Positions 1 to 58,793 of a DNA stretch of 58,793 nucleotides are shown here, piece by piece. The stretch is from IMG/VR virus record IMGVR_UViG_3300017786_003035, positions 1 to 58,793 of that record. One strand, given 5' to 3'. The position numbers and the translations under genes are program-made. The DNA comes from a virus. Below the pieces are notes generated by a model. That model was not told where the DNA came from. It saw nothing but the letters and a program-made list of their open reading frames with translations, and did no database searches. Each line of letters starts with the position of its first letter. The first letter of the stretch is position 1.

Positions 1-138
1 AATAGTGGGCCAACTGTTGTGAGCTTCACCTAACCAACCCCCTAGGTTATTATACCAATCGGGTCTTGCCTTACTCATAGGAGTAGGCGGAAAGTATTTC
101 TCTACGTGTGGGTCGCCTGTGATAAATTTAATCTTCAT
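1..138 (-). CDS. DUF6065-like protein, N-terminal fragment (runs off the window)
   Basis: Only the first 46 codons are present; the gene continues beyond base 1. The start ATG at 138 overlaps the TGA of the upstream gene (ATGA). The visible peptide has the pattern MKIKFITGD, then PMSKARPDWYNNL, which parallels the opening of the next gene (MNITFVCGK, then STFKPNWYSNL). The two are therefore tandem paralogues of the DUF6065-like group found in marine T4-like phages. Function is unknown. Confidence 0.75.
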   Translation of the reverse strand, partial: MKIKFITGDPHVEKYFPPTPMSKARPDWYNNLGGWLGEAHNSWPTI

Positions 139-806
139 TTGAATCTTTTCTTATAGTGCATAGTTTTAGCATAACCATCTGCTTGTGCGTTACATATTGT
201 ATCTTGTTTCATTACACTAGTATCTATCTCTACATCCATGTTCCACTCTTCTCTTCTGAAAGGTATTATTTGTGCTACAGGTTCTCCTGCTCGAATAGTA
301 AAGTTATCAGCAAACAACTTAGCAGGCCAATTATGCCACGGAACGTCTATCACATCTGTATCTATAATTGCTGTCATTACTTCGAATCGATCTTCACTAT
401 GATAGTAAGGCTTTTGTATTAAACAACTATAGCCCGGGGGTGTTTTAATTTGCCAAGGTACACTGATTACCATATAGTCTTTCGGCTCGCCGATTGGACA
501 TTGAATATGCGGGTGTCCTTCTTGTTCGTTAAACTCGTTCCATCCTTGTGGGTATCGTCTATCAAATCCTATCGTACCCTGTCCAAAGTTTGGTTGTGCT
601 GTTATTTCTTGATCAACAGCGTTAAACATAATATAGCCTGTATTCATTACATCAAACACAGGCATACACTTTTTAATACTTGGAAATGTTTTTTCTTCGT
701 CTACGTATGTGTCTAAGTTAGAATACCAGTTGGGCTTAAATGTACTTGCCGGTACAGGAGCATATTGTGATGCTTCTTCTTTGCCACATACAAATGTAAT
801 GTTCAT
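135..806 (-). CDS. DUF6065-like conserved phage protein
   Basis: About 223 aa. I chose the ATG at 806 because it overlaps the TGA of the upstream gene (ATGA); an in-frame upstream start at 848 would add 14 residues inside that gene. The protein has features I associate with DUF6065-type proteins: an N-terminal P-x2-WY-x-NL element, a GFDRRYPQGW-type segment, a PWQIKTPPGYSCL segment followed by a QPYY-like aromatic turn, and a C-terminal EPVAQIIPFRREEW strand. No signal peptide or membrane segment is visible. No biochemical function is established for the family. It is followed by a second, partial copy, so this is a tandem duplication. Confidence 0.7.
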   Translation of the reverse strand: MNITFVCGKEEASQYAPVPASTFKPNWYSNLDTYVDEEKTFPSIKKCMPVFDVMNTGYIMFNAVDQEITAQPNFGQGTIGFDRRYPQGWNEFNEQEGHPHIQCPIGEPKDYMVISVPWQIKTPPGYSCLIQKPYYHSEDRFEVMTAIIDTDVIDVPWHNWPAKLFADNFTIRAGEPVAQIIPFRREEWNMDVEIDTSVMKQDTICNAQADGYAKTMHYKKRFK

Positions 807-1567
807 AGTACAGTTGATGGGCCTTTGACCTCTCTTATAGTAGACCAAACATGTGCTGAATAACCTTTACCGTTAGTGTCACCGCCTTGGTTATCTAAAT
901 CAACACCATCGTATTCCATACCGTCAACAATGTCTTCACCATTAGGATATTCATTACAATAAACTTTTAGTTTCTTAAGATCAAAATCTCCTACTGTTTC
1001 AATTATAGCATCAAAGAATGTACCTTTTTCAGCTGAGTACATTTGTACAACATAATCACCTTGGTCTTTATAATTATAACCTTCGCCACTATCTGTTAGT
1101 TCTAACTCGTAGTTAGATTCTTCTTCAAGTTTATTAATATTATCTGATAAGTTGTCATCTTCGAATTCAATACTACGAACATGTTTAGAACCATATTCAG
1201 GACCGTCAACTTCTTCTACGTCAATACGAGCGTTACCATACTCTACACCGTTTTGATGACAGTACTCAGTTGGTGATTCATACCACGTTGATTTGTAGTC
1301 ATCCTTACCGTAACTTGTTAGAAAGTCTGCTTCCTTTGGAATTTCTTTTATATCCTCATACTCAGCATCTTCTTCTTCCTCGTTAATAAGATATGTTACA
1401 AGATCATTATCATAATGTTCTTCGGTATGTGTATTCCAAAAGTCAAATGCTTCTTTAGTTAAGTTCATGTATGCGGCTTCGCCTCCATACCCCCAAAGGG
1501 AAATTCGATAAAAGCGTGGACCTTTGAGTGTTTCTACTAATTCTGTTTTTTCTTCTGAGGTGGCCAT
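803..1567 (-). CDS. Acidic conserved phage protein of unknown function
   Basis: 254 aa with a strong Shine-Dalgarno (AAGGAG, 5 nt before the ATG). It is very rich in Asp and Glu, especially residues 60-75 and 120-165, so it is predicted to be strongly anionic and soluble. The N-terminal segment (FYRISLWGYGGEAAYMNL) looks like the start of a folded beta domain, and a related beta-rich C-terminal half ends in a conserved-looking SAHVWSTIREV stretch. I do not recognise a catalytic motif. Its position next to the helicase gene suggests early expression. An acidic DNA mimic or a regulator is possible but speculative. Confidence 0.7.
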   Translation of the reverse strand: MATSEEKTELVETLKGPRFYRISLWGYGGEAAYMNLTKEAFDFWNTHTEEHYDNDLVTYLINEEEEDAEYEDIKEIPKEADFLTSYGKDDYKSTWYESPTEYCHQNGVEYGNARIDVEEVDGPEYGSKHVRSIEFEDDNLSDNINKLEEESNYELELTDSGEGYNYKDQGDYVVQMYSAEKGTFFDAIIETVGDFDLKKLKVYCNEYPNGEDIVDGMEYDGVDLDNQGGDTNGKGYSAHVWSTIREVKGPSTVL

Positions 1568-1582
1568 GTTAGCTCCTTTGTG

Positions 1583-2005
1583 TTAAAGTGTATATTCAAA
1601 ATTTTGACAATCGGTGTACTTGCCAATTAGTTTAGCACCATTTCGTAAATGAAATCGTTCTGCCATTTCTGTTAGCGGACTGAGTGTTACTATCCTACTA
1701 ATATTTTCTACATCTGCCGCGGAACGTAATTCGTTAATAATTGTTCTACCTGATCCTTTACTATAACTCCATACTGTATACGCAACTAGTATATCGCCTG
1801 TTGGACTTGTAAATTCTTTTAATTGCTGTTCATTAGTAGGAACTTCTGTACACAATGCTGTACATATAATTGCCTTTACTTGATTTTCTTCTTCTAGTAC
1901 ATTGACTACACATCCTGTCCTAGTTCTGTCAGCATAAGAAATATGAGGACGAACAGGATCGTCTTTTAGTAAGTGTTGTTCTGCTTCAAGTAATGTTCTA
2001 ATCAA
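1583..2005 (-). CDS. GNAT-like small protein downstream of gp41
   Basis: 140 aa. The start is TTG at 2005, overlapping the TGA of the helicase gene (TTGA). It is supported by an AGGAG about 7 nt upstream, and a stop lies just before it in frame, so no ATG alternative exists upstream. The C-terminal half (LVAYTVWSYSKGSGRTIINEL, then VTLSPLTEMAERFHLRNGA) has the shape of the GNAT N-acetyltransferase acetyl-CoA site: a strand, a G-x-G turn, a helix, then an AERFHLRNGA helix resembling the usual FYxKxGF element. The substrate is unknown. The call rests on fold-like pattern only. Confidence 0.6.
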   Translation of the reverse strand: MIRTLLEAEQHLLKDDPVRPHISYADRTRTGCVVNVLEEENQVKAIICTALCTEVPTNEQQLKEFTSPTGDILVAYTVWSYSKGSGRTIINELRSAADVENISRIVTLSPLTEMAERFHLRNGAKLIGKYTDCQNFEYTL

Positions 2006-3450
2006 TCATCGTCTCCTGGTAAGTTAGCTAAAAATGATCTTAGTTTAGTAGAGTCTGCCTCTGCTTTAACTTTTCCAATACCAGAACCTTGACTAGGATC
2101 TGCGTTTGGATCTGGTGTTGTTCCTCCACCACGTTTAATGCTATTCAAAATACTACTGCCTCCGCCTTGTGGTGCGTTACTATAGCTGTCATCATCTTCA
2201 TCACAATCACTAATACGTAATGTGTCTAAGTCAAATTCTAAATCAATCTTTTGTCCTACACCACCCGAGTTACGTGTCTTCATTAACTGTAGTTGATAGC
2301 GTCCACGTTCACGCATTGCTCTACTTGTAAAGATACCAAACACGTTATCTGCTGTCTGGATCTTACTAAGTCCACCACTGATGTGCGAGTGATCAAATTC
2401 AATTTCTTCTACAGCACCTCTGTTCAACTGTGCCGCTGTAACAAACACTGTGTTCAATTCCATTGCTAGGTTACGTAGTTCTTCACTTACGTACTTGTCT
2501 TTGATAAACAAGTTCTCAGCACTTACCTTTGTGCTTGCTGGCATCAACAAGTCCAAGTAGTCAATCAATAGTACGTCTACTCTAGTACCTGTTTTAATTT
2601 CATATTCTTTAATGTAACTGCGTACATCATTTGCTGTCTTACCACTAGGCATATACTTGACTTGAAACTTACCTGACTTCTTGCCAATCATCTTAACTTT
2701 CATTTCAACGTCATCAATGTTCTTAAACACATCACGACTTGGAATGCCTGTTACCATACTATCAACACGCATACTAACTAGTGCTTCACTAAGTTCTAGT
2801 GTTAAGTAAATTACGTTAAGACCTTTCTCAGCCATGTTAACACCAATGTTAGCCAAGAACAAACTCTTACCTGCTCCTGATCCACCTGCGAATATATTCA
2901 GTTCACCTCTATTGAATCCACCAAACAGTTTCTTATCAATTGCTCCCCAACCTGTACTTACTTGTCCATTAGTACTCTTAATACCTTCTAGTCTTGCTCT
3001 AGGATCAGCAAAGTAATTTGTACCCAAGTCTTTTTGTAGACCAATCTGTACAGCCTTCTTTACTATGTCTTCGCACTGTCCATACTCACCCTTTTCAAGT
3101 AAGTCAGCACTCTTAAGGATTGCGGCCTCTAGTGCTTTGTGTTTACTAAATGTTTCAAACTCTGCTAGTAACCAATCATAGTGACTTTCGTTTAGTTCAC
3201 CTGTGTGCTTTAATACATTATCACCGTGTAGCTCACTTGCCGCATTGATCATATCAAGTGTAGGCAATGTATTAAACTCTGTAACATAGTTACTTAAAAA
3301 CTCTGCCGCCGGCTTTAGTCTTCTATCAAAACTATTTGGATCAAACACAGCCTGACACCTAACAAAACTCTCTGCGTCTTGTAGCATCATTTCTAGATAC
3401 ACTTTTTGTATATCATATCCGTAGTCTGTATTTTGTCTAGTTTCGTTCAT
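2002..3450 (-). CDS. 41: Replicative DNA helicase, T4 gp41-like (DnaB family)
   Basis: 482 aa. It unwinds duplex DNA ahead of the phage replisome as a hexamer and partners with primase gp61. An N-terminal helical domain (about 1-140) precedes the RecA-like motor. Walker A is GGSGAGKS at 189-196. Walker B is a DVLLIDYLDLL-type segment near 290, followed by a TAAQLNR segment typical of DnaB motif 3. The C-terminal tail after about 420 is Gly/Ser/Pro-rich and probably disordered. The start ATG at 3450 has GAGAAG about 7 nt upstream. A sigma70-type promoter lies 130 bp upstream, and the gene is coupled to the GNAT-like gene downstream. Confidence 0.95.
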   Translation of the reverse strand: MNETRQNTDYGYDIQKVYLEMMLQDAESFVRCQAVFDPNSFDRRLKPAAEFLSNYVTEFNTLPTLDMINAASELHGDNVLKHTGELNESHYDWLLAEFETFSKHKALEAAILKSADLLEKGEYGQCEDIVKKAVQIGLQKDLGTNYFADPRARLEGIKSTNGQVSTGWGAIDKKLFGGFNRGELNIFAGGSGAGKSLFLANIGVNMAEKGLNVIYLTLELSEALVSMRVDSMVTGIPSRDVFKNIDDVEMKVKMIGKKSGKFQVKYMPSGKTANDVRSYIKEYEIKTGTRVDVLLIDYLDLLMPASTKVSAENLFIKDKYVSEELRNLAMELNTVFVTAAQLNRGAVEEIEFDHSHISGGLSKIQTADNVFGIFTSRAMRERGRYQLQLMKTRNSGGVGQKIDLEFDLDTLRISDCDEDDDSYSNAPQGGGSSILNSIKRGGGTTPDPNADPSQGSGIGKVKAEADSTKLRSFLANLPGDDD

Positions 3451-3598
3451 AAATTATCTTCTCTAATTCTTTTAATATCTCTGTATAATCTAACACAGCT
3501 TTTAGTTTTTCCTCTTGTGTTGTATCACCTTCTACAACTTCCATCATTAACGGAAATTGTTCTGTAAGCCTTTTGTTTATTATACGCTCTGATACCAC
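3437..3598 (-). CDS. Small helical protein between the carbamoyltransferase-like gene and gp41
   Basis: A short open frame of 53 aa from GTG 3598, or 36 aa from ATG 3547. Both read into the stop at 3437, inside the start of gp41. The predicted product is charged and helical (segments EGDTTQEEKLKAV and YTEILKELEKIIYERN), and the frame is open without rare-looking codons. The GTG start has AAAGG about 10 nt upstream. However, the sigma70-like promoter at 3579-3608 would start transcription near 3572, which allows only the ATG start. Function is unknown; it overlaps its neighbours at both ends, as is usual in this genome. Confidence 0.5.
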   Translation of the reverse strand: MVSERIINKRLTEQFPLMMEVVEGDTTQEEKLKAVLDYTEILKELEKIIYERN

Positions 3599-3608
3599 TG
3601 TTTGTCAA
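3579..3608 (-). promoter_or_regulatory. Sigma70-type early promoter before gp41
   Basis: On the minus strand: TTGACA (3608-3603), an 18-nt spacer, then a perfect TATAAT (3584-3579). Predicted +1 is near 3572. It lies in the last codons of the carbamoyltransferase-like gene and would drive the small ORF, gp41 and the genes downstream. Confidence 0.7.
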
Positions 3609-4557
3609 CCTTTATTTTGGTTTGTGTTTTGGCTAATACAGCACCTATACAACTACCTGGATCACCCGGATTCTTTGGTACATACACACTATTCCATTGA
3701 TTCTGTATCTTGTCAACAGCATCTTTATTAAGTGCGCCACCGCCTGCTAGTGCTATGTGCTTTGCTCCTGTTCGTACTTTTGCCCAAATACTAAGAACGT
3801 TTACAGCGTATTCAAATATTGCTTGTGTAGCCTCCGCTATATCATACATGTCTTGTTTTGTATGTAATTCTTTTCTCCACCACATACATCCACGATGTAA
3901 GTTATGCTTCATCTTAATATGTTGCGGATTATTTCTTGTATGATCAACATCTATTAATTCTTTACGTATTATATGAGCTAGGCGTTTAGCATTACCTTTC
4001 TTTGCCCATTGTGCTACTAAGTATTCGTCACGTTGAGGAACTAGCCCCATACGTTGTGTCATAGCACTATAAAACAATCCTAAACTGTGTGGATAACTTT
4101 GACTGTGTATCTTGTTTAATCTATTGTCCTTACCGTGCCACACTGTTAATGTTTCAAACTCTCCAATGCTATCTAAACATACTACAGCACAATCATCATG
4201 AGGCTGTGTGTAATAAGCATAGGCCGCATGTGATAAGTGATGTTGTGTGTATTCAATTTTACAAGATATATTCCATTGCGAGAGATATGATCTAATATTG
4301 TTTTCTTTATACAACCAACCTTGACCAGCACGCCATTGTCTAAATGTTTTAAGCAACGGACGTTCATACCAAACAACTTTATTAGGCCTAGGTAACTGTT
4401 CTGTAATTGTAACATGCTGTAGCATCTCCCAATTAAAGTCAGGGTCATTAGAAATCTTAGAAAAGTCTTTCGATTGTCCTGCCCACAATAGTTCGTTATT
4501 ATCAAAGACTGCTAAACTAGCATCATGACTGTTGCCAACCATTCCCCATTTAATCAT
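3580..4557 (-). CDS. Carbamoyltransferase-like protein, Kae1-like half only (NodU/CmcH family)
   Basis: About 325 aa from the ATG at 4557, which has GGA 8 nt upstream and sits inside the end of the DUF2061 gene. It matches the N-terminal (Kae1/ASKHA-like) domain of O-carbamoyltransferases: GNSHDASLAVF at the start, the metal-site HHLSHAAYAYY, then VVCLDSIGE and an AGGGALNKDA loop near the end. Family members are typically 550-600 aa and carry a C-terminal YrdC-like domain that makes the carbamoyl-adenylate. That domain is absent here; the frame ends about 40 residues after GGGALN. It may need a separate carbamoyl-AMP donor or have another function. Carbamoylation of a sugar or nucleotide is plausible in this context. 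Confidence 0.75.
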   Translation of the reverse strand: MIKWGMVGNSHDASLAVFDNNELLWAGQSKDFSKISNDPDFNWEMLQHVTITEQLPRPNKVVWYERPLLKTFRQWRAGQGWLYKENNIRSYLSQWNISCKIEYTQHHLSHAAYAYYTQPHDDCAVVCLDSIGEFETLTVWHGKDNRLNKIHSQSYPHSLGLFYSAMTQRMGLVPQRDEYLVAQWAKKGNAKRLAHIIRKELIDVDHTRNNPQHIKMKHNLHRGCMWWRKELHTKQDMYDIAEATQAIFEYAVNVLSIWAKVRTGAKHIALAGGGALNKDAVDKIQNQWNSVYVPKNPGDPGSCIGAVLAKTQTKIKVDKQWYQSV

Positions 4558-4771
4558 TAAATTTTGTCCATAGTTTATGTAATACGTAAAACCAAACACC
4601 ATTGATTGCCGGCTCAATTAAAGCAACTGTTCCTGCTTCCCATAGACTTGCTCCGGTCATTATACTAACAACAGCCATAGAAATTACAATATGACCTAAT
4701 GTATAAATCAATGCTAGTGTAAGGCTGTTGTTTTTAAATATGCTACCTATGCCTTTTGTAAATTCAGTCAT
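4550..4771 (-). CDS. DUF2061 small membrane protein
   Basis: About 73 aa. Two hydrophobic segments (LTLALIYTLGHIVISMAVV, and a second around GTVALIEPAINGVWFYVL) are followed by an LHKLWTKF ending, the hallmark of DUF2061 two-helix inner-membrane proteins. The ATG at 4771 lies 12 nt after AGGAG; a TTG one codon upstream is better spaced and cannot be excluded. The downstream carbamoyltransferase-like gene begins inside it. Function in phage is unknown. Confidence 0.75.
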   Translation of the reverse strand: MTEFTKGIGSIFKNNSLTLALIYTLGHIVISMAVVSIMTGASLWEAGTVALIEPAINGVWFYVLHKLWTKFND

Positions 4772-4786
4772 CAACAGTTAGTTCTC

Positions 4787-4909
4787 CTATTTGTAAATAA
4801 ACGGGTCACGTTTTTGTAATTCTTTAATTTTTTTCTTTAACGCTTTTTTGCGTTTATAATTTGTATAGGGACTTTTTATTTTTTCCCAAAGTTCTTTTAA
4901 CCAAACCAT
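4787..4909 (-). CDS. 40-aa basic protein following primase
   Basis: ATG 4909 to TAG 4787; it starts inside the end of the primase gene (13-nt overlap). The product opens MVWLKELWEKIKSPYTNYKR, has a Lys-rich helix and ends KRDPFIYK. It is strongly basic and amphipathic. I recall similar very short proteins ending in RDPFIY in marine T4-like phages, which supports a real gene, but the function is unknown. Confidence 0.7.
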   Translation of the reverse strand: MVWLKELWEKIKSPYTNYKRKKALKKKIKELQKRDPFIYK

Positions 4910-5877
4910 TTCTTTGCTCTCAACCTTATTTTTAACGGAGACGATTCACTGTTTACAGCGATACTATGTAAAGTATACAATCTTCCATACATACCTACAG
5001 CATCTCCTATGTCATTAATACTATCATTCCAATCTGGCATCGATACGTGCCATCCTAGTTCAATAGCCTGTTCTACTAACTTACTACCTGCGTCATCTCT
5101 GTCAGGAACTACTATTACATCTTTACTTAACCGATTGATGAGTAGTGCCTGTTGATCTTTGATTTCGCTACCTAGTAATGCTACTCCGTCGATATGTAAA
5201 GCATCAACTGGTCCTTCGCACACGATAGTAAAGATCTTATTATGACCTTGCTCATCTAATCCGTATACAAAGCCAGGCTGTTGCTCACTCATATATTTAG
5301 GTTGTTTGTCTGCTACTGTTCTAGCAGTCCAACCAACAATACGTTTTTCATAATAAAAAGGAATTATAAGTCTATCACGATATCCTAAACTAGGTGACCA
5401 GTAGTAATTAGTGTCGTCTAAGTTCATTCCACGCTTAGCCATATACTCAAGAACTGCTACACTATACTTGTTGAATTCTGTTATGTCCGCAATTTTAATA
5501 GCATCATCTGGAAGTGGTACATCATTAAATTTAGGTATGTCTAGTATTTGTTTCTTAACAAAGTCATTCTCTTGCTCTGCCATAACCTGTAGTGCCAGTT
5601 TGTTAATAATGTCATCAGGACAATTTAACCATTGTAATAGCTTACGCATTTTATGACTTAGGTTTCTGCCCTTTTGCCAACTTGCTTTGTAACCACAGTT
5701 GAAACAATGATAACTTACTCCACCTTCGCCGTTAGATATTAATCCACCACGCTGTCTTGTGTCAGCACTATCACCATTATGAATACAACAGGGAGCGTTA
5801 AAACTAGTCCATCCGCTAGGAGTAGTCTTGCGCTTAGGAGGCAAGTGTGCCGTTACTATGTCAAATACACTATTCAT
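4897..5877 (-). CDS. 61: DNA primase, T4 gp61-like
   Basis: 326 aa. It makes RNA primers for lagging-strand synthesis with gp41. The N-terminal zinc ribbon has ligands in APCCIHNG (about residues 28-35) and YHCFNCGYKASW (about 55-66). The TOPRIM core shows a catalytic VCEGPVDAL (near 217) and a VVPDRDDAGSKL segment (near 255). Length agrees with T4 gp61 (about 340). There is no Shine-Dalgarno. Instead a strong promoter ends 6 nt before the ATG, so the mRNA is predicted to be leaderless. It lies in the same direction as gp41, a few genes upstream. Confidence 0.95.
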   Translation of the reverse strand: MNSVFDIVTAHLPPKRKTTPSGWTSFNAPCCIHNGDSADTRQRGGLISNGEGGVSYHCFNCGYKASWQKGRNLSHKMRKLLQWLNCPDDIINKLALQVMAEQENDFVKKQILDIPKFNDVPLPDDAIKIADITEFNKYSVAVLEYMAKRGMNLDDTNYYWSPSLGYRDRLIIPFYYEKRIVGWTARTVADKQPKYMSEQQPGFVYGLDEQGHNKIFTIVCEGPVDALHIDGVALLGSEIKDQQALLINRLSKDVIVVPDRDDAGSKLVEQAIELGWHVSMPDWNDSINDIGDAVGMYGRLYTLHSIAVNSESSPLKIRLRAKKWFG

Positions 5878-5883
5878 AATACT

Positions 5884-5912
5884 ATTATAGCATCACAACA
5901 ATGTAATGTCAA
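5884..5912 (-). promoter_or_regulatory. Early promoter of primase, predicted leaderless
   Basis: TTGACA (5912-5907), 17-nt spacer, TATAAT (5889-5884) on the minus strand, preceded by AACAC. Counting 7 nt from the last T of the -10 puts +1 at 5877, the A of the primase ATG. No Shine-Dalgarno can exist on such a transcript. Confidence 0.85.
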
Positions 5913-5915
5913 GTG

Positions 5916-6113
5916 TTATTTTGTTAATTTAAATAAAATAAATTCTTCAGCATTTTCTGGTTGTATTGTTATAGCAGGATCACCTGACGGTGCTTGTTTG
6001 CCCACATACGTCCATTTATAGCCTTGTGCTATTTGCTCGTTACTTGTTTCAATAAATTCAGAATTGGCTGATGAGGCCATAGCCAGAAAGATGACTGTAA
6101 TTAAATTTTCCAT
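5916..6113 (-). CDS. Small protein with hydrophobic N-terminus
   Basis: 65 aa. The start at 6113 has an AAGG about 10 nt upstream. The first residues (MENLITVIFLAMASSANS) could be a short signal peptide or anchor with a small-residue cleavage site. The remainder (YKWTYVGKQAPSGDPAITIQPE) looks like a compact beta-rich phage protein. The hydrophobic region is short for a signal peptide. An internal Met at residue 12 is an alternative start without an obvious Shine-Dalgarno. It lies just downstream of the structural protein gene and could share its late transcript. Confidence 0.55.
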   Translation of the reverse strand: MENLITVIFLAMASSANSEFIETSNEQIAQGYKWTYVGKQAPSGDPAITIQPENAEEFILFKLTK

Positions 6114-6127
6114 TATTGGATGCCCTT

Positions 6128-6895
6128 CTAGTTCCTTAACAGGATCTTATCGATACTACCGGTATTGGTAGAATCATCTACACGCTTAAAACGTACATGA
6201 CTAAACACGCCGTTAAAGTTAACATAAGTCGGTGTAGTTGGTGTACTCATGGTAACTGTGTCTATGTCAAACCAAGTACTAGCGGCAACATCATCTAGTG
6301 TACCTTGTACTACAACATCGCCCTTATATGTTGTAGTGTAAAACACTGCTGTATGTAAAGCAGTGTTACTATTAATTTCTGGTTGTCCATCGAATGTAGA
6401 ACTAATATTATTCATAAACGTTGTAGTTGCTTTGCTTGCTATTGGTCCTGGAAATGCTTCGTCAGTAAGTTCTATAATACCTCTAACACCAAATTGTGTA
6501 TCAGCATATGTTAATACATTACTATTATCACTTGCTTTTTCTAAGTATACTGTATAACTCATATACTGTCCATCGATATTTAATGTATCGTTATCTGTGA
6601 TATTAATTGTAAATACCCCTTTATAATTAGGTGTACTTGTTTCTTTTATTGTACCCATATATTTCTTTAATAGTGTATTGTCTTCTGTATACACTTCTAC
6701 ATACGGTGTGTATGTATTTAAAATTGATAATGGTTTATGATCGCTATTCTTTAATTCAAAAGTTATTAAATTATCAATACCTTTTGCTACTGTTATGTTT
6801 CTTTGATACACTTTTCTATACTCCTGACCCGCAACGAATCCATCTACGACTACCACGGTCTTGTTCGATACTAAATATGTAGAAGCTAGTTGCAT
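6128..6895 (-). CDS. Putative virion structural (tail or fibre-associated) protein
   Basis: 255 aa, rich in Thr, Asn, Ser and Val with little charge, typical of a beta-sandwich virion protein. The N-terminal 150 residues (GIDNLITFELKNSDHKPLS, then GVFTINITDNDTLNI and GVRGIIELTDEA) resemble a BppU-like immunoglobulin-type domain. The C-terminal part (TAVFYTTTYKGDVVVQGTL, ending VFSHVRFKRVDDS) resembles a carbohydrate-binding or discoidin-like module. A late promoter with a perfect T4-type TATAAATA lies 16 nt plus a Shine-Dalgarno upstream, supporting a late structural role. The exact virion position is unknown. Confidence 0.65.
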   Translation of the reverse strand: MQLASTYLVSNKTVVVVDGFVAGQEYRKVYQRNITVAKGIDNLITFELKNSDHKPLSILNTYTPYVEVYTEDNTLLKKYMGTIKETSTPNYKGVFTINITDNDTLNIDGQYMSYTVYLEKASDNSNVLTYADTQFGVRGIIELTDEAFPGPIASKATTTFMNNISSTFDGQPEINSNTALHTAVFYTTTYKGDVVVQGTLDDVAASTWFDIDTVTMSTPTTPTYVNFNGVFSHVRFKRVDDSTNTGSIDKILLRN

Positions 6896-6915
6896 ATTAA
6901 TTAATCCTTACTAGT

Positions 6916-6924
6916 GTATTTATA
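6916..6924 (-). promoter_or_regulatory. Late promoter of the 255-aa structural gene
   Basis: TATAAATAC on the minus strand matches the T4 late consensus TATAAATA exactly. Predicted +1 is near 6911, giving a 16-nt leader that contains AAGGA before the ATG at 6895. Confidence 0.8.
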
Positions 6925-6928
6925 GGTT

Positions 6929-7300
6929 ATGTTGAGAAAAGAAATAGAAGAAAATTTCCCTTTTTTAAGTGTTGTCACTTACGGTGGCGCAGAGTATATC
7001 GGCATCATTAATAATCAAGACAACTTCATTACAAGTATGTATGTTTATACAAACTTAAAATCTCCAGTAGATAAACAAAAATTCATTGAATTAGGCGAAG
7101 TATGGTGGTGGGAATCAAACAGGATGATTCCGATTAACATATTCCTTAATAATGATATGAATCAATTTAAGTATGTACAAATGACTATGAATAGTAAAGA
7201 TGTTAAAGTTACAATGGGTCCTACAGTGAATTTAAATAAACTTCATGTAAAGAGAGTTAAGCGTAAAAGTGTACAGCTTGTAAAAAAGCCTAAGAATTAA
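6929..7300 (+). CDS. Conserved phage protein on the opposite strand
   Basis: 123 aa, the only plus-strand gene in the first 46 kb. It has a compact beta-rich N-terminus (FPFLSVVTYGGAEYIGIINN), a WWWESNRMIPINIFL core and a basic C-terminal tail (KRVKRKSVQLVKKPKN) that could contact nucleic acid. The start ATG at 6929 has only a close AGG before it, and no good promoter is visible. The late promoter of the minus-strand neighbour overlaps its upstream region. It ends by overlapping the convergent DnaE-like gene by 11 nt. No domain is recognised. Confidence 0.7.
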   Translation: MLRKEIEENFPFLSVVTYGGAEYIGIINNQDNFITSMYVYTNLKSPVDKQKFIELGEVWWWESNRMIPINIFLNNDMNQFKYVQMTMNSKDVKVTMGPTVNLNKLHVKRVKRKSVQLVKKPKN

Positions 7301-7850
7301 TTTGTTCACACAATAAATTCATGTGTACTACACACGCCATAGCGTAAGATATGGCATGTGCTTTCTTAAAATAATACTCACCGTTGGTCGGCTTTACCCA
7401 AACCTCTGATAGTATCTTTTCCCAACTTTCGTTTGCTAGGTGTCGCTTTGCTGGACGTATTATTGCCAGTGTTGCCGCCAATTGTTGTACCGAAGTAGGC
7501 TTCAATTGTTTCAATAGACTGTCGTGTCCGCTTAGATGAAATACTTTGTCGACGAAGTCTTTGTGTTCCAGTAGTTGCCATAATGGTTCCCTTTCCATAA
7601 GTTCTTGTAGATGTGCCTCGTCTCTTACATCTTTGTAAATAGACACATTTAAAAAATCTAGTTTAAAGTAACCGCGTTCTTCAGCTGTCTTGTGTTCGAT
7701 AGTAGATAAATTATCTACTGGGTTGTGTGGTATTTCTGTAGCATACACACCAGTGTTATGTTTCTTACCTGTGTTTAATTTTGCCACACGATGCTTGAGT
7801 CTACTAAGCACAATAGTTCTGTCAGCAAAGTCAATATCGATATCAGGCAT
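7290..7850 (-). CDS. Miniature DnaE (DNA polymerase III alpha)-like protein
   Basis: 186 aa. The order of motifs follows the catalytic core of bacterial DnaE in compressed form. PDIDIDF (2-8) matches the PDFDIDF motif with two catalytic Asp. HNTGVYATEI (31-40) matches the HAAGVVI region. GYFKLDFLNV (60-69) matches the KFDFLGL motif with the third catalytic Asp. VFHLSGHDSLLKQLKPT (103-119) matches the FQxES...LKP segment, and LAATLAIIRPAK matches the L..A..RPG segment. FKKAHAISYA (161-170) matches FNKSHAxAYA. PHP, most of the fingers and all C-terminal domains are missing. Whether it polymerises anything is unknown. The start ATG has GGA about 8 nt upstream. Confidence 0.7.
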   Translation of the reverse strand: MPDIDIDFADRTIVLSRLKHRVAKLNTGKKHNTGVYATEIPHNPVDNLSTIEHKTAEERGYFKLDFLNVSIYKDVRDEAHLQELMEREPLWQLLEHKDFVDKVFHLSGHDSLLKQLKPTSVQQLAATLAIIRPAKRHLANESWEKILSEVWVKPTNGEYYFKKAHAISYAMACVVHMNLLCEQINS

Positions 7851-8018
7851 TTATATTGTCCAACTCTTTAGTTGTTCTTTAGTAGGCTTCATAGGTTCTA
7901 GTTTTTCTATTGCTCCACCTTTGGCTAGAAACTTAGCCATACGCTCATCAAGTTGTTGTTGTAATTCTTGTGGTGACGGCGTTGTATAATCTTTTGTATC
8001 CTTTTTATCTCTAATCAT
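7851..8018 (-). CDS. Small charged protein (55 aa)
   Basis: ATG 8018 to TAA 7851, with a clear GGAGAAAATT Shine-Dalgarno. The product is helical and Gln/Lys-rich (SPQELQQQLDERMAKFLAKG) and ends KPTKEQLKSWTI. It follows the 47-aa gene by an ATGA overlap and abuts the DnaE-like gene, so the three form one translational unit. I recall similar short proteins in marine T4-like phages but know no function. Confidence 0.7.
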   Translation of the reverse strand: MIRDKKDTKDYTTPSPQELQQQLDERMAKFLAKGGAIEKLEPMKPTKEQLKSWTI

Positions 8019-8158
8019 AATTTTCTCCAACTGTTAGGTTGGCCTTCTTTAGGAGTTTGTCCAATGTACTCTTCTCCTGTTTCTTGATCAATTAACTTCC
8101 ACTTCATTGGTGCTTTTGTTTTTATAACAAGTGTAACTGGTTCATCAAGTTCGTACAC
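8015..8158 (-). CDS. Small protein (47 aa) with GTG start
   Basis: GTG 8158 is spaced 5 nt from GGAG; another GTG two codons upstream (8164) is too close to the Shine-Dalgarno. The product has a beta-hairpin pattern (YELDEPVTLVIKTKAPMKWK, then LIDQETGEEYIGQ) and a basic end. Its TGA overlaps the ATG of the 55-aa gene. No known domain was recognised. Confidence 0.65.
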   Translation of the reverse strand: MYELDEPVTLVIKTKAPMKWKLIDQETGEEYIGQTPKEGQPNSWRKL

Positions 8159-8171
8159 AGTCACTCCGTTC

Positions 8172-8675
8172 TTAAGTTTTCTTTGCTTCTGCATTCGCTA
8201 CTGCTTCTTTCCACTTAGCAGGAATACAATGGTCCCGCATACTAATTCCGTTCAACTGATCTAATTTTTGTTGAAACGCTCTTCCAGCATAACCAAAAAG
8301 CCATTCTTCTCTTACCTTGCCTTGTACTGTAGTCCATTGAGCACGTATCTCAGTTGGTCTTATAATTTCTACAGTAACTCCTGGGTAACTAAGATCAGTT
8401 TCAAACATACTTACATCACCTTTTCTAGTTTCAAGGATAGCAGGGTTAATTGCCATCATCTCCATATCAGATACTTGATTAGTACAACTGTTTAGCATAA
8501 TAAAAAATCTATGCGGAAGTCCTACTTGATTAGCGGCTAGTGCTAATCCTCTTTTTGCTTTTAACAAATCCCACATTTCTTTTTTTAATTCTTCTAAATT
8601 AAGATCATTATTTTCAAAGTCAAACTCTTCTACTGTTTGATCTAGTGTGTCATTTGGATATAACAATACTTCCAT
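8172..8675 (-). CDS. Peptide deformylase homologue lacking all metal ligands
   Basis: 167 aa, the length and layout of phage peptide deformylases, which remove the N-terminal formyl group of new proteins. Motif 1 survives as GLALAANQ (43-50; normally GxGLAAxQ). Motif 2 reads ETDLSYPG (92-99), with Asp94 where EGCLS has its metal Cys. Motif 3 reads QQKLDQLNG (135-143), with Gln136, Lys137 and Gln140 in place of His, Glu and His of HExxH. All three metal ligands and the catalytic Glu are therefore replaced, while the frame and fold-forming residues are intact. It is most likely catalytically dead and kept for binding. TAATG-type coupling links it to the oxygenase gene upstream. Confidence 0.85.
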   Translation of the reverse strand: MEVLLYPNDTLDQTVEEFDFENNDLNLEELKKEMWDLLKAKRGLALAANQVGLPHRFFIMLNSCTNQVSDMEMMAINPAILETRKGDVSMFETDLSYPGVTVEIIRPTEIRAQWTTVQGKVREEWLFGYAGRAFQQKLDQLNGISMRDHCIPAKWKEAVANAEAKKT

Positions 8676-9238
8676 TACTTTTTCTCCTCATACATATAGT
8701 CTATAACAAAGACTCTTTTATTTTGTCTAGTAGGATACGTTCCATGTATAACTGTGCTTTTCATAATAAGAACATCTCCTTTGTTAGGCTTGTAACATAA
8801 ATCATGTGTGTTACCTTCGCCGTCATATAAAAAAGCAAAAGTCCCACCGTGGTATGTAGATAAATCATCGTCGGGGTCAGTCAAATAACAAACAGCTGAA
8901 ATTTTATTTACTGTTTGGTCGCTGTGCCTGTGTGCTTTTTGCCATCCACCTTTACGATAGTCTACAGTCCATAACGCACATAACTCTGTTAGTTCTATAT
9001 TTAACCCTACTTCGTCTATCTTTGACTGTAAAAATGGCTTATACTTCCATTGATTGAGATATGCGTTAGGATGGATATTCCATTGCTTGCCTCTATATGT
9101 ACTAGTCTGATCACTCACATCTTCGCGTGTTTCTGCTGGAAATACTTTCTTATCCCAATGATAATCAAACTCTTCGTAATCATCATAATGACTTTCAATA
9201 ATCCATTGATGAGCATTACCTAATAAATGCGTTTTCAT
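8675..9238 (-). CDS. 2OG-Fe(II) oxygenase-like protein
   Basis: 187 aa. The double-stranded beta-helix pattern is visible. KAHRHSDQTVNKISAVCYL (about 102-120) supplies the first metal-site segment, a GGTFAFL strand follows, KGDVLIMKSTVIHGTYPT supplies the distal His, and KRVFVIDYMY supplies the Arg that would hold the 2-oxoglutarate carboxylate. Such proteins are common in T4-like marine phages and often sit next to deformylase genes. The substrate is unknown; a nascent protein or host protein is possible. The first metal motif is not a textbook HxD, so activity is not assured. Confidence 0.7.
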   Translation of the reverse strand: MKTHLLGNAHQWIIESHYDDYEEFDYHWDKKVFPAETREDVSDQTSTYRGKQWNIHPNAYLNQWKYKPFLQSKIDEVGLNIELTELCALWTVDYRKGGWQKAHRHSDQTVNKISAVCYLTDPDDDLSTYHGGTFAFLYDGEGNTHDLCYKPNKGDVLIMKSTVIHGTYPTRQNKRVFVIDYMYEEKK

Positions 9239-9921
9239 AAATTGCTTTCCTTTACTACTATTTTTAATGAGTCAACGTCTGCTTTCATCTTTCTAAATCT
9301 CATAGCCCAATGCTGTGGATTTAGAACATGAAACACAATATCAAGTTGTTCATCACTAAACTTACCTAACATTTCTTTCCCACTACTACAATTTAGTATA
9401 AGCCACGGACTAACCTTACCATCTCTGATATCTCTAGTTACTCGATTCAAACTACAATATCTAAAATAGTCATTCCATGGTGCTTGTGCTTCTGTAGCCC
9501 ATTCCATCATATTATCAATACTACGTCTTACTGCTACTTCCATATCTTCTTTAAGTATAAGTTCAAGTGCGTATTTTTCGTACAGTTCGTCTCTACACCA
9601 ATGATCAAGTTTTACTCTACTTGTTACTACATAGTCAATATACTTCTCAGGATATAATGGTCTTACATTGCTAACAAAACTACCAAATTTAACAAAGGCA
9701 TTATAGTAAGCACTATTACAAAACTCTTCGTATGTCTTTTCTTTTTTAGCACCCGCACTTAATTTATAGAATCTACCAAAAGCATAAAATCCTAGTTGTA
9801 CTCTTTTTTCATTCTTTTGTAATGCTCTACGTTTCTTTTCGCACATATGTACAGCTAATGTTTTTTCTTTAACATAACTACTACCGCAGTATTCGCATTT
9901 GAATGGTTTATCAATTGTCAT
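9235..9921 (-). CDS. Zinc-finger conserved phage protein
   Basis: About 228 aa from ATG 9921, which begins just after the stop of the SGNH gene; an in-frame Met at 9972 would overlap that gene by 47 nt. The N-terminus has a C2H2/C2HC finger: KCEYCGSSYVKEKTLAVHMC (Cys-x2-Cys-x12-His-x-Cys). The rest is helical, with a VQLGFYAFGRFYKL segment, an AYYNAFVKFGSFV segment and DHWCRDELYEKY. I recognise this layout as a widespread hypothetical protein of T4-like ocean phages. The finger suggests nucleic-acid or protein binding. Function is unknown. Confidence 0.75.
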   Translation of the reverse strand: MTIDKPFKCEYCGSSYVKEKTLAVHMCEKKRRALQKNEKRVQLGFYAFGRFYKLSAGAKKEKTYEEFCNSAYYNAFVKFGSFVSNVRPLYPEKYIDYVVTSRVKLDHWCRDELYEKYALELILKEDMEVAVRRSIDNMMEWATEAQAPWNDYFRYCSLNRVTRDIRDGKVSPWLILNCSSGKEMLGKFSDEQLDIVFHVLNPQHWAMRFRKMKADVDSLKIVVKESNL

Positions 9922-9925
9922 CTGT

Positions 9926-10657
9926 TTAAACGATCCATTCGATACTTTTCGGTGATTCAAATATTCTATCATACTCTTTAAATTCCAATGCCGATATTTT
10001 CTTGTGCCATTCGTCTACTAATGCTTTTGTTTTATCACTTACTTTATATTGTAACACATCTTCAACGAAAGAGCAATGCTCTAATGGCAAAGGGTGATCT
10101 TCAATTAACCAATTTCCGTCTCTTTTATATTGTGGTCTTGTCTTATCAGTTTCTATACCTGGATACCAAAATTGTTCTGTCATAGTTTTAGTTTGCGGAG
10201 TTACCCATTCTTTATATAAATCAAGAACTGGTCTTATACTAAGGTCTTCAAGTAGTAGTCCGTCAATGTAAGGGTTATTGATGTGTGTACTAATAACGTT
10301 TGCGTTTGACGCTCTAAGAGCTTGTAAGGTGCTAGTAATTGTAGCACAGTCTCTATATACATAGTATTCTAAATCTTGAAATGTATTCTTACTATGGAAT
10401 ACATTACCGTGGCAATTCCATTTACTGTCACTATATTCATCTTCTCTAAAAAAGTTACTCCACATAATAATAATTGTGTCGTCGCTATTAAATTTCATTT
10501 TAGCATTTGTTTCGTGAATACGTTGACTGATTAGTTGATTACCGCTTCCAAGTTTGCCACAGTTGTATCCTTCATCAACATCGTTAATAATAATATCAGC
10601 CCAAGTAGGATAATAATATTTTGTGAAGCTACATCCATAAGCAAAAAATCTACTCAT
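9926..10657 (-). CDS. SGNH-hydrolase-like protein
   Basis: 243 aa. It begins MSRFFAYGCSFT, the block I element (GCSxT) of SGNH/GDSL-like proteins. A GSGNQLISQRI segment (block II/III-like Gly and Asn) follows, then an IIIMWSNFFR strand and an NANVISTHINNPY strand. A C-terminal EDHPLPLEHCSF provides a D-x-x-L-x-x-H pattern for the catalytic Asp/His. These proteins in phages are usually annotated only as hypothetical; esterase or deacetylase activity on a glycan is plausible. A second SGNH-like protein lies in the glycan cassette (24342-25034). Confidence 0.65.
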   Translation of the reverse strand: MSRFFAYGCSFTKYYYPTWADIIINDVDEGYNCGKLGSGNQLISQRIHETNAKMKFNSDDTIIIMWSNFFREDEYSDSKWNCHGNVFHSKNTFQDLEYYVYRDCATITSTLQALRASNANVISTHINNPYIDGLLLEDLSIRPVLDLYKEWVTPQTKTMTEQFWYPGIETDKTRPQYKRDGNWLIEDHPLPLEHCSFVEDVLQYKVSDKTKALVDEWHKKISALEFKEYDRIFESPKSIEWIV

Positions 10658-11109
10658 AGTTTTACTTTATCCATTCCGTATTCTTTTGCTAGTGCTTGAA
10701 TATCTTTCTTTGTCATAATCTTAGCAAGCATTTCTATTTCGTCTATTTTCTTATTAGGATATAGTTCTGCTAAAAACTTAGACGACTTACTGTTATCAGT
10801 TGTTTTCTTTTTGTAACCAATCCATTGATGATATTCGATCTTTTTACTGTTACCTGATAAACATATTAGTTGCCATAGTAACTTCTTATGTTTCTGTAGT
10901 GTAAAGAAATGTTTGTTGTAGTATTCGTTTGTTTTGAATATAGCAAGCTCTTGATTATCTCTGCCACCGGAAACACTGCTAACATATCTGTTTAGTAGAT
11001 AGAAACTTACTTGTTTCTTTTCGTCATCAGTTAATTCATCCCATACATTTGTTGCGCCCATGTCGATGGCCGCTAGTATATCTTTTATCGGGAGTTTTGT
11101 TTGTGCCAT
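10654..11109 (-). CDS. Conserved phage protein, possibly clamp-loader small-subunit (gp62)-like
   Basis: 151 aa. The layout resembles the small clamp-loader subunit of marine T4-like phages as I recall it: an N-terminal KDILAAI helix, an ELTDDEKKQVSFYLLNRYVS segment, a Tyr/Lys-rich middle with HQWIGYKKK, and a C-terminal IEMLAKIMTKKDIQALAKEYG pair of helices. The gene is not next to the sliding clamp or large loader subunit, which are not in this window, so a paralogue with another role is equally possible. It overlaps kdsB by 25 nt at its start and the SGNH gene by 4 nt at its end. Confidence 0.45.
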   Translation of the reverse strand: MAQTKLPIKDILAAIDMGATNVWDELTDDEKKQVSFYLLNRYVSSVSGGRDNQELAIFKTNEYYNKHFFTLQKHKKLLWQLICLSGNSKKIEYHQWIGYKKKTTDNSKSSKFLAELYPNKKIDEIEMLAKIMTKKDIQALAKEYGMDKVKL

Positions 11110-11762
11110 TCTTTTACATCCTCAGGTGTGTTAATCTCAATTCCGTTAAACTCAACTTCAACACAACCAATCTCAACATTATTTTGTATCCAACGCAGTT
11201 GCTCAAGTTTCTCAATCTCTTCTTCTTTACTAGGCTTTGTATCTTTTAATATCGGCGCAAGTCCTGATCTGTATCCATATATACCAAGATGCCAATCACC
11301 GTATGCTAATTTTGCTCTACAAAACCAATGTGCGTAATCTCCTGTTCGTATTAGTTTAACACAATTTGGATCTTTTAGCAAGTCTTTTGGCATACTAGTA
11401 TAAGCAGTTGCTACATCATATAAGTCTAGTTTGTCTTTTACTGCCCTAATAATTTTTCTATTAATGTCAGGCATGTCACCTTGTACGTTTATAACTTTAT
11501 CATATTGTGTTGGTAGTTGTGATAGAGAACCAAAGCATCTTTCAGTGCCACTTTGATAATCTCTATTATCAATAATTGTTTGTCCTTCTGGAATTACTTC
11601 TGCTACACGTTCGTCGTCTGTTAATACAAATGTGTCTATCTCAGCTGGACAATTATCGTATACTCGACGTACCATTGGAACACCGTCTAATAGTGCTAAT
11701 GGTTTCTCTGGAAACCTTGTACTGCCAATTCTAGCAGGTATAAGAATAACGCACGATTTCAT
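11085..11762 (-). CDS. kdsB: CMP-Kdo synthetase (3-deoxy-manno-octulosonate cytidylyltransferase)
   Basis: 225 aa, slightly short of the bacterial 245-250. It activates Kdo with CTP to give CMP-Kdo. The nucleotide-binding loop is PARIGSTRFPEKPL (9-22); SGTER (71-75) and NVQGDMP (92-98, the metal-binding Asp region) are family signatures. A HLGIYGYR segment and a LEQLRW helix towards the C-terminus also match KdsB. It overlaps kdsA by 32 nt upstream, so the last two steps before Kdo transfer are coupled (KdsA, then KdsB; a Kdo-8-P phosphatase is not seen here and would be a host function). The product could feed the KpsS/KpsC-like proteins encoded further along. Confidence 0.93.
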   Translation of the reverse strand: MKSCVILIPARIGSTRFPEKPLALLDGVPMVRRVYDNCPAEIDTFVLTDDERVAEVIPEGQTIIDNRDYQSGTERCFGSLSQLPTQYDKVINVQGDMPDINRKIIRAVKDKLDLYDVATAYTSMPKDLLKDPNCVKLIRTGDYAHWFCRAKLAYGDWHLGIYGYRSGLAPILKDTKPSKEEEIEKLEQLRWIQNNVEIGCVEVEFNGIEINTPEDVKEWHKQNSR

Positions 11763-12504
11763 CTACTACCTTTTCAAAGTTATCTAGTCTAAGCATATTT
11801 GGACCATCGCTTGGCGAGTCATCAGGCATAGGGTGGACTTCGAGGAAGAAGGAAGTGACCCCAAGAGCAGACCCAGCACGAGCAAGCCCAGGCACGTAAT
11901 CACGATTCCCGCCGCTACTAGTCCCCAGTCCTCCGGGTTTTTGGACAGAGTGCGTAACATCAAACACAATATCAGAATCATAATTATCGAGCATATAGAT
12001 AAGACCAGTATAATCGACAACAAGACTATTGTATCCAAAACTTGTACCTCTCTCTGTAACCCATACTTCTTTAGCGCCTTCTGTCTTAGACAATATGCCT
12101 TTCATGTCCCAGGGTGCTAAGAATTGTCCCTTTTTTATATTTACTATTTTATCTGTAGCACAAGCCGCTTGTAATAGATCAGTTTGTCTACATAAGAAAG
12201 CAGGTATCTGATACACATCAACAGCATCTTTAAATTCTCTTTCAATACGAGAAACTTGTACATAGTCATGTACATCTGTAAGTGTCTTTACACCTAGTTC
12301 TACTTTCAAAGCAAGAAAGTCAGTTAGTGTTGTTTCTAAGCCTACACCACGTTTGCCGCTTTGACTTGATCTATTGGCTTTGTCAAAACTTGCTTTAAAT
12401 ATGTATTCGATTCCATGTTTGTCACATACACGTTTACATTCTTTAGCAATCATTAAACTATCAGTCAATGTTTCGTGTTGACAAGGTCCTGCTATAATTC
12501 TCAA
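11731..12504 (-). CDS. kdsA: Kdo-8-phosphate synthase
   Basis: 257 aa (E. coli about 284). It condenses phosphoenolpyruvate with arabinose-5-phosphate. Signatures: AGPCQHE (5-11), FKASFDKANRSS (36-47), QIPAFLCRQTDLL (99-111), NIKKGQF (122-128), and FDVTHSVQKPGG (181-192). Cys8 in AGPC is the position that binds metal in metal-dependent KdsA enzymes, so this copy probably belongs to that class (family knowledge). It is coupled to the cupin gene upstream by an ATGA-type overlap and to kdsB downstream. The set lies behind an early promoter at 12851-12879. Confidence 0.93.
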   Translation of the reverse strand: MRIIAGPCQHETLTDSLMIAKECKRVCDKHGIEYIFKASFDKANRSSQSGKRGVGLETTLTDFLALKVELGVKTLTDVHDYVQVSRIEREFKDAVDVYQIPAFLCRQTDLLQAACATDKIVNIKKGQFLAPWDMKGILSKTEGAKEVWVTERGTSFGYNSLVVDYTGLIYMLDNYDSDIVFDVTHSVQKPGGLGTSSGGNRDYVPGLARAGSALGVTSFFLEVHPMPDDSPSDGPNMLRLDNFEKVVDEIVRYSYTC

Positions 12505-12830
12505 TGTGATCTCCTACCATCAAACACACATACAAAGTAAAGTTCTTCGTACATGCCTGCGTGTACTCTATGGAATACTCCGTCTTCAATTAATACAACA
12601 TCGCCTGGCTGAACTTTGATAGTATCATCATCTAGTTCCATCTTACCAGTACCTTCAATAAAGTAATATACTTCTTCTTGGCCTTCATGCTTGTGGCCTG
12701 ATGTTGCTTTACGTGGTTGTAGTCTAGTGCTACTAACTACTAAATTCTTTAGTGTTGTATTATCTTTTACAACATATCTTTCATCTTGTTTAGCAACTTC
12801 TCCACCTATATCATTAATGCTTAATCTCAT
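12501..12830 (-). CDS. Cupin-domain protein, first gene of the kds operon
   Basis: 109 aa single cupin barrel. Cupin motif 1 is seen as GHKHEGQEEVYYFIEGTG (about 44-61) and motif 2 as QPGDVVLIEDGVFHRV (about 73-88), so the usual two His, one Glu, and distal His are all present. Such small cupins near sugar-nucleotide genes are often sugar-phosphate isomerases or epimerases; arabinose-5-phosphate supply for KdsA would fit but is only a guess. The start has an AGGAAATAAA leader, 14 nt from the predicted +1. Confidence 0.8.
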   Translation of the reverse strand: MRLSINDIGGEVAKQDERYVVKDNTTLKNLVVSSTRLQPRKATSGHKHEGQEEVYYFIEGTGKMELDDDTIKVQPGDVVLIEDGVFHRVHAGMYEELYFVCVFDGRRSH

Positions 12831-13090
12831 TTTATTTCCTGTGTTTTAATAATATAATATGTATTCACTAATTTGTCAAGAAGTTTTTTTAATGTTTTGT
12901 TGGTTTTGGCTAACTCCAACAGTTCGTTCCATTCAGCTGTTGTTAACATTTTACCTTGGGCTCTTGCTACACCTTCTGAACTTCCACCTACAATCCAACG
13001 AGGAATGTCAGGCTTATCGCGATAACGAGCGTAGACAACATCGTCGCTACGCTCGTATATCATTGCTTCATTTGGAAGTAAATTTCCCAA
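12827..13090 (-). CDS. Conserved small phage protein (87 aa)
   Basis: The product opens MGNLLPNEAMIYERSDDVVY, continues with RDKPDIPRWIVGGS, and ends with a helical AEWNELLELAKTNKTLKKLL segment. I recognise the IYE-x-SD-x-VVYAR and LAKTN-x-x-LKK pattern from hypothetical proteins of marine T4-like phages. No enzymatic motif was seen. It follows the YhhQ gene by 1 nt, and its 3' end carries the promoter of the next operon. Confidence 0.7.
   Translation of the reverse strand: MGNLLPNEAMIYERSDDVVYARYRDKPDIPRWIVGGSSEGVARAQGKMLTTAEWNELLELAKTNKTLKKLLDKLVNTYYIIKTQEIK
12851..12879 (-). promoter_or_regulatory. Early promoter of the cupin-kdsA-kdsB operon
   Basis: TTGACA (12879-12874), 17-nt spacer, TATATT (12856-12851) on the minus strand, located inside the end of the upstream 87-aa gene. 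Predicted +1 near 12844 gives a 14-nt leader with AGGA. Confidence 0.75.
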
Positions 13091-13091
13091 C

Positions 13092-13802
13092 TTACTTCGA
13101 CTTCTTTTTAGCAGGAGTTTTCTTAGCCGGTGCTTTTACTTTAGCTTTGGCTTTTGGCTTCTCCACTACTTCGTCTTTAAGAACTAAAGCATCTACACCA
13201 AACTTGTCCTTCAAATATTTAAGTAACAAGCCGTATGCTGGTAGGAACACAATTAAGCCTACAACAATTTTTGTTAATGTATTGTTGAATGCTACTGGTC
13301 CAACCCACGGCGCAGGATAAAATGCTGTGTAGAAAAACGCATATGTATCAATAATGTTTGCCGCAATAGTTGATACTGCTGGAGCAATCCACCACGCACT
13401 CATACGCTCTCTAATATGTTGGAATACATATACGTCAAGCATTGTACCTACAGCATATGCCGTACCTGATGCTAAACCTACTCTGTACGCATGTTCATCA
13501 CCTAGTGCTAATAGTACTAGTACTGATGCTACAATAGCAGGAATAATTGCCATTGCTACAACGGCTCTACCTGCTTGCTTACCAACTAGACGTACTGTTA
13601 AGTCAGTTGCTACAACAACGATCGGAAATGTAAACGCCGCCGCCGCTAATGGAAATGATCCAAACAAGGGCAATTCTGCTCCTGGGAATAAATCAAATCT
13701 AATTGTCACCAAGTAATTACTAACAGCAATTACTAGTGTGTGTAGAATCACAAGATTCCTTACAAGCGTCTTGTCTACACCTTCTAAAAGTTTTGTGAAC
13801 AT
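13092..13802 (-). CDS. yhhQ: Queuosine-precursor transporter, YhhQ/VUT family
   Basis: 236 aa integral membrane protein with about six hydrophobic segments between residues 15 and 195. Family-like features include the VSNYLVTIRFDLFP first helix, FPIVVVATDLTVRLVGKQAGR after helix 2-3, and SAWWIAPAVSTIAANIIDTYAFF in the last third. YhhQ proteins import preQ0/preQ1 for tRNA or DNA 7-deazaguanine modification. The C-terminal 30 residues are a Lys/Ala/Pro repeat tail (KAKAKVKAPAKK...) not typical of the bacterial family, probably cytoplasmic and disordered. No queuosine biosynthesis gene is visible here. The lower Met and Shine-Dalgarno (AGGAGAACAT) support the start at 13802. Confidence 0.85.
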   Translation of the reverse strand: MFTKLLEGVDKTLVRNLVILHTLVIAVSNYLVTIRFDLFPGAELPLFGSFPLAAAAFTFPIVVVATDLTVRLVGKQAGRAVVAMAIIPAIVASVLVLLALGDEHAYRVGLASGTAYAVGTMLDVYVFQHIRERMSAWWIAPAVSTIAANIIDTYAFFYTAFYPAPWVGPVAFNNTLTKIVVGLIVFLPAYGLLLKYLKDKFGVDALVLKDEVVEKPKAKAKVKAPAKKTPAKKKSK

Positions 13803-13810
13803 ATGTTCTC

Positions 13811-14164
13811 CTATTTTTTCACTTTTGTTCCGACAGTTCTACGCACAATATCATTGTGGTTGAATTCTGCCCAATAAAGTTCAAAAGCAACTCCGTCTTC
13901 GAGGCCTTCGAACTGATGGATTTTACCAGGCTTAACTTGTGTAAAATCCCCTGCTTCAAGAATGGTTTCATCTACGAGACCATCCTGATCATCTTGCCAA
14001 ACACGGACAAGCATCTTGCCCGATTCAACAAAGAATCCGTTCCATTTATATTGGTGTTCATGTTCTGAACACTTAAAACCTTTTTTGTATTCGATACGAT
14101 GAAACTCTAGTACACCGTTAGCGTGGATCAATTCAGTCTGACCCCAAACTTTTCCTGCTTTCAT
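13811..14164 (-). CDS. Cupin-domain protein
   Basis: About 117 aa from ATG 14164, which follows the previous stop directly (TAAAATG) and sits 12 nt after GGAG; a Met at 14182 would extend it by 6 residues. It opens MKAGKVWGQTELIHANGVLEF, then has a cupin motif with CSEHEHQYKWNGFFVESGK (His, His, Tyr/Lys) and a second, EAGDFTQVKPGKIHQFEG (distal His). Related phage proteins start with the same KxGKVWGxTE. It resembles the cupin at the far end of the plus-strand sugar block (56708-57145). Probably binds a sugar or metal; substrate unknown. Confidence 0.8.
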   Translation of the reverse strand: MKAGKVWGQTELIHANGVLEFHRIEYKKGFKCSEHEHQYKWNGFFVESGKMLVRVWQDDQDGLVDETILEAGDFTQVKPGKIHQFEGLEDGVAFELYWAEFNHNDIVRRTVGTKVKK

Positions 14165-14165
14165 T

Positions 14166-14675
14166 TTAAAGTAGTTCTCCATATTTTATTAGTTCAGTCT
14201 GGCGTGTTACATCCTTTATAAAATACGCACATAAAGGATTAGGTTTATCTTCAAGTGGGATAGATAGTAATTGTCCTTGTCTCACTTTTGGAAAATACCA
14301 TTTCACATCGTTGTAATAATTAGTTACCTGGACATCCGCAAAGTCAGCCTTAAAGCTGGTTAGTGGATTAAACAGGAACGCTTCAAAGCCTCTATCACTG
14401 ATACTTGTTAACGGAAGTACTTCTAAATCATTTCCGCTTTCGCTACAACCTACAGCAATATGCCAGTCAATGGGCATTTGAATCTCATGGTTTCCTATCT
14501 TCATTACTATACCAGGAGAACTAAATGCCTCCAAGAAAATTAACGGTATGTAAAAGAAGTCTGGATTTTCTTTGTCGCTATTATCTAAAACACTAAACCG
14601 AATATCTTCTTCGATTTGGTCCGGTAATGTATTTAGGTCAAGCGCCTCGTTTTCTAATGTTAATATTTTTGTCAT
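14166..14675 (-). CDS. Conserved phage protein downstream of uvsW
   Basis: 169 aa. ATG 14675 overlaps the TGA of uvsW (ATGA); a TTG two codons upstream is unlikely. The protein has a mixed alpha/beta pattern with a DFFYIPLIFLEAFSSPG segment, MPIDWHIAVGCSESG and a DVKWYFPKVRQGQLLSIPL segment. I recall the same type of protein behind uvsW in marine T4-like phages, so it is probably linked to replication or recombination timing, but no function is known. Confidence 0.7.
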   Translation of the reverse strand: MTKILTLENEALDLNTLPDQIEEDIRFSVLDNSDKENPDFFYIPLIFLEAFSSPGIVMKIGNHEIQMPIDWHIAVGCSESGNDLEVLPLTSISDRGFEAFLFNPLTSFKADFADVQVTNYYNDVKWYFPKVRQGQLLSIPLEDKPNPLCAYFIKDVTRQTELIKYGELL

Positions 14676-16135
14676 TGCCAATCTACCTTTTCAATAGTGA
14701 AGGGGTATTGAGCTTCCTTATAAAACTTTTTACGCTGAGTAAGGTGCCGCTTCGCAAACTTACATGTTGATGTAAGGTCCCATATTTGTACGAAGTCTTT
14801 GTCCTTTGCCTTTCTTACGCCTCTACCGATAGATTGGATTACCCGAACAAAAGACTTTCCAGGTTCAAGCAATACAAGATTAAAAATCCTAGGTATATTA
14901 AGGCCTACTGCCGCAACGCCATATGTTGCGATAATAACCTCATTAGTACCTTCACGAATCGTATCGTATGTTTCTTTCCTGTCTTTAACCTTTACACTTC
15001 CACTAATGAAAGTGCTGTCGGGTATTAGTTCTGCTAACATTTCTCCTGCGGAGATTCTGTCTACTAGTATTAGTGTGTTGCCTGAGTCTTTTACTGTGTT
15101 TAATAGTTTGCCTATATATTCTACTCTTGCTTTATTATTCACAAGATATTTTAATTCTGATTGATAGTCGCTATGTACTTGTGTATCAATTAGTTGTACT
15201 ACATTAACATGACATTGTGATAATACACCTTTGTCTTGTAATTCTTTAGCACTAATTTTTCCTATAACTGGGCCAAGACTAGCATGAATACTTTCAAATT
15301 CAAACTTCTCTTTAGGCACTGTGCCAGTTAGTCCCCAACGTATTGGAGCGTTACGTAGGTTGCGTGTAAGCAGATTTTTTAGCACTTCTGCTTTCGCTTG
15401 GTGTACTTCGTCAACAATAATAGTGCTAACACCTTCTAGGAATTCTGCCAGACTTAATACTGCTGAACCGTCCTTATGTTTCTTGTCAAGTATATTCAAA
15501 CTTTGCCAAGTACAAATAGTGTGAGTCTTACCTAAGTTCTTTCTGTCTCCAAAGTACACCCCTACGTCGAGCCCACAGTTAATATAGTCTTCTTCTGTTT
15601 GTTCTACTAACGACTTGTTAGGAACAATCACAAGTGACCTACCGTAGGGCTCAGCTATGTGTGACAGGGTTGCTGTCGTAATTGTTTTACCTGCTCCAGT
15701 AGCAATCTGTTGCAAGCTCTGTGGATTTTCTAAAAAGTTATTAATTGCTTCTACTTGGTAATCACGTAGAATAATATCTTCACCTTCTGCTGGATGTCCT
15801 TCCGGCCATACAACGCCTTGATCTTTCCAGTAATTTTCTGTTACTGGATCAAATTTTAATTTAATTGGATGTCTTTTATCTACAATATCTACTATTTCAA
15901 CATTGTTCTTTTTTAATACTTCACTAACAACATCAAGATGATTAACATAGCCAGTACCACCAATACTAAAGAAAGCAACTTTACCATCCCAACGCCCAAG
16001 TTTATATTGAGGCATATATCTAGCGTAAGGCACTTCAAACTTAAGAGCACTGGCAAGTTTTCTTCGTACGTCTACCTCTAGTCCTTCTAGCTTTATGTTT
16101 ACTTCATCTTCAATTATCAGTTTACATGTTGGCAT
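14672..16135 (-). CDS. uvsW: UvsW ATP-dependent DNA helicase
   Basis: About 487 aa from ATG 16135 (GGA about 10 nt upstream; it overlaps the end of the 436-aa gene by 14 nt). UvsW branch-migrates recombination intermediates and unwinds R-loops, ending origin-dependent replication late in infection. An N-terminal domain (KLGRWDGKVAFF) is followed by superfamily 2 motifs: motif I ATGAGKTI (145-152), motif II DEVH (242-245), motif III LTGT, a VIIATYGVAAVGLNIP segment near 390 and QSIGRGVRK (motif VI). Length matches T4 UvsW (about 500). All catalytic residues are present. Confidence 0.95.
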   Translation of the reverse strand: MPTCKLIIEDEVNIKLEGLEVDVRRKLASALKFEVPYARYMPQYKLGRWDGKVAFFSIGGTGYVNHLDVVSEVLKKNNVEIVDIVDKRHPIKLKFDPVTENYWKDQGVVWPEGHPAEGEDIILRDYQVEAINNFLENPQSLQQIATGAGKTITTATLSHIAEPYGRSLVIVPNKSLVEQTEEDYINCGLDVGVYFGDRKNLGKTHTICTWQSLNILDKKHKDGSAVLSLAEFLEGVSTIIVDEVHQAKAEVLKNLLTRNLRNAPIRWGLTGTVPKEKFEFESIHASLGPVIGKISAKELQDKGVLSQCHVNVVQLIDTQVHSDYQSELKYLVNNKARVEYIGKLLNTVKDSGNTLILVDRISAGEMLAELIPDSTFISGSVKVKDRKETYDTIREGTNEVIIATYGVAAVGLNIPRIFNLVLLEPGKSFVRVIQSIGRGVRKAKDKDFVQIWDLTSTCKFAKRHLTQRKKFYKEAQYPFTIEKVDWQ

Positions 16136-17432
16136 GTATAAATTTTCCGCTTGGTCTATCAAAGTACCCACTTGTTGTGTTTGATTCACAAACAATTTGA
16201 CAATCACATTCTTGTGCGTACTTTGTTGTATTATTATATCCTAAGCCATTTCTTCTATAAAACAATACTGTTTTGTGTTTCCAGTCTGCTTTTAATAACG
16301 GCTTAGGAAGTTTATTGTTACTAATATACACTACTTTAGTACGTTTGTCAACCAAATTATTAAGTTTTTTGTCTTTAATATAATCATTAAATGGGTCTTG
16401 GTCGCCACTTCTTCTAAATAATACACTTATCTCCTGTGTATCAATAATATTAGAAAAACTTTTGTAAGTTGTAACTAAATCGTTAAACGCTGTATCAGAA
16501 TTTTTATCGTCTTTCAAGATCATTAATAATGGAAACCTTTTAAGTTCAATTAATGAATTTACAAACTGATCAAAAGGCCTTGTAATATCTTCAATATGTC
16601 CTGCTCTTTCGCGTCTTATAATTCTATTAGAAAGCTCACTATAATTAAAAAGACTTTGCTCTAATGGAAGTGTATCAAAATGCCTCAACCCGTATAACAT
16701 TCTTCTATCATAATATAGTGCTAGTGTTTCATTATTAACTGGACCAATATCGTTATCTAATGCTGTAATAACATTATCTGGTACATTCTTTAAAACGCCA
16801 TTATATATTCCAGGAATATGATCTTGTTTATTATCATTGTAATCTTGTAATTGATTGAATGCTTGTTGTAGATCTTTTTGAATAACAAATTTAGTTGAAA
16901 AGCGATGAGCAATCTTAATTACTTCGTAAATATTACTTGGAGTTGGATCAAATATATGTGTATGATCTTTAACTTTATACGAACTGCTAGTTGAGCTTTT
17001 AGATATAGGTATTCTTTTTACAGCTTCTAATAGATCTATAATTTTTTTATTAAATGGAAACCTAATACCAATAACTGGTTCACCGTTATACTCTAGCATT
17101 TTAACCCAATGAGATCTGTCAATTTCTCTAAGAGGAAATTTAAGATTCTCACATGCTTCTACAACATTAATGTTATTCTTAGCAAACTGATCTTTATACG
17201 AAATAAGTTTTTCTTTTACAAGCTCATATTGTCTATCAGTTAACGCTATTGATTTTTGTAATTGTCTAGCAATACTATTCAATATAGTTACATCAGAACT
17301 TAGCATTATGTACGTAGTTTCGATAGACTTTTTCTGATAAGATCTCAGTGGCATTAATTGTCCAGGTGTTGGAATAGTAACTCCGGTTAACAGAGACAGA
17401 CAGTCTTCGCATGTATTTGTTTCTAGATTCAT
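16122..17432 (-). CDS. 436-aa protein of unknown function coupled to UvsW
   Basis: No recognised domain. A CEDCL pair near the start hints at a metal site. Residues 50-90 (ILNSIARQLQKSIALTDRQYELVKEKL) resemble the short LTxxQ...LV..K element that precedes ATPase cores in some phage helicases and primases. The middle is helical. The end (KTVLFYRRNGLGYNNTTKYAQ) may be a nucleic-acid-binding strand set. The gene has a near-consensus early promoter ending 6 nt before its ATG and no Shine-Dalgarno, so its mRNA is predicted to be leaderless. It overlaps uvsW. It may assist UvsW or act on single-stranded DNA; this is context only. Confidence 0.7.
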   Translation of the reverse strand: MNLETNTCEDCLSLLTGVTIPTPGQLMPLRSYQKKSIETTYIMLSSDVTILNSIARQLQKSIALTDRQYELVKEKLISYKDQFAKNNINVVEACENLKFPLREIDRSHWVKMLEYNGEPVIGIRFPFNKKIIDLLEAVKRIPISKSSTSSSYKVKDHTHIFDPTPSNIYEVIKIAHRFSTKFVIQKDLQQAFNQLQDYNDNKQDHIPGIYNGVLKNVPDNVITALDNDIGPVNNETLALYYDRRMLYGLRHFDTLPLEQSLFNYSELSNRIIRRERAGHIEDITRPFDQFVNSLIELKRFPLLMILKDDKNSDTAFNDLVTTYKSFSNIIDTQEISVLFRRSGDQDPFNDYIKDKKLNNLVDKRTKVVYISNNKLPKPLLKADWKHKTVLFYRRNGLGYNNTTKYAQECDCQIVCESNTTSGYFDRPSGKFIHANM

Positions 17433-17438
17433 ATTACT

Positions 17439-17467
17439 ATTATACAGTATTATAAAACAGAAGTCAA
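17439..17467 (-). promoter_or_regulatory. Early promoter of the 436-aa gene, predicted leaderless
   Basis: TTGACT (17467-17462), 17-nt spacer, TATAAT (17444-17439), again preceded by AACAC. The predicted +1 at 17432 is the A of the ATG. It lies inside the end of the last cassette gene and therefore separates the replication genes from the glycan cassette. Confidence 0.85.
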
Positions 17468-18298
17468 GTGTTTAATAGGAATTCCTTGAGATATTTCTTC
17501 AATAGTCCATTCGGTATGTGCGTAATCATTAAGCCATTGTGTTCTATCGGGCATTAATGGTCTTTCAAGGTCGTGTAAGAAATCTATATCGTTGGCCACA
17601 TCATAAGCAAGAGAAGAAGGACTAACAAAAGCAGGAATACCCTCGATGATAGAATGTATCCCAGGGTTGCTACTATAACTGATAGTACAGAAAACATTAT
17701 CAAACCCCATATCAAAATCATCGTAAGTACCAATAACATGTGCAGGCTCCTGTCTTGTTACGTGTCTAAGTCCACGTTCGATGTGTTCTAATCTACATCT
17801 TGGATGAGGACGAAATATAATAGGACGGTCTGTGTGTTTCCGAATTTCGTCATATGTATCTAATAACCAATTGCTCATACGTGGCATGTTTTGCCACTGT
17901 AAACTTTTATCATGTTGGCCGCATATAAGAATATATTTGCCGTCTGTGCGCCATGGCTTTAAAGATAATCCAAGTAAACTAGCCCTACTATTATCATTAT
18001 TAGGATCATTAAAATAAGCATCACGGTTGATACCATTGAGTCCTACCTTCCAAGTTGTACCTCTAACAATACCGCCAACTTCTAAAACTATTGTTGGTTT
18101 GCCTTCGACTTTATTTCGTTCCCATATAGCTTGGTTTCCAGCCATGCGACCGTTCCAAAGTACGCTCCAAATAACATCAATCCCATCATTACCATTAATA
18201 ACAACATCATGTTTAAGAGCATTAGCACCAGCATGAAAGGCATCAAACACAGGCTTGCTATTGAGAGCACCAAATCTTTCATGTAAATTAAACCTCAT
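17450..18298 (-). CDS. KpsS/KpsC-like glycosyltransferase paralogue 1
   Basis: 282 aa. The C-terminal Rossmann-like half contains PIIFRPHPRCR (about 159-169), DNVFCTISYSSNPG (about 205) and HSIIEGIPAFVSPSS, followed by a HTEWTIEEISQG ending. The same RFHP, ISYxSxxxxxxIxGxPxFV and WTxEE blocks occur in three other cassette proteins. They recall KpsC/KpsS and related capsule or LPS transferases that use CMP-Kdo. No transmembrane segment was seen. It is the last gene of the cassette; its start overlaps the end of the upstream GT-A gene. Donor specificity is not shown by sequence. Confidence 0.65.
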   Translation of the reverse strand: MRFNLHERFGALNSKPVFDAFHAGANALKHDVVINGNDGIDVIWSVLWNGRMAGNQAIWERNKVEGKPTIVLEVGGIVRGTTWKVGLNGINRDAYFNDPNNDNSRASLLGLSLKPWRTDGKYILICGQHDKSLQWQNMPRMSNWLLDTYDEIRKHTDRPIIFRPHPRCRLEHIERGLRHVTRQEPAHVIGTYDDFDMGFDNVFCTISYSSNPGIHSIIEGIPAFVSPSSLAYDVANDIDFLHDLERPLMPDRTQWLNDYAHTEWTIEEISQGIPIKHLTSVL

Positions 18299-19136
18299 TC
18301 CAATATGACTCTGGTCGTTTATTCATCAAATCTTTTGCTAGACTTTTTCCAGAATCTTTCCTTCCGCCTTTCATGTGATCGATCCATTTGCCAAGATCAC
18401 TATTAATTAATGGATGGCCGCCGCCACCTGTTTTGGCTGTGTTAACATAAATGTTTTCACTGTAATCGTGTACATGAGGACAATCCTTTTTCATACCGTT
18501 AAGAATGTGTCCAAAGACAAAACTGTCATGCCATTCTTCCAGTGTAAATATACCATTATCGGCATCTTCATACATCCTTTCAAACTCTTTAAGGAATTCA
18601 ATACATACAGGGTGTTTCATGTTCATTCCATAAAATCCACACTCTGGCCATGTTTGTGATCCTTTACCTCTACCAACATATGTAATCCATTTGTCGTTTG
18701 GTAGTAACTCTTTAAATTGATCATAACTCCAATTACTGTGTACAAATGTATCTGCGTCCATCCACACACACCAGTCCTTAGAGCGTGTACAAGCGTCATA
18801 CACAGCATATGTTTTATTAGCAAAGCGTATAGCGTCCCACTTAAACTTTTTATGCCAGTCACGTGGTCTACGTGCTTTTATATCATCAGGTGGTATTCCG
18901 TTTGCTTTATCTATATTAGCCCAACGTTCTTTGAAAGCATTTAGTTTAGGCAATTCTTTTACAGCATCTAATATTGTAATTTGTTCAGGATCAGGATTTA
19001 CAGGATTACAATTTTCGGCATACACTAATAACTTGATACGTTTGTCAACTCTTTGAGCAAACGAATCTAAGAAACGCTGTCCGTATGTGTCTAATCCTGG
19101 TTGATGAAACGTTGTTAAAACTATTATTTCTTCCAT
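18288..19136 (-). CDS. GT-A glycosyltransferase-like protein
   Basis: About 282 aa from ATG 19136, inside the end of the previous gene; longer in-frame starts overlap that gene by up to 97 nt. The core shows a DWCVWMDADTFVHS motif (DxD metal site), preceded by a FKWDAIRFANKTYAV helix and followed by GRGKGSQTWPECGFYGMN and EWHDSFVFGHIL, the pattern of processive-type or galactosyl GT-A enzymes. The beginning (EEIIVLTTFHQPG) is a Rossmann strand. Acceptor and sugar unknown. Confidence 0.7.
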   Translation of the reverse strand: MEEIIVLTTFHQPGLDTYGQRFLDSFAQRVDKRIKLLVYAENCNPVNPDPEQITILDAVKELPKLNAFKERWANIDKANGIPPDDIKARRPRDWHKKFKWDAIRFANKTYAVYDACTRSKDWCVWMDADTFVHSNWSYDQFKELLPNDKWITYVGRGKGSQTWPECGFYGMNMKHPVCIEFLKEFERMYEDADNGIFTLEEWHDSFVFGHILNGMKKDCPHVHDYSENIYVNTAKTGGGGHPLINSDLGKWIDHMKGGRKDSGKSLAKDLMNKRPESYWNEV

Positions 19137-20065
19137 GCGTAATCTCTCATATGTTTCCAGCATTCGCCAGTTTTTAATTCTTCTTGTGTCCAATGGAACA
19201 TTGATAGTCTTCGCAACCATGCTTCTCTATCAAATTCGTAATTAGGATTTTCAAGATCTCTAAGGTTTGTATTAGCAACTTCTTTTGCTTGGCTTCTTTC
19301 AGGGTCAAGCACAAATATAGGAACACCTTCGATTGCTGAAACAACTGCCGGACTACTATTATAACTAATAACACAATAAGCATTCATTAAGTCTTGCATT
19401 AATGTTCTTGTAGGAGTTGATATATCTACTTTATGACCAATTGCTCTTAATTTCATAATATGCTTTTGAATTTTTTTATCACCTGGATGGAAACGTACTA
19501 ATACTTTACGATCAGTATGTCTAGCAATTCTTTGTAATAAAACATGTAACCAATTAATTAGTTCTTGGCCATCCATACTCCATCCGCCGTCACGTTGACA
19601 TGTTATTAAAATATAGTCACCATTTTTACGGTAAGGTTTTAATCTAAGATCTAATGTATCTCGTAACTTTCCCCAACGTTCGGGTATAAGTTTATTATCA
19701 CAGTATTCGCCTGTAGTAGGAAAAATACCGTCGAAACTATAACGCAAATATGTCTTTGTATTTTTAGGATCGTATGCTAAAAATAAATTACTATCAGCAA
19801 TAATAGTTCTACCACCGTGTGACGCTTGATTAGATAATACACTTCTTCTTAAATTAAGATGGGGTACATGTTTACTTTCCGGATGTACAAACCCTTGTAG
19901 CACACCAACGTCTGCTGGTTCGTATTGGTATGTATCAATAATTGAACCTTTGTCACCTACACGACAAACACCTTCAATAAAATTATGTAATAGTTGTGGC
20001 TTCTCCGGATTTTTATTTCCGGGAGGTATAGCCTTCATGTATGCGTTTACTCTAAATGGCCTCAT
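19124..20065 (-). CDS. KpsS/KpsC-like glycosyltransferase paralogue 2
   Basis: About 313 aa from ATG 20065 (GGA 7 nt upstream; the adjacent ATG at 20068 is also possible). It shares blocks with paralogue 1: KVLVRFHPGDKK, NAYCVISYNSSPAVVS, AIEGVPIFVLDPERS and a FHWTQEELKTG ending. An N-terminal domain of about 150 aa differs between the copies and may determine the acceptor. Coupled at both ends by short overlaps. The capsule/LPS transferase call rests on these blocks and cassette context. Confidence 0.65.
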   Translation of the reverse strand: MRPFRVNAYMKAIPPGNKNPEKPQLLHNFIEGVCRVGDKGSIIDTYQYEPADVGVLQGFVHPESKHVPHLNLRRSVLSNQASHGGRTIIADSNLFLAYDPKNTKTYLRYSFDGIFPTTGEYCDNKLIPERWGKLRDTLDLRLKPYRKNGDYILITCQRDGGWSMDGQELINWLHVLLQRIARHTDRKVLVRFHPGDKKIQKHIMKLRAIGHKVDISTPTRTLMQDLMNAYCVISYNSSPAVVSAIEGVPIFVLDPERSQAKEVANTNLRDLENPNYEFDREAWLRRLSMFHWTQEELKTGECWKHMRDYAWKK

Positions 20066-20924
20066 CATATAATCCGTTTCGATCAATAAGTTTTAATGCT
20101 TTACTAGTAGACATTTCTTCCGGAGTAAATTGGCAATACGCAAGGTAGTGTAACAAGTCCATCATCTGTTCTTTTTCAGGATAAAACGCATCTTCAATTT
20201 TTGATAATTCTGTATTTGCTAAAGGTGTTACACAACAAGGTGCCATAACAAATGCTGGAATACCGTAGTGCATTGCTTCTAATGCGGCCATACTTTGATA
20301 TGTAACAACAGCATAAACGTTTTCATTAAAGCATTGGTGGGCAACACTATTATCTTTAATACGGTCTGGACGTAACCCTTTTTCTCTAATAATAATTTTT
20401 CTATTTGTGTGTTTGCGTAACTCAGCAATAGTATCTTTAAGCCATTCTGCTTTTGTAATATTGTAAAAAGCACATGGCTTTTCACTAGGTGTTACAAGTA
20501 AGATAGGACCATTTTGTTTTGATCGATCTTTCCTACCAAAGTATTTCATATAAGGAGATATATTTAATAGTTCTTGAAACCTATCTCCTGCTATTGTTTT
20601 ATATTTTGTATGCTGGATATTATTTTTAACAACTCTATAAAAATGTTTCTTTTTCATTAAGTTACCCATATATCCGTTATCAATATAATAAAAAGGTCTG
20701 CCAGTTTCCCAACACTTATAAATTTCTTTACGTTTTGTCATGCTACGAAATGCTACTGGAATATCATTACGCCATGGACTTTCGTTTACTTTACTACAAA
20801 TATCTTTCCTGTCAATTACAAGTGCGCTTGTACCTCTAATCCAATGCTTCATAATTTCATCTTCGCCGTTAATAGCAAGCATTTTTGGATTTTCAGCAGG
20901 ACCTAAATGGTCAAATGTACCCAT
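20052..20924 (-). CDS. KpsS/KpsC-like glycosyltransferase paralogue 3
   Basis: 290 aa. Blocks: YYIDNGYMGNLMKKKHFYR (about 79-97), KIIIREKGLRPDR, YAVVTYQSMAALEAMHYGIPAF, and a YCQFTPEEMS ending. The YIDNGYxGN block is shared with paralogue 4 (31828-32604), which has FHIDNGYLGNMRHKTPFYYR, so copies 3 and 4 form a subgroup distinct from copies 1 and 2. The position corresponding to the phosphate or sugar binding HP in copies 1-2 is REKG here, suggesting a different donor. Confidence 0.65.
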   Translation of the reverse strand: MGTFDHLGPAENPKMLAINGEDEIMKHWIRGTSALVIDRKDICSKVNESPWRNDIPVAFRSMTKRKEIYKCWETGRPFYYIDNGYMGNLMKKKHFYRVVKNNIQHTKYKTIAGDRFQELLNISPYMKYFGRKDRSKQNGPILLVTPSEKPCAFYNITKAEWLKDTIAELRKHTNRKIIIREKGLRPDRIKDNSVAHQCFNENVYAVVTYQSMAALEAMHYGIPAFVMAPCCVTPLANTELSKIEDAFYPEKEQMMDLLHYLAYCQFTPEEMSTSKALKLIDRNGLYDEAI

Positions 20925-20927
20925 AAA

Positions 20928-21608
20928 TTATACCTCGTCTTCCATCATGTTAAATAATTCATTTTTCCATTCAGCATGGAATTCACAATCTCTATAATTT
21001 TCAAACCACGGACCACCTTCTGTGTAGTGGATTAGTTTTGGTTTTTCGATATCATCGTATACACCTACCAAGTAATTCCATGTGTGATCAATGCTACCAA
21101 TTTCTTCATCTTTCAACCAACTAAAGCGATGCATGTATGCGCCGTTAAGTTCAATTTCGTTTACAAAGTCTTGATCAACAACTTTGTTACTAGGGTGTCC
21201 ACAGTTCCATAATACCATTGAGCTCCAATTTTTACGTGGATAGATTGTTTGTTTTTGTCCATCCATCTTTGTAGTTTCGGTTACTTTATACTCATGTTGT
21301 ACACACATAACAGCATACTTGTCATCTGCTTGTTCAAACAGTTCTGCAATATCTGTTGTTAATATCATATCACTATCCATAAACACTGCCCAACCTTTAA
21401 AGTTAGTTAGCTCAGGAATAAGAAAACGTGTAAATGTAAATTCTGTTGATGCTAACTTATCAATTGGTCTTTTGTACCAACCAGCATCACGTAGCTCCTG
21501 TTGTTTTAACGGAATAACTTCAACGTCTTTACTTCTTGCTAGAATACTGTGCTTACATACTTGATAAGCAATATCTTCTCTAGTGTCATATCCTACGAAT
21601 ACCTTCAT
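20928..21608 (-). CDS. GT8-like glycosyltransferase
   Basis: 226 aa. It begins KVFVGYDTREDIAYQVCKHSI, has AVFMDSDMILTTDI (DxD near 77-79) and finishes with KLIHYTEGGPWFENY (His and Gly-Gly near 195-205), matching the general layout of GT8 enzymes that use UDP-sugars in LPS synthesis. A SSMVLWNCGH block precedes the acceptor region. It lies four bases from paralogue 3 and is coupled to the fusion gene upstream. Confidence 0.8.
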   Translation of the reverse strand: MKVFVGYDTREDIAYQVCKHSILARSKDVEVIPLKQQELRDAGWYKRPIDKLASTEFTFTRFLIPELTNFKGWAVFMDSDMILTTDIAELFEQADDKYAVMCVQHEYKVTETTKMDGQKQTIYPRKNWSSMVLWNCGHPSNKVVDQDFVNEIELNGAYMHRFSWLKDEEIGSIDHTWNYLVGVYDDIEKPKLIHYTEGGPWFENYRDCEFHAEWKNELFNMMEDEV

Positions 21609-22387
21609 GGATCATACCTTTCTATATCTTCTTCTTTCAACTTGTCTGTCTCGCCTTTCCACACTTCTACAATGTGTGCTGGTTCGTCACTATCATTACA
21701 TCCTTGGTGCCAGGTGCCCATAGGAATGTCTATTGGATTAGCAGGGTGTAAATGTTGAACGCCCGCTCCATCAAATGGATCAGTGTGTCTACTCATTTTA
21801 AGATGAGCATTGCCGCTTACTAAGTTCCACGTTTCACTACGATACTTGTGTCGTTGCATACTAAGTTTACTGTGAGGATTGATAACAAGTTCTTTAACTT
21901 GAAATCCTTCACCTTGATACAGTTCTCTATAGTGTCCCCATTCACGTTCTACTTTAGGTGCTTTCCATTCTTTAAGTATCCAACTACTTGAATTCTTTTT
22001 ATTATCTCCACCAACACCAAATACAAAATCACAATATGGCATATCACCATATGTGGTCATCTCTGGTATGTTGGCATCTGTTCTATCTCCACCGTTAGCG
22101 AAAATAACTTTTATATTACCATGTATTGCTAATGTTTTATAGATTGCTCCACATGCTGTATCGTCTGAATCATCAAAACTAACAATTTGATCAACTATAG
22201 ATAATCCTTTGATAATCTCAGCACGTTCTTCAAAAGGCATAAATGGTCTACCTTTTTTACGTACAAGCCATTCGTCACTGTTGATGCCAACAACTAGTTT
22301 ATCACCTAGTTGTCTAGCGGCTTTAAAATACGCTAAGTGTCCTGAATGTAGTGGATCGAACCCACCTGTCACTAATACTACGTCCAT
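21605..22387 (-). CDS. Cytidylyltransferase-cupin fusion enzyme
   Basis: 260 aa two-domain protein. Residues 1-135 are a nucleotidyltransferase with GGFDPLHSGH (8-17, the HxGH motif), GINSDEW (34-40), as in HldE C-terminal or glycerol-3-phosphate cytidylyltransferases, and a FANGGDRTD motif near 95. Residues 160-250 form a cupin like the mannose-6-phosphate isomerase type II tail: QVKELVINPHSKLSMQRHKYR, then SGNAHL and IPMGTWHQGCN. The fusion suggests one enzyme handles both isomerisation and NDP activation of a sugar. A late promoter ends so that +1 falls on the ATG (leaderless). Exact sugar not determined. Confidence 0.8.
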   Translation of the reverse strand: MDVVLVTGGFDPLHSGHLAYFKAARQLGDKLVVGINSDEWLVRKKGRPFMPFEERAEIIKGLSIVDQIVSFDDSDDTACGAIYKTLAIHGNIKVIFANGGDRTDANIPEMTTYGDMPYCDFVFGVGGDNKKNSSSWILKEWKAPKVEREWGHYRELYQGEGFQVKELVINPHSKLSMQRHKYRSETWNLVSGNAHLKMSRHTDPFDGAGVQHLHPANPIDIPMGTWHQGCNDSDEPAHIVEVWKGETDKLKEEDIERYDP

Positions 22388-22391
22388 ACTG

Positions 22392-22400
22392 ATATTTATG
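22392..22400 (-). promoter_or_regulatory. Late promoter inside the glycan cassette, predicted leaderless
   Basis: CATAAATAT on the minus strand. Counting six bases from the last A of ATAAATA puts +1 at 22387, the A of the fusion gene ATG. It suggests that the downstream half of the cassette (fusion, GT8, paralogues 1-3) is also read late. Confidence 0.7.
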
Positions 22401-22407
22401 TGCGTAG

Positions 22408-23067
22408 TTATTTACTTGTTGTTGATTTGATACCTTGTACTTTAGTAAAGTAAGGTTTGTATGATCGCAACCATGTACACAGTTGTTTACACATAATAGC
22501 ATCATTAGGCCACCAGCCAATTGTATCTTGTAAACTACAAATCTTTTGTGCGGCATCTGGTTTAATAATGTAAGCACTATGTCCTGGTAATCCTTGTGGA
22601 ATTGTTTTGTCTGCTACCCAAGGAACTTCTTGTTCTCCTGAGTTATCTAGTTTATCGTATAGTTTCCAATTAAACGTAGCATGGTCTGGATTGTTAATAC
22701 TAATAGCGCCGCCTTCAAAGTCAAAGGGCTTAAACTGTCTATAGAAAATAGCATCATGTTCGAGTATCATAATAGTTTCATTAAGCTCAATACTCTTTTG
22801 CCATAGTTTATAATGACTACCTGCGGCCGCAATACGTTTAGTCATATCGTATGTCTTGTATGCTTTAAGAGTCATGCCTGTTGTTGGGCAAACTTTTTTC
22901 TTAGTGTAGGGCCATTTCCAATCTACTTGCCACATTGTTTCAGGAACAATAGCAGTAAACTTTTCAATATCTAATTCTGAATTTGTATCTTTTACAGATT
23001 GAATACATTTATCAGCATGTAGCTGACTGTCTTCATGTCCTGGGATTGCTATAACAAATGCTTTCAT
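22408..23067 (-). CDS. GT25-like glycosyltransferase
   Basis: 219 aa. It starts KAFVIAIPGHEDSQLHADKC, then has AAGSHYKLWQKSIELNETIMILEHDAIFY (about 80-108), with the EHDA acidic motif of GT25 LOS/LPS transferases, and later GLPGHSAYIIKPDAAQKI and WWPNDAIMC. These match the GT25 order (H..W..., ..L.ED.., G..AY.....A). A second GT25-like gene is at 29748-30311. Coupled upstream to the methyltransferase-like gene (ATGA). Confidence 0.8.
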   Translation of the reverse strand: MKAFVIAIPGHEDSQLHADKCIQSVKDTNSELDIEKFTAIVPETMWQVDWKWPYTKKKVCPTTGMTLKAYKTYDMTKRIAAAGSHYKLWQKSIELNETIMILEHDAIFYRQFKPFDFEGGAISINNPDHATFNWKLYDKLDNSGEQEVPWVADKTIPQGLPGHSAYIIKPDAAQKICSLQDTIGWWPNDAIMCKQLCTWLRSYKPYFTKVQGIKSTTSK

Positions 23068-23636
23068 CTTTCTAACACATAAACTTTACTAGGTTCACGT
23101 CCTTTAAGTCCAGTTGAATCAAACGTTGATACAAGTTTTAGTCCTACTCTGTTAAACAAATCTCTTAGTTCATTATCATTTATTTCTAAAGGATCCCAAG
23201 GTCGAGCTCTGTTATCGTTGTCTCCATAACCGTGTTCAAGATATATACGACCATTTGGTGACAATTGATCAGCCCAAACAGTTAATGTTTTAATAGGATC
23301 AAACACATGATCAAAACTGTTAGAATATACAATATCAAAATGTCCAATCCATTCTTCTTTTTGTAAATTAAAATCATGCTGTATTGTCATTGGCCATTTG
23401 TCGGCAATTCCAACTTCAGTTCCTATAATATTTGCGTCAGGGTAGCAAATTTTAAAAAACTGTTGTTCAACAGCTCTGCGTGTTCCGTGACACATAATAT
23501 TGTGTGCTATACCTTTATCGCCTGCTACTTTATTAATTGTTTTCTGTTCAACATATACCATATGTTGCTTTTCTTTATTAGCATCTTTTTGGCTATCTAC
23601 GTATTCGTTATAATCTTTATATTCGTATTGTTTCAT
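23064..23636 (-). CDS. SAM-dependent methyltransferase-like protein
   Basis: 190 aa. A Rossmann order is visible: GIAHNIMCHGTRRAVEQQFF, NIIGTEVGIAD, HFDIVYSNSFDHVFDPIKTL (motif IV region), and LSPNGRIYLEHGYGD. The usual GxGxG loop is replaced by MCHGTRR, as in some FkbM-like or phage methyltransferases. Probably O-methylates a sugar. The N-terminal 25 residues are charged and helical. The substrate is unknown. Confidence 0.65.
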   Translation of the reverse strand: MKQYEYKDYNEYVDSQKDANKEKQHMVYVEQKTINKVAGDKGIAHNIMCHGTRRAVEQQFFKICYPDANIIGTEVGIADKWPMTIQHDFNLQKEEWIGHFDIVYSNSFDHVFDPIKTLTVWADQLSPNGRIYLEHGYGDNDNRARPWDPLEINDNELRDLFNRVGLKLVSTFDSTGLKGREPSKVYVLER

Positions 23637-23654
23637 GTACTACTCCAAAAATAC

Positions 23655-24341
23655 TTATTTGATTAATTCTACAAGACCGTGAACACTGGTATGTATATCG
23701 CCATATGGTTCACTTAGAAGTTGATACCATCCCCATTCGTTTGGATATAGCTTTCCTTCATTTAATAATTTTTTAAGTAATTGATGATCAGCATGTTTTC
23801 TTCTATGTATTAAAAAATGGTAAGGAAGGTAACCATACCAATCGTCACGTTTACTTTCTTTGTCAACATCACTCCAATGTCCGCTACCAAATTGACTACC
23901 TCTGCCTTTGCGTATCATAAATCCAGCAGGGCCTTTATCGTAAGCATACTTTAAGTGATGGTTTAAGTTAACTTGTCTATCTAACTTTGTATTCCAATCT
24001 ACTCTAACAATTAAATCATGATGCTGAGGTATCTTTTTTAGTAAATCAAAATGTTGAATCATAGGAACAATACCAAAATAAAAGTTGTCAAACATTTTTT
24101 TAGACTTGACATATTCGCCATACTTCTCATGCTTGCTTGGCGGCGTAACTTCCATAGGATGGTAATGCCATTTAGGATAGTGCATTGTAAAAAGTTTATT
24201 ATGATATTCTTGTGGTACTAAATGTGTTTTGTTACTCCAAGTATGATAGTAAATATCGTTGCCCGGAAACCAACGTCTGAGTTGTTCTGTAATTTTACTA
24301 TCTTTGTCGTTTACACCACTAACACATATTGCTAAGTTCAT
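23655..24341 (-). CDS. Putative glycan-modifying protein (WavE/GT-like)
   Basis: 228 aa. It begins MNLAICVSGVNDKDSKI, then RWFPGNDIYYHTWSN, and HHDLIVRVDWNTKLDR near the middle (a [HY]D-x-[IV]-[IV]-R-x-D-type element found in LPS-biosynthesis WavE-like and capsule proteins), and ends YQLLSEPYGDIHTSVHGLV. This layout is seen in proteins with no firm function beside glycosyltransferases. A role in making the same glycan is likely from context. Confidence 0.55.
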   Translation of the reverse strand: MNLAICVSGVNDKDSKITEQLRRWFPGNDIYYHTWSNKTHLVPQEYHNKLFTMHYPKWHYHPMEVTPPSKHEKYGEYVKSKKMFDNFYFGIVPMIQHFDLLKKIPQHHDLIVRVDWNTKLDRQVNLNHHLKYAYDKGPAGFMIRKGRGSQFGSGHWSDVDKESKRDDWYGYLPYHFLIHRRKHADHQLLKKLLNEGKLYPNEWGWYQLLSEPYGDIHTSVHGLVELIK

Positions 24342-25034
24342 TTAAAAAAACCATTTTTTAAGATTTCGAGCAAGAAGTTTATTACTTTCGAGCCCTGGAT
24401 GAGATCCGTCTAAAGCATGATCGATTAAAAAATCTGTCTCCCAAATTATTTGTTTTACTAACATTGGAGCAAGAATATGCTTAAACTCTTTATCAACTAA
24501 TATTCTGTTATCATGTTCTGCAATTATATGAATAGGAATAATATGCTTACGTCTAAGATAGTTATCAGCAGTATTTACAATAGTAGCAAAGTCAAAACTA
24601 GCGTTATAATCATTGTGTAGTTTTTCGTAATAAAATGTTAAAAATTCTTGATGCTCTTTATGAGTCATTTCAATTTTTTCGTAATGCTCTGATGGGAATT
24701 TCATACCAAGTAAAGCAGGTAGAAAATCATGAGCTATAACACCACCGTGATCTTTTTGTAGTAGTCTTGTGTTTCTATTAGAATTAGGCCATAATATAAT
24801 TACTACTGAATCACTTTTTAAATCTTTACAATTTACAATATTGTATAATGTACGTTTTGGTGATGCGCCTGGTTTACCAAGGTTAAAACATTTCATACCT
24901 AGATCAGTAGCAAGTAATTGTGGCCAAGCAAAGTTACTTGGACCATCGCTCTCGCTTGGTGGATGAGCATCTGGCAAAGAATGTCCAAAAGTATGACTAC
25001 ACCCAAACGCAAAAAGACGTTTTCTATTAGCCAT
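24342..25034 (-). CDS. SGNH-hydrolase-like protein of the glycan cassette
   Basis: 230 aa. Block I is RLFAFGCSHTFGHSL (GCSHT), block II/III is FNLGKPGASPKR and SVVIILWPNSN, and the C-terminal block V is HALDGSHPGLESN (Asp/His pair). All catalytic-triad candidates are present. Such proteins may add or remove acetyl groups on polysaccharide. It is a paralogue-like counterpart of 9926-10657 but more complete. It abuts the RraA-fusion gene. Confidence 0.75.
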   Translation of the reverse strand: MANRKRLFAFGCSHTFGHSLPDAHPPSESDGPSNFAWPQLLATDLGMKCFNLGKPGASPKRTLYNIVNCKDLKSDSVVIILWPNSNRNTRLLQKDHGGVIAHDFLPALLGMKFPSEHYEKIEMTHKEHQEFLTFYYEKLHNDYNASFDFATIVNTADNYLRRKHIIPIHIIAEHDNRILVDKEFKHILAPMLVKQIIWETDFLIDHALDGSHPGLESNKLLARNLKKWFF

Positions 25035-26341
25035 TAAAACAGTCCTACGTTGTTCAATACATCAAACGGATCACTTCCAAAAGTTGCTTCAAACTTTACA
25101 AGCATTTCTTTCTTTAGTGCTTGCTTCACTTCTTCAAATACAAAAGGCCATTTTTCTGCTGGAATACAAACTACTCCGTCTGGATCACCAAATATAATAT
25201 CATTGTTCTTAACTGTAACACCATTTACTTCAACAGGCATATTCATTTCTTCTAGCGTACCTTCATATCTAATATCGTCAGGCATACGTCCATGAGCAAA
25301 TAACGGAAGTCCCATTTGGGTAACACGTTCTACATCACGTGTTTGTCCATCTACTACTACACCAACTGCTCCGCTACGATAAGCAAAGTGTGCGTTTAGG
25401 TCTCCAAAATATGCTTTATCCTTTATGTCAGTACTTACAATAATAACATCACCCGGAGCAATAAATCTATAACTGTCTAACGCATCAAAAATACCTTCCC
25501 AATGTTTGTCAGTTGGATCTTTTTCTTCTTCAGGCAACTCTTTTAATTTTAATGTTTTAGCATAGCCTAAGAATGTTCCGTTATTCATAGACTTAATTTC
25601 ACTACTTAAGAAATGTTTTATATTATGTTCTTTACAAATATCACTTAGTAAACAACTACTAATACTTTTACTTAATATCTTTAGTTTTTGTACTCTTTTA
25701 CTGCGTTGACCTGCGCAAATATCTTCGGCAAATTCTAAGTCTTCAGGATTATTAATATCTACATTTTGTAAAGGTGTTACAGGATACATGATAACATCTT
25801 CACTATAACGTTTTGTTAAAGGTTCACCGTTTGTTTTTACAGCATAGAAGCTCATTGATTCAATATTATGTGTAGGTAAATCAACACTATTCGGAATAGT
25901 ATCTCCGTATGTAGGTTTGTTGTCTTCCCACAGATATAATTTTTGCTCAGTAACAGCAACCAAACTTGTAGCAATACTTTCTTTTAACTGTTTGATAGCA
26001 GGATCGATTACAGTTTTATCTATAAAAGGAGCAGTACATAATACTTGTACAACTATATCAGCATTAGGAACAAGCCTTGCTTCGTTAGCAAACATCGCAT
26101 GTCCGTCAGTAGCATTATTAGCTAACGCAGGATCTCTATAATGATGTTGGATATCAAGATCATTCGCAAGCTCGTGTATGTAGTTGTCTTCACTGTCTAA
26201 CCATACTTCGTCAATTTCATCACACTCTAGTAGTTGTCGAAGTTTTCGCTTAAACAAGTACTCTCCATCAAGTACTCGTGTATTCTTACTTTCAATACGC
26301 TCACTGTTTCCTTTAGCAGGAACAAACGCTACTACTTTCAT
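25034..26341 (-). CDS. NeuA-like cytidylyltransferase fused to an RraA-like domain
   Basis: About 435 aa from ATG 26341 (AAGGAG 7 nt upstream, ATGA overlap with the previous stop; the longer in-frame start would overlap by 34 nt). The N-terminal 220 residues are a CMP-sugar synthetase: FVPAKGNSERIESKN, VLCTAPFID, YPVTPLQNVDINNPEDL. Residues about 240-430 are RraA/HMG-aldolase-like: PGDVIIVSTDIKDKAYFGDLNA, then GVVVDGQTRDV (the RD signature) and FGDPDGVVCIP. The joining of a sugar cytidylyltransferase to a pyruvate-aldolase-type fold suggests a route for an ulosonic acid, making and activating it in one chain. Confidence 0.8.
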   Translation of the reverse strand: MKVVAFVPAKGNSERIESKNTRVLDGEYLFKRKLRQLLECDEIDEVWLDSEDNYIHELANDLDIQHHYRDPALANNATDGHAMFANEARLVPNADIVVQVLCTAPFIDKTVIDPAIKQLKESIATSLVAVTEQKLYLWEDNKPTYGDTIPNSVDLPTHNIESMSFYAVKTNGEPLTKRYSEDVIMYPVTPLQNVDINNPEDLEFAEDICAGQRSKRVQKLKILSKSISSCLLSDICKEHNIKHFLSSEIKSMNNGTFLGYAKTLKLKELPEEEKDPTDKHWEGIFDALDSYRFIAPGDVIIVSTDIKDKAYFGDLNAHFAYRSGAVGVVVDGQTRDVERVTQMGLPLFAHGRMPDDIRYEGTLEEMNMPVEVNGVTVKNNDIIFGDPDGVVCIPAEKWPFVFEEVKQALKKEMLVKFEATFGSDPFDVLNNVGLF

Positions 26342-27072
26342 TTTATGACTCCTTCTAGTGTACCTGTACACATTACATCTTCGTGCTTAAACCCTTTGCT
26401 TAAATTAGCAAATTTAGTATCAGCAGTTAGGTAGAATTCATTTAGTCTACCAATAGTTCTTTGTATTCGGCCCCATGTTCGAGAATTCTTTTTTGATACT
26501 TCGCCAATTAGTTGATGTTCTCTTGGACCACTTCCGTAAAAATGTGTTTTACTATTTCCTGCTAATTTATAGTCAGGTAAAAAATAATCTAAGTCTACAC
26601 CTAGTAAGTATATTTCTCTAAAGCCCATAAAGTAAGCAGTGATTGCCGCATCCAAAGGAGTAGTTCTAGTAGTACCCCAACCTTTATCAAAACTTAATGG
26701 ATGACCTTTGCGTTCAACTGTTAACTTATTACTGTAGTTTTTCTTAATAGGTATATAATCTTCTTTAATAGCAATATTATCTTCAGCCATAATATCAGCA
26801 ATTTTACTTGAATAAAATCTAGGAGATTTTATTGCCGATAGTTGTGGATACCATCTTGTATATAATTCTTTGTATACTAAAGCATCACCTAAGAAAAAGT
26901 AAGAATAATCAGGTAGTCCATGTGTAGTCGCTAGAAAAGATTTGTTACATGCTATTACCTGCTCGCCTTGTAATAAATCTAATCTTTCTTGTGTAAGACT
27001 AGGTGCGCATCCTAGGATAAAAACACGCTGACCAATATGTTTATTTTTATAAGGTTCAAAGTCTAGTAGCAT
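26338..27072 (-). CDS. DUF115-like sugar-transferase-type protein
   Basis: 244 aa. It starts with a nucleotide-type loop QRVFILGCAPSLTQERL, followed by QVIACNKSFLATTHGLPDYSY and LLGVDLDYFLPD after a GFREIYLL strand. These blocks appear in DUF115 (MptE-like) and CstI-type sialyltransferase-like proteins, which carry GNGPSL and a GVD element. The TTRTTPLDAAITAYFMG segment is also typical. The donor could be CMP-activated sugar, but this is inference. Confidence 0.6.
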   Translation of the reverse strand: MLLDFEPYKNKHIGQRVFILGCAPSLTQERLDLLQGEQVIACNKSFLATTHGLPDYSYFFLGDALVYKELYTRWYPQLSAIKSPRFYSSKIADIMAEDNIAIKEDYIPIKKNYSNKLTVERKGHPLSFDKGWGTTRTTPLDAAITAYFMGFREIYLLGVDLDYFLPDYKLAGNSKTHFYGSGPREHQLIGEVSKKNSRTWGRIQRTIGRLNEFYLTADTKFANLSKGFKHEDVMCTGTLEGVIK

Positions 27073-27563
27073 TATAACTCCGCAACTGCGTAGTAACTGT
27101 GATTTAAGTCGTAACCTTTAGTAACAAATACTTTGCTAAAGTTTTTTGCTGTAAAATAATCTTTAATATGATTTGGTTCAAGTAAATGGATATGTTTTCT
27201 GTTGTTCCAAGGTTTCCAATATCCTTGATCCGGGTGTGGCAAATATAAGAATACAATGCCGCCTTTGTGTAATCTAGTTGTCCAATGATCTAATGCTCCA
27301 ACCCAATCATTTAAATGTTCTAAACAATGTGATGAGAAAATATAATCAACTTTTTTATTAGGCAAATTATAAGCATCATATTCGTCGTTAAAAACAAGGT
27401 CGATCATTTGTGCGCCAGGATATGCCCATTCTTTTCTATTACATCCAATATCAAACCCTTCGCCTGTAATTATTTGTTTAGCAAACGGGAATGCATATTG
27501 TGCCGCAAATCCTTTTGTTTGTAACTCAGGATATTCTACACCGTTATACTTGATGGTATTCAT
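27072..27563 (-). CDS. SAM-dependent methyltransferase
   Basis: 163 aa class I methyltransferase. GFDIGCNRKEWAYPGAQMID provides motif I and the acidic end of strand 2; NKKVDYIFSSHCLEHLNDW is the classical DxxxxxxxxEHL motif IV; KGGIVFLYLPHP is strand 5. It is shorter than usual (about 200-240) yet complete in the core. Probably methylates a sugar of the glycan. Confidence 0.8.
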   Translation of the reverse strand: MNTIKYNGVEYPELQTKGFAAQYAFPFAKQIITGEGFDIGCNRKEWAYPGAQMIDLVFNDEYDAYNLPNKKVDYIFSSHCLEHLNDWVGALDHWTTRLHKGGIVFLYLPHPDQGYWKPWNNRKHIHLLEPNHIKDYFTAKNFSKVFVTKGYDLNHSYYAVAEL

Positions 27564-28329
27564 TAATATGTACTCCGTTATCTCTAAACATTTTTAAGTG
27601 ATGTTCCCACTTATCTATAGTTCTATTAGTATATATGTATATGTCTGACGGCTTTAAGAACATCTGAGCAAAGTGCATATACCCACTATCAACTCCTAAA
27701 TGGGCTCTTGCCCTACTCATAGTGTAACCGGCTAACGGTGCTGTCATTAGTGCTGGATGTCTTGCTTGACCGCCTACATTAATGATTTTATATCCTTGTT
27801 CACGCCAATAACTACACGCCATATCTATTTGTTCTGATGTTAAATTACGCTTTCTGCTTGACGCATCAAATTGTGCTGTAACAAACTTACTAGGAAGTAA
27901 TTGTTTAATTAATATCGGATCATAACATTCTGGTTTTAATTGGGGGAATGATCTTTGATATTCGTCTACAAAGAAACTTGGTTGTAATACGTTTTGTAGT
28001 TTACCGGGATATTTTTCGTAGTAGTGTAATTTAGCACTAGGATATTGTTGTAATACATGTTGTAAAAATGCTTCGTCACTTTCTTCATAAAATTTATGTA
28101 TTTTTAAATACAACTGTCCTTGCGGAAATAAATCCATTACTTGTTTCCAAGTCTGTGGTTTCATTTTATTATATTGATGAGGAGCAATATGTAGTGTAGC
28201 AGGTTTTCCGTAATGCTGTCCGTAGTTGTACGTTAATAAACAACTATGTACAATATCGCCAAAGCCCGGGCATCCGTAGGGTAGGTTTTTAATACGGGTG
28301 CTCATGTATCTCATTACTACATGTTTCAT
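27544..28329 (-). CDS. GT9 (heptosyltransferase)-like protein
   Basis: 261 aa. A N-terminal GFGDIVHSCLLTYNYGQHYG block resembles GxGDxLxTTPxxxxL of ADP-heptose:LPS heptosyltransferases. Near the end, YKIINVGGQARHP, AGYTMSRARAHLGVDSGYMHFAQ gives the GxDSGxxHxA signature. The gene order places it in the cassette while hldE/hldD (ADP-heptose supply) are at 54.7-56.7 kb, so it is the best candidate for a heptosyltransferase. The start ATG overlaps the preceding stop (TAATG). Confidence 0.7.
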   Translation of the reverse strand: MKHVVMRYMSTRIKNLPYGCPGFGDIVHSCLLTYNYGQHYGKPATLHIAPHQYNKMKPQTWKQVMDLFPQGQLYLKIHKFYEESDEAFLQHVLQQYPSAKLHYYEKYPGKLQNVLQPSFFVDEYQRSFPQLKPECYDPILIKQLLPSKFVTAQFDASSRKRNLTSEQIDMACSYWREQGYKIINVGGQARHPALMTAPLAGYTMSRARAHLGVDSGYMHFAQMFLKPSDIYIYTNRTIDKWEHHLKMFRDNGVHINEYHQV

Positions 28330-28958
28330 TAATTTACTCTAATTTCAAATTGAGTCATTCCGTGTCTATGGAAGTTACTTCGTAAATTATTTTCATCTAC
28401 GAATTGATTAACTGCTTGTGTTACACCTGGCTTACTCCAAGTTGAATCTGGCCATTTAAAGTCGTCACCTAAAATTAAACCTCCAGGCTTAACTTTGTTA
28501 TGTGCTTGTACTAAATCAGCATAGCAACCTTCGTATGAATGGTCACCGTCAATATAAATCCAATCAAGATAGTTGTCAGCACACGAAGCAAACCATTCGC
28601 TTGATGTTTGACGCAGTACTTGTACTTCTGGATTATTAACAAATTTTGTTTTTACTTTTTCGTATACATTATCGTAATAGCGATCAAATTCTTTTTCCAT
28701 GTCAGCATTAGAAAGTCCTTTTGGAGCAATATTAAGTAATTTTCTATATTTTTTTAACCATTTATCATATGGCATTTCGCTGTTGTCTTTAAATGGTTCA
28801 ACTGAATACGGATCTACTAGATACAATTCTTTTAATTTTTTCTTCTGAAATTCAGCTGATGTGTTTGCCATCCATACACCTATTTCAGCACCAATTGTAC
28901 CTTGTTTAATTAGGTGTAAAATATTTGGCGCATCGCTATTTCTTTCCTTACCCATCAT
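28329..28958 (-). CDS. SAM-dependent methyltransferase (Methyltransf_24-like)
   Basis: 209 aa. Core: GTIGAEIGVWMANTSAEF (motif I, lacks one Gly), ELYLVDPYS, LDWIYIDGDHSYEGCYADL (IDGDHxYE, the hallmark of this family), and KPGGLILGDDF. ATG 28958 has GGAG 9 nt upstream and overlaps the end of the upstream GT gene by 11 nt. Likely methylates a sugar. Confidence 0.85.
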   Translation of the reverse strand: MMGKERNSDAPNILHLIKQGTIGAEIGVWMANTSAEFQKKKLKELYLVDPYSVEPFKDNSEMPYDKWLKKYRKLLNIAPKGLSNADMEKEFDRYYDNVYEKVKTKFVNNPEVQVLRQTSSEWFASCADNYLDWIYIDGDHSYEGCYADLVQAHNKVKPGGLILGDDFKWPDSTWSKPGVTQAVNQFVDENNLRSNFHRHGMTQFEIRVN

Positions 28959-29751
28959 TGTATTGTTCTCCTATTGCTGTCATTAACGCTGGCACATTTT
29001 CGCCGTGTGCTGGTAATTTATCTTTTAAGAAAAAGTGTACAAAGTATGCTTCGGGTAATTTACTATCTTCGATGCCTTTATACAATCCGTTCCATTTCCA
29101 ATTCATATTAAGTGTGGGGATCTTTTCTTTCTTTACCCACCAGTTAAGTAGCATTTGGTCAGTTGACCATTTACGGTAACCAACTCCGTCTACAAAGTCT
29201 TTAAACTCTGGCCTGCTTAGAAATTCTTTTGGTGATTGCCCTTTTAAGTATGGAGCAAATTGTTTACAGTTTATAACCATCATTCCCATGTTGTAAAATT
29301 CAGCGCCAAGATCATTCCATTTCCAATCTACATCTTTACATGGTTCAAATGCGGCTTTTGAATATTTTCTAATTTTGCTTTTGTATTTTTTAGCACAAGG
29401 TAGTTCACGTTCTGCTACAGCGCCAAAAGCACATTCTTCAGGGAAGTCTTTAAAAATATTTGGAGCAGTAGGTCTAATATAAATGTCACTATCAATAATT
29501 GCTATTTGATCGTATTTGTTAATATGTAAGAACGCAGTTTCTTTTTCAAATATAGGTAAGTATCCTAATCTTTCAACTGCTTCTTTACTACGACCTGTGC
29601 GTTCTAAATCGGGTCTAATTTTTAGTACAGGTTCCGTTTGTACAATATGTTCAATACCATATTTTTTACAGTATTCGGCTGTGCTTTTAATACAATGTTT
29701 ATATAAGTTACTTTGCGCACCAACAGCGACTTGGTATATCATACGCTTCAT
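28948..29751 (-). CDS. GT-A glycosyltransferase-like protein
   Basis: 267 aa. DQIAIIDSDIYIRPTAPN (about 81-98) provides the DxD motif; the second half has NMGMMVINCKQFAPYLKGQ and KWSTDQMLLNWWV, both typical of GT8/GT77-type LPS or capsule enzymes, and a VHFFLKDK ending. The N-terminal strand is MIYQVAVGAQSNLYKHCIKS. Coupled to the GT25 gene upstream by a TGA/ATG overlap. Confidence 0.75.
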   Translation of the reverse strand: MKRMIYQVAVGAQSNLYKHCIKSTAEYCKKYGIEHIVQTEPVLKIRPDLERTGRSKEAVERLGYLPIFEKETAFLHINKYDQIAIIDSDIYIRPTAPNIFKDFPEECAFGAVAERELPCAKKYKSKIRKYSKAAFEPCKDVDWKWNDLGAEFYNMGMMVINCKQFAPYLKGQSPKEFLSRPEFKDFVDGVGYRKWSTDQMLLNWWVKKEKIPTLNMNWKWNGLYKGIEDSKLPEAYFVHFFLKDKLPAHGENVPALMTAIGEQYNDG

Positions 29752-30311
29752 GATAAATCCTTTGTAAAACTAACTTCTGTTTTATATGTTACTTTATTGT
29801 ACTTATCAAATTTCATATCCACAATTCCATCACACAGCATCCAGTCTGCTGGCATTGCTCCGTTAGCATGTACCCAGTCTAATATTTTTTTAGCGCCTGT
29901 AGGTGTAATACGATAAGCCCTAGCACCTTCAAACCAGTTGCCAGGTGGTATAGGTTTTGCTTTGTTAAAACCTTCAAACTTGTACACATCACAATCTACA
30001 TATTCGCCTATAGGTTTTTTAAAAACAACATCATGTTCAAATATACATATAGGTTCATTTGTGGTGTGGCATTTTTGCCACAGTAAGTATTGGCTTAAGA
30101 AACAACCTTGTGTACCAGGACGGGCAAGTAATCGTTGTGCTTTTTTATGTGGATATACTTTTAAGTTATAATCAATAAGACCTTGTTTCATCCCATTGAT
30201 GCCTTCAAATAGTTCTAGGTTCCAGCCTTGTTTAGTTCCTGTTTCTAACGCACGACTAGCCATACTAACACTATCAGGATAAGTTGGAAGATAGATTATG
30301 TATCCATTCAC
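29748..30311 (-). CDS. GT25-like glycosyltransferase
   Basis: 187 aa. GYIIYLPTYPDSVSMASRAL at the start, a PGTQGCFLSQYLLWQKC (GxxGCxLSHxxLW) motif, EPICIFEHDVVFKKPIG (ExD motif), and ARAYRITPTGAKKIL are all standard GT25 elements. It is shorter than bacterial LOS transferases (about 230-280) but has every core block. It differs from the other copy (22408-23067), which has an insertion between blocks. Confidence 0.85.
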   Translation of the reverse strand: MNGYIIYLPTYPDSVSMASRALETGTKQGWNLELFEGINGMKQGLIDYNLKVYPHKKAQRLLARPGTQGCFLSQYLLWQKCHTTNEPICIFEHDVVFKKPIGEYVDCDVYKFEGFNKAKPIPPGNWFEGARAYRITPTGAKKILDWVHANGAMPADWMLCDGIVDMKFDKYNKVTYKTEVSFTKDLS

Positions 30312-31159
30312 GTATCTGTATTCCTTATTTCTACTACAACTTTATCGTACCAATGTTGTGGTAGCCATCTTAATTGTGCTTGTTTAAACTTTAGTCCGTC
30401 TTTTTTATTACCCTTGCCAGTACTAAAAATATTATGTTTTTTAATACCCCAAGAATTCCATTCATACGGTATCTCTCCGTATGTGTTGCCTAAGTTTTTC
30501 CAATCTTTCATTACTTGCCTAAGTACATGTTGATCAATAAACCAATAACAGCCTTTTTCAAACCCTTTATGTAACTGTCTAGCAAATAGTTTACGCCATT
30601 CTAATCCTTTATGTCCTAATCCTGGACTTAATGCACTAGCAATAAAAATTTCAGGTTCTTTTGGCTTAGGCATAATGCTAACCTCAGAAGTAATTTCAGC
30701 AAAATCTTTTAAATGAAATCCTGTACGTAGTATACTATCACAATCAATTTGTAATATTCGTTGTTGTGGATTTGTAAAAATTTCTGCCATACGTATAAAC
30801 CTTACACTGGCCAAATATGTGCGTCTAGCAATGTAATCTAAATCGCCTGTTTTAAAAATGTTTATACCTTCGTCCATCATATGTTTATTTTTTGGCAAAT
30901 CTACGTAGAACTGTTTGTCTACATCTTCGTAGGTATATGTAAACTTGAATTGTTCATTCAACCTTTTTAAAATAGTATGATCAATATTACCTTCGTTAAT
31001 AATATGACAGTGTACATGTATCCATCCTACTGTCCTATTAATACTTTGCTGTAAGGCATATCCGTGTCTATCAAAATAATCGTAATCACAACTAAAGTAA
31101 ATTACATTCTCTGCTTCTCGCGGACACATAAGTCCTTTTAATTCTGGAAGTTTACGCAT
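30308..31159 (-). CDS. GT-A glycosyltransferase-like protein
   Basis: 283 aa. The N-terminus has VIYFSCDYDYFDRHGYALQQ followed by a VGWIHVHCHIINEG strand; the middle has ARRTYLASVRFIRMAEIF and QRILQIDCDSILRTG with the DxD metal motif. The C-terminal half includes KGCYWFIDQHVLRQVM and LRWLPQHWYD. Its blocks resemble GT8-like proteins. Sugar and acceptor are unknown. Coupled to the FkbM-type gene. Confidence 0.7.
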   Translation of the reverse strand: MRKLPELKGLMCPREAENVIYFSCDYDYFDRHGYALQQSINRTVGWIHVHCHIINEGNIDHTILKRLNEQFKFTYTYEDVDKQFYVDLPKNKHMMDEGINIFKTGDLDYIARRTYLASVRFIRMAEIFTNPQQRILQIDCDSILRTGFHLKDFAEITSEVSIMPKPKEPEIFIASALSPGLGHKGLEWRKLFARQLHKGFEKGCYWFIDQHVLRQVMKDWKNLGNTYGEIPYEWNSWGIKKHNIFSTGKGNKKDGLKFKQAQLRWLPQHWYDKVVVEIRNTDT

Positions 31160-31835
31160 CTGGTGCCATACCAGGTCGATATGCTAGTACAGCATTTTTT
31201 TCGCCACGTCCTATTTTACGTACCATCCTATATCCATAAGGCATTAATACATCTCTAATGCTATCTCTATTATATCCGTATCTTGCTGGATGTTCTTTGC
31301 GTTCATAAAGTATTGTTGGTTGACATCTTTTAATAGTTTCAATTGCTCCTAATGCTACTAGAGGTTCGTATCCTTCAGCATCAATTTTAATAAAATCAAC
31401 ATCTTGTAAATTATAAAAATCTAAAGGCATAACAGGAAGTTTACCTTTATTTTGATTTTGTGTTCCGGGCTTAATGTGTGTACTAAAACTTTTATTAGTG
31501 GTAACCAGATCAACATTCTCTTCTATTTCGCCTATACCTACAGGATATGTTGTTACATTATTACATCTATCTTTTAGGTTATGTACCATACACTCGTAAA
31601 TAGGAGGATTAATTTCAAAAGCATGTACATGATCAAAAGACTTAGCCATTTGAAATGCTGTAAGTCCTACGTGTGCTCCAATGTCAACTGCTACTCTTAT
31701 TCTACTACAATGACTCATAGCAACCATAAGTTCTGAATGTTGGTAATCTTCAATATTACCGTTACCTTGTTTCTTGGCACTTTTTAAACACATATCCATT
31801 TGTGTTGTACGCCATCCGTCTATTTCTTTATACAT
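31152..31835 (-). CDS. FkbM-family methyltransferase
   Basis: 227 aa. RVAVDIGAHVGLTAFQMAK (about 47-65) is motif I; VHAFEINPPIYECMVHNL is the FEPxPxxxxxLxxN motif of FkbM proteins; VDFIKIDAEGYEPLVALGA is the KIDxEGxE motif; ILYER follows. FkbM enzymes methylate hydroxyl groups, often on sugars. All core residues are intact. Confidence 0.9.
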   Translation of the reverse strand: MYKEIDGWRTTQMDMCLKSAKKQGNGNIEDYQHSELMVAMSHCSRIRVAVDIGAHVGLTAFQMAKSFDHVHAFEINPPIYECMVHNLKDRCNNVTTYPVGIGEIEENVDLVTTNKSFSTHIKPGTQNQNKGKLPVMPLDFYNLQDVDFIKIDAEGYEPLVALGAIETIKRCQPTILYERKEHPARYGYNRDSIRDVLMPYGYRMVRKIGRGEKNAVLAYRPGMAPDA

Positions 31836-32604
31836 TGTCTACCTGATATTCAAACGTACAGTGCCAAGCAGTACCGTCACTAAATTCGTCTCTATCAAAC
31901 TGACTCCAAGCAATATGTTCTAACATAGGAGTTCTATCAAAGTTTTCTTGATCTTGCCAATGTTGAACAGCACTTTGTCCAAGTACTTTAATAGGTTTGC
32001 CTAAACACAATGCTTCTACAACAGCCATACTATGGTATGTTATAACTTTCTTTGCGTTAGTCATTAGTGGTAATACTTCTTGGAAACGCTGTCTACGTTT
32101 CCCTTCTTTTTCTCTTATAATTAACCGTTCTGGAAGACTGTCATAATGTCTTATAGTATCGGTGCGCCATGTGTTATAATCTTGTCCTAAGTATTTAAAG
32201 ATGTTACTGTTGTTAGGCATTACTAACAGGTTATAATCACCTTTGGTATTCCAGTCTTTATTCCAAACATTATCATCAAGTTTTAGCATATTGATTCTAC
32301 TACTCGATACATCTTTTACTTTAGTATTTTGTAATGAATTATAACTTATTCTATAATAGAAAGGCGTCTTATGACGCATGTTACCTAAATATCCATTATC
32401 AATATGAAAAAAATTAATATTAGGATTTTTAATAGCATCAAATACCCAATTATCAAAAGGATGACTAAATGCTAAGAATCGATCAGGCTCAATTTCATCT
32501 TGCGATTCAATAGTAATAGTATCGCAATTTTCATATAGATATGAAAAAACTTGACCTCGTAATTCTTTTGATCTTTTTGGGATTTGAAACTTATACTGAT
32601 GCAT
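31828..32604 (-). CDS. KpsS/KpsC-like glycosyltransferase paralogue 4
   Basis: 258 aa, most upstream gene of the cassette. Blocks: FHIDNGYLGNMRHKTPFYYR, ERLIIREKEGKRRQRF, KKVITYHSMAVVEALCLGKP and IAWSQFDRDEFSDG. It groups with paralogue 3 by its IDNGYxGN and IIREK blocks. It begins inside the end of the UvsY-like gene, so the glycan cassette is joined by translation to the uvsX-uvsY unit. Confidence 0.65.
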   Translation of the reverse strand: MHQYKFQIPKRSKELRGQVFSYLYENCDTITIESQDEIEPDRFLAFSHPFDNWVFDAIKNPNINFFHIDNGYLGNMRHKTPFYYRISYNSLQNTKVKDVSSSRINMLKLDDNVWNKDWNTKGDYNLLVMPNNSNIFKYLGQDYNTWRTDTIRHYDSLPERLIIREKEGKRRQRFQEVLPLMTNAKKVITYHSMAVVEALCLGKPIKVLGQSAVQHWQDQENFDRTPMLEHIAWSQFDRDEFSDGTAWHCTFEYQVDNV

Positions 32605-33046
32605 CTTCCATACCTGCGACTCTTAACTTGACAACATTAGTTATCTGCCATTGTTTTTGATCAAGTCCTTTCAAGAGACCTAACCATTTGTTACGCAGGA
32701 GGGCAAATTCGTTAATAATTTTTTCGTAGTCTACTACGTCAGCTTCACCGTCGACATATTTCTCAACATCACGACTAGATAAAGCTCGTTGATAAGTTTC
32801 TAAATATTTTTTGAAAAATGAGCTACGCAACCTACGTAGCTCAATATTCAAGTAATTAAGTATAGCTTCAATTTCTTGTAGCTGATTAAAACGCTGTTCA
32901 ACGATACCGGGCATCTCTGCCGCGGCACGTTCAACATTGCCTTTTAATTTTACTTCATTTCGAGCATCAATTAACTCTGATTCAAAGTATGCAATTGCGT
33001 CTGGGATCTTGTTTATATTTCTCGATACTTCTGAGTAATATCCCAT
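32591..33046 (-). CDS. UvsY-like recombination mediator
   Basis: 151 aa, all-helical. Residues 85-140 (SSRDVEKYVDGEADVVDYEKI...LLKGLDQKQWQITNVVKL) follow the UvsY pattern of a D-x-x-x-Y-x-x-G/S-D element, a long helix and a final helix with a Q-I-x-N motif. In T4, UvsY (137 aa) loads UvsX on gp32-coated DNA. Adjacent genes are an acidic 78-aa protein and UvsX, which supports the call. Sequence similarity is weak by eye, so another recombination accessory is possible. Confidence 0.55.
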   Translation of the reverse strand: MGYYSEVSRNINKIPDAIAYFESELIDARNEVKLKGNVERAAAEMPGIVEQRFNQLQEIEAILNYLNIELRRLRSSFFKKYLETYQRALSSRDVEKYVDGEADVVDYEKIINEFALLRNKWLGLLKGLDQKQWQITNVVKLRVAGMEDASV

Positions 33047-33283
33047 TTATTCGTCCCATTCGTCTTGTTCGTCTGCATGAACATCTTCTTCGTCTAAATC
33101 AAGATAATATGTAATTGCGGCATCTAAAATATCACAAGTTCCCATAGCATCTCTAAAATGAGTATCGTCAGCACCATAATCAGCACATGTATCAACAAAT
33201 CTCTCTGCTGTAGCTTCTATAGTTTTCTTATCAATACTGTCTTTAAACGTATTCCACATATCAGCAATTAATCCTGCTTCCAT
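33047..33283 (-). CDS. Small acidic protein between uvsX and the uvsY-like gene
   Basis: 78 aa, strongly acidic, especially the DLDEEDVHADEQDEWDE tail. It begins MEAGLIADMWNTFKDSID, then has TAERFVDTCADYGADD and LDAAITYYLDL. I recall such small acidic proteins next to uvsX in marine T4-like phages. A DNA-mimic or gp32/UvsX-binding role would fit its charge, but no function is known. AGGAG precedes the start. Confidence 0.7.
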   Translation of the reverse strand: MEAGLIADMWNTFKDSIDKKTIEATAERFVDTCADYGADDTHFRDAMGTCDILDAAITYYLDLDEEDVHADEQDEWDE

Positions 33284-33289
33284 ATTTTT

Positions 33290-34384
33290 CTACTCCTGTT
33301 CGGTAAGTTCTTTTTCAGCAACAATCGGCTCTTCAATTGCTACATCATCCTCGGTATTTACCTCCGGAGTAGTTTGAGCTTCATATTCTGACATAATTAA
33401 ATTCATCTTTTCTGGTGTCATCCATGCTTTACGATAGTCAAGATGTTCTTCACCATTAAGATCAACATATTTAAGTCTATTGCCTTGTTTAACAAGTAAG
33501 TCTTTCTTTTCAAACAATTCAATAAGTCCGCTATAAGGATTCATGCCTGTTTCATATGGAATCTTAACTTGTACGCCTTCAAACGGTTTTGCGTAACGAG
33601 TTTTCATTACTTTACAACCTGCTCTAATACCACGTACTTCGCTAATCTTATTACCTGCTTCATCTTCTTTAAGTTTCATCTTTTTCATTGCTACTACAAT
33701 TGAAGATGCGTAGATAAAGCCTTGGCCACCACTGATCTTGTCATCTGGGTCAAACATATCTTGTGATGCGTATGTATGGTTAGTACATACTAGTCCTACG
33801 TTGTAACTACCAATCATGTTAACAGTATTTCTAACAAGTGATGTTAGTGCTTTAGGCTTACGACCCATATCACCCTTCATATCACCCTTGTTAAACTGAT
33901 CAACATCAGTTGGCGTTAATAGCATACCTAATGAGTCAACTACAAACAATACCTTAGGACGATCTTCCTCGTTCATTGCTTTATAGTCAGCCATAAATGT
34001 ACTAATAGTTTTTGCTACATCATCAATCATTGACATATTAAGTTTAAGAAGTTTATCTTCTCCAGTGTCAACGTCTAGTGCTTGTAGCCATGATTCATCA
34101 AGTGCGTTCTCTGAGTCAATTAATACTACAAAGATACCTTGATCTTGTGCGTGTTTTACAATGTTACCGGCACAAAAGTAACTTTTACCTGCGCCCGATT
34201 CACCTGCGAACACTGTTACCTTACCTAATGGAACACCTCTGTGAAAGTCTCCACTAATAAGATAGTTAAGTGCATATGAGCCTGTTGAGATCCAATCTGT
34301 AGGATCGTTAAAGCCGCTACTCATGCCTGAGATACTTTTAGTTAAGTCCTTACGGAACTTACTAACATCAAACGATTTAGCCAT
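33290..34384 (-). CDS. uvsX: UvsX recombinase (RecA family)
   Basis: 364 aa. It forms filaments on single-stranded DNA and catalyses strand exchange for recombination-dependent replication. Walker A GESGAGKS is at 61-68; VLFVVDSLGML gives Walker B near 146; an L2-like segment follows GGQGFIYASSIVV. The C-terminal 35 residues are acidic. Length agrees with T4 UvsX (391). The Shine-Dalgarno AAGGAG is 5-7 nt upstream of ATG 34384. Confidence 0.95.
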   Translation of the reverse strand: MAKSFDVSKFRKDLTKSISGMSSGFNDPTDWISTGSYALNYLISGDFHRGVPLGKVTVFAGESGAGKSYFCAGNIVKHAQDQGIFVVLIDSENALDESWLQALDVDTGEDKLLKLNMSMIDDVAKTISTFMADYKAMNEEDRPKVLFVVDSLGMLLTPTDVDQFNKGDMKGDMGRKPKALTSLVRNTVNMIGSYNVGLVCTNHTYASQDMFDPDDKISGGQGFIYASSIVVAMKKMKLKEDEAGNKISEVRGIRAGCKVMKTRYAKPFEGVQVKIPYETGMNPYSGLIELFEKKDLLVKQGNRLKYVDLNGEEHLDYRKAWMTPEKMNLIMSEYEAQTTPEVNTEDDVAIEEPIVAEKELTEQE

Positions 34385-34409
34385 AGTTTCTCCTTGTTTA
34401 AAGCTAATA

Positions 34410-34429
34410 TAGGGGATATTTCACCCCTA
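34410..34429 (-). other. Hairpin between gp32 and uvsX
   Basis: TAGGGG (34410-34415) pairs with CCCCTA (34424-34429) around an 8-nt loop. On the minus mRNA it sits after the gp32 stop and just before the uvsX Shine-Dalgarno. It lacks a U-tract, so it is better read as an mRNA processing or stability element or a translational control site than as a strong terminator. Confidence 0.5.
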
Positions 34430-34444
34430 CACATTATTTTTATT

Positions 34445-35431
34445 TTATGATTGACGTGCTCTAATCATTGACAAGATGTCTTCTGCTTTACCATCATTTG
34501 CCGGAGCCGCCGCTGGTGTTGCTTCTGCTACTGGAGCAGGTGCTACTGGTGCCGCCTCTGGTGTTGGTGCCGCTTCTGGTGCGCTCTGACTAGTAGCAGT
34601 CGCTTGTGGACTTGCCGCCTTTGTCGGATCACCTGTTCTTGCCGCCATACCTGATGGTCTAAAGTAATTGCTCCAACGATCTGGATCATATGCTTCACCA
34701 TCTACTGATGCTTCAAACATTTCTTGCATTACTTTTACTTCAACATCACCTGGCTTCTTAGGTAAGAAGTCTGATAAGTTAAACAAACCATTAGTTTCAA
34801 TAGCTTTCATTTCAACGTCAGTTAATGGACGCTCTCTACGTGCCCAATTACTTGTGCTATAGTCTGCGTATCCACCTTTTGAAGTTTTATTAAGACGGAA
34901 GTCTACACCAGCAGTATAATCTGTTGGTAATTCTTCCATATCAGGATCCATAAGTGCCTGCTTAATAATTTGAAAGATTTGCGGTCCAATGATAAAACGT
35001 CTAATTGGATTTTCTGGAGTGTTATCGTCTGATAGTGGATTATCAGTTACGTAACCTTGGAATACGTATGAACGCTTTTTCCAATACTTACGACCCATGT
35101 CTTCAAGACTTGCGTCTTTAAACCATCCACGTACCTCGTTTAGGATATTACAAGTTTCGCCATACATTTCCATACATGGTACTTGTACTTGTACTGGACG
35201 TGATCCAGTATCGCCTTTTACTCCGCTAAATGGAAGTTTGATCATCAAACGTTCTTTCCAAAAGAAAGTATTTGATTCATCGCCATCTGGCAAGAATCTT
35301 AGAGTCGAGCTCTGTCCTTCTGCCATATTCCAAAATGGGTAAATTGCGTTGTCGCCACCTGATGATCGATTGCCACCGGTGTTTGCTTCTTGTTCTTTAA
35401 GTTTAGCTCTAATTTCTGCTAATGATGCCAT
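34445..35431 (-). CDS. 32: Single-stranded DNA-binding protein gp32
   Basis: 328 aa. It coats ssDNA and organises replication, recombination and repair proteins. The N-terminus SLAEIRAKLKEQE is the cooperativity segment; the core has YPFWNMAEGQSSTLRFLPDG and PCMEMYGETC, so only part of the T4 zinc ligands is visible. An Ala/Pro-rich linker (about 275-312) leads to a KAEDILSMIRARQS end. Start supported by AGGAGG 7 nt before ATG 35431. A sigma70 promoter lies 86 nt upstream with a long leader. Confidence 0.93.
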   Translation of the reverse strand: MASLAEIRAKLKEQEANTGGNRSSGGDNAIYPFWNMAEGQSSTLRFLPDGDESNTFFWKERLMIKLPFSGVKGDTGSRPVQVQVPCMEMYGETCNILNEVRGWFKDASLEDMGRKYWKKRSYVFQGYVTDNPLSDDNTPENPIRRFIIGPQIFQIIKQALMDPDMEELPTDYTAGVDFRLNKTSKGGYADYSTSNWARRERPLTDVEMKAIETNGLFNLSDFLPKKPGDVEVKVMQEMFEASVDGEAYDPDRWSNYFRPSGMAARTGDPTKAASPQATATSQSAPEAAPTPEAAPVAPAPVAEATPAAAPANDGKAEDILSMIRARQS

Positions 35432-35466
35432 AGTTATGCCTCCTATATGTTATGCCTATGTGCTGA

Positions 35467-35482
35467 GTAACAACATTGTTAC
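35467..35482 (-). other. Inverted repeat in the gp32 leader
   Basis: GTAACAA and TTGTTAC around 2 nt (6-bp stem with a 4-nt loop), 36 nt upstream of the gp32 ATG. T4 gp32 represses its own mRNA through a leader structure, so a related operator is possible here. Confidence 0.4.
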
Positions 35483-35516
35483 CCTTTGTGCCTTAATTAC
35501 GTACAGCACTATATGT

Positions 35517-35545
35517 ATTGTACGCTATTACTTATTAAAAGTCAA
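35517..35545 (-). promoter_or_regulatory. Early promoter of gp32
   Basis: TTGACT (35545-35540), 17-nt spacer, TACAAT (35522-35517) on the minus strand. Predicted +1 is at 35510, giving a 79-nt leader before ATG 35431. This is the only recognised early promoter for the gp32-uvsX-uvsY unit and probably for the glycan cassette behind it. Confidence 0.75.
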
Positions 35546-35575
35546 CCTTTATTTTGCCTTTTTTGGATAAAATGT

Positions 35576-37276
35576 TTAAACGCCAGCTAATTGCTGAATT
35601 CTAGCCATTTCATCGTCTTGCCCTTTAAGTAATTCTACCATTACTTTCTGGGCTTCTTCAACAGCATTATCACCATACTTCTTTTGTACTGATGTTATTA
35701 CTGCTGTTTCTCCTTTCGGAAAACTATTTTCAACGTAGTCGTACATGCTTTTAACATATTCATCTAGTTCGACATCGTTCTTTTGTTCTATTTCACTATC
35801 TGGTGCTGAATCACTATCAGCTAAAATTTTATCTGCTGTAGCTTTATTCATTGTACATTTATGCATTTTACCAGAACCTTCTGGATATTCAAATTCTTTA
35901 CCACCTTTTGACGCACAGTCAGCCGCCGCCATTTTATAATCTTCAAATGCTTGATCTTCATCAAACCCTAATTCAACGTTAGGTTCTTCTTCGTGCTTCG
36001 AATTAGAAATAATACTATCTAAATGTGTTTCAAATGATTCATCAGGATCAAGTCCTTCGTCTGCGTCATGAATACCGTTGCCATTATCGTCAACCCAATG
36101 TTCGCCGTTTTCGTCATGTACATCATGTTCGCAGTTTGTAGTAGGATTATGCATTGTATCTCCACAATCTTTACAATGATACTCACTGCCCATAGCTTCA
36201 GTTTTTTCTTTGCCTTTCATGCTCGACTTGTCAAAGCCTGTGTTATCACATTCTTTACATCCTTTGCCTTCACACTCGTCGCATAGATGTTTTCCAGTAC
36301 CTTCGCCTAGTAAATCATCTGGACCTAGCTCTTGTGTTTTGTTTGCTTCACTTACTAATTTATATACGTAAGGAAATACATCTTTCAATTCTTCGTTGAA
36401 CTGTTTGATTGTTAATTGTGCTGTCCAGTCTGTAGCAATATCTTCTGGAACATCTTCTAGTACGGAAGAAGTAAAGTTCTCAGTCATCTCTTTATACTTA
36501 GACGGCTTTTGGATATTTTCAATAGTCTTTTTAACTGTGTTTAATCTGTCGTTAACAACATCCATATAACCTGATAAACCTTCAGCCATTACACTTGAGC
36601 GATTCATGTATGTCTTAAATTTACGTAGTTTGTTTAATTCTTCTGAAAGTCCAGTAACATGTTTACCGAAGTCATCATATGGCTTTCCGCCTTCACTGAC
36701 ATGTTGTGCCATTGCTCTAGCACCGTTAAGGTGTTTGAACGGATATTTAAATCTTTCGCCTTCGTTGCTTTCGATATAAATTCCAGCAATACTAGTATTA
36801 CGTCCTGTTGCTGATTCTTGGTTAATTGGCGCAGAATGTTTTACTACCATTCTTGCTGATCCAATGTTTTGAAAACTAGTTCTACTAGTTCCATATAGTT
36901 TTGACTCGCTCATTTGTTTCTCCGTACTAAGGTATTCATAATCTCTTTTATCTAGGTTAGACTTTGTAATATCTCTTGTATCAAAATTTAACATTCTTTT
37001 CTTAGAAAATGCTCTTACTTCTTTTAAAAAATCAAACCATTTGTTTTTTAAAACATCTTCGCCTTCGCTGAATAAGTTTTTGCTATACATAATAGTAAGA
37101 CTGTCTTTGTCTAAGTTGATACTTACTTTTTTACCTGGTACAAAATCAAATTCAAAGAATCTTGCTTCTTTTACATCATTAGTAATCTCAGCAGATTCGT
37201 TACCAACTGTAACACTAGGGAATCTTCCTCTAATTTTGTTGAATAGCTCATTTGATATTGTGTCAAGGTTTATCAT
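35576..37276 (-). CDS. 566-aa late structural protein with zinc-ribbon and EF-hand-like loop
   Basis: The N-terminal 250 residues (MINLDTISNELFNKIRGRFP, then VVKHSAPINQESATG) match a large conserved protein of marine T4-like phages found beside gp17. The middle carries a DnaJ-type cysteine pair set CDECEGKGCKEC (332-343), then a second cluster with HCKDC (367-371) and NCEHD (381-385). Residues 396-407 (DDNGNGIHDADE) fit a dockerin/EF-hand calcium loop. The C-terminal third is acidic and helical. A late promoter whose +1 falls on the ATG precedes it. Probable virion or packaging component; exact role unknown. Confidence 0.7.
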   Translation of the reverse strand: MINLDTISNELFNKIRGRFPSVTVGNESAEITNDVKEARFFEFDFVPGKKVSINLDKDSLTIMYSKNLFSEGEDVLKNKWFDFLKEVRAFSKKRMLNFDTRDITKSNLDKRDYEYLSTEKQMSESKLYGTSRTSFQNIGSARMVVKHSAPINQESATGRNTSIAGIYIESNEGERFKYPFKHLNGARAMAQHVSEGGKPYDDFGKHVTGLSEELNKLRKFKTYMNRSSVMAEGLSGYMDVVNDRLNTVKKTIENIQKPSKYKEMTENFTSSVLEDVPEDIATDWTAQLTIKQFNEELKDVFPYVYKLVSEANKTQELGPDDLLGEGTGKHLCDECEGKGCKECDNTGFDKSSMKGKEKTEAMGSEYHCKDCGDTMHNPTTNCEHDVHDENGEHWVDDNGNGIHDADEGLDPDESFETHLDSIISNSKHEEEPNVELGFDEDQAFEDYKMAAADCASKGGKEFEYPEGSGKMHKCTMNKATADKILADSDSAPDSEIEQKNDVELDEYVKSMYDYVENSFPKGETAVITSVQKKYGDNAVEEAQKVMVELLKGQDDEMARIQQLAGV

Positions 37277-37280
37277 AATA

Positions 37281-37289
37281 ATATTTATC
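37281..37289 (-). promoter_or_regulatory. Late promoter of the 566-aa gene, predicted leaderless
   Basis: GATAAATAT on the minus strand fills the 13-nt gap between the gp17 stop and the ATG at 37276. The last A of ATAAATA is at 37282, so +1 is 37276, the first base of the start codon. Confidence 0.75.
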
Positions 37290-38873
37290 CTAATAGCCGC
37301 CTGTTACGAAAATCGGCATTGGTGGTTCATAGTCTTCATAATCCGATTCTGTTTGGTTAAATGTGTTATAAATTCGTGGATCCCAATCTTTTAGTACACT
37401 CATCATTCTTAAAGCAAGTAAAGTAGCACTTACTAGATCATCTGTACCCCCTGGTTTTGCTTTAAAACTTGTTCCTGTAGCAACAAACGATTTTAGTTCG
37501 GTTATCAATACTTTACTGTTTATTTCAAGTTTATTATTCTCAACCATAGTTTTTAAACGACTACATGCTGTAATCTTAGTACCGTGTGTAGTATTAAATC
37601 CTTTGCGGAACTTACGTACATGTCCTTTACGCATAGGTTCACTTACAAATAGTCCGGGTATATTTTCTTCTCCAAAATCGTTAATAACAATAAGTGCGGC
37701 TTCTCCAATACTATTGTTTTCAACACTCCAGTATATATTGCTACCGCTATTGCCACAAGACTCTTTAAGATGAGTACATATATCTGTTAGTATACGAATC
37801 TGTTGTGGGATCGGTGTTTCGTTATGACGCCATTCAGCAACTTGTTTGTAACTAGGAAGTTCAAACACTTGTATTGCGGCATAGTCTCCGCCTGTACCCA
37901 TACTAGGGTCTAATGCCACAGCATAATTTTCTTCAGGGGATGGTTTTGCGTACCAGCGTGTTTGTCCCATGTTCATTATAGGCTCTGTGCCTTCCATAGA
38001 TGACAACTTGATACTATTAATAAGTGTTTCATCAAATACTAAGAATTCACAACCGTATTCGCGTCTAAATCTTTCTTCGCCAATTCTACCAACTTCAGTT
38101 TCTTTCCATTCTTCGTCTCTATCAGGATGTTCGTCCCAACTACATGTAAATCCATGAAATCCATTTTCACCTAAATCTTGTTCATTACCGTGTGCGTCAA
38201 ACTTATTTTGAGAGCCTTTCCAGATAGTAGCAAACGTATCTTCGTCTGAATTAGGTGTACTTGTAATAATAGCACGACCACCTGTTGCTAGTGTAGGTGA
38301 TATTGATGTCCAAAATTCATCGGCAATTCCTGGGTTAACAAACGCAAACTCATCACAGTATAATAATGATATAGACATACCACGTCCTGTATTACCTGTT
38401 GTTGTAGCACTAACAATACGTGATCCGTTTTCAAACTCGATACTTCCTTTATTATAACTTGTAACTCCTGCTCTAATATGATCAGGACATGTTTCGTAAA
38501 CATATCGTATACGTTGCATAATTTCTTGGGCACCACTGTACTTGTGTGCGGCGATTAGAATAGTTTGATCAGGATGAAACATAGCATACCATGTAAGATA
38601 AACTGCGGCAGTAGTTGTCTTACCTGTTTGCCTAGGCAACATGTTTATATTAAATCTAAATTGGTGATATGATTCTAGTAATCTTTCTTGGTACTGATAA
38701 GGATCGAATAATAATTTACCTTTTACAGGATGTTGTATAAAAGCAAAATGTTTAGCAAAGTGTAGATAGCCTAAATCCTCATCCATACAATTCATCATGT
38801 CTTGGATCTGCTGTTCAGAGAACTTTTCTCTAGTATTTGCCTTTTTGGTGAGGACGCCGTCTAAACTCTTCAT
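37290..38873 (-). CDS. 17: Terminase large subunit gp17
   Basis: 527 aa, packaging ATPase-nuclease. ATPase: RQTGKTT (81-87) is the P-loop, SLLYCDEFAF (169-178) is Walker B with the catalytic Glu, and SATTTGNTGRG precedes it. Nuclease: VALDPSMGTGGDYAAIQVF carries the first acidic pair, and GTDDLVSATLLAL near the end carries the last Asp. Length is a little under T4 gp17 (610). A late promoter with +1 on the ATG and a rho-independent terminator lie directly upstream, so the gene starts a new transcript. Confidence 0.96.
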   Translation of the reverse strand: MKSLDGVLTKKANTREKFSEQQIQDMMNCMDEDLGYLHFAKHFAFIQHPVKGKLLFDPYQYQERLLESYHQFRFNINMLPRQTGKTTTAAVYLTWYAMFHPDQTILIAAHKYSGAQEIMQRIRYVYETCPDHIRAGVTSYNKGSIEFENGSRIVSATTTGNTGRGMSISLLYCDEFAFVNPGIADEFWTSISPTLATGGRAIITSTPNSDEDTFATIWKGSQNKFDAHGNEQDLGENGFHGFTCSWDEHPDRDEEWKETEVGRIGEERFRREYGCEFLVFDETLINSIKLSSMEGTEPIMNMGQTRWYAKPSPEENYAVALDPSMGTGGDYAAIQVFELPSYKQVAEWRHNETPIPQQIRILTDICTHLKESCGNSGSNIYWSVENNSIGEAALIVINDFGEENIPGLFVSEPMRKGHVRKFRKGFNTTHGTKITACSRLKTMVENNKLEINSKVLITELKSFVATGTSFKAKPGGTDDLVSATLLALRMMSVLKDWDPRIYNTFNQTESDYEDYEPPMPIFVTGGY

Positions 38874-38877
38874 ATTA

Positions 38878-38886
38878 GTATTTAAC
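38878..38886 (-). promoter_or_regulatory. Late promoter of gp17, predicted leaderless
   Basis: GTTAAATAC (minus). The final A at 38879 puts +1 at 38873, the A of the gp17 ATG. It begins where the terminator U-tract ends. Confidence 0.65.
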
Positions 38887-38914
38887 CAAAAAAATAGGAC
38901 CCGAAGGTCCTATT
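38886..38914 (-). terminator. Rho-independent terminator with UUCG loop
   Basis: On the minus strand a perfect 9-bp stem AATAGGACC/GGTCCTATT with a TTCG tetraloop is followed by a run of seven T. It ends the transcript of the 233-aa gene just before gp17. Confidence 0.9.
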
Positions 38915-38926
38915 GAATATTATTAA

Positions 38927-39628
38927 TTAGCTTTGATATTTTTTATAATGTGAATTTAATTCTTCTTTAATCTTGTCTTTTAGTGCCATTGGATTATCTC
39001 CGCCTGCTACTTTTGGATAAGATTTTTTCGACTTATTAAGATCATTAGTCGGTGGATTTGTCATATCAGTATATGGAGCATATTCTTCCCCTGGCTCATT
39101 AGCATAATCTTCTGATGCTTCTGTATCAAGGCCTGCTCTTGCTTTTAATGAATTTAAGTCATCATCGCCTAGCTCTGGATTTACTTCAATGTCTTCCATT
39201 CCACAGCCGCCTGTTTTAAGATCCATATCACCTGGCTTATCATCTTTACCTGGAATTTCTGGATCATCTACAGGTGTTCCTGTCATTATTTTTGGCATTG
39301 ATAATTTTGGCATTTCTTTGTCTGCCATTCCTGCGTTACCTAAGCCTGCGTTTTTCATCATATCTAATAAATCAGCTACATGATCTTTACCACTTGCGTT
39401 TAATGATATATTCATTGTTACCGGATTGCCTTTGTCCATTTCTGGAGCCATAGGCGCTGGCATTGGAAGTGATCCTTCATCTACTGACTCAGTTAGTTTA
39501 GTACCTTTTTCAACAGCATCAAAACCTTCTAAGATATTTTTCATATCGCTAAAGTTAGTATCGCCTTTGAAAGGTTTATTACCTACTGATGCGGCATCCA
39601 TATTTTGTAAGATTTTTTTCATATCCAT
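38927..39628 (-). CDS. Met/Asp-rich conserved structural-type protein
   Basis: 233 aa, low-complexity acidic, rich in Met, Asp, Gly and Pro. The N-terminus has two related helices (MKKILQNMDAAS and MKNILEGFDAVE), and the C-terminus LKDKIKEELNSHYKKYQ is the part I recognise from marine T4-like phages. It contains no enzymatic motif. AGGGAG precedes ATG 39628 and the start overlaps the preceding stop (TAATG). Likely scaffold or virion-associated; expressed late with gp16. Confidence 0.65.
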   Translation of the reverse strand: MDMKKILQNMDAASVGNKPFKGDTNFSDMKNILEGFDAVEKGTKLTESVDEGSLPMPAPMAPEMDKGNPVTMNISLNASGKDHVADLLDMMKNAGLGNAGMADKEMPKLSMPKIMTGTPVDDPEIPGKDDKPGDMDLKTGGCGMEDIEVNPELGDDDLNSLKARAGLDTEASEDYANEPGEEYAPYTDMTNPPTNDLNKSKKSYPKVAGGDNPMALKDKIKEELNSHYKKYQS

Positions 39629-40188
39629 TATTTACTCCCTACTGGAGACTTGGTGCCTTCAGTGTCTGTTATGTCTGTTGTATCGCCTGCTTTAACATCG
39701 GCAATTGGGCTATACTCGTTGGATTTGCGAGCAACCTCTAATTCTTGTAAAAGATCCATTACTCTATTTGCGCCAACATGGTCTTGTGCTTTTGGATCAG
39801 CTTGTTCCATTTCTTCTTTAGTAAGTCTTGCTTCGTATGGAGCATCATCTTTTGGTTCTTGATATGCTTCAATTGGATCATTAACTGATCTAACAACAAT
39901 GTTAGCTGGTGAACAGTTACAACATTGGGCAATGTACTCACCTAACACTTGTGGAGTAGTAGGATAGTTTAGTGCTACTTCATAATGAGTAACTTCTATG
40001 TTTTGTAACTTTGGAAAGTCTAATGGACGTTCTTGTATTGGTGTTTTCTTTCCAGGACTCATTGACGCTACACTATAACGTTGTAAGCACCCTTCTAGAC
40101 TGTCAGTAAAATCTTCTGACATCTCACCGGCAACGCCGATTTTAAATTCATATACTTTTTTTGCTTCTGCGAGGTATTTTTCAAACAT
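39628..40188 (-). CDS. Conserved structural-type protein (about 186 aa)
   Basis: From ATG 40188, spaced 7 nt from AGGG; an ATG at 40194 is too close to the Shine-Dalgarno. It starts MFEKYLAEAKKVYEFKIGVAGE, with a ferredoxin-like alpha/beta core (VTHYEVALNYPTTPQVLGEYIAQ) and two Cys (QCCNCSP), then an acidic linker. Similar N-termini occur in proteins next to gp16/gp17 of marine T4-like phages. Function is not known; transcribed from a late promoter embedded in the end of gp16. Confidence 0.65.
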   Translation of the reverse strand: MFEKYLAEAKKVYEFKIGVAGEMSEDFTDSLEGCLQRYSVASMSPGKKTPIQERPLDFPKLQNIEVTHYEVALNYPTTPQVLGEYIAQCCNCSPANIVVRSVNDPIEAYQEPKDDAPYEARLTKEEMEQADPKAQDHVGANRVMDLLQELEVARKSNEYSPIADVKAGDTTDITDTEGTKSPVGSK

Positions 40189-40207
40189 GTTCATTCCCTA
40201 TTATTAA

Positions 40208-40216
40208 TTATTTATC
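40208..40216 (-). promoter_or_regulatory. Late promoter within the end of gp16
   Basis: GATAAATAA on the minus strand doubles as the last codons of gp16 (Asp-Lys-stop). +1 is near 40203, leaving a leader of 14 nt to ATG 40188. Confidence 0.55.
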
Positions 40217-40696
40217 CATATTCTTAAGTTTTTCTAGCAGACTATTGCGGTCAGTAATGATGGCTCCTTCGCCTTGTACAATGCCACCGTCATCAATACC
40301 GCCGTCTTTATCCATTTTCTCTTTTTTAAGTTGTAGGTCAATCATTTTTAATTTCTTGTCCATTTTAGCAACTTTAGCATCTAGTGATGTTTTTAACATA
40401 CCACCTGCTACTTCAAAAACTCTACTAGCGTAACGTGATTCGACATTCATGCCTAAGTCCATTAGATCATCATAAGCTGTTAATGCTCGTTGTGCTATAT
40501 CATTAAGTTCTTCATCTGCTTTTTCGCCAAGACCTTTTACTGCTGGTAATGCTCCAGCAATCTTATCAAATTCAGCAATATCTCGCAACGTATCATTTTG
40601 TTGCTGTATTACATCCTTTTTTTCTTTTTTCTGTTCTTTTTTGATTATATCCTTGCTATCAGGTAAATCAAGTAAGTCTTCTAATTTCTTGGTCAT
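40208..40696 (-). CDS. 16: Terminase small subunit gp16
   Basis: 162 aa, helical. LEDLLDLPDSKD at the N-terminus and a central coiled segment RYASRVFEVAGGMLKTSLDAKVAKMDKKLKMIDLQ (about 87-121 region) match gp16, which regulates gp17 and recognises DNA. In T4 it is 164 aa. It lies between gp4 and the 186-aa gene, the usual late neighbourhood of gp17. Preceded by a late promoter and GAGAG. Confidence 0.85.
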   Translation of the reverse strand: MTKKLEDLLDLPDSKDIIKKEQKKEKKDVIQQQNDTLRDIAEFDKIAGALPAVKGLGEKADEELNDIAQRALTAYDDLMDLGMNVESRYASRVFEVAGGMLKTSLDAKVAKMDKKLKMIDLQLKKEKMDKDGGIDDGGIVQGEGAIITDRNSLLEKLKNMDK

Positions 40697-40721
40697 TGGT
40701 CTCTCATTATATGCTACTATT

Positions 40722-40730
40722 ATATTTAGC
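40722..40730 (-). promoter_or_regulatory. Late promoter of gp16
   Basis: GCTAAATAT on the minus strand, one base off the NATAAATA pattern. Predicted +1 near 40717, a 21-nt leader with GAGAG before ATG 40696. Confidence 0.45.
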
Positions 40731-40738
40731 TAAACTAT

Positions 40739-41176
40739 TTAGGTACGTGATCCTTGATGGAACATATCCTTTTCGGTAATAACTCTAAAATTAATGCCTT
40801 TAGACTTAGCATATGCTCTTGCGGCTTCCCACTTTGCCATATTTAGTGCTACGTGTGCTTGATTATGTTTTGAGTTTCCGGCGTTTTCCATTGTAACTTG
40901 TTTGTCTGGTTTTACTTCAATAAGTTCAACCATATTTTTACCTTTTTTAGTTTTATACTGTATAAAGAAGTCCGGAACGTATACTGTATGTCTACCGGTA
41001 AATGGATTTCTATAAGGAATTTTTACTGCTTCACTAGCCCAAGCCTGAATTGCCGGATTTTCATCGCAAAATTTCATAAACGCAAACTCCCAACTACTTC
41101 TGTATGATGGTGTTTTACGTCCTACATATTTGTCAGGATTTTTAATATTATATTTGCCTTGAGCAAACTTGGCCAT
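40739..41176 (-). CDS. 4: Head completion protein gp4
   Basis: 145 aa. AKFAQGKYNIKNPDKYVG at the start, RSSWEFAFMKFCDENPAI, then VYVPDFFIQYKTKKGKN and LIEVKPDKQ. This last set (PD...E-x-K) resembles a PD-(D/E)XK nuclease core and agrees with T4 gp4, which finishes the head after DNA cutting. Length matches T4 gp4 (about 150). Confidence 0.88.
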   Translation of the reverse strand: MAKFAQGKYNIKNPDKYVGRKTPSYRSSWEFAFMKFCDENPAIQAWASEAVKIPYRNPFTGRHTVYVPDFFIQYKTKKGKNMVELIEVKPDKQVTMENAGNSKHNQAHVALNMAKWEAARAYAKSKGINFRVITEKDMFHQGSRT

Positions 41177-41180
41177 AGGA

Positions 41181-41561
41181 CTAACCTACTAAGTTTCTTG
41201 CTTCTACAGGAGTTGTAGTATTATCAACTCTAAATCCTAAACTACTAATTCGTTGTCTATTAAAGTTAATAACTTGGGCAACTGTAAAACTTAATTGTAG
41301 TTTATTAAGGCCACCTAATGTGTCTATTAATTCAAATACTTTTAAACCGTCAATTTTTGCTTGTTGTAAAAGTATTGCTCCCGTAGATTTTGCCGCTTCT
41401 TTATCAAACCCTTTGTTTTCTAAAAATCCAATAACAGCATCAACTTCGTTACTTGGATATGCTAATTGTTTAGCGTAAAATGTGTTGAATATCTTTTTAG
41501 TTTGGCTTTGACTATCTAAGTTATCTGGTTTACGGGGTAAATTTAATTCAATTGAACTCAT
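41181..41561 (-). CDS. Conserved structural-type protein (126 aa)
   Basis: Mostly helical: AYPSNEVDAVIGFLENKGF, AAKSTGAILLQQAKIDGLKVFELIDTL and LSFTVAQVINFNRQRISSLGFR. I recognise this pattern from virion-associated proteins between gp4 and the tail genes of marine T4-like phages. No fold named with confidence. GGAG 9 nt before the start ATG supports the gene. Confidence 0.7.
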   Translation of the reverse strand: MSSIELNLPRKPDNLDSQSQTKKIFNTFYAKQLAYPSNEVDAVIGFLENKGFDKEAAKSTGAILLQQAKIDGLKVFELIDTLGGLNKLQLSFTVAQVINFNRQRISSLGFRVDNTTTPVEARNLVG

Positions 41562-41573
41562 TTTATATTACTC

Positions 41574-42794
41574 CTAAGGCCCTATGTATCCAGGGTCAGT
41601 ATATCTTGGACCACTAGAAGAACTAGACGAGCTTGATGATGTCTTTGAAGTTTCTCCGCCACCTGGGTTAGCACTATTAATAAGTTTACCTATGCCAACC
41701 ACGCCAGCGGCAAGCGCGGCTGTTTTAAAGTCACCGCTTCCACCTGTTGGAAATGCTAGTCCTGCTACACCACTTACATCTACTCCAGATGCTTTACCTA
41801 GTGCGTTAAGACTCTTGCCAATTAGTTCGCCTTTAATTCCTGACGCATCTAAATTTCCTGCGTTCTTAATAGTATTAGCGGCTCTTAGTACTGTACCAAA
41901 ATCTGCTTTACCACCGGTAATGTCATCTATAACACCAAAGCCACCTGCTAGTACTCCGCCTACACCTAGTAAGCTAGATGCTCCGCCGCCACCTAATGAA
42001 TTTGGACTTGGTGTTTTATCGTAATGTTCGTCACCGAATCCTTTAGGACCATTTTTCATTGAACCTCTGCTATAGTGTACTGTTTCATATTCAACAGTCA
42101 TTGAATTGCTAACAGGGTCACTTGCTGAGTAATCCATAGTATCGTGTTGCCACTGACTAATAATAGGATTAATTAATGTCATTGTAGTATAACGTTTTCT
42201 TGACATTTGAGAAATTTGTATACTTGTAAAAAAAGGTTCAGCACTATCATTATCAAAACCGTATCTGTATTGTTTTTCTGAAAATAATGTACCACTAGCG
42301 TATTGTTCACTAAAACTTGGTTTATTAGTCGCATACTCCGGTATTGTAGGATCAGGTGCTCCCGCAGGATTTACTTTAGCATAGTTACCATCTCTGTAAT
42401 AGTATCTGTAGTATGCTTCCCACAATGCTGTAGTAACACCATAGTTGTCATCATGAAAAGTTATACTAACTGGTTGGTAGTCTATACGTTTTTGTACTAC
42501 TTTTTTTCTGTTGTATTGGTTAATAACATCTGTTTGAATATTAAACGCTGGTAGTTGTGCTGATTTTACAAGCATGCCTATTTCGTTCATATGTTTTTGT
42601 GCTAACTGAGGAATAACTGCAGAAGACTTAGGGTTAATATTAAATGTAACGTGATAAAGAAATTTTACCTTAGGGGCTAATCTTTGATTATCATCAACAA
42701 ACATTCTCGCCGCATGGGCAAAGTCACCTAAATTGCCTTTAGGGCTTAAAGCACCACTTGCTACGTTATCTAAAAATCCGTTTAAAAAGCTCAT
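41574..42794 (-). CDS. Tail-tube-fold baseplate protein, gp54/gp48-like
   Basis: 406 aa. The first 240 residues have a tail-tube-like fold pattern: VKFLYHVTFNINP, GMLVKSAQLPAFNIQTDVINQYNRKKVVQKRIDYQPVSITFHDD and a MTLINPIISQWQHDT...MTVEYETVHYSRG end, as in gp19-related baseplate caps. The rest is Gly/Ala/Ser-rich, ending in a run of ten Ser. T4 gp54 (tube initiator, 320 aa) has the same order of tube domain plus Gly-rich tail. The late promoter has its +1 on the ATG (leaderless). Confidence 0.6.
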   Translation of the reverse strand: MSFLNGFLDNVASGALSPKGNLGDFAHAARMFVDDNQRLAPKVKFLYHVTFNINPKSSAVIPQLAQKHMNEIGMLVKSAQLPAFNIQTDVINQYNRKKVVQKRIDYQPVSITFHDDNYGVTTALWEAYYRYYYRDGNYAKVNPAGAPDPTIPEYATNKPSFSEQYASGTLFSEKQYRYGFDNDSAEPFFTSIQISQMSRKRYTTMTLINPIISQWQHDTMDYSASDPVSNSMTVEYETVHYSRGSMKNGPKGFGDEHYDKTPSPNSLGGGGASSLLGVGGVLAGGFGVIDDITGGKADFGTVLRAANTIKNAGNLDASGIKGELIGKSLNALGKASGVDVSGVAGLAFPTGGSGDFKTAALAAGVVGIGKLINSANPGGGETSKTSSSSSSSSSGPRYTDPGYIGP

Positions 42795-42798
42795 GCAA

Positions 42799-42807
42799 AT
42801 ATTTATC
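42799..42807 (-). promoter_or_regulatory. Late promoter of the gp54-like gene, predicted leaderless
   Basis: GATAAATAT (minus). Last A of ATAAATA at 42800, so +1 is 42794, the A of ATG. The four bases between motif and ATG are TTGC, with no Shine-Dalgarno. Confidence 0.75.
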
Positions 42808-42840
42808 CAATTGAATAAAGTGAGTAGATAATTCGGTCAT

Positions 42841-42867
42841 AAAAAAAGGGACATAAAAATGCCCCTT
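42841..42867 (-). terminator. Rho-independent terminator after gp19
   Basis: On the minus strand AAGGGGCA and TGTCCCTT form an 8-bp stem (one G-U) with a 6-nt loop, followed by about seven T. It ends the tail tube transcript. Confidence 0.85.
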
Positions 42868-42897
42868 AATTTATTAATTTATAATGCTAAATTTTGT

Positions 42898-43527
42898 TTA
42901 TGCCGCGCCACCGCCTGTGATAGCAGTGTTAACTGTTCTACCAATAGCTGTGCCAATGCCTGTACCTTGTGGTGATTGGATAGCGTTATCATAACGTATT
43001 GTTAAAGTCACTGTTGCTACTTCTGATGTTGCGTAGTTTAGTGAATTATAATTTGCGCTTGATAGATAACAACCATACAATTCAAATGTTTCTAGTACAC
43101 CTGCTGTGTTTGCTCCGTTACCACCGTCTAAGATTTCAATTCTAGTTACAAACTTATAATCTGCTCCACTTGCAGCACTTGACTGTTCGAAGAAATCAAA
43201 TTGTTTCTGTAATTGTTCGCCAACTAGTTTTTGTACGTTGTTACTTACATCTTCACGTAAGTTCAATGTAATTGGATCCCATGTATGTTTACCAGCTAAA
43301 AAGACTTTGGAGTTGTAAATATCCACTGTCATATCTTCAAATGTTACGTTAGGTCTTGTTACGTCCATTACTTGCTTTGTAAGCTCAGTCGATGGACTCG
43401 AAACACCAAAGTTTTCTAATGATACTCTAAAGCGGTATTGTAGCTTAGGCATTAACAAGCCCTGATTAGAAGCACTCGCGTTACTATCTAGTGGTACTGT
43501 TAATTTTGAAAGTGTTGAAATTGCCAT
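42898..43527 (-). CDS. 19: Tail tube protein gp19
   Basis: 209 aa. The tube subunit stacks in hexameric rings inside the sheath. Features: MPKLQYRFRVSLENFG, VMDVTRPNVTFEDMTVDIYNSKVFLAGKHTWDPITLNLRED and FELYGCYLSSANYNSLNYATSEVATVTLTIRYDNAIQ, all typical of the family. The length is slightly above T4 gp19 (163) because of the C-terminal Gly-rich end. AGGAG precedes the ATG, with a late promoter above and a terminator below. Confidence 0.95.
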   Translation of the reverse strand: MAISTLSKLTVPLDSNASASNQGLLMPKLQYRFRVSLENFGVSSPSTELTKQVMDVTRPNVTFEDMTVDIYNSKVFLAGKHTWDPITLNLREDVSNNVQKLVGEQLQKQFDFFEQSSAASGADYKFVTRIEILDGGNGANTAGVLETFELYGCYLSSANYNSLNYATSEVATVTLTIRYDNAIQSPQGTGIGTAIGRTVNTAITGGGAA

Positions 43528-43545
43528 TATATACTCCTGTTACTT

Positions 43546-43554
43546 TTATTTATC
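43546..43554 (-). promoter_or_regulatory. Late promoter of gp19
   Basis: GATAAATAA (minus); +1 near 43541, a 14-nt leader with AGGAG 5-6 nt from the ATG. Confidence 0.75.
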
Positions 43555-43557
43555 AAC

Positions 43558-46500
43558 TTATAGTCCTGAAATTTCACCAGTGTTTTTAAGTCTTAACGGA
43601 ATGTAAATAAACTCAACTGCTTTTACAGGTTCAATAGCAATATCAACATATAGTTCATTTCTATCAATTCTGTTTGGCGTGTTGTTGCTTTCATCACATA
43701 CAACTAAGAAGTCATATAATGCTCTTTGCGATACTAGCTCTAGCATTAAACTGTCTACTTGTGCTTTCATTTCATCTCTTGTAATTTTATCGTTAGGCTC
43801 AAAGATGTAAGGTTTAGCAAGTTTCTTAAGTTGTGATCTTAAGTAAATTACTAGTCTTGCTACATTAATTCTATCTAACGCACTTGCATTTCTTGCTCTA
43901 GTCTTCTGACCAAAGTTAACAAGTCCTGCTCCTGTTAAGAATGTAATAGGGTTAATACTATTACTGTAAAGTGTATCACGCTGTCCTTCGTTTAGCGCAA
44001 TTGACTTAAATTCGCCTTCGTTATCAATAAAGCCTGACGCTGTTGCGTTAGTAATGCCACCACGTCTTGTTCCTGCTGGAGCAAACCATGGAAACGATAC
44101 TTGATCGCTTAGTGCCAATGTTCTAATAATACCGTGACTTGGTGGAACAACAACGTTGTTACCTGCGTTATCACTTGTAAATAAGCTCGGATAGAACATA
44201 CCTAAGTATTCGTCTCTACTTGGTGCGCCTTCGTCATTGTCTTCAACTGCTAGTGCTGTGTTTGCGCCCCAGTTATTTAATGATGTAGCATCACTAGTTA
44301 ATCTAAACGGAGTATCACCAACAACAAATGCTGTTAATCCTCTATCGTAGTTTAGACTTACCATTTCACCAATTAGTTCTGGATACCCTGGAGTTGCCAT
44401 AACGTTAAACAGTCTTGATTCATCATCTCTAATTTCTTGGTTACTGTTAACCATTGCTTGTAGAGCTTGAATAATAACTTTACGTTGTGCTTTACGTCCA
44501 AAGCTACCTGCGCCGTTTGATTGATTAGCACTTTCAGTAGTCCATCTGTGTGGATAATATAATGCCTGACTTACGTCACCTTGACGAACGTTTTTAGCTG
44601 TTGTGTCAACAAAGTTACGTTGGAACTTCTTAACATTAAAGCCTGAACGTCTTAGGTTCCATAGCAACATACCTTTTGGATATAGTGCTGGATCAGGAGC
44701 GTCTGTGTCTAAGAAATCACTAACTAGTAATTCCTTAATTGTTCCTGCTGGAGCAACTGTTGCTGTTCCGCCAGTTGTACCATAACGTGCGTCAGCAAAT
44801 AAAATACCATCTTCTGAAGATTGATCACCTTCATCTAATGCTAACCATTTTGCTAAGTCTGCGTTATATTTGTGTACTTGTGGATAGTTTTCTAAGTCTG
44901 CTGTTGATACCCAAATATCACCTGTTACTAGTGGTGTAGTATCTGACTGTTGTGTAGGCTCAGTAGCACTTACAATTGGTCCTTCTGGATCAGCCGCTGG
45001 ATATACGTTTGCGTAACCTTTCCATGTAGTGCCATCATGTATCATCATGTCTACTTCGTCAACAATTGAACTATACCATAGTCTACCGTCTGTAGTTAAT
45101 GCTGTTGGAGCATCTGCGCTTGCTGTTTGAGTTAAGATTTTCCAATTTGAAGCGTGGAAGTCATAAGTAGCATCACCTGCTGGAGCCGCATATAAGTTTG
45201 CTGTTCCTGCTTTTGTTGTGTAGTTATAAGCCGCAAAACCAATACCAGCAAATAAGCTGTTTGTATCTTTAATGCGGATTTCACCACCTGCTGAGTGTGT
45301 AATTACAACTCTGTTACTTGCGTCTACGCTTGCTACAATATTTTCAAATCCTGCCGCGTTAATTGCGTCAGCAATTAAGTCTGCGTCACTTGCCGCACCT
45401 GTTGCTGTTACACTTAATGCTTTACCTGTTTGAATTGCAGCTTTTGTTGGATCACTTTCTGCCATTTGGAAACCATATGACTGAGCAGTTAATGAACTTG
45501 ATGTAATTGCTGAAGAAGTAATAGTAGTTGCGCCTGAAGCGTTTCTAGCCATGATAGTAAAATCAAATTCTTCATTTTCATTTTCGCTTACGTGTGCTTG
45601 TACATATAACTGTGCTAATGCTAAGTTAGATCCGCCACCTGTTTTGTCTAAGTTATAAATTGCTTCTTGATGCGTTTTATAAACTGGTGCTGATTTCTCT
45701 TCCCATAACTGTGTTGTACCGTTGAAAATTTTAACTTTCATTTGTACACCTAAGTTAGCGTCTGTAGTTTTGAACCAAATACTTCCTGTAGGTCTTGTTT
45801 TTGTATCTGCTGTTTTAAACTCAGGTACTTGTGTATGTGGTTTAATTTCTAATGCTGGAGCATAACTAACACCTGCTGTTAGACCTAAGTCTGCTAGTAG
45901 TGTTCCTGATGCGCCTGCTGATAATACAATAGCACCATCGTCATCTGTTGATCCATCAGTTGTTGATGATCCATCACTATAAATGTATAGTTTGCCATCT
46001 ACTGCCGCCGCCGATACACCTGTAATGCCTGCGCCTGTAATATCTAACGCCATTTGTGTTGCTGTTGTACCTGTTGCCGCAACTGTTGTTCCATTAATAC
46101 CAATAGTTTGTGCTATTGTTAATGTTGGATTTGAAACTGTTGCTTGTACAGTTGGCCAACTCTTGACCCAGTCTGCTGATCCTACTTTAACCCATGCTCC
46201 TGAGCTATTTTTGTAGTACACTTTATTAACAGTTGTTGTTGCTACAATAGCGTAGTTTCCTACAGCACCTACTGACCCTTTTGGAGCACCTGTGTTTTGT
46301 TCTCCAACTAGGTTAACTTTATTTGTAATAACAAGTGGTACTTTATTTGTAAATGACTGGCCACCAGTTACAGTCACAGCATTGCCGTTCCACTCAAATA
46401 TTCCGTATTTTGTTAAGGCAGTGTCAAACCACCATGTTCCGTTAGCTGGAGTTGCCGCAGGAGCACTTGAACTAGGTTCAATCTCTGATAAATTAATATC

Positions 46501-46836
46501 TGCTCTTACTACGAATGCTCTGTTACTAACACCTAAATATGAATATGCAGCCTGTAAGCCGTATTCATTTAACTCTCCGCCGTTTACCGGATTGTTACTT
46601 GCGTCTGTTTGGAAAATTGGATCTCCAAACGTATCAGCTAAATCTCTTTGTGATGTAATTAAGAAAGGAACGCCTGCGTTCGCTTTCGTTGTTCCTCTTG
46701 CTGTACCTGTTCCTGCCGCGTTTTGTTTATCCTGCTTGGAAGCAACAAAAAGCATTGGAGTGGTACCTGGTTCTGCTGGTGTGTAGAAACTTTCGTCAAT
46801 TACACTAACCTGTACTCCTGGTGATACTAAAGCCAT
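43558..46836 (-). CDS. 18: Contractile tail sheath protein gp18
   Basis: 1092 aa, much longer than T4 gp18 (659). N-terminus ALVSPGVQVSVIDESFYTP and C-terminus (VEFIYIPLRLKNTGEISGL) are classic. Core blocks near 800-980 (KGMLLWNLRRSGFNVKKF, SYPELI-type and GLVNFGQKTR) also match. Between about residues 130 and 680 there are large inserted surface domains: two related beta units, each with a phosphate-like pattern KLYIYSDG / RVVITHSAGG, and repeated GTTWKGYA / NGTTQLWEE type strands. The late promoter and AGGAG support ATG 46836. Confidence 0.95.
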   Translation of the reverse strand: MALVSPGVQVSVIDESFYTPAEPGTTPMLFVASKQDKQNAAGTGTARGTTKANAGVPFLITSQRDLADTFGDPIFQTDASNNPVNGGELNEYGLQAAYSYLGVSNRAFVVRADINLSEIEPSSSAPAATPANGTWWFDTALTKYGIFEWNGNAVTVTGGQSFTNKVPLVITNKVNLVGEQNTGAPKGSVGAVGNYAIVATTTVNKVYYKNSSGAWVKVGSADWVKSWPTVQATVSNPTLTIAQTIGINGTTVAATGTTATQMALDITGAGITGVSAAAVDGKLYIYSDGSSTTDGSTDDDGAIVLSAGASGTLLADLGLTAGVSYAPALEIKPHTQVPEFKTADTKTRPTGSIWFKTTDANLGVQMKVKIFNGTTQLWEEKSAPVYKTHQEAIYNLDKTGGGSNLALAQLYVQAHVSENENEEFDFTIMARNASGATTITSSAITSSSLTAQSYGFQMAESDPTKAAIQTGKALSVTATGAASDADLIADAINAAGFENIVASVDASNRVVITHSAGGEIRIKDTNSLFAGIGFAAYNYTTKAGTANLYAAPAGDATYDFHASNWKILTQTASADAPTALTTDGRLWYSSIVDEVDMMIHDGTTWKGYANVYPAADPEGPIVSATEPTQQSDTTPLVTGDIWVSTADLENYPQVHKYNADLAKWLALDEGDQSSEDGILFADARYGTTGGTATVAPAGTIKELLVSDFLDTDAPDPALYPKGMLLWNLRRSGFNVKKFQRNFVDTTAKNVRQGDVSQALYYPHRWTTESANQSNGAGSFGRKAQRKVIIQALQAMVNSNQEIRDDESRLFNVMATPGYPELIGEMVSLNYDRGLTAFVVGDTPFRLTSDATSLNNWGANTALAVEDNDEGAPSRDEYLGMFYPSLFTSDNAGNNVVVPPSHGIIRTLALSDQVSFPWFAPAGTRRGGITNATASGFIDNEGEFKSIALNEGQRDTLYSNSINPITFLTGAGLVNFGQKTRARNASALDRINVARLVIYLRSQLKKLAKPYIFEPNDKITRDEMKAQVDSLMLELVSQRALYDFLVVCDESNNTPNRIDRNELYVDIAIEPVKAVEFIYIPLRLKNTGEISGL

Positions 46837-46878
46837 TTTATTTTTCTCCTGTGGTGTTCATAATAACAACTGTTAAAA

Positions 46879-46887
46879 GTATTTATG
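46879..46887 (-). promoter_or_regulatory. Late promoter of gp18
   Basis: CATAAATAC (minus); +1 near 46874, a 38-nt leader with AGGAG before ATG 46836. Confidence 0.75.
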
Positions 46888-46954
46888 CCTTTATTAAAAA
46901 AGAGTACAACAAATACCCATCGAAAAGGTGGTGAAAAGGTGAGGTAAATACAAT

Positions 46955-47293
46955 ATGAGACCTTTATGCGATTGCGGCATACGTCCTGCCGCTATAAACT
47001 ATAAAAAGAATAACAAAACTTACTATCGACGGGTATGTGAGAAATGTTTACACAATGGCGGTCGAAACATCGGTGTACCTAAATGGTATCAAGCTGGATA
47101 TCGACAAAAAGAGGTTTGCGAGAAGTGTAATTATAAGAGTAAGCATAAAGAACAGTTTAACGTATATCACATAGACGGTGATTTAAATAACTGTCGTCCT
47201 AATAACTTAAAAACTATATGTGCTAATTGTCAGAGGATTCAGCAAAAGCAAGGCGTTCAGTGGAAGCAAGGCGACCTTTTACCTGACTTTTAA
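46955..47293 (+). CDS. HNH-like zinc-binding nuclease candidate
   Basis: 112 aa on plus. Two Cys pairs at the N-terminus (CDC, CEKC) and CEKCNYKSKHKEQFN, then NVYHIDGDLNNCRPNNLKTIC-ANC with a His-Asn-Asn set: this H...N..N...C..C order fits an HNH fold. In T4-like marine phages such small HNH-type proteins are common. A GGTAAATAC late-like motif and GAGG lie upstream. The end overlaps the convergent gp1 gene by 71 nt, so coding space is shared on both strands. Confidence 0.7.
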   Translation: MRPLCDCGIRPAAINYKKNNKTYYRRVCEKCLHNGGRNIGVPKWYQAGYRQKEVCEKCNYKSKHKEQFNVYHIDGDLNNCRPNNLKTICANCQRIQQKQGVQWKQGDLLPDF

Positions 47294-47849
47294 GATCGTC
47301 AATAGTACCTTCATTATAGATATTAAAATCAAAATTAGCTTTAGCCCAACGCCATTCACTTGGGTGTACATCAGTTGGTTCAATGCCTAAGTCTTGGTAT
47401 TGTCTAAACCATAAAGGATCCGGACCACGTTTTACACACCATACTTTGCCACCCATACTTTTAATAACTTCTACTTCATTCTCAAAGCGTACATCAGGAA
47501 TAACAAAATTTTTATCAGGATTATCAATAATAGTCTTTTTAACAAAACTTACCCAAATGCCATCATAGAATCCGTTACGCATACAGTCGGTACCAAACTC
47601 TTGTAATACTAGTCTCGGAGTTACACTACGTCCTGTTTCTTTTGTCCAAAATGAATCTTCTTGCTCACGCCAGTAACGACTGTCTGGAGTTTCGCCTTCA
47701 AGCATATCACGTGGCCAATCAAACATTAAAGATACAGCATCTTTAAGTTTGTCCGCAAAACTAATCTTTTCAAAGTTGTGATCGTCGACTAATATATCTG
47801 CTACTGTACCTTTACCGCAACTAATAAGTCCACATATTCCAATAATCAT
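47223..47849 (-). CDS. 1: Deoxynucleoside monophosphate kinase gp1
   Basis: 208 aa. GLISCGKGTVADIL (7-20) is the P-loop. WPRDMLEGETPDSRYWREQED is the T4 gp1 substrate-binding stretch, and PDVRFENEVEVIKSMGGKVW is the conserved Rossmann strand after it. Phosphorylates dNMPs for phage DNA synthesis. Length is close to T4 gp1 (241). It has a near-consensus early promoter and AAGGA. Its end lies under the HNH gene on the other strand. Confidence 0.93.
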   Translation of the reverse strand: MIIGICGLISCGKGTVADILVDDHNFEKISFADKLKDAVSLMFDWPRDMLEGETPDSRYWREQEDSFWTKETGRSVTPRLVLQEFGTDCMRNGFYDGIWVSFVKKTIIDNPDKNFVIPDVRFENEVEVIKSMGGKVWCVKRGPDPLWFRQYQDLGIEPTDVHPSEWRWAKANFDFNIYNEGTIDDLKSQVKGRLASTERLAFAESSDN

Positions 47850-47873
47850 ACTGATTCCTTAATTTATAATGTT

Positions 47874-47902
47874 ATTATACATTATAATTTATCGGAAGTC
47901 AA
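47874..47902 (-). promoter_or_regulatory. Early promoter of gp1
   Basis: TTGACT (47902-47897), 17-nt spacer, TATAAT (47879-47874), preceded by AACAC as at two other early promoters. +1 near 47867; 18-nt leader with AAGGA. Confidence 0.85.
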
Positions 47903-47910
47903 GTGTTATT

Positions 47911-48672
47911 TTAGCCGATTGTGAAGCCGTAGCCTGTACCGCCTGGTACAGCCATTTGAATGTCCATTTCAAGTTTTTCTAGTTCGGATTGTGCTTCTGC
48001 TTTTAGGGCATCACCGTTCATAGAAGTTCCACCTTGTGGTCCAGCAATAGTAGAAAACTTACTACGTGCTTCGCCTAGCATATATTTACTTTTTGCCAAA
48101 GCATAATCTTTAATCCATTGTATAGCCATGTAGTCTTCTAATAATTCAAAGTCGGGTCTATAATTGTAAACATAAAGTAGTAATTCTTCTTCTGCTCTTG
48201 GACGTTGTAATACTGTAAGTTTTTTATTTGATCTATTCCATTTAAATTCAATAAAAGAACCAAACATACGTCCTACTAGTTCTTGGAAGCCAGCAAACGC
48301 ATTATAAGTTGCTAGGCCACCCATGTTACTACTTGCTAACAAGTAAGTATTTGTGTATGCTAGATTGAATGGTTCAAACAACGTGCCGCCATCGCCGCCA
48401 CCTGTGCGTGACCCAATTGATCTACGAAATATTTGACGTACTTCCATTATTTCATTTGGAAGAATGTAATCGTTTTGATCAATCACTGTAGGAAGAAATA
48501 TATATGATTCTTCTACAGCATTATCACTACGCTGTCTAAATTTTGTTAATGCTGTATCAAGTGCGCTTTCATAGTGTTCTGGGTCTAGTTCGACATCAAT
48601 CATGCCTCCGCCTAGATTTAACTCTATATATTTGTACACTTCTTGTCTTTTTGTCTGAATATTACTGGCCAT
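47911..48672 (-). CDS. 13: Neck protein gp13
   Basis: 253 aa. It begins SNIQTKRQEVYKYIELNLGGG followed by MIDVELDPEHYESALDTALTKFRQRS, like the T4 gp13 start (LGAPIINVELTPDQ). A WIKDYALAKSKYMLGEARSKF helix near 190-210 also matches. Gp13 forms the neck ring joining head and tail. ATG 48672 has GGAG 12 nt upstream and a late promoter 16 nt above. A Gly-rich loop at 100-107 is unusual but small. Confidence 0.85.
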   Translation of the reverse strand: MASNIQTKRQEVYKYIELNLGGGMIDVELDPEHYESALDTALTKFRQRSDNAVEESYIFLPTVIDQNDYILPNEIMEVRQIFRRSIGSRTGGGDGGTLFEPFNLAYTNTYLLASSNMGGLATYNAFAGFQELVGRMFGSFIEFKWNRSNKKLTVLQRPRAEEELLLYVYNYRPDFELLEDYMAIQWIKDYALAKSKYMLGEARSKFSTIAGPQGGTSMNGDALKAEAQSELEKLEMDIQMAVPGGTGYGFTIG

Positions 48673-48692
48673 GTTTGTTCTTCTCCGCTATA

Positions 48693-48701
48693 GTATTTAT
48701 C
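48693..48701 (-). promoter_or_regulatory. Late promoter of gp13
   Basis: GATAAATAC on the minus strand, 21 nt from the ATG at 48672; it lies back to back with the plus-strand late promoter of gp14. Confidence 0.75.
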
Positions 48702-48705
48702 ATCA

Positions 48706-48714
48706 CATAAATAC
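48706..48714 (+). promoter_or_regulatory. Late promoter of gp14
   Basis: CATAAATAC on the plus strand; +1 near 48719 gives a leader of only 3 nt before ATG 48722, and no Shine-Dalgarno is present. Confidence 0.7.
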
Positions 48715-48721
48715 TATTACT

Positions 48722-49885
48722 ATGCCGAGATTGAGTTTATACAAACCCGAAAAGGGAAAAGATTATTCCTTCCTTGATAAGACTATAACAGAAATGTTTA
48801 CAGTTGGAGGAACGGATGTCTTCGTTCACAAGTATTTAGGACCTAAAAATCCTGATGATGCTACTGCTACGGCTGATCAGCCACAGTACGATGCTGTAAA
48901 AGAAACAAACATACAAGATATGCTGTTTATGGAAAACAGAGATCGTAAATACGATCCAGACATTTATACAATGCGTGGCATTTATAATGTTTCAGATGTA
49001 GACTTTGATATGAGTCAATTTGGACTGTTTTTACAAAATGATATTATCTTTATGACAATTCCTATTAATTATAGTGTTAGAACATTAGGACGTAAAATTA
49101 TGTCCGGAGATGTAATTGAACTTCCGCATTTAAAAGACGAAAATGCTCTTAATGACTTTAGTGTAGCATTAAAGCGTTATTATGTAGTTGAAGATGTAAA
49201 CAGAGCAAGTGAAGGATTTTCACCTACTTGGTATCCACATTTGTATCGTGTAAAAATGAAACAAATTGTTGACTCGCAAGAATTTAAAGAAATACTTGAT
49301 TTACCAGCAGAAGAAGGTAGTACACAAACATTACGCGATGTGCTTAGTACATACGAAACAGAAATGCAAGTTAATAATGCTATTATTCAACAAGCAGAAG
49401 CAGACGCACCTAAATCAGGTTATGATACTAGTAGTTTCTACACACTACAAACTGATGACAATGGAAAAGCAGAACTTGTAAGAACTGATCAAACTGACAT
49501 TGATGCTAGTATTGAAAGTGGTCAATTAGATGCTAGTAGAGTTAATCAAACACCAGACCGTAATGGCTATGACGGATATTTATTAGGAGACGGATTAGCA
49601 CCAAACGGAGAAACATTTGGTAGCGGTATTTCTTTTCCTACAGATAGTGTAAAAGGTGACTATTTTTTACGTGTTGACATGATGCCTAATAGATTATTTA
49701 GATATGATAGCCAAAGGTGGGTCAAAATGGAAACAGTTGAACGTCAAGACCTTTCAAATACAACTACAAAACAAACACAAAAAGGTACATTTGTTAATAA
49801 TACTAACACTAGTACAATTAGTGGCGAGGTTGTTCCAGAACGTCAAGGTATTTCACAAGCACTTAAACCAAAGGCAGATAATTAA
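48722..49885 (+). CDS. 14: Neck protein gp14
   Basis: 387 aa from ATG 48722; an in-frame start at 48671 would lie above the late promoter. Blocks: TITEMFTVGGTDVFVHKYLG, NIQDMLFMENRDRKYDPD, FDMSQFGLFLQNDIIFMTI and SGDVIELPHLKDENALNDFSVALKRYYVVEDV, in the same order as T4 gp14 (VRG..FYVPR, FG..V.DE, GDLIYFP, FEI..VE). Longer than T4 (256) by an Asp/Thr-rich C-terminal part. It starts the plus-strand late operon. Confidence 0.8.
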   Translation: MPRLSLYKPEKGKDYSFLDKTITEMFTVGGTDVFVHKYLGPKNPDDATATADQPQYDAVKETNIQDMLFMENRDRKYDPDIYTMRGIYNVSDVDFDMSQFGLFLQNDIIFMTIPINYSVRTLGRKIMSGDVIELPHLKDENALNDFSVALKRYYVVEDVNRASEGFSPTWYPHLYRVKMKQIVDSQEFKEILDLPAEEGSTQTLRDVLSTYETEMQVNNAIIQQAEADAPKSGYDTSSFYTLQTDDNGKAELVRTDQTDIDASIESGQLDASRVNQTPDRNGYDGYLLGDGLAPNGETFGSGISFPTDSVKGDYFLRVDMMPNRLFRYDSQRWVKMETVERQDLSNTTTKQTQKGTFVNNTNTSTISGEVVPERQGISQALKPKADN

Positions 49886-51315
49886 TGCAACATTTTTATG
49901 ATGGACAAATTAGACGTTATGTTACACAGTTAGTAAGACTGTTTAGCAACTTCTCATATAAAGACGGTGACGGTAAAATAACACAAGTACCTGTTATGTA
50001 CGGAGACATTACTCGTCAAGTTGGACACATCCTTAGAGATAATTCAGAGAACAAAATACCTAGTGCGCCTCGCATGGCAGTTTATATTACTGGATTAGAA
50101 CAAGATAGAACACGTACATCAGACAGTTCATTTACTAGTAAAGTTCATATTAGAGAACGAGCATACGACGAAGACAACAACGAATACTTAAATACGCAAG
50201 GTAAGAACTATACAGTAGAACGTATTATGCCTAGTCCTTATACATTAAGTGTTAATGTAGATATTTGGTCAACTAATACAGATCAAAAGTTACAAATTAT
50301 GGAGCAACTATTAATGTTGTTTAATCCTAGTTTAGAAATACAAACTACAGATAACTATATTGATTGGAGTAGTTTAACTAGTGTAGAACTAACAGGAACA
50401 AGTTTTAGTAGTAGAAGTATTCCTATTGGTACAGAATCAGAAATTGATATCGCACAACTTAGTTTTACAACACCTATATACATTAACATGCCTGCTAAAG
50501 TTAAAAAACTTGGTATTATTACAAATGTTGTAATGAGTATTTTTGACGAATCAAAAGGTACAATTAACCTTGGAGAGTCTACACCAGAGCTAACAGCATA
50601 CAGTGGCACTGTACTTCCTACTACTGATTTAGAAAAAGGCGGACTTGATCTTAATATGGTAGTACGTGGTTACGAAAACTATGATCTTAATGTTCTTAAC
50701 AATGTAGCACAATTAATGAACAAAGGTTCAATTGGTACAGCATTATGGACTGATTACTTTGAAGATCGTCCACAAGATTATGTTGCTGGATTAAGTCAAT
50801 TACAATTAAAGCGTACTGTACTTCCGGGTGAAGCATCAACAGCAGGAAGTGTTAACGGAACTATTACAATTAATCCTCTAGACGAAACACAACTTGTTAT
50901 TACTTGGGACGAAGATACAATTCCTACAAATACTAATTTAAATTCTCCAGCAGGAAGAGGTAATGAAGGTAGTGTAGATTTTATCATCGATCCTAAAAAA
51001 TATAATCCAACAGGTGCTAAAACAGCAGGATTGAGATTACTACTATTAGATTCAATCGGTGACACTGGTAATGAAGACGGTCCAGACGCATGGAAAGGGT
51101 CAAGTAATATTGATTTCCATGCTAGTGAAAACGATATTATTGAATGGGACGGTAATGATTGGAATATAGTATTTGATGCTAGTACTTACACAAATACTTC
51201 TACAGTTTACATAACCAACTTAAATACTGGTGTACAGTATAAATGGACTGGTACAGAATGGATACTTTCATTCGAGGGCGAATACCGAAAAGGCTCTTGG
51301 CGTATCACCAAATAG
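49885..51315 (+). CDS. 15: Tail terminator gp15
   Basis: 476 aa (T4 272). It opens MQHFYDGQIRRYVTQLVRLF, which corresponds to FYNSSFRRYATLMGDLF of T4, then VPVMYGDI, YNTERIMPSPYTLSVNVDIWS-like strand (here YTVERIMPSPYTLS) and QLLMLFNPSLEIQTT. Gp15 caps the tail and binds the neck. The extra C-terminal 180 residues contain a SIGDTGNEDGPDAWKG region and end in strands rich in Trp (WDGNDWNIVF). The start overlaps the gp14 stop (TAATG). Confidence 0.82.
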   Translation: MQHFYDGQIRRYVTQLVRLFSNFSYKDGDGKITQVPVMYGDITRQVGHILRDNSENKIPSAPRMAVYITGLEQDRTRTSDSSFTSKVHIRERAYDEDNNEYLNTQGKNYTVERIMPSPYTLSVNVDIWSTNTDQKLQIMEQLLMLFNPSLEIQTTDNYIDWSSLTSVELTGTSFSSRSIPIGTESEIDIAQLSFTTPIYINMPAKVKKLGIITNVVMSIFDESKGTINLGESTPELTAYSGTVLPTTDLEKGGLDLNMVVRGYENYDLNVLNNVAQLMNKGSIGTALWTDYFEDRPQDYVAGLSQLQLKRTVLPGEASTAGSVNGTITINPLDETQLVITWDEDTIPTNTNLNSPAGRGNEGSVDFIIDPKKYNPTGAKTAGLRLLLLDSIGDTGNEDGPDAWKGSSNIDFHASENDIIEWDGNDWNIVFDASTYTNTSTVYITNLNTGVQYKWTGTEWILSFEGEYRKGSWRITK

Positions 51316-51328
51316 CATAACTAATTGC

Positions 51329-51778
51329 ATGAACCAAGAGATAATTTGTAGTGGTGCTCTCTTTTATTCATTAAAAACTAAACGGTTTTTGTTATTACAT
51401 AGAGCACAAAGTAAACAGAAAAATGTATGGGGCTTAGTCGGCGGGACAAACGGCAAGGATGAACTTCCGTGGCCTGCGCTACAAAGAGAAATTGAGGAAG
51501 AACTAGGCTTTCTTCCTAGCATTACTAAAACTATTCCTCTAGAAACATTTATTAGTACAGACGAAAAGTTTAGTTTTCATACATACTTGGTTGTTGTAAA
51601 TGAAGAATTCCTACCAATATTAAATGAAGAACACAATGGGTATTCATGGGTAAGTTTTGGTAAATGGCCAAAACCCTTACATGTAGGATTACGTAATACA
51701 TTACAAAGCAAAACAAATCAAACTAAACTGGAAACAGTGTTTAACTTAATTGGATATTTAGAAAATGAAACAAATTAA
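51329..51778 (+). CDS. Nudix hydrolase
   Basis: 149 aa from ATG 51329, just after the gp15 stop; an in-frame start at 51230 lies inside gp15 and was rejected. The Nudix box is complete: GTNGKDELPWPALQREIEEE followed by LGF (Gx5Ex7REUXEEXGU, about 37-59). The preceding strand is NVWGLVGG. Such enzymes hydrolyse nucleoside diphosphates linked to another moiety; NDP-sugars or host alarmones are candidates. The ATG of halogenase 1 overlaps its end by 14 nt. Confidence 0.92.
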   Translation: MNQEIICSGALFYSLKTKRFLLLHRAQSKQKNVWGLVGGTNGKDELPWPALQREIEEELGFLPSITKTIPLETFISTDEKFSFHTYLVVVNEEFLPILNEEHNGYSWVSFGKWPKPLHVGLRNTLQSKTNQTKLETVFNLIGYLENETN

Positions 51779-53276
51779 GAATATTACTATTGTAGGTGGT
51801 GGATCAGCGGCTTGGTTAGGTGCGGCATATCTTATGAATAACAAATGGGATCTTGAACTAACAGTTATTGATAAAGAAGTAGGTAATCCTATTGGAGTTG
51901 GTGAAGCAACAGTACTTACGTTTCCACATTTTTTAAGAGAGTGCGGATTACAACTAACTGATTGGTTTCCAAATATTGATACAACATATAAAACAGGTAT
52001 TAATTTTCCTGGTTGGAAAGATCCTAAGGGCAGTGTTTGGCATCCGTTTTATTTAAATAGAAGTTACTTTGATAAGCAATGTACACAATACGATATATGG
52101 GCGCACAATAAACAACATACAGATTTTAAAACATCAGCATTACCCACTTATAATACTGTAATGAACAACAAAGTAGACATGTGGGGATCATTTGAAACAC
52201 TAGCATATCACATTGATGCTGGAAAATTAGTAACACAACTACAAAAGTTTTGTCATGGAAATGTAAATGTAATTAAAAGTGACGTAGTTGGTGTTAATAG
52301 AGATTCATCTGGTAATGTAACAAGTGTTGAACTTAAAAACGGACACGTACACAGTTCGGATTTATTTGTTGATTGTACAGGCTTTGCCTCAATTTTAAAA
52401 GATTCTGATCGTGTAGAACTGTTAGGTGAAGGTAGATTGTTTACAAATTGTGCTGTAGCTGGTCATGTACCTTATGAAAATATTGAAGAAGAACGTGTTC
52501 CATATGTAGATTGTCCTGCTGTTGATCATGGCTGGATTTGGAAAATTCCTACACAAACACGCTTTGGAAGTGGCATGGTATTTAATAAAGATATTACAGA
52601 TATTGATACAGCGAAACAATATTTTTGCGATCACTGGAACGGAAGAATTAAACCGGAAGACTTGAAAGTTATTGATTGGGTTCCTTACTATAGTAAAAAC
52701 TTTTGGGAGAATAATGTAGTTTCAATTGGACTAAGTGGTGGATTTATCGAACCACTAGAGTCAACTGGACTTGCTAGTATGACAACAGGTTTTGAAAAGT
52801 TATTAGCACGTATCTCTCACAATGCTTACTCAGAAGCTGATGTTCATGGGTATAACCAAGAAATGATATACTGGTATGAAGATGCTGTTGACTTTATTAA
52901 CAGTCATTATGCTGACACTAAATGGGACACACCTTTTTGGAATTTTGTTAAAGAAACACATGTAAAATCTGAAAAACATCTTTATTATGAAGCATGGTTG
53001 AAAGATCCAAATAGAAAATTTTATACAAGCGTAATGTCTAAAACATTATTTCATCCACCTAACTGGCATTTATGGCTAATACAAATGGGATATCCTGTTA
53101 ATAAAGATCTAAACTATTTAAATCCTATGGAAACTGAATTTATGATGAGAGAGTTTCATATGGCCGAAGAAGTACGTGTTCGTTCAAGTATACCTCATAC
53201 TGATGCTATCGAATCTACTAACTTAGGTTGTGACTGGTGGCATCGTGGTCGTACAGGAGGAGATAAGTTACAATGA
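51765..53276 (+). CDS. Flavin-dependent tryptophan halogenase-like protein 1
   Basis: 503 aa. FAD-binding GGGSAAW at 11-17; conserved Lys76 in TTYKTGINF, the position of the catalytic lysine of PrnA-type enzymes; WIWKIP (257-262), the halogenase WxWxIP signature; and GGFIEPLESTG near 329, with the conserved Glu. All key residues are therefore present. The true substrate may be an aromatic other than tryptophan. It overlaps the Nudix gene and halogenase 2 by short overlaps. Confidence 0.9.
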   Translation: MKQIKNITIVGGGSAAWLGAAYLMNNKWDLELTVIDKEVGNPIGVGEATVLTFPHFLRECGLQLTDWFPNIDTTYKTGINFPGWKDPKGSVWHPFYLNRSYFDKQCTQYDIWAHNKQHTDFKTSALPTYNTVMNNKVDMWGSFETLAYHIDAGKLVTQLQKFCHGNVNVIKSDVVGVNRDSSGNVTSVELKNGHVHSSDLFVDCTGFASILKDSDRVELLGEGRLFTNCAVAGHVPYENIEEERVPYVDCPAVDHGWIWKIPTQTRFGSGMVFNKDITDIDTAKQYFCDHWNGRIKPEDLKVIDWVPYYSKNFWENNVVSIGLSGGFIEPLESTGLASMTTGFEKLLARISHNAYSEADVHGYNQEMIYWYEDAVDFINSHYADTKWDTPFWNFVKETHVKSEKHLYYEAWLKDPNRKFYTSVMSKTLFHPPNWHLWLIQMGYPVNKDLNYLNPMETEFMMREFHMAEEVRVRSSIPHTDAIESTNLGCDWWHRGRTGGDKLQ

Positions 53277-54748
53277 AAATTGTAGTTGTCGGTGGCGGTA
53301 CAGCCGGATGGCTTGCGGCACTAATGGTTTCAAAAATTAGACCTGAACATAGCGTTACATGTATTGAAAGTTCAAAGATTGGTATTATTGGAGCAGGTGA
53401 AGGATCAACAGGATCACTTACTAATGTTGTACAAAATATTATGTGGAACTTAGGTTGTAATGAGCAAGATTTTATTAAAGAGTGTGATGCTACAATTAAA
53501 CTAGGTATCAAACATATTGGGTGGGGACCAGACAAAACTAAGTCTTATATTGGACCAATTGATGGTACTCCTACTAGTAATGATATGGCTGACATTGTAT
53601 TCCAACATGCTTTAGGATATAGAGAGCAGGACTTATTACACATTGCTACTGAGCTTGGTTATAAAATTCATCATAATAAAAATAGTTTTGTAGAGCAAGA
53701 AGGAAACCATGCTTATCATTTTGATGCCCATAAAGTTGGACAGTATTTTAAGAAGATTTGTAGTACAGTAACACACATTGATAGCGAAGTTGAGCATGTT
53801 AATATCGACAGTCATTTAGGATTTGTATCGTCAGTAAAGTTAAGTAACGGTGATACAGTAAAGGGTGATATGTTTATTGACGCAAGTGGATTTAATCAAG
53901 TTCTAATGAAAGCAGTAGGCGGTAAATGGAAAAGTTACAAAGAAAACTTGCCTGTAAATAGCGCATTACCGTTTTTATTACCGTATGAAGACGATGAAAA
54001 GATTGAACCTGTTACTAACGCCTGGGCACAAAATAATGGATGGTGCTGGCAAATTCCAACAAAAGAACGTCGCGGATGTGGCTATGTATTCTGTGATGAC
54101 TTTGTTACACCGGATCAAGCACACGCTGAACTTGAACAAACAATCGGACGTAAAGTTGATCCAATTAGACTACTAAAGTTTGATAGTGGTAGACAAGAAG
54201 ACGTTTGGATTAAGAATGTATTATCAGTAGGACTATGTGCGGCATTTGCTGAACCTCTCGAAGCAACTAGTATTCATACTACTATTATGCAGTTAAAACA
54301 TTTTATTTTTAGTTGCTTAGGAGCAACTGCTGAAGAAACATGTAATCCAGGACAAGTAGAAAATTACAACAAAGTAAACGGCAACTTATACGATAACATG
54401 AAAGATTTTCTTGTAGCACACTATACATGTGGAAGAAACGATACAGAGTTTTGGAAGTATATTAATAGCGGTGCTACTATAACACCGTTTGTTGAGCATA
54501 TAAGAGGTGTTTGTAAACATCGTGTACCAAACACATCATTGTTTCCTAAACAAGAAGGTTCTGCGGGTTGGCCGTTATGGAGTTATGTACTAGCAGGTAC
54601 AGGACAATTATCAGATGAAATAGCAAGGCAAGAAATTGAATTTAATTCAACTAACGTGTTAGCTGATACATCTTATATCAATCATATTAAACAATTTGAT
54701 CAAATGGCAAAAGACTTGCCAGACAATACCCAATATATAAAAGGTTAA
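53273..54748 (+). CDS. Flavin-dependent tryptophan halogenase-like protein 2
   Basis: 491 aa. GGGTAGW at 7-13, Lys76 in CDATIKLGIKHIGWG, WCWQIP (257-262) and AEPLEATS carry all signatures of the family. It differs clearly from copy 1, especially residues 90-200, so the two have separate substrates or origin. Some marine T4-like phages carry halogenase genes; two in tandem is less common as far as I know. Confidence 0.9.
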   Translation: MKIVVVGGGTAGWLAALMVSKIRPEHSVTCIESSKIGIIGAGEGSTGSLTNVVQNIMWNLGCNEQDFIKECDATIKLGIKHIGWGPDKTKSYIGPIDGTPTSNDMADIVFQHALGYREQDLLHIATELGYKIHHNKNSFVEQEGNHAYHFDAHKVGQYFKKICSTVTHIDSEVEHVNIDSHLGFVSSVKLSNGDTVKGDMFIDASGFNQVLMKAVGGKWKSYKENLPVNSALPFLLPYEDDEKIEPVTNAWAQNNGWCWQIPTKERRGCGYVFCDDFVTPDQAHAELEQTIGRKVDPIRLLKFDSGRQEDVWIKNVLSVGLCAAFAEPLEATSIHTTIMQLKHFIFSCLGATAEETCNPGQVENYNKVNGNLYDNMKDFLVAHYTCGRNDTEFWKYINSGATITPFVEHIRGVCKHRVPNTSLFPKQEGSAGWPLWSYVLAGTGQLSDEIARQEIEFNSTNVLADTSYINHIKQFDQMAKDLPDNTQYIKG

Positions 54749-54751
54749 TAA

Positions 54752-55897
54752 ATGAATAACGTATTAGTAATAGGCGATGTAATAATCGACAAATATATTT
54801 ATGGTACCTCTACACGTATCAGTCCTGAAGCGCCTGTGCCTGTAATAACTTATATTGAAGAAAAAGAAACAAGAGGTGGCGCAGGACTTGTATACGAAAA
54901 CTTAAAAAGTTTAGGTGTTAACGTTGACATGTTCGAAACACCTGGAGAAGTTAGTGTCAAAACTAGAATAATCTGCGACGGGCATTACATTACACGTATC
55001 GATGATGACGCACAAGCAAATGGAACAGAAGTTTTAAAACGAGTACAAGAAACTAATTTTTCTCAATACGATTATGTTATACTAAGTGACTACAACAAAG
55101 GTGTATTAGATGAAGCAAGAGAAATTATTAAACATATTAATACATTTAATTGTAAAGTAATTGTTGATCCTAAAGAAAATCAGTGGTTCTACGAAGGTGC
55201 TTGGCTAGTAAAACCTAACTACAGTGAATTTGAATCGTTGGAGTTTGACAATTGGCAAGGTAATATTATTACTACTAATGCCGGCGAAGAAGTTGTTGCT
55301 ACTATTGATGGTAAAAGATATGAAGTACCTGTTGATAATTTAGAAGTAGCAGATGTTACAGGTGCTGGTGATTGTTTTTTAGCAAGTTTTGTATATGCAC
55401 TTACTAAAGGATATAACTATGAAAAAGCAATAAAGATTGCCGTTCAAGGTTCAACTGAAAGTGTAAAACATGCTGGTACATATATTCTTAAAAAAGCTGA
55501 CTTAGAAGAAACTATTATATTTACAAATGGTGTTTTTGACATACTACATACAGGACATTTAAAATTACTCGAATATGCTAAGTCAAAAGGTAATAAACTT
55601 ATTGTAGGTATTAATAGTGATGAAAGTGTAAAACGTTTGAAAGGTTCTAATAGACCTGTTAACAATCATATGTTACGTAAAGAACAGTTACTAGCATTAC
55701 CTTGGGTAGACGAAGTACATATTTTTAAAGAAGATACTCCTTTAGAATTAATGAATTGGTTAAATCCGGACTTGATTATTAAGGGCGGTGACTATATAAT
55801 AAAGACTGTAGTAGGACATGAAAAATTTAATGTTGAAATTTTTCCTACAGTTGAAGGTAAATCAACAACAAGTATTATAGAGAAGATGAAAAAATGA
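54752..55897 (+). CDS. hldE: Bifunctional heptose kinase/adenylyltransferase HldE-like
   Basis: 381 aa (E. coli 477). Kinase domain 1-245: RISPEAPVPV (22-31), RGGAG (41-45) and DVTGAGD (201-207), the PfkB signature. Nucleotidyltransferase domain 250-381: FTNGVFDILHTGH (257-269) and GINSDES (286-292). The kinase is shorter than bacterial HldE, missing internal loops, but its catalytic Asp is present. It makes ADP-D-glycero-manno-heptose from the heptose 7-phosphate. GmhA and GmhB are not visible here, so those steps would be supplied by the host. Confidence 0.93.
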   Translation: MNNVLVIGDVIIDKYIYGTSTRISPEAPVPVITYIEEKETRGGAGLVYENLKSLGVNVDMFETPGEVSVKTRIICDGHYITRIDDDAQANGTEVLKRVQETNFSQYDYVILSDYNKGVLDEAREIIKHINTFNCKVIVDPKENQWFYEGAWLVKPNYSEFESLEFDNWQGNIITTNAGEEVVATIDGKRYEVPVDNLEVADVTGAGDCFLASFVYALTKGYNYEKAIKIAVQGSTESVKHAGTYILKKADLEETIIFTNGVFDILHTGHLKLLEYAKSKGNKLIVGINSDESVKRLKGSNRPVNNHMLRKEQLLALPWVDEVHIFKEDTPLELMNWLNPDLIIKGGDYIIKTVVGHEKFNVEIFPTVEGKSTTSIIEKMKK

Positions 55898-56721
55898 AAA
55901 TTTTAGTAACAGGACATAAAGGGTTTATTGGTAGCCAATTAGCAAACTACTTTCAGCATCAAGGTCATGAAGTTGAAGGATTTGAATTTGTAGAACATGT
56001 AGTACCTAATGTTGAAGCATATGATTGGGTAATACACACAGGCGCTATATCAGATACTACTGAGAGAGATGTTGATAAGGTATGGGCACAAAATTATGAA
56101 TTTACAATGCGTTTGTTACAAGTTTGTGAACATTTGGGTACAAACATACAACTTGCTAGTACAAGTGCTGTGTACGGTTCTAATACAGCGTTTAACGAGG
56201 AAGATCCTGTGTATCCGCAAACACCCTATGCTTGGAGCAAGTACTTAGTGGATAAGTTTTTAAAAGATAATGATACATCTGAATTTGGTATGTTAGTACA
56301 ATCATTTAGGTACTTTAATGTATACGGTCCAGGTGAAGGACATAAAGGCGACCAAATGAGTTTGGTTAGTAAGTTTCAAAAGCAAGCAAGTCAAGACGGT
56401 GTAATTAAATTATTTAAAAACAGTGATAAGTTTGAAAGAGATTGTGTATGTGTATACGACATTTGTAGAATCCATGAAATGATGATGAAACAAGATACTA
56501 GTGGTATCTTTAATGTAGGAACTGGAACTGCTAGGAACTTAGCAGAGATAGCAAAAGTTATTGCAGACAAGTATGATGCTAAGATCGAATACATTGATAT
56601 GCCAGATAAACTAAAAGGACAATATCAAGAATACACTTGTGCCGACAACACAAAGCTACATAATACTATACCAGTTAGACGCTGGATGACAATAGAGGAT
56701 TATTTAAATGGTGCCAACTAG
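55894..56721 (+). CDS. hldD: ADP-L-glycero-D-manno-heptose 6-epimerase
   Basis: 275 aa SDR enzyme. TGHKGFIG (6-13) binds NADP; IHTGAISDTTERDVD (47-61) corresponds to the HEGACSSTTE block of E. coli HldD; Tyr112 and Lys116 in YAWSK are catalytic; FRYFNVYGPGEGHKG and PDKLKGQYQEYTCADN match HldD closely. It follows hldE with ATGA overlap, giving the ADP-L,D-heptose used in inner-core LPS. The epimerase is a little shorter than in E. coli (310). Confidence 0.95.
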   Translation: MKILVTGHKGFIGSQLANYFQHQGHEVEGFEFVEHVVPNVEAYDWVIHTGAISDTTERDVDKVWAQNYEFTMRLLQVCEHLGTNIQLASTSAVYGSNTAFNEEDPVYPQTPYAWSKYLVDKFLKDNDTSEFGMLVQSFRYFNVYGPGEGHKGDQMSLVSKFQKQASQDGVIKLFKNSDKFERDCVCVYDICRIHEMMMKQDTSGIFNVGTGTARNLAEIAKVIADKYDAKIEYIDMPDKLKGQYQEYTCADNTKLHNTIPVRRWMTIEDYLNGAN

Positions 56722-57145
56722 ACTAGAAGGTAAAGTAGACAAAGGCTGGGGTTACGAATTAATCTGGGCTACAAACGAACAATACTGTGGAAAGATTATG
56801 GTATTTGAAAAGGTTGGAGCTAAATTTAGTATGCACTTTCATAAAGAAAAAGATGAAACTTGGTTTGTTAATAATGGCAGATTCTTATTAAATTATATTG
56901 ATACAGATACTGCTGAATATAAATCAAAAGAATTAACTGAAGGCATGACATGGAGAAATCCACCATTAATGCCGCATCAATTAGTTTGTATGGAACCTGG
57001 CAGTAGTGTTACTGAAGTAAGTACACCCGATAGTGTTGAAGATAATTATCGAATTGCTCCAGGTGATAGTCAAAAGTCTAAGCCACAAATAGAAACAGCA
57101 TCACCCGAAGATGATGCTGATAATTCTGTAACTACTACCCCTTAA
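56708..57145 (+). CDS. Cupin-domain protein ending the heptose block
   Basis: 145 aa. Cupin motif 1 FSMHFHKEKDETWFVNNGRF (His, His, Glu) and motif 2 GMTWRNPPLMPHQLVCMEPG (distal His) are complete. Before them GKVDKGWGYELIW is seen, like sugar isomerase or epimerase cupins. The C-terminal 35 residues are acidic and disordered. ATG 56708 overlaps the hldD stop by 14 nt. The nearby heptose genes suggest a sugar-phosphate substrate. No terminator is obvious before the convergent gene 7 nt away. Confidence 0.8.
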   Translation: MVPTRLEGKVDKGWGYELIWATNEQYCGKIMVFEKVGAKFSMHFHKEKDETWFVNNGRFLLNYIDTDTAEYKSKELTEGMTWRNPPLMPHQLVCMEPGSSVTEVSTPDSVEDNYRIAPGDSQKSKPQIETASPEDDADNSVTTTP

Positions 57146-57151
57146 AAAAGA

Positions 57152-58793
57152 TTAAGCCTGAGCTTCACCCCACTTAATAATAATATTAGCGTTAACAGCT
57201 GAACCTGATGTTTTATAAACGTTCAGTGCTAGTACGTCTGGACCATTTGGGAAAGTACCTCTACCACCTAGTGTAGTATTTGTAAGTTCTTTCAATTGTC
57301 CTAGATCCAATGTAGATCTTTCTCCAGGTTGAGCAATGAATGAGAACACTGTTTCTCCTGGCTGTGCGTATGGAGGTTGACTAAATGTAAAGTTAAATAC
57401 ATCTCCTGGACTAACTGTACCGTTGTATGAATTATTGAAGTTTACCTTGTAGTATTCAAGACTTGCTCCAAACAAGAACGGTCCTTCAATGTATGATACA
57501 GTGGTGTTAGATGGAAAAGTAATATCGCCTTGGTTAGTTGGCGCTCCACCCGAGTCACCTAAGTCTGTACCTGCTTTTGCTCCACTTGCCTCCCAAACTG
57601 CTTTTGTAAAGAACGCATAGTTAGAATTTGATATGTTACCACCTTTTTGGAATGTTTGCGTAGCACCGTTACCACTATTACTATTAGATCTTTGTGTAAA
57701 GTAAACTAAGTATCTACCATAAATTGTTTGGTCAATAATCTGCTGAATTGTAGTACCACCTGGGAAGAATTCGTTTCCTCCTCCGTCAGCATTAACTTCA
57801 TCACCAACTTGTAAGTTAGCCGCTTCCCAACTATTTTGTGTAAAGTAAGCATAGTTTCTGTTTGTTCTAAATGACCACCATGGCATCAATTGTGCTGTTG
57901 TTGTAACCTGAGCCATAACTGCTGATGTACTATACGTTGCTGTATCACCACTGTTCCAGTTAGTAGAACCACCTGATGCTACTTGAGCAAAACTTGGCTG
58001 TCCACCTTGTGCTAGTCCTGACAATCCTGACCAACCAATGTCACTTGGGTTAAGTGGATAGTTCTGTGGATTCAAAATACCCTCAATAACTATACCGCCG
58101 TAAATGTTTGAATCGTCTGTTGGATCTTGTCCATCTGATGTAATCTCTAAACCTTGCATAAGCAACTGCGCTCTGTTTAATAGTTCTCTTTCACCTAAGT
58201 CTCCAACAATAGCGTTAGACACACTTGGTGCTAGTCTAAGTAAGAATGCTGTTTGTTTAGTTGTACTAATGTTTAGTCCTGTTTCTGTGTATGAGAAGAT
58301 ATAACCTCTATCTTCATCAAACATACCGTCTGTAATAAACGCTGAACCCCAGTGTGATATAAGTGGTGTAATTGTGTTACTAATTAAAATAACTCCAGTT
58401 CTAATATCGTGTCCGCTTGCCGCGCCTGCTGTATACTGTCTAGTTGCTCCAGCTTGGAAGTTCTGTAGGAACGTACCTCTTGTACAACCTGTAAGTGTAT
58501 TTGTAGCAATATTATTACCTGTGAAGCTAATAATTTCATTGTCAATATATACTGTACCACTTGTTGGGAAGAACTTAGATTCGTTTAATGGTATTGTAGT
58601 TTGTACAGAATCCATTGCCGTTTTCAATGAGTTTGTAGCACCTTCGTTTGTAACTTCATAACGCACAGGCAAGTTACCTGAACGCATAAACGCTTCTGTG
58701 TTTACGTTTGAGTTACGCATTCTGTGACAGAATACAAAGTTACCATCAGCACCACGTGCCATCCAGTCAATAAAACCAGCACCATACCAACTG
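57152..58793 (-). CDS. Large virion structural protein, C-terminal part (start off the window)
   Basis: The reading frame is open to the right end of the window. The 536 residues after the Met at 58762 are preceded by ten more in frame (SWYGAGFIDW), so the start lies outside and this is a partial gene. Features: NSNVNTEAFMRSGNLPVRYEV near the visible start, then a region of repeated beta units with NYAYFTQNSWEAANLQVGD and NYAFFTKAVWEASGAKAGTD as paired repeats, and a RSTLDLGQLKELTNTTLGGRGTF end. This matches large tail or baseplate proteins of marine T4-like phages. Confidence 0.7.
   Translation of the reverse strand, partial: SWYGAGFIDWMARGADGNFVFCHRMRNSNVNTEAFMRSGNLPVRYEVTNEGATNSLKTAMDSVQTTIPLNESKFFPTSGTVYIDNEIISFTGNNIATNTLTGCTRGTFLQNFQAGATRQYTAGAASGHDIRTGVILISNTITPLISHWGSAFITDGMFDEDRGYIFSYTETGLNISTTKQTAFLLRLAPSVSNAIVGDLGERELLNRAQLLMQGLEITSDGQDPTDDSNIYGGIVIEGILNPQNYPLNPSDIGWSGLSGLAQGGQPSFAQVASGGSTNWNSGDTATYSTSAVMAQVTTTAQLMPWWSFRTNRNYAYFTQNSWEAANLQVGDEVNADGGGNEFFPGGTTIQQIIDQTIYGRYLVYFTQRSNSNSGNGATQTFQKGGNISNSNYAFFTKAVWEASGAKAGTDLGDSGGAPTNQGDITFPSNTTVSYIEGPFLFGASLEYYKVNFNNSYNGTVSPGDVFNFTFSQPPYAQPGETVFSFIAQPGERSTLDLGQLKELTNTTLGGRGTFPNGPDVLALNVYKTSGSAVNANIIIKWGEAQA

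Follow-up and report, generated by a model that had tools for sequence, protein, structure and literature searches.

The window, i.e. the whole 58.8-kb stretch of DNA analysed here (58,793 nt of IMG/VR record IMGVR_UViG_3300017786_003035, from an uncultivated virus), contains an open reading frame of 186 codons on the minus strand, which overlaps a convergent gene and lies near genes for a primase and a helicase. The relevant features are:

2002..3450, minus strand: DnaB-like replicative helicase (gp41-like)
4897..5877, minus strand: DNA primase (gp61-like)
6128..6895, minus strand: gene with a weak match to phrog_14467 (virion structural protein)
6929..7300, plus strand: convergent neighbour, phrog_11637 (unknown function in PHROGs), 123 aa
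7290..7850, minus strand: probable C-terminal half (C-half) of a split minimal DNA polymerase III alpha, 186 aa, ATG at 7850, with the D3/D5/D7 strand, K63-x-D65, partial fingers (residues 91-134) and the FKKAHAxxYA helix (residues 161-185)

The 186-residue frame, to which the sequence-only reading had drawn attention, is a real gene with an ATG start on the minus strand. It is not a chance frame, because its best family, phrog_11778 (“DNA polymerase”), matches it over the full length at 7e-62 (residues 3-184 of 186 against positions 8-195 of 197). A stop codon immediately precedes the ATG of MPDIDIDF, which excludes an upstream fusion. The 3′ ends of this gene and of its phrog_11637 neighbour overlap by 11 bp, and the convergent arrangement with this protein of about 120 aa recurs in each of seven complete named jumbo-phage genomes (Phosso, Atu_ph07, Paride, RaK2, Vibrio 2.275, SCTP-2 and XacN1) and, within 1.5 kb downstream of the C-half, in 150 of the 152 viral loci that could be evaluated. 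No Pfam family was found for the copy in the window; we regard phrog_11637 as a candidate third component or regulator. The slot at 6128..6895 is occupied in several relatives by a gene annotated as virion structural, and the primase follows downstream in the same order in most relatives.

Elsewhere in the window, two adjacent tryptophan-halogenase-like genes on the plus strand (51765-53276 and 53273-54748; PF04820, E about 1e-82 and 6e-92) sit in a phage structural/sugar region. A large block of sugar-nucleotide, glycosyltransferase-like and methyltransferase-like genes (11085-12504, 17450-31835, 54752-56721 and 3580-4617) includes DAHP-synthase/KdsA-like, cytidylyltransferase, HldE-like and carbamoyltransferase genes, with calls made by Pfam for four genes and by eye for the remainder. 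A PADLOC match to HEAT-ARM (E 0.005) was weak and was dismissed.

Homology to DnaE and the parts retained

Homology of the C-half to DnaE begins at the catalytic DxD strand and continues from there, the thumb and the central fingers being deleted. Its motifs MPDIDIDF, KLDFL, LKPT, RPAK and FKKAHAISYA follow one another in the DnaE order, as had been noticed from the sequence, although a further motif given at that time as HTGV actually reads HNTGV (in KKHNTGV). Matching by profile to DnaE structures, numbered after the E. coli dnaE gene, equates D3/D5 with D401/D403 (the PD begins at 400), K63/D65 with K553/D555, R132-P133 with R639-P640 and K163/H165 with K758/H760; E. coli H511, F638-R639-P640 and N757-K758-S759-H760 all have counterparts, so that the catalytic residues and the H511, RP and (K)SH motifs are shared with the bacterial enzyme in the same order. 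The earlier identification of D3, D5 and D65 with the three catalytic aspartates of DnaE is thus borne out by the alignment, and their conservation by homologues: when 164 C-half sequences were reduced to 81 representatives below 80% identity, K63 and D65 were invariant in 81/81 and D3/D5/D7 in 79/79 of those in which the position is present. Conservation at the DxDID and FKKxHA sites is in part ascertained, because these patterns were used in the scan that selected the sequences; K63 and D65 lie outside every pattern.

Compared with the 1160 residues of E. coli DnaE, the 186-aa C-half lacks everything N-terminal of the DxD strand, the PHP domain, the Gly-Ser palm half (situated ahead of that strand in DnaE) and all C-terminal domains, those binding the clamp among them. 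Judging from motif spacing, the thumb (E. coli 407-510) has been replaced by about 22 residues, and about 110 residues of the mid-fingers (E. coli 641-750, containing YQEQ 686-689 and R709/R710) by about 24. Since R709/R710 and the YQEQ segment are deleted, the nucleotide-binding pocket must differ from that of DnaE. The sequence-only reading had listed PHP, thumb, fingers and C-terminal parts as missing, which is correct except for the fingers: these are not entirely lost, because residues 90-135 match the Pol III fingers. That match, to PF17657 (DNA_pol3_finger), was the only one in a Pfam search and was itself sub-threshold (15.8 bits, cut-off 22), and TIGR00594, used as the DnaE profile, gave 11.2 bits against a cut-off of 434.

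An AlphaFold2 model of the C-half, built from 74 window and viral-contig sequences, has a mean pLDDT of 94.4 and a pTM of 0.84. When it was compared with the PDB by Foldseek, each of the top 15 matches was a DNA polymerase entry, either Pol III alpha or another, with probability 1.00 for eight of them (best E 1.3e-3), and unrelated folds appeared from probability 0.07 down; the TM scores by query are about 0.5 or less, so that the matches are significant only as a set. No PDB match other than to Pol III alpha chains is credible, which agrees with the DnaE-like palm proposed earlier, and the viral structure library returned phage DnaE proteins.

Full-length relatives with 35-54% identity were found by tblastn in at least 60 jumbo-phage records among the matches listed: PA5oct/Paride at 54%, Atu_ph07 at 52%, Phosso at 50%, Vibrio 2.275 and the RaK2/GAP32/PBECO4 group at about 37-41%, and XacN1 at 37%; in other viral contigs, identity reaches 88% at best. 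Pairwise dN/dS against close relatives is 0.05-0.14, and the gene is under strong purifying selection.

The N-terminal half and the position of the break

PF07733 matches above the family cut-off were obtained in 7/7 of the named genomes, in each of which the N-terminal half (N-half; phrog_11127 in PHROGs) forms a separate ORF of about 170-190 aa, located 15 to >200 kb from the C-half. In all seven it ends in G.GRGS..S[YF]...EF[LF], with the stop within a residue or two; the end pattern can be written as ..GxGRGSS..Y..LDxxEFLK followed by the stop. The N profile matches E. coli DnaE at 319-392, and after the FL392 equivalent only six residues intervene before M399-P-D401, which is the exact start of the C-half. 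The N-half runs directly into a stop and the C-half begins immediately with its own ATG, and no intein-like extension was seen on either chain. In viral contigs, the N-half stop lies 35 residues past GxGRGS in 150/159 loci and 36-41 residues past it in the other nine, while the open frame before DxDxD does not exceed 42 codons in any of the 160 C-half loci, none of which yielded a fused N+C frame when one was sought. From the stop position in the 159 N-halves and the short upstream frame in the 160 C-halves it follows that the split is fixed and that the halves are exact complements.

The AlphaFold2 model of the N-half (L115, 67 sequences; pLDDT 93.7) has Pol III alpha or PolC as its top 13 Foldseek matches in the PDB, with large rmsd; the N-half assignment rests mainly on sequence, because the global superposition is poor. 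In both N-half loci that were viewed, a GroES/gp31-like reading frame, recognised by eye, lies downstream (L107, 2143-2553; L094, 1968-2486), so that the surroundings of the N-half may be conserved as well. It also matches near the C-terminal end of phrog_7513 and phrog_13169 (about 460 positions), a hint that other phage DnaE proteins may be divided at about this point of the palm, but with more sequence on the N-terminal side.

The two halves co-occur in 59 of the 60 best C-half phage records, the exception being a partial record of 109 kb. Among large viral contigs, the N-half accompanies the C-half in 4/7 (C only in 3/7), and the C-half accompanies the N-half in 7/8 (N only in 1/8); the single-half contigs may reflect incompleteness. 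No N-half was found within the 58.8-kb window by PF07733 or by an eight-sequence N-half alignment. The nearest relative with both halves is G002 (237 kb), which has the C-half at 61 kb, the N-half at 183 kb and a family B DNA polymerase (PolB) at 211 kb. The stretch of G002 collinear with the window is 20-67 kb, and we infer that the window's own N-half lies outside the fragment. PolB is present in 7/7 of the named phages and in G002, where its position corresponds to a region outside the window. In another relative, G001 (262 kb), neither the N-half nor PolB was detected, and we considered whether its C-half might be an orphan. Synteny shows, though, that G001 is missing, in one piece, the segment on which G002 carries N-half and PolB: the ends of G001 fall on either side of that segment, and the absence of the N-half there is therefore uninformative.

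Undivided PHP-less DnaE in relatives

Some close relatives of the window carry, in addition, a DnaE that lacks PHP but is undivided (about 550 aa); it has a thumb, full fingers and a C-terminal extension, is located beside dnaB/GNAT genes (loci L105, L106 and L195-L274; e.g. L196, 5839-7641) and matches phrog_405 and phrog_11165. It was found neither in the window fragment nor in G002. Like the split enzyme, it is a family C core without PHP that begins just before the Gly-Ser motif; unlike it, it is a single chain that has kept the thumb and the full fingers (YRRAFAKK). Profile-profile comparison with this undivided family is moderate (prob 52 for the C-half and 89 for the N-half). The undivided protein is encoded together with the C-half in one replication region, where it has not displaced the latter: 10/10 of the contigs with it that were searched also carry the C-half, the two largest not covering the N-half region. 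A 484-kb phage, LR756508, has the undivided DnaE only.

A probable two-chain minimal polymerase and its alternatives

We consider it probable, at about 80%, that the product of 7290-7850 is one of the two chains of a minimal family C DNA polymerase, namely the C-terminal half, which binds the metal ions. The chains would assemble non-covalently and rebuild the family C palm as a heterodimer: the Gly-Ser loop, which binds the nucleotide, would come from the N-half, and the three aspartates that hold the metal from the C-half. Such a heterodimer, if active, may extend DNA with low processivity and for limited purposes, for instance in repair, in the filling of gaps or on the lagging strand beside PolB. 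Bulk replication is less likely for an enzyme that has neither proofreading nor thumb nor clamp-binding parts, in phages that also possess PolB. The sequence-only reading, which saw a miniature DnaE polymerase core, was right about the homology, but the core is not self-contained, its Gly-Ser palm half being encoded by a second gene.

The suggestion made at that time, a stand-alone nucleotidyltransferase or inhibitor, gives way to half of a two-chain polymerase, which reads better given an N-half gene in every complete relative searched. That the C-half alone binds metal or nucleotide, or interferes with the host DnaE as an accessory or inhibitor, is very unlikely: its confident fold as an AlphaFold2 monomer and the few large contigs in which it occurs with no N-half detected would fit such a role, but the exactly complementary N-half co-occurs near-perfectly in the named genomes, the catalytic residues are invariant, and the contigs without N-half need not be complete, as G001 with its whole missing N-half/PolB segment illustrates. 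Somewhat less improbable, though still unlikely, is a two-chain nucleotidyltransferase that rebuilds a Pol-beta-like site and is not directed by a template, adding nucleotides without one or modifying another substrate. The trimming of the parts that hold template and duplex (thumb and central fingers), with catalytic Asp and Lys retained, could be read in this way, as could the true replicative PolB already present in these phages; against it speak the fingers residues 91-134 and the FKKAHAxxYA helix, kept and highly conserved, and the proximity of the C-half gene to primase and helicase.

Only half of the polymerase core is present at the locus, which might also be expected of a decaying remnant, or of a gene broken by an assembly error, an intron or an intein. 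This is effectively refuted by the dN/dS of 0.05-0.14, by the identical break in about 160 loci of each half, by the 15 to >200 kb that separate the halves in named genomes, and by the N-half reading into its stop with the C-half starting at once on its own ATG.

Iyer et al. (2021, PMC7824862) have already described jumbo phages of group 2.2 that combine a family B polymerase with a split minimal Pol III alpha. Our conclusion of a split polymerase agrees with that independent publication, and the window ORF is a further member of the family: it shares the protein family, the split position and the phage type (T4-like jumbo phages with PolB, UvsW and a gp32-like SSB), and differs in coming from an uncultivated relative whose own N-half is not in the fragment. 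We found no biochemical study of the split enzyme in the literature, and a 2026 review of jumbo phages mentions neither Pol III nor a split enzyme. New here are how constant the break is across some 320 loci, N-halves and C-halves taken together, the convergent phrog_11637 beside the C-half almost everywhere, and the occurrence of the undivided enzyme in some relatives.

It is conceivable, if rather doubtful, that the active enzyme is a dedicated complex in which the product of the convergent phrog_11637 gene joins the N-half and the C-half, and that in some marine relatives it works beside the undivided PHP-less family C polymerase and PolB. If so, a single phage replisome would divide its labour among three catalytic polymerases that belong to two unrelated folds. 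At about 370 residues, a two-chain family C polymerase would be among the smallest natural bacterial replicase cores, and would test which parts of DnaE catalysis really needs. It also raises the question of why phages with a T4-type PolB keep a split polymerase under strong selection.
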